A stretch of 38,143 bases of DNA, taken from positions 1-38,143 of the forward strand of contig CANQOI010000019.1 of NCBI GenBank assembly GCA_947625435.1. The letters are read 5' to 3'. Position numbers and translations under genes: made by a program. Below, piece by piece: positions 1 through 38,143 of this stretch. This stretch comes from an uncultured Clostridia bacterium. GTDB lineage: Bacteria > Bacillota > Clostridia > UBA1212 > UBA1255. The notes beneath the pieces were generated by a model. It searched no databases. It was not told the origin of the DNA and saw only the letters and a list, made by a program, of their open reading frames with translations. Positions within the stretch are counted from its first letter, which is position 1. Every line of letters starts with the position of its first letter.

Positions 1-48
1 AACAAAAAGCACAAGATCGGCGAACACGGGAGCAGCTTGCAACAAAAT

Positions 49-75
49 TTTACTAAAGAAGATATTTTTAGTAAA
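49..75. repeat. Dyad TTTACTAAA-N9-TTTAGTAAA, copy 1
   Basis: Two perfectly complementary 9-bp arms (49-57 and 67-75) are separated by 9 bp. It could be an operator for a dimeric repressor or a small hairpin. An identical-arm copy lies at 198-224, 149 bp away. Confidence 0.6.
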
Positions 76-197
76 CAGCGCGGGCCCGGGCGGCTCGATT
101 CAGGCAGAAGCGGTGTGAATACGAACATTTCACACATCTCATTAATCATCAAGAGCCGACTGAAGTCGGGCAAGGCTCGGAAACGCTATCCGAAAAG

Positions 198-224
198 TTT
201 ACTAAATAAAATACTTTTAGTAAA
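198..224. repeat. Dyad TTTACTAAA-N9-TTTAGTAAA, copy 2
   Basis: The arms are the same as in copy 1 (198-206 and 216-224) and the spacer is also 9 bp, but the spacer sequence differs. Conserved arms with an unconserved spacer of fixed length suggest a protein-binding site rather than a simple duplication. Confidence 0.6.
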
Positions 225-317
225 AATCCCGCCGGGCAGCGGCGTCGGGCGGCAGCGGCGGCGGGATCTGTCGGGCGCAAGGCATTTGTCCGTGCGCGGG
301 CGGGTGAGATCATTTTG

Positions 318-1037
318 TCACGTGCCCTTGCAGAAAACGTGGTTGCCTATCGTGACGGATACAGGGAGCGAGCGTATCCATTTGTTGGTGGCGGTCCTGG
401 GATTGTAGTAATAGAGGCAGCCGTATGTGGGATCCCAGCCGTTCATGGCGTCCCTTGCGGCCCGGTAGGCGGTGCTGTCCGGAGACAGATCGATCTGGCC
501 GTCGGCGACCACATCAAAAGCGCCGGACTGGTATACGACACCCGCAACGGTTTTAGGAAAACGCGAATCGTGCACCCTGTTCAGTATCACGGCACCTACG
601 GCCACCTGGCCGGTGTACGGCTCGCCGCGCGCCTCGCCGTATATGGCGCGCGCGAGCAGATTGATGTCGCCTGAGGAGGCGGCAGACGCAACAGAGCTCG
701 AAGAGCTCATAATGCCCATGGCGTTCAGCGTGTTCTTGCCCGCAATGCCGTCAACGACAAGACCGTTTGTCCTCTGAAAATACCGCACGGCTTCCTCGGT
801 GAGTTTTCCGTATATGCCGTCAACGGAGCCTTTATAATAACCCCAATTTTTAAGCTTCTTCTGTATGGCGGTCACTTCGCTTCCGGAGGAACCGCGCTTT
901 GAAAGAACATCGGAAACGCCTTCGGGCGCCGCTGTGCCGCTGTCAAAGACACAGAGCCCGAAGGCGGCGGCAGACAGCACGAGCGCCGACACAAGGGCGA
1001 CGGCAACAGAAGAAACACTCAATATGGATCTTTTCAT
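318..1037 (-). CDS. sleB: Spore cortex-lytic enzyme, SleB-type cell wall hydrolase
   Basis: 239 aa. Likely a lytic transglycosylase that cleaves cortex peptidoglycan during germination; it would be exported and act in the spore envelope. Residues 1 to about 27 form a signal peptide (MKRS, a hydrophobic stretch, then an Ala-rich end). Residues about 48-107 are a peptidoglycan-binding repeat (GSEVTAIQKKLKNWGYYKGS through the DGIAGKNTLNAMG region). A Ser/Ala linker follows, then a Hydrolase_2 (SleB) domain from about 125 to the end, with LLARAIYGEARGEPYTGQVA containing the expected catalytic Glu, and a YYYNP motif near the C-terminus. Length and domain order match SleB/CwlJ-like proteins. A GGAGGAAGGAG ribosome binding site precedes the ATG. 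The gene is alone on its strand here. SleB against other Hydrolase_2 paralogues cannot be settled by reading. Confidence 0.9.
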   Translation of the reverse strand: MKRSILSVSSVAVALVSALVLSAAAFGLCVFDSGTAAPEGVSDVLSKRGSSGSEVTAIQKKLKNWGYYKGSVDGIYGKLTEEAVRYFQRTNGLVVDGIAGKNTLNAMGIMSSSSSVASAASSGDINLLARAIYGEARGEPYTGQVAVGAVILNRVHDSRFPKTVAGVVYQSGAFDVVADGQIDLSPDSTAYRAARDAMNGWDPTYGCLYYYNPRTATNKWIRSLPVSVTIGNHVFCKGT

Positions 1038-1179
1038 TCAGATATCTCCTTCCTCCCGCATCAAAGCGGGGATCATTCAATAATATTTTGTATGAGCGCA
1101 GCCGTTCCATACAAGCAAAAAATGGATTTCCCGGTAAAATTTCACGCAGAGATTTTACGCGCGCAGACGCATAAAGTAT

Positions 1180-1208
1180 TTGACAAAGAAAATGAATTAT
1201 AATATATT
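1180..1208 (+). promoter_or_regulatory. Sigma-A-type promoter for the DUF402 gene
   Basis: TTGACA (1180-1185), a 17-bp spacer, then TATATT (1203-1208), about 40 bp before the DUF402 start codon. The -35 hexamer is perfect. Just upstream (1134-1158) lie GTAAAATTTCAC and a second ATTTTAC. Confidence 0.65.
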
Positions 1209-1248
1209 TATGCCAATACTTAACTTATTTTTTGTCAGGTGACTCGTT

Positions 1249-1791
1249 ATGAAATATACGTTCATCAGGAAGAGGTTTATACCTTTTGAGGAAACAGATA
1301 TATCCGGGGATGAGGTGCTGTACGACGGCGGAGGACTGCTCGTGACGCGCTGGCTCCCGATAAGGCCGCGCACAGATATAGGATGGGGAGCTTCGTACAT
1401 ATATATACCGGGGAACTGCAAGATGAGCGCCATCTTTGACTGCGAAGGCAAGTTCAGACACTGGTACTGCGACATAATAAAAACAAAATACGAACCGGAG
1501 ATAAATAAGTACACATTCACAGACCTCCTGCTGGACGTCATCATAAGGCCCGACGGAACACATTCCGTGCTCGACGAAGACGAACTTCAGGAGGCTTTTT
1601 TACGCGGCTATATAACGGAGGAAGACGTGCGGACAGCGGAAGAAACAAAAAACAGAATATTGCACATGTACAGCCGTCAGAACATTTTACGGAAATTCAA
1701 AGGAGCGCCGGACCTGAGTGAAATTGTTCCGCCCGAAGGCTTTACGAAACGGCGGCAATGTGATACACTAACGGCGAAAAAAATAATCTAA
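1249..1791 (+). CDS. DUF402 domain protein
   Basis: 180 aa, soluble, no signal peptide or membrane segment. The recognisable DUF402 core runs from about residue 55 to 125: a FRHWYCDI strand, YTFTDLLLDVIIRPDG, then VLDEDELQEAF and a short GYITEEDV segment. Some members of this family are nucleoside di/triphosphate phosphatases of the FomD/Ntdp type that use the Asp/Glu residues of the DxxLD...DxDEL motifs to bind metal. I infer a related hydrolase role but see no substrate clue. The gene lies 18 nt before the PRPP synthetase gene and follows the promoter at 1180-1208, so the two are probably co-transcribed. Confidence 0.75.
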   Translation: MKYTFIRKRFIPFEETDISGDEVLYDGGGLLVTRWLPIRPRTDIGWGASYIYIPGNCKMSAIFDCEGKFRHWYCDIIKTKYEPEINKYTFTDLLLDVIIRPDGTHSVLDEDELQEAFLRGYITEEDVRTAEETKNRILHMYSRQNILRKFKGAPDLSEIVPPEGFTKRRQCDTLTAKKII

Positions 1792-1809
1792 TCGGAGGTA
1801 CAACATAAT

Positions 1810-2973
1810 ATGAGTCCGGAAAGAGCACCGTTTTCTACGCTGTCGTTCCCCGTGGGATCGTTGGGGCTGATCGCAATGGACAGCTGCAGAGAATTAGGTG
1901 AGCATGTTGACAGGTGGCTGATCTCAGAACGGCAAAAGGACATGCACGGTGCGGAAGCGCCCAAGTCCTTTTTGATCAAATCAAGATGCCCGCGCTTCAG
2001 CAACGGCGAAGCAAAAGCGATAATAGACGAGTCTGTGCGCGGCAAGGATCTTTATATATTGGTTGATGTAGGAAATTACAGCTGTAAATACAACTTCATG
2101 GGTGTTGAGAATCACATGTCTCCGGACGATCATTTTGCCGACCTTAAGAGGATAATTTCGGCAATAGCCGGCAAAGCAAAGCGCATAAACGTTATAATGC
2201 CTTTCCTTTACGGCGGGCGTCAGCACAAACGCTCGGTGAGAGAATCGCTCGACTGCGCGTCCGCGCTTCAGGAGCTCACGGCGCTGGGAGTACAGAATAT
2301 AATAACATTTGACGCCCACGACGCGAGAGTCGCCAACGCCATACCCGAGATAGGGTTCGAAGACGTGCATGCGTATTACCAATTCATAAAGGCAATGATA
2401 CATGAGATACCCGATCTCAGTCTTGACAAGGAACACATGATGATGGTGAGCCCCGACGAAGGCGGGATACACCGTAATCTCTATTATTCGACACTGTTCG
2501 GTATCGATCTCGGCATATTCATCAAGCGCCGCGATTACAGCACGATAATAAACGGGCGCAATCCCATAATATCACACGAATTCATAGGCGACGACGTCGA
2601 GGGCAAGGATATACTCGTGCTCGACGACATGCTCTCGTCCGGAGATTCGCTGCTTGACATAGCCGCAGAGCTGAAGCGCCGCAAAGCGCGCCGTATTTTC
2701 GCGGCGGTCACATACGCGCTGTTCACGGACGGCATAGGCGATTTCCAGAAAGCATATGAGCAAGGGCTGATAAATAAGATATTCGCCACCAATCTCACAT
2801 ACAGACGTCCGGAGCTGGCTCAGGCGCCGTGGTTCGTGGAAGTGGACATGTCCAAATACATAGCGAAGCTCATAGACGCCCTCAATTACGACGAGTCTCT
2901 CGGAGTTCTCGTGAACCCCGCACAGCGAATTATGAACCTGATATACAGACGCAACTGCGGCGAAAAGATATGA
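1810..2973 (+). CDS. prs: Ribose-phosphate pyrophosphokinase (PRPP synthetase), long clostridial form
   Basis: 387 aa. Makes PRPP from ribose 5-phosphate and ATP for nucleotide, His, Trp and NAD synthesis; cytoplasmic. Motifs in order: VMPFLYGGRQHKRSVRES (the family ATP-binding loop), TFDAHDARV (equivalent of the catalytic-His loop), VSPDEGGIHRN, and the PRPP loop ILVLDDMLSSGDSLLDIA at about residues 271-288. The protein is about 70 residues longer than the classical 310-320 aa enzyme, with an N-terminal extension carrying two Cys/Asp-rich segments, and several motif positions deviate (LSSGD where classical enzymes have IDTAGT). This variant type occurs in Clostridia, sometimes beside a classical prs, so a specialised role is possible. 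GGAGG lies 11 nt before the ATG. Confidence 0.85.
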   Translation: MSPERAPFSTLSFPVGSLGLIAMDSCRELGEHVDRWLISERQKDMHGAEAPKSFLIKSRCPRFSNGEAKAIIDESVRGKDLYILVDVGNYSCKYNFMGVENHMSPDDHFADLKRIISAIAGKAKRINVIMPFLYGGRQHKRSVRESLDCASALQELTALGVQNIITFDAHDARVANAIPEIGFEDVHAYYQFIKAMIHEIPDLSLDKEHMMMVSPDEGGIHRNLYYSTLFGIDLGIFIKRRDYSTIINGRNPIISHEFIGDDVEGKDILVLDDMLSSGDSLLDIAAELKRRKARRIFAAVTYALFTDGIGDFQKAYEQGLINKIFATNLTYRRPELAQAPWFVEVDMSKYIAKLIDALNYDESLGVLVNPAQRIMNLIYRRNCGEKI

Positions 2974-3012
2974 CCGGTGCGGGTGAAAGGTGAAATATCA
3001 TAAAACAGTGCG

Positions 3013-3052
3013 GAACCATAACAGAATCATAAGAACCATAACAGAATCATAA
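3013..3052 (+). promoter_or_regulatory. Pho-box-like tandem repeat upstream of the alkaline phosphatase gene
   Basis: A perfect 20-bp unit, GAACCATAACAGAATCATAA, occurs twice in tandem (3013-3032 and 3033-3052). CATAA thus occurs four times, at 3017, 3028, 3037 and 3048, spaced 11, 9 and 11 bp. PhoP/PhoB-type response regulators bind short direct repeats with an 11-bp period, and the gene 36 bp downstream encodes an alkaline phosphatase. Control by phosphate starvation is inferred. Confidence 0.5.
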
Positions 3053-3088
3053 TATAGTAAGATAACAAAAATACAGTGAGGTCATATA

Positions 3089-4420
3089 ATGAGTAAATTT
3101 TCAAAAAAACTGCTTGCTCTGCTCTTAACGTCAGTGATGGTCGTTCTCTGTGCCTGCGCGCAGGACAACAAGGAAAGTAACGGCGGCGGCAGTGCAGATC
3201 AGACAGACGCTCCTTCGGAACCTACTCCCGAGCCCGAAACGCCCATGATAGACATATTGAAGTCTCTCGGCTCGGTAGAATTTACGGACGCAAAGAATGT
3301 GATACTGTTCATAGGCGACGGAATGGGACAGAACCACATACCGGCCACAGACGCCATACTCGGCGGGAGATTCGAAGGCAAGCTCGGAATAGAGTACATG
3401 ACGAATCAGGGGATCGTGAACACGATATGCGTACAGGGAGAGCCCGACAGCGCATCGGGAGGAACGGCACTCGCGACGGGATATAAGAGCAACCGCGTAT
3501 ATCTCGGACTTAATGCAAAGAAAGAGCCTGTTCAGAATGTAGTGGAGCTCGCGCTCTCACTCGGAAAGAAAGCCGGAGTCGTGACCAGCGAGAGCATAGT
3601 TGACGCCACACCCGCGGCATTTACCGTGCACGCGCCCAACAGGAACGACGAGAGCGAGATAGCAAAGCTCGAGATAGACAGCTGCCCCGATTTCATAATA
3701 GGCGGCGGCAAGGCAATGTACGAAAAGGCATTTGAAGACGATCCGTCATACAAGCAGAAGCTCACGGACAACAATATAACGTGGGCCACATCGTGGGATG
3801 AGGTGGAAGCATTTGACGGCACTAAAGGCAAGCTCATAGCAACACTTACAGACGACTTTTTCGAAAGAGCGGAGGAATCGGTCCCGACCCTTGCTCAGAT
3901 GACCGAAAAAGCGCTCTCGCTCCTCAGCAGCGATGAGGACGGATTCTTCCTCATGGTAGAGGGCGGCGCGATGGACGAATCGGCTCACACATCGGACGTA
4001 ATGGAAACATGCCGTCAGATGATGGCATTCGACGAGGCAGTATGCCTCGGCCTGCGCTACGCTTACGATCACCCCGATACGATAGTGATAGTGACGGCCG
4101 ACCACAATACCGGCGGACTGATGCTCAAAGAGGACGCGGACAAGGCCATAAAGGGTCACGAGAAGGAATATCATGTTTCAGAACTTCTTAAATACGAAGA
4201 AGAGATACAGGAAAAATATCCCGATGTGGATCTCAGCAGCCTTCCCTACCGCTTTTCCACGATAGCGCACACGAACGACAGAGTACAGATATTCGCCGTG
4301 GGCTACGGCACGGAGATATTCAACAGTGACAAGATAAAGAGCTTCGAAATAGGCAAGTTCATAGGTCAGTCCATAAGCAAGCAGGAATTCGGCGCCACAT
4401 CGTCAAGCGGCCAGAAGTAA
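3089..4420 (+). CDS. phoA: Alkaline phosphatase, membrane-anchored lipoprotein
   Basis: 443 aa. Hydrolyses phosphomonoesters outside the membrane to release phosphate. The N-terminus is a lipoprotein signal (basic start, hydrophobic core, VVLCAC lipobox with Cys at about 23), followed by a low-complexity linker rich in Gly, Ser, Pro and Glu. Alkaline phosphatase motifs: VILFIGDGMGQNH (first metal Asp), DSASGGTALATG with the nucleophilic Ser, EGGAMDESAHTSD (metal ligands), TADHNTGG, and a C-terminal AHTNDRVQIFAVG with the metal His. All expected catalytic residues can be seen. Ribosome binding site GTGAGG. The gene stands between the Pho-like repeat and a strong terminator, so it is probably a single-gene unit. 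Confidence 0.9.
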   Translation: MSKFSKKLLALLLTSVMVVLCACAQDNKESNGGGSADQTDAPSEPTPEPETPMIDILKSLGSVEFTDAKNVILFIGDGMGQNHIPATDAILGGRFEGKLGIEYMTNQGIVNTICVQGEPDSASGGTALATGYKSNRVYLGLNAKKEPVQNVVELALSLGKKAGVVTSESIVDATPAAFTVHAPNRNDESEIAKLEIDSCPDFIIGGGKAMYEKAFEDDPSYKQKLTDNNITWATSWDEVEAFDGTKGKLIATLTDDFFERAEESVPTLAQMTEKALSLLSSDEDGFFLMVEGGAMDESAHTSDVMETCRQMMAFDEAVCLGLRYAYDHPDTIVIVTADHNTGGLMLKEDADKAIKGHEKEYHVSELLKYEEEIQEKYPDVDLSSLPYRFSTIAHTNDRVQIFAVGYGTEIFNSDKIKSFEIGKFIGQSISKQEFGATSSSGQK

Positions 4421-4453
4421 AATACAGATATCCAAAGCTTGCACGGAAAATAC

Positions 4454-4488
4454 AAAAGCCGCTGAAATATAATTTTCAAGCGGCTTTT
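4454..4488 (+). terminator. Intrinsic terminator after the alkaline phosphatase gene
   Basis: The arms AAAAGCCGCTGAAA (4454-4467) and TTTTCAAGCGGCTTTT pair with one bulged A, and the right arm ends in a T run. The MATE start codon begins two bases after the T run. Confidence 0.8.
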
Positions 4489-4490
4489 TC

Positions 4491-5837
4491 ATGGAGAATA
4501 TGGAACAGAAATACACAATGACAGAAGGCCCGATCGCGGGTAAAATAGTACGGTTCGCGCTGCCGCTGTTTCTCGGAAATCTATTTCAGCAGTTATATAA
4601 TGTGGCGGACACGCTCATAGTAGGCAATCTGCTCGGAAACAGAGCCCTTGCGGCGGTGAGCTCTACGGGCAGTCTGATATTCATGCTCGTCAGCTTCTTC
4701 AACGGCATAGCCATAGGCGCGGGCGTTGTGATAGCAAGATTTTTCGGGGCAAAAAACACGACCGAGATGCGCAGAGCCATACATACGACCGTGCTCTTCG
4801 GCTTTACCGCGGGAGCCGTCGTAACGGCGGTCGGCGTTTTACTGTCGCCCAAGATACTCGTGCTCATGGACACGCCGGCCGAGGTGCTCGGTCAGTCCGT
4901 GGCATATCTTAAGGTGTACTTTGCGGGCGCGATAGGTCTTGTAATGTACAATGCCCTCACGGGCATAATGCAGGCAGTGGGAGACAGCAGGCATCCTCTC
5001 CAATATCTCATAATATCTTCGTGCCTCAATGTCGTGCTTGACATAGTGATGATAAAGGTATTCCGCATGAATGTGGGAGGCGCGGCTCTTGCCACTATAC
5101 TCTCTCAGTTCATAAGCATGCTGCTGTGTCTCATAAGGCTGCTGCGCATAAAAGAGGACTGCAGGATATCCTTGAAAGAGATAAGATTTCACCCCGATAT
5201 GCTTAAAATGATACTTCGCTACGGCCTCCCCTCGGGACTTCAGAATTCAATAATAGCGATAGCGAATGTAGTCGTTCAGTCAAACATAAATTATTTCGGT
5301 GAAATGGCAATGGCGGGCAGCGGCGCGTACAGCAAGGTGGAGGGATTCGGATTTTTACCCATAAACAGCTTTGCAATGGCGCTCACTACGTTCGTAAGCC
5401 AGAACCTCGGCGCAAAAAAATACACGCGCGCAAAACAGGGCGCGCGCTTCGGTGTGATCGCATGCGTTGCATGCGCCGAGGCCATAGGCGTAATAGTGGC
5501 CGTTACGGCGCCTTTTCTCATGCGCGCTTTCACAGATGAGGCGGAGGCCATAAGCATAGGCGTGGAAAGGGCCCGTGTATGCGCGCTCTTCTTCTGCCTG
5601 CTGGCATGCTCTCACGCCGTTTCGGCTGTACTGCGCGGCGCGGGGCGGGCCATGGTGCCCATGCTCACTATGCTGGCATTCTGGTGCATAGTGCGCGTGA
5701 CTTTTCTTTCGGTAATGTCTCCCATAGTGCAGGACATAATAATAGTGGATTGGGTGTACCCTCTCACATGGGGACTCAGTACGATAACGCTTCTCATATA
5801 TTATTTTAAAGCCGACTGGCTGCACGGGTTTGACTGA
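4491..5837 (+). CDS. MATE family multidrug/cation antiporter
   Basis: 448 aa with about 12 membrane segments. MATE proteins export cationic drugs or metabolites using Na+ or H+ gradients. The N-terminus has the family pattern MTEGPIAGKIVRFALPLFLG followed by LFQQLYNVADTLIVGN; the matching second half starts near residue 232 (MLKMILRYGLPSGLQNSI). Length fits NorM/DinF-like members. The start is unclear: ATG 4491 and 4500 sit directly against the upstream terminator, and ATG 4518 (MTEGPI) is the usual family start but has only a weak GGAA before it. No separate promoter is visible. Ile is mainly ATA and Lys mainly AAG, yet the Gly-Lys-Ile at 4538-4546 is written GGT AAA ATA. Confidence 0.88.
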   Translation: MENMEQKYTMTEGPIAGKIVRFALPLFLGNLFQQLYNVADTLIVGNLLGNRALAAVSSTGSLIFMLVSFFNGIAIGAGVVIARFFGAKNTTEMRRAIHTTVLFGFTAGAVVTAVGVLLSPKILVLMDTPAEVLGQSVAYLKVYFAGAIGLVMYNALTGIMQAVGDSRHPLQYLIISSCLNVVLDIVMIKVFRMNVGGAALATILSQFISMLLCLIRLLRIKEDCRISLKEIRFHPDMLKMILRYGLPSGLQNSIIAIANVVVQSNINYFGEMAMAGSGAYSKVEGFGFLPINSFAMALTTFVSQNLGAKKYTRAKQGARFGVIACVACAEAIGVIVAVTAPFLMRAFTDEAEAISIGVERARVCALFFCLLACSHAVSAVLRGAGRAMVPMLTMLAFWCIVRVTFLSVMSPIVQDIIIVDWVYPLTWGLSTITLLIYYFKADWLHGFD

Positions 5838-5852
5838 CGCGTGCATGATGCG

Positions 5853-5879
5853 GTAAAATGAGCGAAGCTCATATTTCAC
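5853..5879. repeat. Short hairpin with GTAAAAT/ATTTCAC arms
   Basis: ATGAGC-GAA-GCTCAT forms a perfect 6-bp stem (5858-5872) flanked by GTAAAAT on the left and ATATTTCAC on the right. It lies between the MATE stop and the ribosome binding site of the GH78 gene, and is one of several sites where the heptamer GTAAAAT forms part of a dyad. There is no T run, so termination is unlikely. Confidence 0.5.
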
Positions 5880-5889
5880 GGAGGTAATC

Positions 5890-8304
5890 ATGGAAGATTT
5901 TTTCAGTAAAGCAAGACCGATATTTGTGCAGGAAAACACTGCGGAGCCCGTTGTATCGTGCGGATACCGCGCAGACTTTGACGCGCCTTCCGACAACGCG
6001 GGATACTGCCTTAACATAACGGGAAGAAGCTATTACAGGCTCTATATAAACGGCCGCGTGGCGGCGCACGGCCCGGCACGCACGGCAAAGGGCTATCTGA
6101 GAGTTGATGAAATAGATATCACGGACTATGTGATAAAAGGACACAATTACGTTGCGATAGAACAGATAAGCTTCGGGGACGCCTACGGCGGCTATTCAAA
6201 CGACAACACTCTCGAAAACGGCGTTATCATTTTCGAATTGCGCTCCGTAAAGGACGGATGCGTCGTCTCCTTCTCGTCCTCCGCCACGCCGTGCCTTCGC
6301 CTGAATGCGCGCAGGCAGAACACAGAACGAAAGGCCCACTGCCGCGAGGCCAGCGAAATATGGGATCTGGACGAAAGCTATTACACTTGGAGATGCGGAG
6401 ACATTACCGATGAATTTCACGGCGCATGTGAGATACCGGCAGATTTTACGCTCCTTCCGAGGCGCATGAAATATCCGGAGCTCCGCAAAGAGACGCGCGC
6501 ATACCTGACTCAGTTCGGCACATTTACATACGACAACAGATATGTGCCGAGATTTTACGAGACGCCGTCATTCGGCTACAGGGAAGAGCTCAGGGAGCAC
6601 GTGCTCAAAGACCTCGTTATGATACGCGAGCAGGCGGGAAAGGCAGACGTGCGTTTTGTGCCCGGCGGCGTTTCACTGGATGTTTGCGGGAATGTTTTCC
6701 TGAGCTACGACCTTACGGAGAGCTTTGTGGGATTCGCCGGCCTCACCGTTAAGACCGACTCGGATATACGCGTTGACATAGTCACTACGGAGCTTCAGTC
6801 CACAGACGGAACGATACCGTACGAGTTCAATATGTGCGCCAGGGTTTACGTTAAGAAGGGCGAATATTCTTTTCTGAGGTTTGACCCGGCGCTGGCAAGG
6901 TATATAAGGATATACATCACATCTTTGAATGGGGCGCGGGCCGATGTCACGGTCACGGATGTTCACATGCTCACATACTGCTATCCCGACACTAAGAACG
7001 GGTATTTTATGTGCAGCGACGACGATCTGAACAGGCTTTATATGGCTGCGCGCAAAACGCTGCTGCTTAACACGCTCGATATTTTCATGGACTGCCCCGA
7101 CAGGGAACGCGGCGGCTGGCTTTGCGACTCCTTCTGGACGGCGCGCGCGGCGGCGATAATGCTGGGCGACACTTCCGTTGAGAAGGCCTTCATTGAAAAT
7201 TTCCTTCTCACTGACCCGGATCTTTATTATCATGCGTTTTTCCCGTCTGTGTATCCCGGCAGCGAGCCCGCGTACCCCGCGCACGAGATCTCAACGTGGA
7301 GCTTCTGGCTGTTGGCCGAAATATGCGAATACGTAAAGCGCACGGATGACGGCGGATTTATTTTACGGCATGCGGAGCGCATAGACAGATTTATCGATTC
7401 CACCCTCAAGCTCAAAGGCGAGTCCGGCCTTATAGAGTCTCTGCCCGTGGTCTTCGTCGACTGGTCTCAGTCCAATCGCCGTGAAAATACTTTCCCCATA
7501 AGTACCGCGGCCAATGCGCTCTTTGCGTTCGCTCTCAGGGAATACGCCGCGCTTACCGGAAATGACCGGTATAAAGATGTTGCCGATTCTATCGGTAAAA
7601 TTCTCTCCGACGCCGTTCTCAAAGCCGCCGACGGTAACGGCCTCATACCGGACAGCTTCACTTATGAAAACGGAGCGCTCCGCCCGAACGGATATTTCAG
7701 TGAGGCGGCGCATTTTACCGCACTTTGGAGCGAGCTTTTGGGCGCAGATGTGCCCGCACGCGACAAAACGTCTCCTGCATACAGGATATTCAGGAATGTG
7801 ATTGATAAAATGGGGCCGGCGTCCAAGTACAGGCCCGACCCGAATATAGGCAAGAGCGGGCTGTTCATAGGCGAATTCATCCGTTTTGATATGCTTTCTA
7901 AGCTCCGCCTGACGGATACTCTCATAAATGAGTTAAAGGCGGTCTATTACCCTCAGCTCCGTGAAGGCCCGGGCACTCTGTGGGAAAATGAGATCATTGA
8001 AACGTCGAGCCGCTGCCACGGCTTCTGCTCTCACGTAGGTTATTTTCTCACGCGCCGTATTCTCGGCATTGACATTCCCGACGAGCAGACGAAGCATTTT
8101 GTTATCGAGCCCAACCCCGTCGGACTGCGCTGGGCGCGGGGCACGGTGTCATGCAAGGGCGGCTGCCTGTCGGCGGGCTTCGTTTTTGAAAACGGCCATT
8201 TTACGCTCGATGCGGTGCTCCCTGCCGGCTACACATGCGATGTGATCCTCCCTCCTTGCGTAAAAGGCCTCGAAGACGAAAATATAAGCATCAACATTGT
8301 CTGA
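5890..8304 (+). CDS. Alpha-L-rhamnosidase-like glycoside hydrolase (GH78-type)
   Basis: 804 aa with no signal peptide, so probably cytoplasmic. Expected to release terminal L-rhamnose (or a related sugar) from plant or microbial glycans. The N-terminal part (about 20-370) is beta-sandwich-like with the YYRLYINGRVAAHGPARTAKG segment typical of the family. The catalytic (alpha/alpha)6 barrel starts near 375 and includes DIFMDCPDRERGGWLCDSFW (about 398-417), matching the DCPxRxE/GW region that carries acidic catalytic residues in GH78. A C-terminal beta domain closes the protein (HFVIEPNPVGLRWARGTVSC). Ribosome binding site GGAGG, ATG at 5890. There is no sugar transporter or regulator next to it, so it seems to stand alone. 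Confidence 0.8.
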   Translation: MEDFFSKARPIFVQENTAEPVVSCGYRADFDAPSDNAGYCLNITGRSYYRLYINGRVAAHGPARTAKGYLRVDEIDITDYVIKGHNYVAIEQISFGDAYGGYSNDNTLENGVIIFELRSVKDGCVVSFSSSATPCLRLNARRQNTERKAHCREASEIWDLDESYYTWRCGDITDEFHGACEIPADFTLLPRRMKYPELRKETRAYLTQFGTFTYDNRYVPRFYETPSFGYREELREHVLKDLVMIREQAGKADVRFVPGGVSLDVCGNVFLSYDLTESFVGFAGLTVKTDSDIRVDIVTTELQSTDGTIPYEFNMCARVYVKKGEYSFLRFDPALARYIRIYITSLNGARADVTVTDVHMLTYCYPDTKNGYFMCSDDDLNRLYMAARKTLLLNTLDIFMDCPDRERGGWLCDSFWTARAAAIMLGDTSVEKAFIENFLLTDPDLYYHAFFPSVYPGSEPAYPAHEISTWSFWLLAEICEYVKRTDDGGFILRHAERIDRFIDSTLKLKGESGLIESLPVVFVDWSQSNRRENTFPISTAANALFAFALREYAALTGNDRYKDVADSIGKILSDAVLKAADGNGLIPDSFTYENGALRPNGYFSEAAHFTALWSELLGADVPARDKTSPAYRIFRNVIDKMGPASKYRPDPNIGKSGLFIGEFIRFDMLSKLRLTDTLINELKAVYYPQLREGPGTLWENEIIETSSRCHGFCSHVGYFLTRRILGIDIPDEQTKHFVIEPNPVGLRWARGTVSCKGGCLSAGFVFENGHFTLDAVLPAGYTCDVILPPCVKGLEDENISINIV

Positions 8305-8339
8305 ACGGCGTGAATTGAACGTAAAGGAGAGTTTGTACG

Positions 8340-8845
8340 ATGAATGAATATCCGGATAAATTTCATTTGTCGCCGGAGCAGAGCATATTTATTGCTAAAA
8401 AGAAATGGGATGAAAACATCTACTGCGGTATGCGAATGGAGAACCGGGCAGTCACTTTCCCGCAGACCAAAACGATCCTGAGCGGCGTGAATGTCCCGAA
8501 TGTACAGCTTGATGATATACAGGCTATTCTCAATATGCGGGACGCATGGAGATATCTGCTGAATACCGTGAATGACCCACTCACTCTCGATTATCTCTGT
8601 AAGCTGAACGGATTGATCGCAAGAAATGAGGCCTTGGAATGGGGAAAACTTCGCACAGGCACCGTGGGTATTTCCGGCACGGGCTATATACCTCCCGTGC
8701 CGTCGGAGGCTTCCGCACAGCGTGCTTTGCATGATATTATGAACAGCAATTCAACACATTGCTCCTTGCATACTACAGCACAGGAAACGGAGACCATTTA
8801 AAAGAATTCCTCTATGAATCCTGCATACAGGGGATCGATCTTTAA
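8340..8845 (+). pseudogene. Fic family protein, catalytic core deleted
   Basis: The first 140 or so codons (start 8340, ribosome binding site AAAGGAG) read as the N-terminal half of a Fic protein: LDYLCKLNGLIARNEAL, then GTVGISGTGYIPPVP and a HDIMNS segment. The reading frame then runs out at 8801. In another frame, bases 8745-8845 read as the C-terminal end of the same family (LLLAYYSTGNGDHLKEFLYE through QGIDL and stop). The part between, which should hold the HPFxxGN(G/K)R AMPylation motif, is missing, and the junction near 8745 is out of frame. The gene is therefore dead. Its TAA overlaps the stop codon of the convergent XRE gene by two bases. Confidence 0.8.
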
Positions 8846-9291
8846 GCCGGCTCTTGTATTGCGCATATTTTCACTCCAAACAGATATTTCTTCCGAAGAT
8901 AGTCCGCGTGTTCAGGCGTGATCGCACCATCGCTGATCTCAGCCATGTTGATGCTGCCGTAAAGTTCTCCCCACAGGCAGTCCATGAGTCCGCTGTGCGT
9001 CCTCAGTCCGTCTTTGTATGCATCAAGATCGTGCTGCAGGTAGTCAGGCAGCCCGAATTCGTAAGACTGTTCACGCTCCGTTTCACGGATCCCGTCCTCG
9101 GTGAGCAGTTCCATTGAAACTCCGAGCGTTTTTGCCAACTTGTATACTGTTTCAGCGGAGCACTTTTCAAGTCTTGTCTTTCCGCTGCAGATATCATTCA
9201 GTGTTGTGTGAGGGATTCCGGCCTGAACAGCCAGCCGATACTTCGTAAGATTCCGCTTTGCGAGTAAATCTTCTATGATCATCGTGTTCAA
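8842..9291 (-). CDS. XRE-type HTH regulator, antitoxin-like
   Basis: 149 aa. The N-terminal 65 residues form a Cro/C1-type HTH (IEDLLAKRNLTKYRLAVQAG, then IPHTTLNDICSGKTRLEKCS and TVYKLAKTLGVSMELL). The remaining 80 residues are an acidic helical domain ending in EHADYLRKKYLFGV, seen in small regulators of toxin-antitoxin type; I do not know its function. ATG at 9291 with a GGAG ribosome binding site. A perfect palindrome at 9310-9321 just upstream is the probable operator. If it was an antitoxin, the only partner in sight is the convergent broken Fic gene, so it may now be an orphan. Confidence 0.75.
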   Translation of the reverse strand: MNTMIIEDLLAKRNLTKYRLAVQAGIPHTTLNDICSGKTRLEKCSAETVYKLAKTLGVSMELLTEDGIRETEREQSYEFGLPDYLQHDLDAYKDGLRTHSGLMDCLWGELYGSINMAEISDGAITPEHADYLRKKYLFGVKICAIQEPA

Positions 9292-9309
9292 CTCCTTGAT
9301 TTTATTATA

Positions 9310-9321
9310 TCGGCATGCCGA
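9310..9321. promoter_or_regulatory. Palindromic operator TCGGCATGCCGA
   Basis: A perfect 12-bp palindrome with AT-rich, partly symmetrical flanks (TATTATA on the left, AATAAAA on the right), ending about 18 bp before the XRE start codon. Position and form suggest autorepression by the XRE protein. Confidence 0.6.
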
Positions 9322-9348
9322 AATAAAATCAAGGGGTCATTAAAAATT

Positions 9349-10956
9349 TCACAGATAAAATGCGCAAAATTGAGCGCTTTCTCCTGTATAAAGTCCGGTG
9401 TCTTTCCAGAGGCGCGACAGCGTGAAACGCAATTCAACTACAGACATGGCAACATAGTATTCGAAATCGTCCTGTAAGTAGGCATTCGCATACCGGGCGA
9501 TGATCTCCTTCGCGGACGCGACAAGACTCTGCATATTCTCTTGAAGTATTTTATATTCCGAAAGTGACATCAAATATGCATCAAGCTTTTCTTTCATACC
9601 TTTCTGAAATACGAGCGCATTGACAAAGGCCGTACCGTCATTACGCATGACGCAGAAATTCTGCCCTATCAACTGTTGCAGGTTTTCTTTCTCGGCGTCG
9701 GAAAAATCTGCGGGATTCAAACCTTCCGCAATCCCCTTGAGCGTTATATTGAGATAGGCATACGGCACATCCATACCGTATCTCCTGTTTCCGAATACGG
9801 CATTTCCCGGAAGAGCTTGATAACCGTTCCATTGAGTACCGTTCCAAACGTTTCGGTTATTGCTGAAAGATACAGACGGCAATCGGCAGATGCAGCCCTG
9901 TTCAAAGCCGATAATTCCCCAGTTGCCGCCGTCGTCCCGTTTGAATTTTGAATACAGATTGCCGGAAAACGCAGAAATCTCTATTTGCGAAGCAATATAA
10001 AATGCAAAATACATCTGCGCGTCATCATTGCTGTATTCTCCGGTCGTCACACCCAACTCTCCGGCTTTTTCTAAGGCCTTTGCTGCGAGCTGCCAAATTA
10101 CCGAGGCATGCTGCTGCGTATATGCACAAACGATCTCATTGATCTCGTTCTGACACTCTTTAGGTTCAATAAAAAAGTTAGTCACATATTTTCCGTGATC
10201 CAATTTTTTCAGAAGTTCCGCTCTGACTAACAGTTCTACCTCTTCCTCCATATACGGAGCGGCAATTCCGAGTTCCATTGCAAGTTCCTGCAGCGAACAG
10301 GGATTGCTATGCGCCTCGCAAAGTATATTTACCGGAATCTTTCTTTGAATAGCTGACCACGGGAGTCCGGTGGGCTGATTTCCGGAAGCGCAAAACGCGA
10401 TCTGTTCCGGATCGTAACTTCTTTTTCCAAATTCTCTTGCCATATTCATACCTTCCTTCAATTTATTCCTTGCACGATGTAATTTTGATGTTACAGTTCC
10501 CTCAGGGAGACCGAGCGACAGGGCGATATCGCTGATCCTTCTGCCCTGCATGTAATAGGCAACAACAATATTGCGAAAATCTGATGTAATGAACGCCAAT
10601 TCACGACGAAGGAGCTGCAATTGCTCCTCATGTATCAGCGCTTCTTCCGGACCGGAGGTTTTGTCTTCAATTTCAAAATCTCCGATATCAGTGCCGGATA
10701 TCTCTTCGGAATGCTTATGCTTTTTCTCCGCCCATATACTGTAACGGTTACGCGCGATTCGCCATATCCATGCGGGAAAATTCTCAGGCACTGTACCTTT
10801 TTCCAATCCTGCAATAATATTCAGTAAAATATCGGATGTCAGATCCTCCGCTTCATGTGCGTTTCCGGTCTTTTTTAAGCAGTAATAGAATATTTTTTCC
10901 GCATGATCCTCCGCAAGATCATGTATCAGAGTATCTTCACAAACATTTCCTGCCAC
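9349..10956 (-). CDS. ECF-type RNA polymerase sigma factor with a large C-terminal extension
   Basis: 535 aa. Residues about 10-80 are sigma region 2 (YYCLKKTGNAHEAEDLTSDI and a WIWRIARNRYSIWAEKK segment); residues about 110-165 are region 4 (DIALSLGLPEGTVTSKLHRA). A usual ECF factor ends near residue 180. This one continues for 350 residues: a winged-helix-like segment at about 200-265 (CSLQELAMELGIAAPYMEEEVELL), then an alpha/beta region with repeated Trp/Asn-Gly motifs and a helical end. No membrane segment and no neighbouring anti-sigma gene are visible, so the extension may sense a signal and control the factor in cis. Start is GTG with AAGGAGG 8 nt upstream. ECF factors with fused C-terminal domains are known; this domain I cannot name. 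Confidence 0.85.
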   Translation of the reverse strand: MAGNVCEDTLIHDLAEDHAEKIFYYCLKKTGNAHEAEDLTSDILLNIIAGLEKGTVPENFPAWIWRIARNRYSIWAEKKHKHSEEISGTDIGDFEIEDKTSGPEEALIHEEQLQLLRRELAFITSDFRNIVVAYYMQGRRISDIALSLGLPEGTVTSKLHRARNKLKEGMNMAREFGKRSYDPEQIAFCASGNQPTGLPWSAIQRKIPVNILCEAHSNPCSLQELAMELGIAAPYMEEEVELLVRAELLKKLDHGKYVTNFFIEPKECQNEINEIVCAYTQQHASVIWQLAAKALEKAGELGVTTGEYSNDDAQMYFAFYIASQIEISAFSGNLYSKFKRDDGGNWGIIGFEQGCICRLPSVSFSNNRNVWNGTQWNGYQALPGNAVFGNRRYGMDVPYAYLNITLKGIAEGLNPADFSDAEKENLQQLIGQNFCVMRNDGTAFVNALVFQKGMKEKLDAYLMSLSEYKILQENMQSLVASAKEIIARYANAYLQDDFEYYVAMSVVELRFTLSRLWKDTGLYTGESAQFCAFYL

Positions 10957-10983
10957 TTTCTCAACCTCCTTTCACTTATATAG

Positions 10984-11003
10984 TGCGACAAAAAGGAATT
11001 TCA
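10984..11003 (-). promoter_or_regulatory. Possible ECF-type promoter of the sigma factor gene
   Basis: Read on the minus strand: TGAAATT, 7 bases of C/T-rich DNA, then GTCGCA, about 30 bp before the GTG start. This resembles the A-rich -35 / CGTC-like -10 layout of ECF promoters and would allow autoregulation. Spacing is judged by eye. Confidence 0.35.
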
Positions 11004-11050
11004 TTGCAAAAAAATTTGCGATGCATTTGCGTTTTTTCATATAAAAAAAG

Positions 11051-11096
11051 AACCCTGACCTCGACACACTTTGTATTTTGTATCAGGATCAGGTTT
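11051..11096 (+). terminator. Possible intrinsic terminator
   Basis: AACC(C)TGA (11051-11058) can pair with TCAGGTT (11089-11095), followed by a T run. The stem is short with a bulge and a long loop; no plus-strand gene ends just before it. Confidence 0.3.
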
Positions 11097-11100
11097 TTTA

Positions 11101-11353
11101 TTTGGATGGGTACTGCGATCCGGATGCACAGAGCTTTGATCTGAAGCGCCCTCTCTTCGGCGATTTTCGGTCATAATGCCGCAGCATATTTACCATGACG
11201 CCTTCATAATGTAGGACATGAAATTCCCCCTGTCTGTTATGATAAATCTTAGGCTATGTGACCGATACAATGATAGCATGAAAATATGGTGAAAGCAACA
11301 GGTGAAAAACGGCAAATGCACATACGGTGCAACCCTGCTGCTCTTTGTCTCCA
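11101..11353. other. Intergenic DNA without an intact gene
   Basis: Only short ORFs occur. On the minus strand an AGGGGGA ribosome binding site precedes ATG near 11223, but translation stops after 9 codons. A 32-codon basic ORF overlaps it. Both look like the decayed 5' end of a lost gene. Confidence 0.4.
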
Positions 11354-11660
11354 TCGAGTAGGGCGGAATTGCTCCGCCCTCTCACATCGCCGTACGTGCC
11401 GTTCGGTTTCGGTATTTCCACTCTTCTTACCGGCTGTGGGTTATTCTTTCTACTCCGTATCCGCCTTTATATCAGGTTTCTGTTTGTAAGGCTGCGATTT
11501 CGCTATCCCTTCTTCTCGCCTGCTCCTTGCGAAGCAAACCTTGGAGTCGCTCTTAGGTTCGTCGGCAACTACGCCCCTTGTGGACTTTCACCACAGACCG
11601 ACGGCATGCCCGTCATACCGAAAATCGCGCAAACCCGCAGGCTAACGCGATTTTTCAGTA
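11354..11660 (-). mobile_element. Group II intron remnant without reverse transcriptase
   Basis: Read on the minus strand, this shows hallmarks of a bacterial group II intron. The 5' part contains GTGGTGAAAGTCCACAAGGG and GTTGCCGACGAACCTAAGAG-type domain I sequence. The 3' part reads ACCGAACGGCACGTACGG, then GTGAGAGGGCGGAGCAATTC and a closing CCGCCCTACTC, matching domain V/VI (stem AGGGCGGA at 11360-11367 with TCCGCCCT at 11373-11380). No intron-encoded protein frame remains between the halves, which lie only about 200 bp apart, so this is a deleted, immobile copy. Exact ends are uncertain. Confidence 0.6.
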
Positions 11661-11967
11661 GCAGGGGCAAAAGGATTTAAACCGTCGGCACACCGGTTTT
11701 GGAGCGACTGTGGGAGAGACATTAGAGAGCATCTCTCGCCCCAAAATCCGCACCGTTGCGGCAATTTTGTTCACCACCCGCACGCCAAGAACAAAATTGA
11801 TGCTATTTTGATGATATGAACAATTCTCTCCGCCAACAGGACAGATGATTGCGGATAAACCTATTTCGAAAGTGAATAGCACTCGTTTCATAAGGTTCAA
11901 ATTTTGCGCCGCTGTAAACAAAGAAAATGCTCTCCTGTTTGATCGATTGACAAGCGCACAGATTACT
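11661..11967. other. Intergenic DNA between intron remnant and lysR
   Basis: No convincing gene. The left end carries the stem GAAAATCGCG (11620-11629) with CGCGATTTTT (11646-11655). A 38-bp segment at 11893-11930 resembles 19066-19102 (see the repeat entries). A minus-strand ORF across the region has no ribosome binding site and its predicted protein is unlike any family I know. Confidence 0.4.
11893..11930. repeat. Dispersed direct repeat, left copy
   Basis: Resembles 19066-19102 over about 37 bp, with an identical core GTAAACAAAGAAAA. The two copies are in the same orientation and bracket 7.2 kb of accessory genes. Confidence 0.4.
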
Positions 11968-11993
11968 TTACCCGTTTAAGTTCTTGAACAGAT
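11968..11993. repeat. 26-bp inverted repeat, left copy
   Basis: A perfect 26-bp match to the reverse complement of 16970-16995. This copy encodes the last codons and stop of the LysR protein (ending FKNLNG). Confidence 0.9.
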
Positions 11994-12852
11994 CTTTACA
12001 AATCGTCAATGCCTGTTCCTGCAATGAATAGAAGCGTTTGTTTTTATGGTGAGCAAGATGATAATTCCGGTTAAAATCGCAGTCGGTTATCGTGACCGTT
12101 TTCAATTTTCCCTGTTCGACCCATTCTTTGACCAGATTTTGCGGCAGGACGGCGATTCCGTTTCCGGCAGCGGCGCAGGCGATCAACGCTTGATTACTTG
12201 CCGATTCTATCATCGGCGTTGCGGTAAGATTGTTGACCGAAAGCGTTGCGTCAAGCAAATCCCTTGACGCACTGCCGGGTTCCCGCAGAAGCAGAGGATA
12301 CTTTGTTAATTCCTCTAAGGTGATTTCCTTTGGAACCGCAAATTGGCAGGAGGAAACTGCCGTCAGTCGGTCGTGAAATACAGCCTCCGTTACAAGGTGA
12401 CTCGAATGAATATTTCCTTCCACAAAGGCAAAGTCAAGACTTCCGTTCACGAGCAGTCCCTCGATCACCGAAGTCTGCCGAATGGCGACGGATAAACGGA
12501 TCTGCGGCAATTCCCGATGGATCGCCGCAACCATTTGCGGCATAAACAGTCTGCCTATGGTGAGGGATGCGCCGATGTGTAAATCCGTATTCGTTTCGCT
12601 TTCCCATGCAAGATGTTCAAAATCATCAAAGGAAGCAACGGTTTCTTTCGCTTTCGCAAGCAACCGCTTCCCGCTGTCCGTCAAAACAAGCCGATTGCCG
12701 AAACGGTCAAACAATATCACATTGTAGTATTTTTCAATCTCCGCTATCGTCTGACTGACTGCGGGCTGGGCAACATATAGGGCGCTTGCCGCCTTTGTGA
12801 TCCCGCCCGCTTCACAAACCGCAATAAAAGTTTTCAGATGCCGCACCGTCAT
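11968..12852 (-). CDS. LysR-type transcriptional regulator
   Basis: 294 aa. The N-terminal winged HTH covers residues 1-60 (MTVRHLKTFIAVCEAGGITK, AASALYVAQPAVSQTIAEIE); a periplasmic-binding-protein-like effector domain covers about 88-290. Length is typical. It is divergent from the lgt-chrA-chrA operon and probably controls it; LysR genes next to paired short chrA genes are common in Clostridia. Effector unknown. A dyad ATAAC-N6-GTTAT lies 6 bp before its start codon, consistent with autoregulation. The gene's 3' end is part of the 26-bp inverted repeat. Confidence 0.9.
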   Translation of the reverse strand: MTVRHLKTFIAVCEAGGITKAASALYVAQPAVSQTIAEIEKYYNVILFDRFGNRLVLTDSGKRLLAKAKETVASFDDFEHLAWESETNTDLHIGASLTIGRLFMPQMVAAIHRELPQIRLSVAIRQTSVIEGLLVNGSLDFAFVEGNIHSSHLVTEAVFHDRLTAVSSCQFAVPKEITLEELTKYPLLLREPGSASRDLLDATLSVNNLTATPMIESASNQALIACAAAGNGIAVLPQNLVKEWVEQGKLKTVTITDCDFNRNYHLAHHKNKRFYSLQEQALTICKDLFKNLNG

Positions 12853-12858
12853 ATTAAT

Positions 12859-12874
12859 ATAACCTTTCTGTTAT
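12859..12874. promoter_or_regulatory. Possible LysR binding site ATAAC-N6-GTTAT
   Basis: An inverted repeat of LysR-box size in the 103-bp lysR-lgt intergenic region, next to the lysR start. AT-rich sequence downstream (TAAGATTATACTA) could contain the lgt promoter. Confidence 0.45.
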
Positions 12875-12955
12875 GGACTTGATAAGATTATACTATTTTA
12901 CTTATTGAATATCAAGCGCTATACTGAAATGAATCAACGAGAGGCAGGGCGGCGT

Positions 12956-13714
12956 ATGTTTCCAAACGCAATTTTCGGTTTCATTCATTTGTACGGTCTT
13001 ATGATCGGAATAGGTATTTTATCCGCTTTCGGCGTTCTTTTCCTTTATGGAAAGAGATTGTCGATCGACGGCAAATTTACGGACTTCCTGTTTTACAACG
13101 GGATCGTGTCTATTGCGTTCGGATTTCTGTCTGCAACGCTGTTTCAATCGGTCTATAACTATATCAAAAATCCGGGCGAGGGATTTCGCTTTGGAAGCGG
13201 AATGACATTCCTCGGCGGTCTGATCGGCGGTGTTGTCTGCTTTTTGATCGGTTATGCTATCTTCCGAAAAAGATATACGGCAAAGCTGTCCGATGTGATC
13301 TCTGTTTTGCCATGCTGTATTACGATAGCGCACGGCTTTGGGCGTATCGGCTGTTTTTTCGCCGGGTGCTGCTACGGAAAAGAAACGGAGTCTGTTTTAG
13401 GTGTGAAATTTCCAAATTTGGCGCATCCCGTCTATCCGACACAGTTATATGAAGCCGCTTTCCTGTTTTTTCTGTTCGCACTCTGTTCAGTGCTACTCTT
13501 AAAAAAGCATTACCGGCATAATATGAGCCTGTACCTGATCTGCTACGGTGTGTTTCGATTTCTGATCGAGTTTCTGCGGGGCGATGACAGAGGGCAGCTA
13601 TTCGGGAACATTTCTCCTTCGCAGTTTTGGTCGCTTCTCATGGTGATCGCAGGCGTAATTCTCTATTGCATTATGAGGTATATGGATGGAAAGCGGAATG
13701 AAAAAACTATTTAA
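12956..13714 (+). CDS. lgt: Prolipoprotein diacylglyceryl transferase family protein
   Basis: 252 aa, integral membrane protein with about 7 segments. Lgt moves diacylglycerol from phosphatidylglycerol to the lipobox Cys of prolipoproteins. The signature is clear: HGFGRIGCFFAGCCYG (about residues 128-143), HPVYPTQLYEA, and FRFLIEFLRGDDRGQ. I chose ATG 12956 (MFPNAIF, the usual family start, with an AGGCAGGG site) over an in-frame ATG at 12905 that lacks a ribosome binding site. The gene overlaps chrA1 by 17 nt, so they share an operon. Lgt is normally a single housekeeping gene; this copy inside a chromate-transporter operon may be a paralogue with a changed role. Confidence 0.85.
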   Translation: MFPNAIFGFIHLYGLMIGIGILSAFGVLFLYGKRLSIDGKFTDFLFYNGIVSIAFGFLSATLFQSVYNYIKNPGEGFRFGSGMTFLGGLIGGVVCFLIGYAIFRKRYTAKLSDVISVLPCCITIAHGFGRIGCFFAGCCYGKETESVLGVKFPNLAHPVYPTQLYEAAFLFFLFALCSVLLLKKHYRHNMSLYLICYGVFRFLIEFLRGDDRGQLFGNISPSQFWSLLMVIAGVILYCIMRYMDGKRNEKTI

Positions 13715-14279
13715 CCTCTTTTTTATCATGCTGAAGATCGGTCTGTTTACCTTTGGCGGCGGTTATGCCATGATCGCTCTGCTGGAAAATGAATTTGTTT
13801 CTAAACGCCGCTGGATGCAAACAGATGAATTCTCGGATATGGTCGCTATTGCCGAATCCACGCCCGGCCCGATCGCGATCAACGCCGCCACCTATATCGG
13901 CTATCAACAAAACGGAGTTCTCGGTTCGGCCGCCGCCACAATCGGCGTCTGTATTCCGTCCTTTGTTATTATCTTTTTGATTTCTCTGTTCTTTGATGCT
14001 TTTCAGCAGATACGGTGGGTGGCGGCGGCTTTCAAGGGAATCCAGATCGGCGTAGTCGTTCTGATCCTGTCGGCGGGACTGAAAATGCTGCGACAAATGC
14101 GAAAAACGATCTATAATATCGTGTGCGTCGGTCTTACGGTGGTCTGCCTTGTGTTATGCTCGCTATTTGCCGTAAACTTTTCATCGGTTTTTTATATTCT
14201 CATCGGCGCGGTGATCGGCATAGGCGTTTATTCCGTGAAACGACTGAGCGAACGTAGGAAAACGGAGGCAAAAAAATGA
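13698..14279 (+). CDS. chrA: Chromate transporter half-protein (ChrA family), first subunit
   Basis: 193 aa (197 if ATG 13686 is used). One CHR domain with about 6 membrane segments. The signature FGGGYAMIALLENEFV is near the N-terminus, followed by STPGPIAINAATYIGY. Short CHR proteins work as pairs encoded by adjacent genes; some export chromate, many have unknown natural anions. Its start lies inside lgt and its stop overlaps the start of the second chrA (ATGA), so translation is coupled. A LysR regulator is divergent. Substrate not proven. Confidence 0.9.
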   Translation: MKKLFNLFFIMLKIGLFTFGGGYAMIALLENEFVSKRRWMQTDEFSDMVAIAESTPGPIAINAATYIGYQQNGVLGSAAATIGVCIPSFVIIFLISLFFDAFQQIRWVAAAFKGIQIGVVVLILSAGLKMLRQMRKTIYNIVCVGLTVVCLVLCSLFAVNFSSVFYILIGAVIGIGVYSVKRLSERRKTEAKK

Positions 14280-14872
14280 TTTACCTCCGGCTTTTCCTGA
14301 CCTTTTTAAAAATCGGCGCCGTTTCCTTCGGCGGCGGATACGGAATGATCTCGCTGATACGGGAAGAAGTTCTGTCGCACGGCTGGCTGACAGAAGAACA
14401 GCTCCTCCGCTTTATTGCCGTATCCGAAAGTACTCCGGGGCCGATCGCCGTCAATATGGCGACCTTTATCGGTTCTTCACAGGCGGGATTTTTCGGCGCG
14501 CTTGTCGCCACCTTCGGGGTCGTCCTGCCGTCCTTTATTGTGATCCTGCTGATTGCGGCGCTTTTGAAAAAAGTGATGAAATACGCCGGCGTGCAGGCGG
14601 CTCTAAACGGAATACGTCCGGTCATTACAGGACTGATTTTAGGAACGGCACTTATCCTGCTTTTAAGTGCCGTAGCCAATATTCAAACCATGCACGACCC
14701 TGTTTTATGGGACTGGAAAGCGGGCGTTATTTTTGCCATTCTCGCTGTGTCGGCGGCGGCGTATTCAAAATTCCGAAAGAAGCCGTTTTCTCCGATTCTG
14801 TTGCTGCTGCTTTCGGGAGTTATGGGGATTTTGTTCTATCTAAACTGTTTGTTTACGGAGGCATTACCATGA
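14276..14872 (+). CDS. chrA: Chromate transporter half-protein (ChrA family), second subunit
   Basis: 198 aa, one CHR domain: FGGGYGMISLIREEVL near residue 18 and SESTPGPIAVNMATFIG near residue 50, then about five further membrane segments. Pairs with the preceding half-protein, with which it shares an ATGA overlap. Its own stop overlaps the MBL start in the same way (ATGA at 14869-14872), so four genes, lgt to MBL, are translationally linked. Confidence 0.9.
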   Translation: MIYLRLFLTFLKIGAVSFGGGYGMISLIREEVLSHGWLTEEQLLRFIAVSESTPGPIAVNMATFIGSSQAGFFGALVATFGVVLPSFIVILLIAALLKKVMKYAGVQAALNGIRPVITGLILGTALILLLSAVANIQTMHDPVLWDWKAGVIFAILAVSAAAYSKFRKKPFSPILLLLLSGVMGILFYLNCLFTEALP

Positions 14873-15516
14873 GAATTCAGCAAATTAGAAGCGCAACGCT
14901 TAAAATCCAATACGGCGATCAGACGATCCTGCTCGACCCGTGGCTGCAGGATCAGGGAACGGGATTTTCCGCATCCACCGTCCGGCCGGAGATGAACGGC
15001 GTCCGCAGCCCCTTGAACGCTCTGCCGATGACGCCGGAGGAAATTCTTGCCGGGGTAGATTTCTGCCTTGTAACGCACATTCACCCGGATCATTTCACGG
15101 CGGATTATCTGCCCAAAGGGATGAAGATCATCGTTCAAAACGGAGAAGACCGGCAGGAAGCAAATTCTATGGGTTTTGAAAATGTTACGTCCTTTGAGGG
15201 AGACATAATGGATATCGGTTCGGTCACGATTACCAAGGTTCCGGCCATTCATGGGGATAACGAAGAGCTTGTGAAATGGATGGGGATCGGCAGCGGGTAC
15301 ATCCTGAGCGGAGAGCGCAAAACGGGGAACAGCTTTTGCTATAAAGGCACGGATAAAAGAAAGCCACAGACCTCTTTTTTAGAATTACTTCCGGCCCGTA
15401 TTGCAGTAATACTTTTGAAAAGTCCACCAGTTCTTTTGCTTCCGTCGTTCGAAGATAGCGCGCATCCAGCGCATCCGGTCCCAGTCGGAAGCGATCCAAC
15501 GCATCTGCATCCTTGA
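14869..15516 (+). pseudogene. MBL-fold hydrolase, 3' end lost
   Basis: Starts at ATG 14869 behind GGAGG. The first 150 residues are a metallo-beta-lactamase-fold protein of the UlaG/YcjY-like group: TILLDPWLQDQG, THIHPDHFTADYLP (the HxHxDH metal motif), and a later AIHGDNEE. After SGYILSGERKT (near 15320) the family sequence, which should continue with a LYLAGD-type strand, stops. The remaining frame to 15516 is only the reverse reading of the HD gene on the other strand. About one third of the protein is gone and the metal site is incomplete. Confidence 0.75.
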
Positions 15517-15955
15517 AAATCTGATACAGCAAAACCGCAGTCTGATCATCGGGAAATTTCTCACGCAGGATTTGCAAACCAGTTTCATCGTCACGATCAC
15601 GGTACGCCATGACATAGTATACACGGGCGTCATAGGCTGTCACCATATTTTTGCAACAGGTGCGGTAGTAATCCGCCGCCCGTTGCCTGTGCCCCACGTC
15701 CGGCCAGTCATCCATCCGTCTGGAGTCATGGAACACCGCTGCCGCCGCGAGCGCGTTCAGTTCAGCAGTGTGTAGGTTTTTGAGTTTCCCTATAATCAGC
15801 ACCAGAAGCAGTACACGGGAACAGTGTGATTTTGTGTGCCAGTCTTTTCCTGTTTTCCAAAAGTCAGTCTTTTTCTCCATCAATTCAGACCAGCTTCTAT
15901 AAAGCTGCTCTATATTTTCCAGCGCGCTCTCTATTCTGGCTATTATCATGTTCAT
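15230..15955 (-). CDS. HD domain phosphohydrolase-like protein with a chimeric C-terminus
   Basis: Reads as an HD family protein of about 190 residues: a KDWHTKSHCSRVLLLVL helix with the first His, AAAVFHDSRRMDD with the HD pair, GHRQRAADYYRTCC, and KDADALDRFRLGP with the final Asp. Such proteins are metal-dependent phosphohydrolases; no substrate can be named. The last 50 residues, after about VILKK (near 15390), match no family and are the reverse of the MBL gene. The core may therefore be intact, with a foreign tail. Start ATG 15955; a GGTGAATGAACATG context gives weak ribosome binding. The two genes were joined tail to tail by a deletion. Confidence 0.6.
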   Translation of the reverse strand: MNMIIARIESALENIEQLYRSWSELMEKKTDFWKTGKDWHTKSHCSRVLLLVLIIGKLKNLHTAELNALAAAAVFHDSRRMDDWPDVGHRQRAADYYRTCCKNMVTAYDARVYYVMAYRDRDDETGLQILREKFPDDQTAVLLYQIFKDADALDRFRLGPDALDARYLRTTEAKELVDFSKVLLQYGPEVILKKRSVAFFYPCLYSKSCSPFCALRSGCTRCRSPSISQALRYPHEWPEPW

Positions 15956-15976
15956 TCACCTGATAATCCTCCGTAT

Positions 15977-16617
15977 TCATTCCCGATTCATACCGTTCAG
16001 CTTTTCCAAAATCTCCGGCAGCACCAGAGCGAGATTACCATCCACGCCCATTGCTTTATCCAGAATCTGAGGTGAAATATATACCTCGCCGAGATTTATG
16101 GTTACATAGGTTGCACGGGGTTCCTGCGCGACAAGCCGCATAAAAGGCGCTTTGATCAGCTGATTGCGCCAGCCGACGCCAAGTTCCAGCACGAGCAGCT
16201 TCTTTCCGTGATACCGTTCAAGAAACTCTCTGTACCGCAGCCGGGCACCGGTATCCTCAACAAACCCGGTACCGGCGGCGATGTGGACGGCCATGGGCCC
16301 ACCGCAGCGCGGGCAGCGAGGCAGCAGTTCGGACGGGATGCGGCCGTTTTGCTCCGCCGCTGCCATTTCTTTAACGGAATCCAAAACGCCCATTTTTCTT
16401 CCTCTGACGGCCGGCGGACGCCCATACCGTGCAGAATACACCCAAGTCCATATTTACGTTTGAAATCCCCAAACAGGCTCTCAAATGCCGCATCAGCCGC
16501 AAATAGATTCAACCCTTCCGTGATGGACAGCCCGTTGCCGGCGCCGATCACGATGGCGTCCGCCCGGTCGATTTGTTCGACCGGCTTCTGAAATGTCGCC
16601 TGACTTTTCTCGTTCAT
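15977..16617 (-). pseudogene. Sir2 family NAD-dependent protein deacylase, internally deleted
   Basis: The first 78 codons from ATG 16617 are a sirtuin N-terminus: ADAIVIGAGNGLSITEGLNL (the NAD-binding GAGxS loop), then FGDFKRKYG and SEEEKWAF. From about 16390 the sequence continues in another frame: IPSELLPRCPRCGGPM with a zinc-binding CxxC, then LLVLELGVGWRNQLIKAPFM, and a C-terminal YVTINLGE. The middle third, with the catalytic His region, is missing, and the two parts are out of frame. Its start codon overlaps the stop of an upstream remnant (TAATG), showing a former operon. Confidence 0.75.
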
Positions 16618-16751
16618 TAATCGCAGATTCCTTTTTCCATGGCGCTTCGCGCATCCTGCAACACCCGTGCAATATCCGCTGTGATGACCATGCCCTTATC
16701 TTCGATCTGTTTCGGCAAAAAATCATATCGATTATTGACGGCAATATAGCG
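16617..16751 (-). pseudogene. C-terminal remnant of an unknown gene upstream of sir2
   Basis: An open frame of 44 codons without a start, ending TAA at 16617-16619, overlapping the sir2 ATG. It contains RYIAVNNRYDFLPKQIEDKG and an amphipathic helix ADIARVLQDARSAMEKG. The quality of the frame and the coupled stop/start suggest the genuine end of a deleted gene. I do not recognise the family. Confidence 0.4.
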
Positions 16752-16761
16752 CGCTTTTGGA

Positions 16762-16893
16762 GTGGATAATGAAATGCCCTACGGTCGTGTTCCGCAGGGG
16801 CATCCCGTTATTGTGGACTATTTCTACCATGAGGAAATCCGGGGATCTGACAATAGCGGCAAGCGAAACACGAAAACAGCGATGAAAGAATGA
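16762..16893 (+). pseudogene. Possible plus-strand gene remnant, 43 codons
   Basis: An open frame (GTG at 16762, TGA at 16891-16893) reading MPYGRVPQGHPVIVDYFYHE and a basic tail. It looks protein-like but has no ribosome binding site and no family I can name. Probably another fragment left by deletions in this stretch. Confidence 0.25.
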
Positions 16894-16965
16894 CACATGC
16901 AGAGCACAGTATATTTTACCCGTCTCGATTTTCTTTACGGGTATGCAGAAGGTCATTTTTTATGC

Positions 16966-16971
16966 TATAAT
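16966..16971 (+). promoter_or_regulatory. Possible -10 box of the arsR-tag gene
   Basis: TATAAT 37 bp before the start codon. No good -35 hexamer is present at 17 bp. The last two bases of the box lie in the right copy of the 26-bp inverted repeat. Confidence 0.35.
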
Positions 16972-16995
16972 CTGTTCAAGAACTTAAACGGGTAA
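16970..16995. repeat. 26-bp inverted repeat, right copy
   Basis: Reverse complement of 11968-11993, without mismatch. Here it forms the leader of the arsR-tag gene and is followed directly by GGAGG and the ATG at 17008. The original order may have been lysR, then this gene. Confidence 0.9.
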
Positions 16996-17007
16996 TCGGA
17001 GGCGGTT

Positions 17008-17865
17008 ATGGATATTTGGAAGGAGGTAGAAAGTTTGGCTGTGAACTTTGACGCCTGTCACAAGACGCTTACGGCAATGGGCGATGAAACCCGTCAGCAC
17101 ACCATTCTGGAAATGATGCGGATGGATTATAACGGGTCGCGTGTAATCGATATTGCGGCAACGACAAACCTTTCAAGGCCGGCGGTGTCTCATCATCTGC
17201 AAATTTTGAAAGACGCCGGGATCGTGAAGATGCGGAAGGAAGGAAAAATGGGACACTGCGATTGGGTTTTTGCAAGTGAAAAAGACAGGTTTTACCACGA
17301 CCACGAATGGGGCATCCCCGTACATGACGACCGCCGGATGTTCGAGCATCTGACGCTGGAGTGCCTTCAATGTGGCCTTAGCTGGGGGCTGATGATGAAA
17401 AAACGCGAGATTTTCCGTCAGTGCTTTGAAAACTTTGAATACGACAAAATAGCCACTTATGGCGAGGATGATATACAGCGGATTCTGAACACGGAAGGGA
17501 TGCTGAAATCCGAGCGAAAGGTTCGAGCGGTCATTAACAATGCCAAGTGTTACCTGAAAATCAGAGCGGAGTTTGGCAGCTTCTGCGCTTACCTCTGGGC
17601 CTTTACCGGCGGGGAAACCGTTCTGTACGAAGGTCACGCCGACGGTGCAATACCGGTCAGCAACGACCTTTCAGACAAAATCAGTCGCGACCTCAAAAAG
17701 AGGGGCTTCAAATTCGTAGGGGCAGTGACCATCTACTCACACCTGCAAGCCTGCGGCATCATCAACGACCACGCCGCCGACTGTCCCTGTTATAAGAAGA
17801 TTATCGAAACCTATCCTACTGTAAAAATGGTTCCCGATCGGGAAGTGGGACAAGCCGGAGGGTAA
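17008..17865 (+). CDS. tag: ArsR-type HTH fused to DNA-3-methyladenine glycosylase I
   Basis: 285 aa. Residues 1-79 are an ArsR-family winged HTH (ALTAMGDETRQH-like start, NLSRPAVSHHLQILKDAGIV recognition helix), cut off in the wing. From Met81 (ATG 17248) the protein is Tag: MGHCDWVF, FYHDHEWGIPVHDDRRMFEH, LECLQCGLSWGLMMKKREIF, LKKRGFKFVGAVTIYSHLQA, and CGIINDHAADCPC, with zinc ligands Cys and His visible at both ends. Tag removes 3-methyladenine from DNA. AAGGAAGGAAAA stands right before ATG 17248, so Tag alone may also be translated. The join looks like an in-frame deletion between an arsR gene and tag rather than a designed two-domain protein, but regulation of repair by the HTH is possible. 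Confidence 0.8.
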   Translation: MDIWKEVESLAVNFDACHKTLTAMGDETRQHTILEMMRMDYNGSRVIDIAATTNLSRPAVSHHLQILKDAGIVKMRKEGKMGHCDWVFASEKDRFYHDHEWGIPVHDDRRMFEHLTLECLQCGLSWGLMMKKREIFRQCFENFEYDKIATYGEDDIQRILNTEGMLKSERKVRAVINNAKCYLKIRAEFGSFCAYLWAFTGGETVLYEGHADGAIPVSNDLSDKISRDLKKRGFKFVGAVTIYSHLQACGIINDHAADCPCYKKIIETYPTVKMVPDREVGQAGG

Positions 17866-17925
17866 AATACATAACAATTGATAAGCTGATTTGTAACGGT
17901 GTAAAAATACGATTGGAGGGTAAAC

Positions 17926-17970
17926 ATGAACAGAGTTAAGATTACCGTCTTAAAGACGGCGCGGGGAAGG
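17926..17970 (+). pseudogene. 5' stub of a TIGR04076-like gene
   Basis: GGAGG, then ATG 17926 and the codons for MNRVKITVLKTA. This matches the conserved beginning (M-x-x-VKITVLK) of the small cysteine-containing TIGR04076 family. The rest of the family sequence is absent; the stub runs directly into the eamA ribosome binding site. A deletion remnant. Confidence 0.4.
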
Positions 17971-17978
17971 AAAACTAA

Positions 17979-18392
17979 ATGTGGTTCGTATTTGCGCTTC
18001 TGTCCGCCGTGTTTGCGGCGCTTACGTCCATCCCTGCCAAAATGGGCATTGACGGAGTTAATTCCAACCTTGCCACCGCCATAAGAACGGTAGTCGTCGT
18101 TGTCATGGCGTGGGGAATGGTGTTTTTGACAAGCGCCCAAAAGGGAATCGCTCAAATCAGTACCAAAAGCTGGTGGTTTCTGATCCTTTCCGGCCTTGCT
18201 ACGGGTGCGTCATGGCTCTGCTATTATAAGGCGCTGCAAATGGGCGAGGCGTCCAAGGTCGTTCCCATCGACAAGCTGAGTGTGGTAATTACCCTTATTC
18301 TGGCGTTTGTTTTCCTGCACGAGCAGTTCACTTGGAAATCGGCCGTGGGATGCGTGCTGATCGGTGCGGGGACATTGCTTATGGTGCTTTAA
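17979..18392 (+). CDS. EamA/DMT family transporter, single-repeat protein
   Basis: 137 aa with one EamA repeat and about 5 membrane segments: MWFVFALLSAVFAALTSIPA at the N-terminus, GASWLCYYKALQMGEASKVV in the middle, and a C-terminal GCVLIGAGTLLMVL. Two-repeat DMT transporters are about 290 aa; single-repeat forms such as this act as dimers. Substrate unknown. Ribosome binding site GGGAAGG before ATG 17979. The sequence is complete for the small type, so no truncation is implied. Confidence 0.85.
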   Translation: MWFVFALLSAVFAALTSIPAKMGIDGVNSNLATAIRTVVVVVMAWGMVFLTSAQKGIAQISTKSWWFLILSGLATGASWLCYYKALQMGEASKVVPIDKLSVVITLILAFVFLHEQFTWKSAVGCVLIGAGTLLMVL

Positions 18393-18480
18393 GATTTAGC
18401 TTTCGGTAAAGTCCGAGAAAGGACTAATGAATGTAGCAGCGCTCAAACAATATATATAGAAATTTTGACGGAGGAAACCA

Positions 18481-18687
18481 ATGAAAATTAAACTGAATCC
18501 GGATGCAGAAATTGTGAATATCATCAAGGAGGGTTTGAAACAGACCGGCGGTTACTGCCCCTGCCGCAGAGAAAAAACGGAAGATACCAAGTGTATGTGC
18601 AAGGAATTTCGCGAGCAGATCGCAGACCCGAATTTCGAGGGCTTTTGCCACTGTATGCTGTATTATAAATCATTAAAAGCCGAATAA
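18481..18687 (+). CDS. Ferredoxin-thioredoxin reductase catalytic-subunit-like protein
   Basis: 68 aa with three CxC motifs: YCPCRRE, CMCKEF and FCHCMLYY. This is the pattern that, in ferredoxin:thioredoxin reductase, binds a [4Fe-4S] cluster next to a redox disulfide. The protein is shorter than the plant and cyanobacterial catalytic subunit (about 110 aa), which is usual for the bacterial small form. It is 13 nt before a thioredoxin gene, so it likely reduces that thioredoxin with electrons from ferredoxin or another donor. GGAGG precedes ATG 18481. Confidence 0.85.
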   Translation: MKIKLNPDAEIVNIIKEGLKQTGGYCPCRREKTEDTKCMCKEFREQIADPNFEGFCHCMLYYKSLKAE

Positions 18688-18700
18688 AGGAGTGTTGATT

Positions 18701-19009
18701 ATGGCTGAGATTACGCTTACAAAAGAGAATTTTGAAGCAGAGGTTATGAAATCGGACAAGCCCGTGCTGATTGATTTCCGGGCGACATGGTGTGGCCCTT
18801 GCAAGATGCTGTCACCGGTCATTACCGAAATAGCAAAGAAATACGAAGGAAAAGTCAAGGTCGGCAAGGTCAATGTTGACGAACAGCCGGAGCTTGCGTC
18901 TGCGTTCCGTATTGCAAGCATTCCAACTGTTGTTGTGATGAAAGATGGAAAAGTTGCGAATATGTCTGTTGGATATCGTCCGAAGGAACAGATCGAAGCC
19001 TTGTTGTAA
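18701..19009 (+). CDS. trxA: Thioredoxin
   Basis: 102 aa, complete thioredoxin fold: PVLIDFRATWCGPCKMLSPV with the WCGPC active site at about 28-32, a KVNVDEQPELA strand-helix, the cis-Pro loop ASIPTVVVMKDG, and the terminal helix. Cytoplasmic disulfide reductase. AAAGGAG lies 9 nt before ATG 18701; an in-frame GTG at 18692 is part of that site and is not used. Forms a two-gene unit with the FTR-like protein. Confidence 0.93.
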   Translation: MAEITLTKENFEAEVMKSDKPVLIDFRATWCGPCKMLSPVITEIAKKYEGKVKVGKVNVDEQPELASAFRIASIPTVVVMKDGKVANMSVGYRPKEQIEALL

Positions 19010-19065
19010 CTCTGAAATGTGTTGTGTGTATGTCCGGGCGGTTTTTTTTCGGATAAATTTTCAAT

Positions 19066-19102
19066 CGGTCAAAATCTGCATTGCAGTAAACAAAGAAAAA
19101 GC
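19066..19102. repeat. Dispersed direct repeat, right copy
   Basis: Partner of 11893-11930; both share GTAAACAAAGAAAA and weaker similarity to its left. This copy leads directly into the left arm of a terminator. Confidence 0.4.
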
Positions 19103-19138
19103 CGGATCGGGTCAGTAGCGTGACTTGATCCGGTTTTT
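19096..19138 (+). terminator. Intrinsic terminator of the FTR-thioredoxin unit
   Basis: AAAAA-G-CCGGATC (19096-19108) pairs with GATCCGG-TTTTT (19127-19138). Strong GC stem with a T run. Confidence 0.75.
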
Positions 19139-19158
19139 GTTATGCGTAAAATAATTAG

Positions 19159-19497
19159 TATGTCCATAGACTGAAAGATCTCGGCGATATTGAATTTGTA
19201 ATTGAACTTTCGGAAAAAGATTCTATTCGCAAGTATTATAAGAAAAAATGGTATCCCGAAAGATTATATCTTCTTGCAATGCTTGATTATGTCAGCAGAG
19301 AAAACGATATTCCGATCTGCACACAATATGACGATATGCGCAGTTTGAAATTAAAAAGCATTCTTTTCCCTGCCGATGTATTGGTCGCAGCCAAGGTTAG
19401 TAAAAGCGAAGAACTAAAACAGCGTTGTATCAGGGAAGCTATTCCGGAATTTATGCGATTTAATATTGTAAAGAGTGAAGTGCGCAATGTCATCTGA
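19159..19497 (+). pseudogene. 5'-truncated gene of a nucleotidyltransferase-type two-gene cassette, first gene
   Basis: An open frame follows a TAG at 19156 but has no start codon until 19279. The residues before that Met are clearly protein-like (LKDLGDIEFVIELSEKD, YYKKKWYPERLYLLAMLDYV), so the 5' end has been lost. After it come ICTQYDDMRSLKLK and LFPADVLVAAKVSKSEELKQ. I have seen this protein type beside DUF6036-like nucleotidyltransferases, in what looks like a toxin-antitoxin cassette. Its stop overlaps the next gene's start by 11 nt, as in an intact cassette. Confidence 0.5.
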
Positions 19498-19666
19498 CAG
19501 TTTTACAAAAGAAAACCTTGATACCTACCTCAAGGAATTGGCAAAAGAGTACAGAAGGCTCAACGGAAAATCGCCCTGTAAGACGCCGAAAAGCCCGATA
19601 AAATCGGGCTTTTCGGGGACAATATCTTTTTTATTGTCTCTTGATGGCGGAGATAGAGAGATTTGA
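19487..19666 (+). pseudogene. 3'-truncated nucleotidyltransferase-type gene, second gene of the cassette
   Basis: ATG 19487 starts a frame whose first 28 codons (MSSDSFTKENLDTYLKELAK through RRLNGKS) look like the N-terminus of a DUF6036-type nucleotidyltransferase. The catalytic part is missing: the frame runs straight into a terminator hairpin and ends at 19666 in the tRNA region. A deletion fused the stub to the terminator. Confidence 0.5.
19586..19616. terminator. Bidirectional terminator hairpin
   Basis: CCGAAAAGCCCGAT (19586-19599) pairs with ATCGGGCTTTTCGG (19603-19616): a perfect 14-bp stem with a 3-base loop. It can serve either strand; the minus-strand tRNA-Ser gene ends 29 bp away. 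Confidence 0.75.
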
Positions 19667-19736
19667 ACTCTCGCGCCGGTATCCCGACCTACACCCTTAG
19701 CAGGGGCGCCCCTTCGGCCAACTTGGGTATATCTCC
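19645..19736 (-). tRNA. tRNA-Ser (anticodon GCT)
   Basis: 92 nt including encoded CCA. The acceptor stem GGAGATA (19730-19736) pairs with TATCTCC, followed by discriminator G and CCA (19645-19647). The anticodon loop reads CTGCTAA with GCT, for AGC/AGT serine codons. A long variable arm (GGTGTAGGTCGGGATACC region) and the T loop GTTCAAATC are present. The 3' end faces the accessory region on the left. Confidence 0.93.
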
Positions 19737-19840
19737 GTGTATACTCTGCGTTCAGTCGAGCCTGCTTATTATATCATAAAGATTTTATCCGTCAAATATA
19801 TTTTTATACCCCTATACGCATTTTACGCGTATGTATCATA

Positions 19841-20845
19841 TTAAAACGCGAACTGGAACACGCAAAATGCCGCGTACACCGCGAGCAATATTATGCCCTG
19901 CGCTCTCGTGAGCTTCTGCCGTATGAGAGCGGGCACGGTCATGAACGCCATAACGAAAAACATAACGGGAATATCGATCGCAAGAGAGGCATTGATACCC
20001 GCCACCGTTTTACTCTGAGGGATAGAAAAAGGAGAGAGCACCGTGGACACACCGCTCACAAGCACTATATTGAAAAGATTCGCTCCCACAATATTTCCGA
20101 GAGAGAGCGCGCTGTGCCCCTTGATGAGAGCCGACACGGCAGTTACGAGCTCCGGAAGAGAAGTGCCGAGAGCCACAAATGTGAGCGCTATGACCGACTC
20201 GGGAACGCCGATAGCCTCCGCAATGACGGTTCCGTTGTCAACGAGCAGCCTGGCGCCGACCGCAATGAGCGCCGCCCCCACGACAAGCAGCAGAACACTT
20301 TTCCATAACGGCTTGTCCTCGGAGATATCCCCTATATCCCCTATATCCTCTATGTCCCCCGCGCCGCCGGCAATACCGGACTGTTCGGAGGAAGCCTTCT
20401 TCGCCTGCACCATGATAACGACCATATATAAAACAAAAACGGCTAAGAGGATGATGCCGGTGACGCGCGTAAAATATCCGGTCATGTACGCATTCGCCGC
20501 GTAAAATGCCGAAGAAGCAAAGAAAAAAACAACAGGTGTAAAAAACGATCTCCTGTCAACGGAAGACGGCCTGATAGCCACCGTGAGAGCCGCAATCAGC
20601 GCAGTGTTGCATATGACAGAGCCTATCGCGTTGCCGTAGGCGATCTCACCGTGTCCTCCCAGCGCCGACGTGGCCGATACCATGACCTCGGGGAGCGTCG
20701 TCCCTATCGAAACGACAGTAGCGCCTATTATGATCTCGGGAACGTGAAAACGGTGGGCGAGCCCCGAAGCGCCGTCCACGAACCAGTCGCCGCCCTTGAT
20801 AAGGAATATGAGCCCGAGTATAAAAAGCAAAACAGGTACCAACAT
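19841..20845 (-). CDS. Calcium/sodium antiporter (CaCA superfamily, YrbG-like)
   Basis: 334 aa, 10 membrane segments in two inverted halves. The alpha repeats are clear: GTTLPEVMVSATSALGGHGE with GNAIGSVICN, and GTSLPELVTAVSALIKGHSA with GNIVGANLFN; the acidic Glu in each binds the cation. A hydrophilic loop between the halves is rich in Asp and Gly (repeated DIEDIGDIGD). Expected to exchange Ca2+ for Na+ or H+. I prefer the Met at 20845 (MLVPVLLF, the usual family start, AAGAAGG 11 nt upstream) to ATG 20869, which has no ribosome binding site. Single gene, no visible partner. Confidence 0.88.
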   Translation of the reverse strand: MLVPVLLFILGLIFLIKGGDWFVDGASGLAHRFHVPEIIIGATVVSIGTTLPEVMVSATSALGGHGEIAYGNAIGSVICNTALIAALTVAIRPSSVDRRSFFTPVVFFFASSAFYAANAYMTGYFTRVTGIILLAVFVLYMVVIMVQAKKASSEQSGIAGGAGDIEDIGDIGDISEDKPLWKSVLLLVVGAALIAVGARLLVDNGTVIAEAIGVPESVIALTFVALGTSLPELVTAVSALIKGHSALSLGNIVGANLFNIVLVSGVSTVLSPFSIPQSKTVAGINASLAIDIPVMFFVMAFMTVPALIRQKLTRAQGIILLAVYAAFCVFQFAF

Positions 20846-20940
20846 TGAATATTTTACCTTCTTGACCATTTAATGACTGCTTGATGTCTGCCGTCCGCAA
20901 ACGCGGATTATTATAGCATGGATGAAACGCTTGTCAACTT

Positions 20941-20964
20941 TTGACATAACGGGTGAAATTTTAC
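20941..20964 (+). promoter_or_regulatory. Upstream region of the phosphohexomutase gene with TTGACA and a GTGAAATTTTAC dyad
   Basis: TTGACA at 20941-20946 is followed by GTGAAATTTTAC (20953-20964), the reverse complement of the motif at 1134-1145 (GTAAAATTTCAC). A -10 at the ideal distance is not clear (GATAAG or GATATA are candidates further on), so the promoter call is tentative. Confidence 0.35.
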
Positions 20965-21049
20965 GCGATAAGTGATATACTCTTGGCAGAGGCTGAAAAA
21001 GCCGTGTAAAATGAAAAGTATATAAGGTATAAAAATGAAAAGGAGACTG

Positions 21050-22564
21050 ATGAATATGCTGAGCGACAAATGGAAAAAGCTGCAGAACGGGAGCGACATA
21101 AGGGGGATCGCGCTTGAGGGCGTTGAAGGACAACACGTAAATCTCACGCCTGAAACGGCAAGACAGATAGCATGCGCATTCGGCTCATGGCTCTCATCCG
21201 AAACGGGCAGGGAAACAGGCGCTCTTACTGTAGCTGTGGGAAACGACTCGCGTCTGTCCGCGGCGGAGCTTAACAGAGCGGTAACGGAAGGACTTTCGTC
21301 AATGGGCATCAGAGTCGTAAACTGCGGTCTCTGTTCGACGCCGGCCATGTTCATGACAACAGTGCTCGAAGGCTATGAATATGACGGATCCGTGATGCTC
21401 ACGGCGAGCCACCTGCCTTTCAACAGGAACGGACTCAAATTTTTCACAAAAAAAGGCGGCCTCGAGAAGAGCGACATAACCGCGATACTTGAAATAGCCG
21501 AGCATACGCAGTTCAAAGCAGCCGGCAGGGCGGGAGAAGTGTCCGAGATCGATTTCTTAAGCGTTTATGCGGGCGATATCGTAAAGAAAATAAGAGATAA
21601 GACAGGAAGCGACAGGCCTCTCGAAGGATTCAGGATAGTAGTGGACGCCGGAAACGGCGCGGGAGGATTTTACGCGGAGAAAGTACTCAAACCGCTCGGC
21701 GCGTGCACGGAGGGAAGTCAGTTCCTTGAGCCCGACGGGCATTTTCCGAACCATATACCGAATCCCGAGGACGAAACGGCGATGCAGGCCATACAGAAGG
21801 CGGTCACAGACAATAAAGCCGATTTCGGAATAATATTCGATACGGACGTTGACAGAGCCGGCGCCGTGGACAGAAACGGCAAGGAGATCAACAGGAACAG
21901 GATAATAGCCCTCATTTCGGCGATAATAATAAGGGAGCATCCCGGCGCGACGATAGTGACAGACTCCATAACATCGAGCGGACTCAAGAAATTCATAGAG
22001 GAAGAGCTGGGCGGAGTCCACCACAGATTCAAGAGAGGGTACAGGAACGTGATAGATGAGGCAATACGTCTCAATTCAGAGGGGATATATACGCCCGTTG
22101 CCATAGAGACATCCGGTCACGGCGCGCTCAAGGAAAATTATTTCCTCGACGACGGAGCATATCTCATTTCAAGGATACTCATAGAGATGGCGCGGCTTAA
22201 GAAAGAGGGCCGCACGATAGATTCGCTCATAGAGAAGCTCGAGGAGCCCGCGGATGCCAGAGAATTCAGGATGAACTTAAAATGCGAGGATTTCAGGACA
22301 TACGGAAATAATATCATCGAAAAGCTGGGTGAATTCGCCTCAAGGCAGGAGGGCTGGAGCATCGAGCCCAAAAATTACGAGGGCATACGCGTTTCATGCG
22401 ATAAGGATCACGGCGACGGCTGGTTCCTTCTCAGAATGTCGCTCCACGAGCCCCTGATGCCTCTCAATATAGAAACGAACACGCACGGCGGCATCGAGAT
22501 AATATCAAAAGTCCTGAAGGATTTCCTGTCGGATTACGCGGATCTCGATTCGTCGGCGCTTTAA
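21050..22564 (+). CDS. Phosphomannomutase/phosphoglucomutase family enzyme
   Basis: 504 aa, four-domain alpha-D-phosphohexomutase. It moves phosphate between C1 and C6 of hexoses for cell-surface sugar synthesis. Motifs in order: VAVGNDSRLS, the phosphoserine loop MLTASHLPFNRNGLKFF, the Mg2+ loop FDTDVDRAG, a sugar-binding ETSGHGALKENYFLDDGAYL, and a C-terminal phosphate-binding region near KNYEGIRVSCDKDHGDGWFL. All catalytic elements are visible. Starts at 21035, 21050 and 21056 are in frame; AAAGGAG (21038-21044) favours 21050. The ETSGH loop suits gluco/manno substrates, but which is used cannot be read. The next gene starts 23 nt downstream. Confidence 0.9.
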   Translation: MNMLSDKWKKLQNGSDIRGIALEGVEGQHVNLTPETARQIACAFGSWLSSETGRETGALTVAVGNDSRLSAAELNRAVTEGLSSMGIRVVNCGLCSTPAMFMTTVLEGYEYDGSVMLTASHLPFNRNGLKFFTKKGGLEKSDITAILEIAEHTQFKAAGRAGEVSEIDFLSVYAGDIVKKIRDKTGSDRPLEGFRIVVDAGNGAGGFYAEKVLKPLGACTEGSQFLEPDGHFPNHIPNPEDETAMQAIQKAVTDNKADFGIIFDTDVDRAGAVDRNGKEINRNRIIALISAIIIREHPGATIVTDSITSSGLKKFIEEELGGVHHRFKRGYRNVIDEAIRLNSEGIYTPVAIETSGHGALKENYFLDDGAYLISRILIEMARLKKEGRTIDSLIEKLEEPADAREFRMNLKCEDFRTYGNNIIEKLGEFASRQEGWSIEPKNYEGIRVSCDKDHGDGWFLLRMSLHEPLMPLNIETNTHGGIEIISKVLKDFLSDYADLDSSAL

Positions 22565-22587
22565 TGAGGTGTGATATTTAAGGTAAA

Positions 22588-24906
22588 ATGTCAGGCAGGA
22601 TTTCAGAATATTTCAGTATAAGAAAACAGGAGAAGGAAGAGTTCGCGCGTTTTCTGGAGGAAACGAGCGGTAAAATATCGATCGCCGCACGGGAGTACAG
22701 GGATATTTTCCGCAACGGCTCCGAGTATATCGACATACACACCGTAAATTCGTGGAAGCAGCGCTTCAGCAGCGTTCACGACAGCGCGTCGTCTTACTTA
22801 AAGGACGGCATGATAGAGAAGAAAAAGCTTCCCCGTAAATATGCGGAAACATTTTCAAGCATAACGGCCATGTATGCCCATATAGACGAAATGCGTGCGG
22901 AGCACAACAGGAAGATAACCACAGGCGCAAAGAGCGCGGTCACGGAGGCATACGCCGCCTTTTCGAAGGTGCTCGCGGGTAAAACGCCTTCCGACGAACA
23001 GACGGACGCGATACTCGCCCGCGACAGCCGCGTCCTGATATCCGGCGCGCCGTCAACGGGCAAGAGCACGGCGCTGAAGGCCAAAATGGAATATTTAAAG
23101 GCCAAACAGGAAAAATACGGCGCCTCCGACGGCGGAAAAATGATATTTATCGACGCTTCCGATATTAAAAATGTGTCTGATCTCGCATATGAAATACTTT
23201 CTGATGCGGGGTGCGCTCCCGAACGCCTGCCGGACAGATCTGACACATCGGACATATCTGAGATACTGCTTTCCGAGGCGGAAAAATACATCGCGGAAGC
23301 GATCGCCCCGGCGGCGGCTTCCGCGCAGATTGACAATGCATACAGGAGTAGGCTCATAGATTACTATCTCAGGTTCCACATTGCCGGGCACACGGCTTTC
23401 GATTTCAAGAGCCGCGAGGAGTACGACAACTATCTGAGGATTTTTCCTCCCGTTTCACTCAAAGGGGAGCATATGAGATCGTATGAGGAGCTGGATATAG
23501 CGAACTTTCTGTATGCGCTCGGTGTAAAATACGAATACCGCGCGCCCTTCGGGAAGGCTGCAGACCTTCGGGGAGCGCGCACGAGGTACTCGCCGGATTT
23601 CACGCTTACCGATAACGGGGTATGCATAAATGTGTATGAGTTTGACGAGTCAGGCAGCGTCGCATACAGCGGCGAGTCGACGCTCACGGACGCCGAGACC
23701 GTGTCAAAGAAGTATGCGGAGAGAATAGACGAGATACGCGCCATACACGAGGAAGCCGAAGTGCCTCTGATAGAATGCTACTCACACGAGAAAATGTCCG
23801 GCAGCATGCTTTCAAAGCTTCAGGCGGGACTTACGGCCGCGGGCGTCTCATTTAATATCCTGAAGGATTCGGAGCTGTTAGAAGCCATAACGGAACGCGA
23901 CGGCGATTTCACGCATATACTTGCGGAGGGTCTCAGGGACGGCGCGGAGATAATGCTGGCCTCCGAGATGAGCGAGAATATCCTCCTCGATCTCAGCAGG
24001 ACCAAGAGCAAGACCGCCTCCGCCCTTTATAAAAGGCACGAGAGGATGATGTCTCTCATAATGCCGTTTTACGAGCATTACATCAAGAGCGTGCCGTGTG
24101 ACGATTACAGGCTCATTTCACGCGCGACGGATGTGCTCGAGGGGCGCAGGCTGCCCTGCCCTTACAGCCATATCTTCATAGACAACGCCGAAAATATGTG
24201 CGCCTGCACGATGAGGCTCGTGAGCGCCGTAACAGATGTGAGCGGCTGCGGCGTGACTGCGGCCGGCTGTCAGTGGACGTCATATACGGGTCACCGCGGC
24301 GCCGACTCGGTGTATCTCACCGAATTCGGAAGATTCATGCCCGGTTTCATAGAGGCGGAATGCGCACACGTTTTCGATATGCCCGGAAATATTTTCGGTA
24401 AAATGAAGGATTTTGCGGAAAACGGCGGCGGCTATATGGGATATAAGCCCTGCGCCGACGACAGCGACGGACATATTGAAGTGCTTGACGTGGATTACGG
24501 CATGAACGTGCGCGAGAAGCTGACCGAACTTACGGAAAGCATCGCCCGCGAAGGCGGCACGTCTTCGATCCTCGTGGTCTGCAGATACGAAAAAGAGCTT
24601 GAAATGTACAGAGACATGCTCTCCGGATGTAAGAATGTCACGTGCGCATCCGTTTTCGATGCCCGGGGAAAATACGATGCCGTCATATGGGTCAACATGA
24701 AATACTCGGATTTCGGCTTCCCGGACGAAAGAATGTGCTTAAATAACATATCCGCTCTTGCTCTCAGGCGGCCGCTCTCGGCCGTGTTCGATGCGGAGCG
24801 CGGCATGCTGTGCAAGGCCATGTCACTCACAAAGGGCAGGTTTATGATCTTACGCGATGAGAATGACCTCTCGCCCTACGCGCGGGAGCTGATACCGGCG
24901 GAATGA
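22588..24906 (+). CDS. Superfamily 1 helicase-like protein with eroded motifs and a nuclease-like insert
   Basis: 772 aa. The layout follows helicase IV/UvrD-like proteins: an N-terminal coiled region, a PSDEQTDAI Q-motif equivalent, Walker A GAPSTGKST (residues 153-161), an insert at about 310-400 with YEYRAPFG, SPDF and VYEFDE resembling a PD-(D/E)xK nuclease, then the second ATPase half. Yet the other motifs have changed: Walker B reads IFIDNAEN where DExQ is expected, motif IV reads TAAGCQWTSY in place of GDxxQxIY, motif V lacks the TxHxxKG pattern (ASVFDARGKYDAVI), and motif VI (ALRRPLSAVFDAERG) lacks the TRAK form. ATP may be bound without normal hydrolysis. The frame is intact for its whole length, so it is retained. 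It probably shares transcripts with the mutase. Confidence 0.7.
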   Translation: MSGRISEYFSIRKQEKEEFARFLEETSGKISIAAREYRDIFRNGSEYIDIHTVNSWKQRFSSVHDSASSYLKDGMIEKKKLPRKYAETFSSITAMYAHIDEMRAEHNRKITTGAKSAVTEAYAAFSKVLAGKTPSDEQTDAILARDSRVLISGAPSTGKSTALKAKMEYLKAKQEKYGASDGGKMIFIDASDIKNVSDLAYEILSDAGCAPERLPDRSDTSDISEILLSEAEKYIAEAIAPAAASAQIDNAYRSRLIDYYLRFHIAGHTAFDFKSREEYDNYLRIFPPVSLKGEHMRSYEELDIANFLYALGVKYEYRAPFGKAADLRGARTRYSPDFTLTDNGVCINVYEFDESGSVAYSGESTLTDAETVSKKYAERIDEIRAIHEEAEVPLIECYSHEKMSGSMLSKLQAGLTAAGVSFNILKDSELLEAITERDGDFTHILAEGLRDGAEIMLASEMSENILLDLSRTKSKTASALYKRHERMMSLIMPFYEHYIKSVPCDDYRLISRATDVLEGRRLPCPYSHIFIDNAENMCACTMRLVSAVTDVSGCGVTAAGCQWTSYTGHRGADSVYLTEFGRFMPGFIEAECAHVFDMPGNIFGKMKDFAENGGGYMGYKPCADDSDGHIEVLDVDYGMNVREKLTELTESIAREGGTSSILVVCRYEKELEMYRDMLSGCKNVTCASVFDARGKYDAVIWVNMKYSDFGFPDERMCLNNISALALRRPLSAVFDAERGMLCKAMSLTKGRFMILRDENDLSPYARELIPAE

Positions 24907-24936
24907 GCGGACGGGCATAACAGATACAAATAAGAA

Positions 24937-24984
24937 GCCGCCCTGCGATAAAGGCATTGTTCCGTGTCTTTGCTGCAGGGCGGC
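24937..24984. terminator. GC-rich stem between convergent genes
   Basis: GCCGCCCTGC (24937-24946) pairs with GCAGGGCGGC (24975-24984), loop 28 nt. The T run is poor on both strands; it may still end transcription of the helicase-like gene or of the DUF1540 gene. Confidence 0.45.
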
Positions 24985-25027
24985 GGTGTTGCGTTTTACT
25001 ATACGTTTTCTATACGTTCATCTATAT

Positions 25028-25225
25028 TCAGTCGCAATTTTTGCAACGGTAGCTTGAACACAGGCTCTCATCCTCGCTTTGAGTACAGCAGCCCTTTTTG
25101 GGTGCCACATGGATCTCTGAAAGCGAGCATGCACATTCCGTGTCCATATTATACTTGCAGCTCCTGACGTCACATGAGATAGACTGTCGTCCGGTTTTGC
25201 TGTTTTTCCAATCCTTGTTATCCAT
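25028..25225 (-). CDS. DUF1540 domain small Cys-rich protein
   Basis: 65 aa with nine Cys: ISCDVRSCKYNMDTECACSL matches the DUF1540 pattern (CxVxxCxYN-x-x-x-CxA), then a second cluster GCCTQSE and a terminal CSSYRCKNC. Proteins of this kind are common in spore-forming Clostridia and probably bind metal; function unknown. AGGAGG lies 8 nt before ATG 25225. No partner gene. Confidence 0.8.
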   Translation of the reverse strand: MDNKDWKNSKTGRQSISCDVRSCKYNMDTECACSLSEIHVAPKKGCCTQSEDESLCSSYRCKNCD

Positions 25226-25324
25226 TGAAAGCGCCTCCTGAAATTAATTAATAAGCGGATACGCTCATATTTTGTGCAGTCGGCGCATTTTTATACATAC
25301 AACCGCAAATGGATGTTACCGTTG

Positions 25325-27130
25325 TTATCCGTCCTGACTTCTTGCGGAACAGATTTTTTCCTTTCCTTCTCCGTAATACCATTCGCGCTGAGCAGTATAC
25401 ATTTTTTGATACAATCCGTCCGGAATACGCATAAGCTCATCATGTGAACCCGATTCACATATAGCGCCTTTATCAAACACAATGATCCTGTCCGCTTTTT
25501 TTGCAAAGCCCATACGGTGAGATATAAAAAAGACAAGCCTGTTTTCTGCCAGTGATAAAATATATTCGTACATATCAATCTCTGCCATCGGATCCAAAAA
25601 CGCTGTTGGTTCATCCAAAATCCATACATCGGCAGCGGTATCTGCAAGCATTCGCGCTATGCAAAGTCTCTGCATCTGCCCCTTTGACAACAGAACGCCG
25701 TCTTCCAATTGACCGATCTGCGTATTGATCCCCATGGGAAGATTCTTTACAAAATCATACAGATCGACCTTTTGCAATATAGCTTCGATTTCACCGTCAT
25801 CCATATGCGCGCCGCCTCTTCCGAGTTCAATATTTTCGCGTATTGTCATTTGATAATATTGAAAATCCTGTAATATCGCTGTGATGTGACGAACCGAGGA
25901 AGCAAAAGCTCCGTCCTTAACACGCAGAAGATTTAAGATTATGAGCATAAGTGTTGTTTTGCCGCTGCCGTTTGCACCTACAATAGCTATCTTCTCCCCC
26001 ATTTTAAAGCTTTGTGTTATGTTATTCAAAGCGTTGATCTGCGCCTGCCTGTAGCGGTAGGACAAATCTTTTAGTGAAATGGCGCTACTGTCCGATCGAT
26101 CAGCACGATCAGGTTCTATGTAACTGTTCATTATCATCATGTAAGTCTTTATCGTTCTCACATACTGTTTTTCTGTAAAAATGTATTGAATCAAACTGCG
26201 AAACAGATTAAAAAGCTGAAACATCACTGAAGTAATGAGCGTGAAACGACCTATCGTGTAGCGTCCGTTCACTATGCCGTTTGCTACAAATATCAATGTG
26301 CAGAATATTACCGCAAGAAACAGAAGCGATGCTGAAAATTCTGTTGCAAAGGATATCAGATTCATCTTTAATGTGTATTTTCGTTCATTATCGGCATGTT
26401 TTTCATATCTTTTTGTAAAAAACGGTAATAGTCTGCCGGTCTGTATCATTTGATGATTAATGCGGTTTGAGAGTATATTTTCAAAATAACTGCATTTACG
26501 CTGCTCCGGTACCACATTATTTTGATAATAGGCATCCCACTTCCTAAGACGTTTTCTGCCGGATAACAGATTAAGCAAAAAAGCGGCAATAATAAATAAA
26601 ACAAATATAACATTGATACGGGCCAGCATTACAGAGTACACTGCCAGAGCTGTGACCAGATTAATAACGGCACATATATGGGCGATCGATGTCGCATATG
26701 CGTTGGGCGCATCATTGGCGACCCATATACTTTTATAAAAATCACTGTCCTCAAAACATTCATATGAAATCGCACTAAGCCTGCACAGCAGCTCTTTCTG
26801 TTTAATTGTGCTCACCGTTTTTGAAAATCTGCTGCTTACCAGATCAAATATAAAGTTCAAAATGCGAAACATCAGAACTATTCCCAAAAAAACAGTTACT
26901 GTTATTAAAACGGTATGATACACACCGCGATCTCCGAAATCGGCATATGCAATGCTGTCGGTAAGATACTCAAAAAGCTTTAACTCCAAAATACCGGACA
27001 AAGGAATAATGACAGACAGTACGAAAATGAATACGGTTCTTACCTTGCTTACTGCAAATATTTCTTTAAGCACAGTCCTATGTATCGTGAAATATTCCGC
27101 AAGCTTTTCTTTAATATTTTTGCCGTTCAT
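25325..27130 (-). CDS. ABC exporter half-transporter F (last of six)
   Basis: 601 aa: an N-terminal membrane domain with about six helices (residues 20-320), then an ATPase domain with Walker A GANGSGKTT (about 390), a Q-loop ILQDFQYYQ, a signature reading LSKGQMQRL instead of LSGGQ, Walker B VWILDEPTAFLDP and H-loop FISHRMG. The Lys in the signature may make one of the two ATP sites of the dimer less active, as in many heterodimeric exporters. The start is ATG 27130, with GGGAGGG 6 nt upstream; it lies 14 nt after the stop of transporter E. The natural partner is E. Substrate unknown. Confidence 0.88.
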   Translation of the reverse strand: MNGKNIKEKLAEYFTIHRTVLKEIFAVSKVRTVFIFVLSVIIPLSGILELKLFEYLTDSIAYADFGDRGVYHTVLITVTVFLGIVLMFRILNFIFDLVSSRFSKTVSTIKQKELLCRLSAISYECFEDSDFYKSIWVANDAPNAYATSIAHICAVINLVTALAVYSVMLARINVIFVLFIIAAFLLNLLSGRKRLRKWDAYYQNNVVPEQRKCSYFENILSNRINHQMIQTGRLLPFFTKRYEKHADNERKYTLKMNLISFATEFSASLLFLAVIFCTLIFVANGIVNGRYTIGRFTLITSVMFQLFNLFRSLIQYIFTEKQYVRTIKTYMMIMNSYIEPDRADRSDSSAISLKDLSYRYRQAQINALNNITQSFKMGEKIAIVGANGSGKTTLMLIILNLLRVKDGAFASSVRHITAILQDFQYYQMTIRENIELGRGGAHMDDGEIEAILQKVDLYDFVKNLPMGINTQIGQLEDGVLLSKGQMQRLCIARMLADTAADVWILDEPTAFLDPMAEIDMYEYILSLAENRLVFFISHRMGFAKKADRIIVFDKGAICESGSHDELMRIPDGLYQKMYTAQREWYYGEGKEKICSARSQDG

Positions 27131-27144
27131 TTTACACCCTCCCA

Positions 27145-28938
27145 CTATTCATACAATTTCTTTTGCTTGTTGAACATTTCCGCATAGAAGCCGTTTTGAG
27201 CCAAAAGATCATCATGGGAGCCCTCTTCAACTATCCTGCCCTCTTTCATGATAACTATTCTGTCCGCAAGGCGCGCGAAACCTATACGGTGCGATATGAG
27301 CACAGCAGTTTTACCTGACAGTATTTCACGAAAATTCTTTAGTATTTCCACCTCATGTATCGGATCTATCGACGCTGTAGGCTCATCCAAGAGTAAAATT
27401 TCAGGAGACCCCATATATGCTGATGCCAAAATAATTCTTTGTGACTCGCCGCCGGACAATTCAACTCCGTCCGGTGAATATTCTTTTCCCAAAATAGTGG
27501 CGTCTCCTAACGGAAATTTACCTATGATATTCTGCATACCCGCTTTTTGACAGGCAATTTCAAGCTCGTCATCATCATTCATTTTCTCAATGCAGCCGAG
27601 ACTGACATTATCGCGTATAGACAGCGAGAATATGGTATATTCCTGCGGCGCTATGCCAAAGTACCTGTATATCGACGCCTTGGGCATGCCGGATATATCA
27701 TTTCCGTTAAGCTTAACATTGCCGCCGTATTCAGTAAACGCACCGCTAAGCACCTTAGACAGTGTAGTCTTTCCGCTCCCGTTATAGCCTAATATGCTGA
27801 CTATTTCACCTCTTTTTAAGTGAAGATCAACGCCCTTCAGTGCCTGACGATCGGCGTTCGGATATGTAAACGTGATGTTCTCAAGCTTCATATCTGTAAA
27901 ATATCTCTCTTCGTCCGGATCCTCATTTGTACTGTTGCGAAGTGCCTCGGCAATCTGCTTTTTATCGATCGGGGCTACTATTTCGTAGTAATCCTTAAAA
28001 TATTTTGCATCTCCGAATATACCGGAAAATACATTTCCGGTAAGTGAGCGGATACCGCTTACACAAACCTCCGCAAGGCCAAATAACATTACAAATGTTC
28101 CGGTGTCGTATTTATTACGCGTTACCCCGAACAAAAGAATGTATATGGAAATAAATCTCAGCAGCACATTTATGATCTCTACGGCATGATTGTATGCAAT
28201 CTGCTTGTTGTCGATCTTTATTCTTTCATGTATTAATCGCTCGTTATTATATTCCCATTTGCTCATGAAGAATTTAAAGCAATCGTATATCCGCATTTCC
28301 TTAGCAGTCCTTTTATCAACAAAAAGACCTGCCAGATATGCTCCTATACGCTCTGCCTTTATCTGTTTTTTGGATGCATTGTAGCTTATATTGGACGTGA
28401 TGATCGTATGCACTCCCTGGAAGATCATTACTGAAAATGCGTAGGCAATCAGCATAGGCTCATATTTGGCAAAAAGAAGCACCGAGCTGAATACAACGGC
28501 AATATTGCTGAATAAAATGGTAATCAGATTAAATATATACGCACTTGCTCTGTTTGTATTTCCGCATACGAAAGAATATTGATTTTGAAAGTCTGTTTCA
28601 AAAAAGCGCTCCTGCGTAATTTGAACACTTTTTTTCATGAATATTTTCTGCATAAATACGTCTACCTTCAGCCTGAACAGGTTGTTGGCAAACGCCTCCA
28701 GATATCCTTGAAAAATTGACAAAAGCCACACAACAAGATAACAAATAAGGCAGATAAAAAACAGAACACTTATCCTGCCTGCCGCCGCATTCTCTGTTAA
28801 TTCGTTTATAACATTGCGATTAAGAAAATTCACACCAACCCTTATCAAGCTGGAAAATGAAAATACCAAAACCAGCCCTAAAATATACTTAAAGCAATAC
28901 CTGAGTACTCTGGTCATGATCCATACAGTCTGTTTCAT
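27145..28938 (-). CDS. ABC exporter half-transporter E
   Basis: 597 aa with six membrane helices followed by an ATPase domain: Walker A GYNGSGKTTLSKVLSG, Q-loop IAPQEYTIF, signature LSGGESQRI, Walker B ILLLDEPTASIDP with the catalytic Glu, and H-loop LISHRIG. All residues needed for ATP hydrolysis are present. Its ATG overlaps the TGA of transporter D (ATGA at 28935-28938), so translation is coupled. Expected partner F (or D). No peptidase domain is fused, so it is not a PCAT-type processing exporter. Confidence 0.9.
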   Translation of the reverse strand: MKQTVWIMTRVLRYCFKYILGLVLVFSFSSLIRVGVNFLNRNVINELTENAAAGRISVLFFICLICYLVVWLLSIFQGYLEAFANNLFRLKVDVFMQKIFMKKSVQITQERFFETDFQNQYSFVCGNTNRASAYIFNLITILFSNIAVVFSSVLLFAKYEPMLIAYAFSVMIFQGVHTIITSNISYNASKKQIKAERIGAYLAGLFVDKRTAKEMRIYDCFKFFMSKWEYNNERLIHERIKIDNKQIAYNHAVEIINVLLRFISIYILLFGVTRNKYDTGTFVMLFGLAEVCVSGIRSLTGNVFSGIFGDAKYFKDYYEIVAPIDKKQIAEALRNSTNEDPDEERYFTDMKLENITFTYPNADRQALKGVDLHLKRGEIVSILGYNGSGKTTLSKVLSGAFTEYGGNVKLNGNDISGMPKASIYRYFGIAPQEYTIFSLSIRDNVSLGCIEKMNDDDELEIACQKAGMQNIIGKFPLGDATILGKEYSPDGVELSGGESQRIILASAYMGSPEILLLDEPTASIDPIHEVEILKNFREILSGKTAVLISHRIGFARLADRIVIMKEGRIVEEGSHDDLLAQNGFYAEMFNKQKKLYE

Positions 28939-30749
28939 TTGTTCTTCTCCGACATTCTCATCGTCTCATCAGTATAATACGAGCTTTGTATGCAGTACAT
29001 TGTTTTGTATATGCCATTATCAAGACCCATAAGATCAGCATGACTGCCTTCTTCTGCCGGCTCACCGTTTTGAAGCACGATTATCTTGTCGGCAAATTTC
29101 GTTGTGCTAAGCCTGTGAGATATGAATATCAGAAAATCATCTGCAGCCACGCTGTGTATGAGTTTATTTATTTCATATTCCGCCAGCGGATCAAGGGAAG
29201 CTGTCGGCTCGTCAAGTATCATGGAGCCTGCACCTGCTTTTGCAAATGCCCGCGCAATAACAAGACGCTGCTCCTCTCCGCCCGAAAACACAATCCCGTG
29301 CGGGTCGAAACGCTTTGTATACGGTGTATCAAGGCCCTCCGGCAGCGCCGATATTTTATCCTTTAATCCTACCTTGTCAAGTATCTTATACAGATCCGCA
29401 TTCGCACCCGCGCTTGCAGGCGTGTTTCCGAAATATATATTTTCTCCCACCGTAAATGAATATGTCATATAATCCTGAAACACGGGCGCGAAAAGCGCTG
29501 TATAATCATCATATCTGTAGTCATGTATGCTGACCCCGTCCAATAATATTTCACCCGATGAGGGTTTATAAAGGCGCAGCAATAATTTCACAAGCGTACT
29601 CTTACCGGCTCCGTTGTCGCCTACGATCGCCATTACTTCATTCGTATTTACCGTAAAGGACAAGTTCCTTAGCACATATTCGCTTCGACCCGGATATTTA
29701 AAGCTGACATTCCGGAATTCAAGCACATGGAAATGCTTGGGAACTTCCAAATTGCCTTCCGTTCTGTCCGTTTCCGGTATTTCCATATATTTAAGATAAT
29801 CATCGCAATAATTAACTGCTTTTCGTATATATTCCGCGGCATTGACCATTTGGAAGAAAGCGTCCGTCATCTGCTGAGCCGCGCTTATGAACAGTAAAAA
29901 ATCCGCGATATGAAGCTTGCCTGCAATATACTGCTTAAGAGCAATTAAATATGTAAACACTGTCCTGACAAGTGTGCACGCCGCGCCTATTGTATTGTCC
30001 GTAAAATCAAGCATCGTATTCTTCCTGACTACCTGTAAAATGCTCTTTGTCAGTTCCTTTCTCTTATGCAGGAGAAAGGCGTTTGCGGAATTAAAGGAGG
30101 CATCCTTTTGTACATTTTGATCGAACAATGTATCGTCCAGATATTTCTGCCTGTTGCGGTATACGGCATTTTCCGTGTCATTGGCATGCTGCTTCTTTAC
30201 AATATGCGCATTCATGGCATAATCGAATATGATCGTCGCAAATACAACGGCGGCCACGGCAAAGTGTACCCGTATAAATATAAACAGTGTCGCAGAGATC
30301 ATTACGACCCTGCTTAAAATTACCCTGAATAAATAATGAACCGTATCACTGCTTTTCCATATACCGTCTGAAGCCGTGTCATATTTATTAATATAGCTGC
30401 TTTCCTTGATATCGGCATAATTCATATGCATAGTCTTCCGATTCATATCGAGCTGCATAGTATTTACAAGTCTTATGCCGTGCAGGCACAGGGCCCTTGA
30501 AGCATATTCGACTAAAAACGAAAAAATCACTAACAGCAGATTAACCGATGTTACGATTATAAGCGCCTTCTGAGCTTTGCCGCCCCCTGATATTATGCTT
30601 AAGATCGCTGCGGGAAACAGCATGGACAGCATGTTCTGTGCCTCCTCCATAAGTCCGGCGGCTATCAGGTACGGTATCTCCGATTTGTTCGTTTTATATG
30701 ATTTTTTTATTTGAAACAATATACATTTCAATGTTTTATTTTTACGCAT
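28935..30749 (-). CDS. ABC exporter half-transporter D
   Basis: 604 aa. Membrane domain at about 30-330, ATPase domain after about 355: Walker A GDNGAGKSTLVKLLLR, Q-loop VFQDYMTYS, signature FSGGEEQRLVIARAF, Walker B SMILDEPTASLDP, H-loop FISHRLS. Hydrolytic residues are complete. I use ATG 30749 (MRKNKTLK), which overlaps the stop of transporter C by 8 nt and has AGGCGG upstream, rather than the longer in-frame start at 30791 that lies deep in gene C. Confidence 0.88.
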   Translation of the reverse strand: MRKNKTLKCILFQIKKSYKTNKSEIPYLIAAGLMEEAQNMLSMLFPAAILSIISGGGKAQKALIIVTSVNLLLVIFSFLVEYASRALCLHGIRLVNTMQLDMNRKTMHMNYADIKESSYINKYDTASDGIWKSSDTVHYLFRVILSRVVMISATLFIFIRVHFAVAAVVFATIIFDYAMNAHIVKKQHANDTENAVYRNRQKYLDDTLFDQNVQKDASFNSANAFLLHKRKELTKSILQVVRKNTMLDFTDNTIGAACTLVRTVFTYLIALKQYIAGKLHIADFLLFISAAQQMTDAFFQMVNAAEYIRKAVNYCDDYLKYMEIPETDRTEGNLEVPKHFHVLEFRNVSFKYPGRSEYVLRNLSFTVNTNEVMAIVGDNGAGKSTLVKLLLRLYKPSSGEILLDGVSIHDYRYDDYTALFAPVFQDYMTYSFTVGENIYFGNTPASAGANADLYKILDKVGLKDKISALPEGLDTPYTKRFDPHGIVFSGGEEQRLVIARAFAKAGAGSMILDEPTASLDPLAEYEINKLIHSVAADDFLIFISHRLSTTKFADKIIVLQNGEPAEEGSHADLMGLDNGIYKTMYCIQSSYYTDETMRMSEKNK

Positions 30750-32529
30750 ACAGCACCGCCTGTTTTGAGAACATTTCAGCATACAGAGCATTTTTCTTCA
30801 TGAGAGTATCATGGTTTCCGTCCTCTGCTATTTCACCGTTATCAAATACGAGTATCCTGTCGCACAGCCGGCAGCTTGACAGACGGTGTGAAATAAATAT
30901 TACGGTCTTACCGCTCACAAGCTCATCGAACCGGCGGTATATCTCATATTCATTTTGAGGCGAGAGGGAGGCCGTAGGCTCGTCAAGTATATAAATATCC
31001 GAATTGCGCTTAAGCATACGCGCGATCGCAAGCTTCTGTGACTCTCCGCCGGAAAGCTCCGTTCCGTCTTTGTTAAAGCGCTGCGTTATATATGTATCTG
31101 CTTTTTCCGGCAGCTTCTCCACCGTACCGCGCAGACCTATTCTGTCAATCCGGCGCTCTGCTTCGGAAATATCGTCATTCGACGGATTTTCCTTAAGTAA
31201 AATATTATCCAAAACGGTAAAACCGTATATCTGATAGTTCTGGAGCACAACGGAGAATAGGCGCGCGTATTCCTCGCTGTCCAATGTCTCAATATCAATT
31301 CCGTTATATAATATTTTACCCTGCGTAGGCTTATACAGACCCGTCATAAGTGAAATGAAAGTGGTCTTACCGGCGCCGTTCCTGCCGACTATAGACAGCT
31401 TCTCGCCTAAGTTTATGCGTACATTTATATTCTTAAGCACATATTCCTCTCTTCCCGGATAGCGGTATGATACATTTACAAATTCTATAATGCCGTTTTC
31501 TTTATACTCGGGAGGTTTGATGGTTCCCGTGTTAAGGCTCTTAGTTTCGAGAAAATCCTTTATCTTGGAAAGGCGCACTCCCGACGCAGAACAATTTATC
31601 ACTCTCGCTACAATGCCGTTCACTGTCTGTGAGAAACGGAATACCGCATTTACGCTCACAGAGAACATACCTACCGTGAGCTTTCCTGCGGCAAATCTGA
31701 ATATATAGAATGCATAGAAAAATATTGAGAGCAAGCAGTCCGTTATTCTCGCATATTGCTGTGCATTGCTTATGTGCTTAAGATATTTTCTCGTAACCGA
31801 TATGGACTGCTCAAGCGTTTCGGCATGTCTTTGTGATACGAAGGGCTGGAGATCGAAAATTCTTACCTCTTTTGCATACGGCGGCTTAGGTACTTCATAA
31901 CTGAAATACCGCATTATTCTGTTGGGCTTGTTTTCCTCCTCCTCGGCATTAATGCTGTTTACCGCGATAAAACGGTTTGCGGCCGCATATATTATTGTGC
32001 TTATCACAAAAATAATAATGCACCACCATGGCATGCTCTTTAGTATGTACAAAAGTCCCGCCAGCTCAACTGCCAGAAATACAAATGAAAATATGCTGCT
32101 TATAAAGCTTATTGTAAGACAATCGTTTGAGCACATGCGCGCTATCTCAAAGCGCTCAAAAATTTCGGGATTTTCCAGCTGCTCCTGCCTGAGTGATATT
32201 GCTTTTTCCACGAGCATTCTGTTAAGCTCTGTCTTAACCTGTTCATTTTGAATGTCGCTCGCTCTTTGAATGAGCGATTTCACAAGAGATAAAGCAAATT
32301 GCCATATGGAAAATGCCGCCACTGCGTATATTAAATTGCGGTACATGCGCTCTGCGAGACAGTCTAAAATAAATCCGGGGAAAATAACTATTACAAAGGT
32401 ATTGACCGTTTCTATTATATAACTGAGAAGCACAAGTAAAATGCTTACTTTACTTAATTTCCACTGCAGCTTTATAAAATATGCATATGACTTAAATACT
32501 TTTTTAAATGAGGATTTTTTAATTGACAT
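30742..32529 (-). CDS. ABC exporter half-transporter C (first of the four-gene block)
   Basis: 595 aa, starting MSIKKSSFKK; six membrane helices, then Walker A GRNGAGKTTFISLMTG, Q-loop VLQNYQIYG, signature LSGGESQKLAIARML, Walker B IYILDEPTASLSP, H-loop FISHRLS. Complete ATPase residues. A GGAAGTGA site stands before ATG 32529. The 96 bp in front of it contain the hairpin at 32548-32627 and a short Cys-rich frame. It overlaps D by 8 nt, so C and D are the likely heterodimer. Confidence 0.9.
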   Translation of the reverse strand: MSIKKSSFKKVFKSYAYFIKLQWKLSKVSILLVLLSYIIETVNTFVIVIFPGFILDCLAERMYRNLIYAVAAFSIWQFALSLVKSLIQRASDIQNEQVKTELNRMLVEKAISLRQEQLENPEIFERFEIARMCSNDCLTISFISSIFSFVFLAVELAGLLYILKSMPWWCIIIFVISTIIYAAANRFIAVNSINAEEEENKPNRIMRYFSYEVPKPPYAKEVRIFDLQPFVSQRHAETLEQSISVTRKYLKHISNAQQYARITDCLLSIFFYAFYIFRFAAGKLTVGMFSVSVNAVFRFSQTVNGIVARVINCSASGVRLSKIKDFLETKSLNTGTIKPPEYKENGIIEFVNVSYRYPGREEYVLKNINVRINLGEKLSIVGRNGAGKTTFISLMTGLYKPTQGKILYNGIDIETLDSEEYARLFSVVLQNYQIYGFTVLDNILLKENPSNDDISEAERRIDRIGLRGTVEKLPEKADTYITQRFNKDGTELSGGESQKLAIARMLKRNSDIYILDEPTASLSPQNEYEIYRRFDELVSGKTVIFISHRLSSCRLCDRILVFDNGEIAEDGNHDTLMKKNALYAEMFSKQAVLYA

Positions 32530-32547
32530 AAAATCACTTCCGATACT

Positions 32548-32627
32548 GAATGCTCAGGTCATATTGTGCCGCAGTCCGTTCCTATTCCGCAGGCAATACG
32601 ACCTGATCGGCAAATGTCTGTGCATTC
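32548..32627 (-). ncRNA. Long hairpin in the leader of the four-gene ABC block
   Basis: Left arm TCAGGTCATATTGTGCC (32554-32570) pairs with GGCAATACGACCTGA (32592-32606): 7 bp, one mismatch, 5 bp, a TG bulge, 2 bp. GAATGC and GCATTC close an outer stem. It sits between a small ORF and the start of transporter C and has no T run. It could be an attenuator or RNA-processing site; a DNA element is also possible. Confidence 0.4.
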
Positions 32628-32838
32628 AATATAGTTTTAATGTAATTGTGTAATCATTTTGGGCTTCAAGAAAGATAATGTCATGCGGCTCAGCTTTATG
32701 TATGACTTCGGCCATTTCTATTACATCCTGTTCAAGCAATCCGACATTTGATGTTTTTTTCTGAATCTCACGTGCGGCGAAAACCAAGAAGATTTTTTTA
32801 CGACGCGTCCCAAAATCCCGTACTGCCTTCTGATACAT
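32626..32838 (-). CDS. Small ORF of unknown function before the ABC block
   Basis: 70 codons, ATG 32838 with a weak GGTGA site. The protein starts with a basic segment (FGTRRKKIFLVFAAREIQKK), continues with an acidic helix (EQDVIEMAEVIHKAEPHD) and ends DYTITLKLY. I do not recognise it. It ends inside the right part of the hairpin. Loss of one A from the A4 run at 32635-32638 would carry the frame on for 25 more codons to 32559, giving a tail with four Cys spaced C-x3-C-x6-C-x5-C. It lies 60 nt after the Rpn gene and 96 nt before transporter C, all on one strand. Confidence 0.4.
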   Translation of the reverse strand: MYQKAVRDFGTRRKKIFLVFAAREIQKKTSNVGLLEQDVIEMAEVIHKAEPHDIIFLEAQNDYTITLKLY

Positions 32839-32898
32839 TTAGTTTCACCGGTAAAAATATATGAACGCCATATAATGAATACCGGAGAACTTCCCGTT

Positions 32899-33927
32899 TT
32901 AGCTCAAATGTGCCTCTTGCTCTTTCAATTTATTGATCTCGCAGGCTGAAAGCTCTGTAAGCTCCGATATTTCTTCGACACTTTTGCCCATCTTGAGCAT
33001 TTTGAGGGCTATGCTCATTCTGCCTCTGGAGAGTCCTATATTTATGCCCTCGCTTCTGCCTCTGGAGAGCCCTATATTTATGCCTTCGCTCATGCCCTCG
33101 CTTCTGCCCTCTTCCTTTGCTTCACTCATATCCAACCTGTATTTAAGTGCCAGCAGCATATCATCGTGCCTCCATTCCGACCTTTTGGTCATTTCAACAG
33201 CCTTGTCTATCTCCTTGATGAGCTCTACGTCTGTATTCCGTGCGTCGTATACCGACGTGTTGTTCATATATTTAAGAAGCTCCCGCTGATCGCGGCTTAT
33301 CTCTCCTATGTGCCCCGTTGTATTGAAAAATATCTTGTAGGCTTCATCATTTAATAAAATATTTTTGTTTTCCCTGCATATGTTCTCAAAGGAGTATCTG
33401 TAAAAGCCTTTGCCGAACGGGTCGAATTTGCATATGAATATTATATAGCTTGGCCGGAGCTTTGAAAATTCGTCTCCCTTTTGCAGCTGATTTATATCTA
33501 TATGAGACTGATACAGTCTCGCTCTCTTGGGCAGGTGCCCGCTCCTTACAGTCTGCATTTCTATATCATATATTGTCTTACCGTCATCAATATATGCGTC
33601 GAATCTGACCGACCGTCTTCCTACAAGAGGCGATAAGGTCTTTTGCGTCTCTGAAATGACGCTCTTATCATCATGCTGCTCCTCCGGCTCTGCAACATAT
33701 TTTATTTTGTATATTTTATGTTCGGGGAAGAGGCAGCTTACAACCCCTTTGCATATTTCCTCATTCTTCATCACATGTGCGAACATGTAATCATCTGTAA
33801 TATCAATCCTGTCAAGCCATTCCTCATATCCGCTATTATCCTCGCAGGCATAATATTCATATTCGCCTATATGAGGTAAAATGCGGGCGCTCATATACTC
33901 TTCTTTTTGTTTGTAAGCCGTTACCAT
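32899..33927 (-). CDS. Rpn family recombination-promoting nuclease (PD-(D/E)xK transposase-like)
   Basis: 342 aa. Starts with the family pattern DRIDITDDYMFAHVMKNEE, then LVGRRSVRFDAYIDDGKTIY and DIEMQ, which give the D...ExQ nuclease core (about residues 110-125), a KRARLYQSHIDINQLQKG segment, and PSYIIFICKFDPFGKG. The end has a charged GRSEG/INIGLSRG repeat stretch and a final helix. Members cut DNA and promote RecA-independent recombination in E. coli; many lie in variable regions. AAAGGAG stands 9 nt before ATG 33927. It is read in the same direction as the ABC genes; whether it belongs to them or merely landed there is open. Confidence 0.85.
   Translation of the reverse strand: MVTAYKQKEEYMSARILPHIGEYEYYACEDNSGYEEWLDRIDITDDYMFAHVMKNEEICKGVVSCLFPEHKIYKIKYVAEPEEQHDDKSVISETQKTLSPLVGRRSVRFDAYIDDGKTIYDIEMQTVRSGHLPKRARLYQSHIDINQLQKGDEFSKLRPSYIIFICKFDPFGKGFYRYSFENICRENKNILLNDEAYKIFFNTTGHIGEISRDQRELLKYMNNTSVYDARNTDVELIKEIDKAVEMTKRSEWRHDDMLLALKYRLDMSEAKEEGRSEGMSEGINIGLSRGRSEGINIGLSRGRMSIALKMLKMGKSVEEISELTELSACEINKLKEQEAHLS
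33019..33090. repeat. 36-bp tandem repeat inside the Rpn gene
   Basis: Two near-identical 36-bp units (33019-33054 and from 33055) encode INIGLSRGRSEG twice. The period is a multiple of three, so copy-number changes keep the frame. Confidence 0.7.
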
Positions 33928-34067
33928 ACAGCATCACTCCTTTAAAATCATAATCAAATAAAATTATGCAAAACCAAAGTCCTGCCCGGACATTCGTTTT
34001 TTATAATTTACAATTACTATATAAAGGCTGCAAGACACACATTAATAAGTGCGTCAAACCATGGATA

Positions 34068-34079
34068 CTGCATATGCAG
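34068..34079. promoter_or_regulatory. Palindrome CTGCATATGCAG
   Basis: A perfect 12-bp palindrome directly downstream of the -10 box at 34080-34085 on the minus strand. In that position a bound protein would block transcription start. Slight symmetry extends beyond it (ATA on both sides). Confidence 0.5.
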
Positions 34080-34108
34080 AGTATACAACATTTCACAGGA
34101 TGAGGCAA
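34080..34108 (-). promoter_or_regulatory. Promoter of the Rpn / four-gene ABC block
   Basis: Minus strand: TTGCCT (34103-34108), a 17-bp spacer, TATACT (34080-34085), about 150 bp before the Rpn start and just after the end of transporter B. It could drive Rpn, the small ORF and transporters C to F. Confidence 0.5.
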
Positions 34109-34131
34109 TATACAATTTAAAGCAGTCTGTT

Positions 34132-35925
34132 CTAAGTCTGCACAAACGCCTCCGGTTCATAATAAAGATCAGCCTGCTTTTCAAATAATTCTGCGTAAAG
34201 TCCCCGTTTACTTATCAGTTCTTCGTGCGATCCGTCTTCAACAATCCTGCCATGATCGAGCACGATAATACGATCCGCAAGGCGGGCTGTTGCCATTCTA
34301 TGCGTGACAAACACAGCGGTCTTATTCTTTGAAAGTATCAAAAACTGCCTGTAAATAAATTCCTCGCTGTATGCATCCAGTGAAGATGTAGGCTCGTCAA
34401 GGATCAACAAATTTCCGTTTCTGAAATATGCGCGTGAGAGCGCCAGCCTTTGCCATTCTCCGCCTGACAGCTCGGTGCCGTTTTTATATTGTGTGCCGAT
34501 CAATTGCTCAAGTCCATTTTCAAATCTGCTTATAATATTTTGAGCACTGCCTTTTTCCGCTGCTTCTGTGATTGCTTTTGAATCATCAATCCTTTCCACG
34601 TCTCCGAAGGCAATATTTTCACGCACAGAAAGATAATATCTGCAAAAATCCTGCGGAACAATTGAAATGCCGCGTCGGTATACATCTATATTGATGTCTG
34701 AAATTTTGCAATCTCCTACATACAAGCTTCCCGATATTGGCATATTGATCCCTGAAAGAAGCCGTACGAGCGTACTTTTCCCGGCTCCGTTTTCTCCCAC
34801 TATAGCAAGCTTTTCACCGGGGTGCAGCGTAAAATCAATATGTGAGAGAATATCACCTGTTTCTTCCTTATATTTAAAGCATACATCTTTAAATGTTATA
34901 GGCGCTTCCGCATTTATCTCTATACCTTCTTTTGTTTCCTCTTCCGCATTCATAAGCGTCAGATACTTATCCGCCATTATGTATTGCAGTTTTTTATTGC
35001 CTATTTTTGCCACAAAAAGATTAAAATACTGTATCAGATTCCCGCTCGCCGTATAAAACGCTGCAAATCCTCCGGCTGTCAGTTGTCCCTTTATGATAAG
35101 ATAAAATCCAAAGCCAAGTACCGAAAAACTGATCAGATCCTTTATCATCGATACAATGATCTCAATTCCGGTAATTTTAAAATTAAACCTTTCTGTTCTG
35201 TTGAAATTTTCGGTCGCCTTCTCCTTATAGAGACGGGAGAAGAAAGGCATCACGCCCAATATTTTCATATCCTTTACGATATCCTTCTGAAAAAGAAGAC
35301 CACGGTAATATTCTTCTCTTCTTTCCGCCTCTGTCATATCAAGCTGAAACGCTGCACGTTTATTTATCAGCTTTTGGTTTACAATGATAGTTATGACAAG
35401 ATTTACGAGCGACAGCAAAGCCATATAAATGCTGTATTGAAAAAAAACGACCGCCACGAACAGAAATTTCAGAAAGAAATATGCCATATATACATGCTGA
35501 TAAAAATAATCAAGCAGAAAGCCCCCGTTTACAGACATTGCCTGACTGATCAGGTTCCGGTTATCGTTGTTCTCAATATATGATACCGGTAGACGAATTA
35601 CTTTTTTTATGGTATTTTCTGAAATCTTAAGCTGAATTTTATACTCGATTCTTGACGATACGATCCGGGTAAGAGCATATGTTATCTGAGGCAACAGATA
35701 CATCGATGCTCCGTAAACAATAATAAAATAAAAAAACCGCATATCTCCGTACCGCAGTAAATGTGCATCATCTATTGCCATTGCGAGAAATTTAGCACCC
35801 ACTGCATCCAGGCACGATGAAAAAACGGTAATCAATAAGTAAATAAAGACTCCGAGCGGCGCTGTTTTGAATATAAGCTTAAATATATATGCCGTAACAT
35901 TATTTCTGTGCTTTTTCGTTTTCAT
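34132..35925 (-). CDS. ABC exporter half-transporter B
   Basis: 597 aa from ATG 35925 (MKTKKHRNN), which overlaps the 3' end of transporter A by 26 nt; a longer in-frame start at 35976 lies further inside A and is less likely. Six membrane helices, then Walker A GENGAGKSTLVRLLSG, Q-loop VPQDFCRYY, signature LSGGEWQRLALSRAY, Walker B LLILDEPTSSLD, H-loop FVTHRMA. All catalytic residues are intact. The deep overlap with A suggests that the two are made together as a heterodimer. Confidence 0.9.
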   Translation of the reverse strand: MKTKKHRNNVTAYIFKLIFKTAPLGVFIYLLITVFSSCLDAVGAKFLAMAIDDAHLLRYGDMRFFYFIIVYGASMYLLPQITYALTRIVSSRIEYKIQLKISENTIKKVIRLPVSYIENNDNRNLISQAMSVNGGFLLDYFYQHVYMAYFFLKFLFVAVVFFQYSIYMALLSLVNLVITIIVNQKLINKRAAFQLDMTEAERREEYYRGLLFQKDIVKDMKILGVMPFFSRLYKEKATENFNRTERFNFKITGIEIIVSMIKDLISFSVLGFGFYLIIKGQLTAGGFAAFYTASGNLIQYFNLFVAKIGNKKLQYIMADKYLTLMNAEEETKEGIEINAEAPITFKDVCFKYKEETGDILSHIDFTLHPGEKLAIVGENGAGKSTLVRLLSGINMPISGSLYVGDCKISDINIDVYRRGISIVPQDFCRYYLSVRENIAFGDVERIDDSKAITEAAEKGSAQNIISRFENGLEQLIGTQYKNGTELSGGEWQRLALSRAYFRNGNLLILDEPTSSLDAYSEEFIYRQFLILSKNKTAVFVTHRMATARLADRIIVLDHGRIVEDGSHEELISKRGLYAELFEKQADLYYEPEAFVQT

Positions 35926-37714
35926 AATACCACTGTCCCTGTGTTCTGAACATTGTCGCATATTTGCCGTCAGCATTCATTAATTCTTCGTGCGTGCCCA
36001 TTTCGCAGATACGCCCACCTTCCATATAAAGAATTCTGTCCACATTTTTCAGAGCGCCTAAACGGTGCGATATGATCACGGCTGTTTTACCCTTGCTTTC
36101 ACGGAAAAACATTTGAAACAGCCTTTGCTCCGTATCGGGCGAAAGATTCGCGGAAGGTTCATCCAGAATAAAAATCTCAGCACTCCCGGCAAAGCATCTC
36201 AGTATATTGATTTTCTGCCATTCTCCTCCCGACGGCTCAATCTTTCCAAACTGAAGCCCCAATAGTTCTTTTTCCTGTGCCGGATATTTTTTGACTGCGT
36301 CATAAAGGTCGATTTCCTTTACAAGTCTGTCTAAATCATTATTTTTCTCTCTTCCCAAAAGAATATTATCCTCAAAAGATAATTCAAATCTATGATTTTT
36401 CTGACTTACAAAAGCTATCTTCTTTTGTATTTCACTTTTTAATATATCCTTATAATCAATACCGTCTATCAATATTCTCCCGTCCGTAGGCATATAAGAG
36501 CCCATAAGCAAATAAGCAAGCGTGGTCTTACCTGCGCCGTTTTCACCTACTAATGCAACCTTCTCGCCCTGAAATATGGAAAGATTCAGATTTTTAAGAA
36601 CATCACGTTCAGAGCCGGGATATCGGAACGACACATTTTCAAAACGGATTTCTTTCCGGAATGGCTGCTCCAGACTGCGTCCGACCTGTGTATTTTCACT
36701 GTTTATCTGATCCTGATATTCAAACAGATCCGACAGATCACTATATTGAGCTTTCAGAGAGCGGCTCATTTCACCAAGGCTTGACGTTGCAAATCTCAGA
36801 TCCGGAAGATATGCGGCAATGGCTGTAATGATTCCTACAGACATAACGCCTGCTTTGATCCCGATCCCCGCGCTTATCAGAAACAGCAGCATGATCGAAT
36901 TTATAGCTATTTCGTAAAGGCTCTTAACACAAGCATTTTTTTGTGCAAGCCGCAGTTTCGGTTCTCTGAGCTCATTTGTGAGCAATTTCCACCGTTTTAA
37001 AAGATAATGATCATATTGATATATCCTAAGCTCTTTTGCATATTCATTATTGTAAAAAATGCTATTTATATTTGAAAGCTGCCTTTCTTTATCAAAAAGC
37101 TTTATATTCAGTGAATATTCTTTTTCTCCCATAAAAGACAGCATAACAACATATACTGTCAGCATCGCCGCAAATGCGATCGTGCATATTATATTTTTTG
37201 TGCCGATATAAATAAAAAATACAATGATACTGAGTACTGACTGAACAATATTCGTTGTTATGTTAAACAATCTGAAGGGCGACCACACACTGTTTCCCAA
37301 TATATAATCAATCCGTTTTTGATGAGCTTCAAGATCAAGATACTCCGATGAGACCCTGGATATAAGATCTGAAAGCATCAATTGAGATTTAACATACATC
37401 CTTTTAAAGAATTTGTTATTCATGTAATTTGAAAAAACTCCATACAGCTCCAGTAAAAGGGTGCAGAGCATGATAGTGACAAGACATGCCAATGCTTTTT
37501 TCAGAGATGAATCTGTAGCCGTGAGAATATTATCTGTAAACGCCGATACAAGCGCAGCACTGAACACAGGGTATGCGCCGTATACTATCTTTGTCAATAT
37601 GATAACGCATACACCGGATGGGTATGCCGTCCATATATATCGGTATGCTTTCCCTGTCAGAGAAGCTTTGTCCTTCAGGGCTTTAAATAAATTCTGATCT
37701 TTTGTTTTATCCAT
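35900..37714 (-). CDS. ABC exporter half-transporter A (first of six)
   Basis: 604 aa, six membrane helices and an ATPase domain: Walker A GENGAGKTTLAYLLMG (about 395), Q-loop VSQKNHRFE, signature PSGGEWQKI (Pro in place of Leu), Walker B IFILDEPSANLSP, H-loop IISHRLG. ATG 37714 has CCGGAG 10 nt upstream. It follows a good promoter (37839-37867) and a 9-codon upstream ORF. The only gene of the array behind its own visible promoter besides the Rpn block; overlaps B. Confidence 0.9.
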   Translation of the reverse strand: MDKTKDQNLFKALKDKASLTGKAYRYIWTAYPSGVCVIILTKIVYGAYPVFSAALVSAFTDNILTATDSSLKKALACLVTIMLCTLLLELYGVFSNYMNNKFFKRMYVKSQLMLSDLISRVSSEYLDLEAHQKRIDYILGNSVWSPFRLFNITTNIVQSVLSIIVFFIYIGTKNIICTIAFAAMLTVYVVMLSFMGEKEYSLNIKLFDKERQLSNINSIFYNNEYAKELRIYQYDHYLLKRWKLLTNELREPKLRLAQKNACVKSLYEIAINSIMLLFLISAGIGIKAGVMSVGIITAIAAYLPDLRFATSSLGEMSRSLKAQYSDLSDLFEYQDQINSENTQVGRSLEQPFRKEIRFENVSFRYPGSERDVLKNLNLSIFQGEKVALVGENGAGKTTLAYLLMGSYMPTDGRILIDGIDYKDILKSEIQKKIAFVSQKNHRFELSFEDNILLGREKNNDLDRLVKEIDLYDAVKKYPAQEKELLGLQFGKIEPSGGEWQKINILRCFAGSAEIFILDEPSANLSPDTEQRLFQMFFRESKGKTAVIISHRLGALKNVDRILYMEGGRICEMGTHEELMNADGKYATMFRTQGQWYYENEKAQK

Positions 37715-37739
37715 TACTCTTTATCTCCGGAAAAGTATC

Positions 37740-37769
37740 CTACGCACCGTCACACAATTTGTCTGTCAT
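37740..37769 (-). CDS. Nine-codon upstream ORF in the leader of the ABC array
   Basis: ATG 37769 encodes MTDKLCDGA, then TAG at 37740. GGAGG (37778-37782) stands 8 nt before the ATG, a better site than that of the ABC gene 25 nt downstream. It may be a leader peptide whose translation controls transporter A, or chance. Confidence 0.35.
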   Translation of the reverse strand: MTDKLCDGA

Positions 37770-37838
37770 TTTATCATCCTCCGCTGTAAATCGATTTTAT
37801 ACTGTCAAAGAAATAATATTTCACAACCTTTATGCTGT

Positions 37839-37867
37839 ATTATACGTTAATAAACTATCGCTTGCAA
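37839..37867 (-). promoter_or_regulatory. Promoter of ABC transporters A and B
   Basis: Minus strand: TTGCAA (37862-37867), a 17-bp spacer, TATAAT (37839-37844), about 125 bp before the ABC start. Perfect -10 and ideal spacing. Confidence 0.7.
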
Positions 37868-37936
37868 TTTTATTCTTGTCGCCTGCATCTTGTTAACGAC
37901 CTCCTGAGAATTATTTACGCCGCTTAGCAGGAGGCA

Positions 37937-38143
37937 TTACAAAACGGCAGCTTCGTTTATCAGAATAAGATCGGGATTCTCCGGGTTCAGATCAAGCAGT
38001 CGATCCTTGAAGCCGCTTTTTGAAAACACGCCGTAGAGAATTTTATAATCCGGAAAGGCTTTTTGGAGATCTTTAGATTGCTCGGCTTTCTTTCGCAGAT
38101 CGAAGTAAACGTCGGCGTCAATTGGCTTTTGGTGATATTTGCA
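37937..38143 (-). CDS. ATP-binding protein with DUF234-type C-terminus, partial
   Basis: The last 68 codons of a gene that enters from the right edge, ending TAA at 37937-37939. It reads CKYHQKPIDADVYFDLRKKA, then FPDYKILYGVFSKSGFKDRL and PDLILINEAAVL. The CxW/Y-x-x-x-P-ID start and the LFSKSGF motif are typical of the DUF234 nuclease-like end of archaeal-type AAA ATPases found in many gut bacteria. The ATPase part lies outside the window. Not part of the ABC operon, since the promoter at 37839-37867 lies between. Confidence 0.7.
   Translation of the reverse strand, partial: CKYHQKPIDADVYFDLRKKAEQSKDLQKAFPDYKILYGVFSKSGFKDRLLDLNPENPDLILINEAAVL

Follow-up and report, generated by a model that had tools for sequence, protein, structure and literature searches.

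Organization of the exporter block

The window analysed here is the whole of contig CANQOI010000019.1 (positions 1-38,143) from the genome of an uncultured Clostridia bacterium (assembly GCA_947625435.1). Six complete TMD-NBD half-exporters lie on its minus strand between positions 25325 and 37714, arranged as a block of two followed by a block of four. We refer to them as T1 to T6 in order of transcription, in which an Rpn/PDDEXK_2 gene stands between T2 and T3. The features of the region are as follows.

37839-37896, minus strand: possible tandem promoters before T1; consensus match only, 10/12 each
35900-37714, minus strand: T1, half-ABC exporter of 604 aa, first member of pair 1; ABC_tran 7.8e-29
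34132-35976, minus strand: T2, half-ABC exporter with likely start at 35925 (597 aa), second member of pair 1; ABC_tran 3.4e-30, ABC_membrane 5.7e-8
32899-33927, minus strand: Rpn family recombination-promoting nuclease/putative transposase (PDDEXK_2), 342 aa, between both blocks; TIGR01784 115 bits (cut-off 52), PF12784 over cut-off
30742-32529, minus strand: T3, half-ABC exporter of 595 aa, first member of pair 2; ABC_tran 5.1e-30
28935-30791, minus strand: T4, half-ABC exporter with likely start at 30749 (604 aa), second member of pair 2; ABC_tran 8.7e-28
27145-28938, minus strand: T5, half-ABC exporter of 597 aa, first member of pair 3; ABC_tran 1.3e-26
25325-27145, minus strand: T6, half-ABC exporter with likely start at 27130 (601 aa), second member of pair 3; ABC_tran 2.6e-20, signature LSKGQ
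25028-25225, minus strand: Cys-rich DUF1540 protein of 65 aa, downstream of T6; PF07561 3.8e-8, over cut-off, AGGAGG before the start

The open reading frames of the exporters span 595-618 aa, or 595-604 aa if T2, T4 and T6 are taken to begin at their more probable internal start codons. With these starts the lengths given in the original prediction hold, as does its description of six TMD-NBD genes on one strand in blocks of two and four, supported by the reading frames and by a Pfam NBD in each protein. Start-stop overlaps had been described within the pairs; these are present in pair 1 (26 nt, counted from the likely T2 start) and pair 2 (8 nt, ATGCGTAA), whereas T5 and T6 are separated by a 14-nt gap containing GGGAGG, and the 4-nt overlap of T4 with T5 (ATGA) joins different pairs. 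Given the overlaps and close spacing from T3 through T6, the four genes of the second block can be read as a single coupled unit, and not just as two pairs.

The spaces around the exporters hold few other elements. Promoter-like sites number 50, as against 38.2 ± 5.3 in shuffled sequence; they do not establish the proposed promoter for each block. Among the small reading frames in the gaps around the array only that of the DUF1540 protein has a ribosome-binding site, and we see no precursor-like candidate beyond it; the peptide-like element reported earlier was accordingly not confirmed, and we are unsure whether the DUF1540 gene belongs with the exporters at all. A regulatory element in the array was not confirmed either. 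At 32626-32838 there is a 70-aa open stretch whose end (IIFLEAQNDYTITLKLY) is reminiscent of a LytTR domain; as a candidate regulator remnant it was rejected, since neither Pfam nor NCBIfam gave a match up to E 10 and the loci compared contained no relative of it. Near its C-terminus the Rpn/PDDEXK_2 protein carries an in-frame repeat (33010-33120, EGINIGLSRGRSEGINIGLSRGR). The gene fragment at 37937-38143 matches no family. Of the window genes that were scanned, none was recognisable as biosynthetic or as part of a two-component system, in agreement with the original prediction, and genes for a precursor, a maturase or a protease are missing from the window.

Composition and borders of the block

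The GC content is about 0.40 in the block and about 0.50 to its left, and GC3 is 0.385-0.475 in the exporters compared with 0.62-0.66 in the genes closest on the left. Farther left, part of the window genes again show reduced GC3 (0.46-0.54, with sigma and LGT at 0.46-0.52), so that composition alone does not prove foreign origin. The flanking gene at 22588-24906 is present in all four congeners searched (G001-G004), and in each of them it is followed downstream by other genes, without exporters. The GC3 contrast and the absence from the same flank in four congeners together point to an accessory island, probably an acquired one, which would have arrived horizontally. No right border of the island is seen in the 429 nt that separate T1 from the upstream end of the contig at 38143. 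A plasmid origin was considered and rejected, as the search for a plasmid source gave no DNA match and only distant protein matches. The flanking gene itself encodes a 772-aa protein that has no Pfam match, shows a visible P-loop-like GAPSTGKS motif, and is 45-52% conserved across the four congeners examined.

Domains, motifs and predicted fold

All six proteins contain an ABC_tran NBD (Pfam E values from 2.6e-20 to 3.4e-30) C-terminal to a helical N-terminal part. The Pfam cut-off for the TMD is passed by T2 and T6 only, indicating that the membrane parts are divergent. Structural models were made of T5 and T1, and matches within Z 1 of one another were treated as ties. Both match full-length type IV exporters. 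The T5 model (mean pLDDT 81.5) aligns with BmrCD chain C over 561 residues at Z 29.3 (rmsd 4.7), and the T1 model (mean pLDDT 82.3) matches MsbA, IrtA and Sav1866 at Z about 30 over 550-564 residues, with TM287/288 also matched at Z about 30. According to these models T1 and T5 have the type IV (ABCB-type) ABC-exporter fold over some 560 residues; the top matches tie within Z 1 and no one exporter family is singled out.

T1 through T6 each have the full set of NBD motifs: Walker A, Q-loop, signature, Walker B including the catalytic Glu, and H-loop. The signature is LSKGQ in T6 and SGGE in the others (with an alteration to PSGGE in T1), and T6 is the only one in which it is clearly altered. 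Most heterodimeric ABC exporters have one degenerate and one consensus ATP site (PMC4997860). In the array, where the Glu after Walker B is intact in six of six proteins, the usual degenerate site is not evident, apart from the LSKGQ of T6.

C39 peptidase-containing bacteriocin exporters carry an N-terminal C39 domain; in contrast, Pfam and NCBIfam scans found no such domain in the six proteins, which are about 600 aa long. A role in anti-phage defence was also considered and rejected, since the PADLOC matches are generic ATPase-domain matches.

Relationships of the six half-exporters

The original prediction viewed the array as the repeated amplification of one exporter type, and proposed phylogeny as a way to tell tandem duplication from separate origins. 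Pairwise identity among the six is 24-38%, and a tree in which all six form one clade is rejected by the AU test (p-AU 3.95e-6). In a quick tree of 100 half-exporters, with SH-aLRT support only and weak deep branches, T3, T4, T5 and T6 each have a closer relative in another genome than within the array. T5 groups with relatives at loci L122 and L123 (clade support 100) and T6 with its L122 relative (clade support 100), while T3 groups with the first members of the pairs at L084 (genome G038) and L042 (SH-aLRT 99), and T4 with the second members of those same pairs (L113, the same place as L084, and L042; SH-aLRT 99). The clade mates of T3 and T4 are thus pairs in genomes G038 and G027. T1 and T2 sit on long branches without close kin in this tree; the best relatives of T1 reach no more than about 30% identity, a first contig search of the genomes with T1 as query gave no match, and a second tree places T1 beside the T5 clade with support of 94. 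Amplification was therefore not borne out, with tandem duplication rejected by identity, tree and AU test alike and the relatives of two pairs standing as single pairs among unrelated genes.

The T5-T6 relatives in G041 (L122, contig C170; JAAYHZ010000247.1, a Clostridiaceae MAG) are 44% and 40% identical, adjacent and in the same order, and the second member shares the LSKGQ signature. The pair stands alone between argGH and ruvCAB, as the neighbours are named from their sequences. At L123 (CALWTV010000166.1, an uncultured Clostridia MAG) a T5 relative of 43% identity overlaps the start of an adjoining T6 relative, again in the same order as far as the contig extends, and this pair follows a radical SAM/SPASM gene. 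The best T3 and T4 relatives are adjacent in G038 (contig C7, 34% and 32%), and a T3-T4-type pair is also found in G027 (contig C45); both are single pairs amid unrelated genes. For two of the three pairs, then, relatives are found scattered with unrelated neighbours (T5-T6 in G041, T3-T4 in G038 and G027), the outcome that the original prediction had named as counting against it, and since the relatives of pairs 2 and 3 stand as single pairs, unlike the array, we conclude that it is not an old unit. Some 300 nt before the T3 relative of G038 lies a 24-aa hydrophobic reading frame (L084, 8318-8392; MVWIYLLLAPIIILHMTATKKRRR) with a strong ribosome-binding site.

Partner and gene order are kept for the T3-T4 and T5-T6 relatives in other Clostridia. 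The three heterodimers proposed originally are thus supported for pairs 2 and 3, and the pairing of T1 with T2 is suggested by adjacency and overlap alone. Runs of more than two half-exporters are not unique to this genome, as three occur in a row in each of G078 (contig C32) and G063 (contig C63); a literature search for tandem arrays of heterodimeric exporters in Clostridia yielded nothing useful. The pump type is known, and the arrangement as an array is unusual but not unprecedented.

Gene neighbourhoods that bear on cargo

In a radical SAM RiPP export operon the maturase and precursor genes lie beside the exporter, whereas in the window both are lacking and such genes are seen only beside relatives. 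At L123 the T5 relative lies just 2 nt behind the end of a gene for a 345-aa radical SAM/SPASM protein (PF04055, PF13186), for which every NCBIfam score is below its cut-off. In G024, of the same order, a half-exporter pair follows genes for an ACP, an AMP-binding enzyme, a CcpM-like maturase (TIGR04068 469 bits, cut-off 500), a TIGR04066 protein (253 bits, cut-off 200) and a subtilase. TIGR04068 and TIGR04066 genes also occur in the SacP23 cluster, whose ABC transporter has been proposed as the exporter of the peptide (PMC10731318). Such CcpM/TIGR04066 peptide-maturation clusters, the SacP23 sactipeptide cluster included, share their half-transporter class with the array (about 30% identity for G024), although they have a maturase, carrier protein and protease beside the pair where the array has none.

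The genome under study has a comparable locus of its own (L153, C13:27001-44212; GC 0.37), a natural-product-like region in which a half-exporter pair lies near genes for an FkbH domain protein, an ACP, NTP_transf_5, a radical SAM/SPASM protein, an S24-PqqD fusion and an HprK-related protein. The G024 and C13 pairs are about 30% identical to the six and fall in other clades; none of the six has its closest kin among them. Elsewhere in the genome (L154, C27:8001-28000, at 8505-14015) there is another radical SAM/SPASM gene, accompanied by PqqD-like and NTP_transf_5 genes, with no half-exporter pair seen nearby.

Peptide export or self-protection, as first suggested, is made plausible by the neighbours of relatives (L123, L050 and the genome's own L153), and a peptide-type cargo is our best guess by analogy; the window itself contributes neither precursor nor maturase. 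Maturation genes are absent around the relatives in G041, G038 and G027, which calls for caution on peptide cargo.

Discussion

We propose that the block encodes three heterodimeric type IV exporters, T1+T2, T3+T4 and T5+T6, pairs of separate origin within an AT-rich accessory island, and that they most likely carry small modified peptides or comparable natural products; we would put the probability of this reading at roughly 0.6. The array resembles BmrCD, TM287/288, LmrCD, PatAB, EfrCD and TmrAB in having an adjacent, overlapping gene pair for each pump, the TMD-NBD order, the fold and the full set of NBD motifs, although identity to the structurally solved heterodimeric exporters is about 20%. 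In this family two NBDs close on two ATP and the cavity turns outward. The three pairs, gathered from separate origins beside a genus-conserved gene, would each form one translocation path, in which ATP binding would close both NBDs and make the membrane domains face outward, in the manner of BmrCD, TM287/288 and TmrAB. Of the two ATP sites in T5-T6, the one that uses the T6 LSKGQ would be weaker, which is the pattern of asymmetric heterodimers; judged from sequence, T1-T2 and T3-T4 may each work with two active sites. The cargo may be made elsewhere in the genome, and exported, or made by competitors, with the pumps giving protection.

Other explanations were considered. One is that these are three ordinary multidrug-type heterodimers, unconnected with peptides, that serve general efflux of drugs, lipids or metabolites. 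The best fold and sequence matches do include BmrCD, Sav1866, MsbA and P-glycoprotein, the C39 peptidase domain is absent, and the relatives in G041, G027 and G038 are alone among housekeeping or sugar genes; however, several kin pairs lie inside peptide-modification clusters and the scores are far under the cut-offs of named multidrug NCBIfam models, and we regard general efflux as possible but rather unlikely. That the block is a remnant or edge of a natural-product cluster, with its biosynthetic genes lost or beyond the contig end, would fit the nearness of that end to T1, the Rpn transposase-like gene and unassigned stretch between the blocks, and the presence of such a pair near biosynthetic genes in the same genome's C13 cluster. 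Yet the terminal fragment shows no sign of biosynthesis and three unrelated pairs exceed one cluster's need, and we hold this reading to be unlikely. Local amplification of one ancestral pair through two in-place duplications would account for the shared strand, type and length, and for T1 falling with the T5 clade in one tree, but it is largely refuted by the low identity, the rejected one-clade tree and the closer kin of T3-T6 in other genomes, and we give it hardly any credence.

Returning to the reading of three pairs of separate origin, a more speculative extension, which we offer as a long shot, is that the island serves immunity alone, as an array free of biosynthesis in which exporters from different peptide clusters jointly shield the cell against several modified peptides made by its neighbours.

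For two of the pairs, partner and order are the same across families, and T5-T6 has a relative directly behind a radical SAM maturase-like gene. 'ABC transporter ATP-binding protein/permease' is a common and empty label in uncultured Clostridia, and for these six genes it may be replaced by a testable link between an orphan exporter array and modified peptides.
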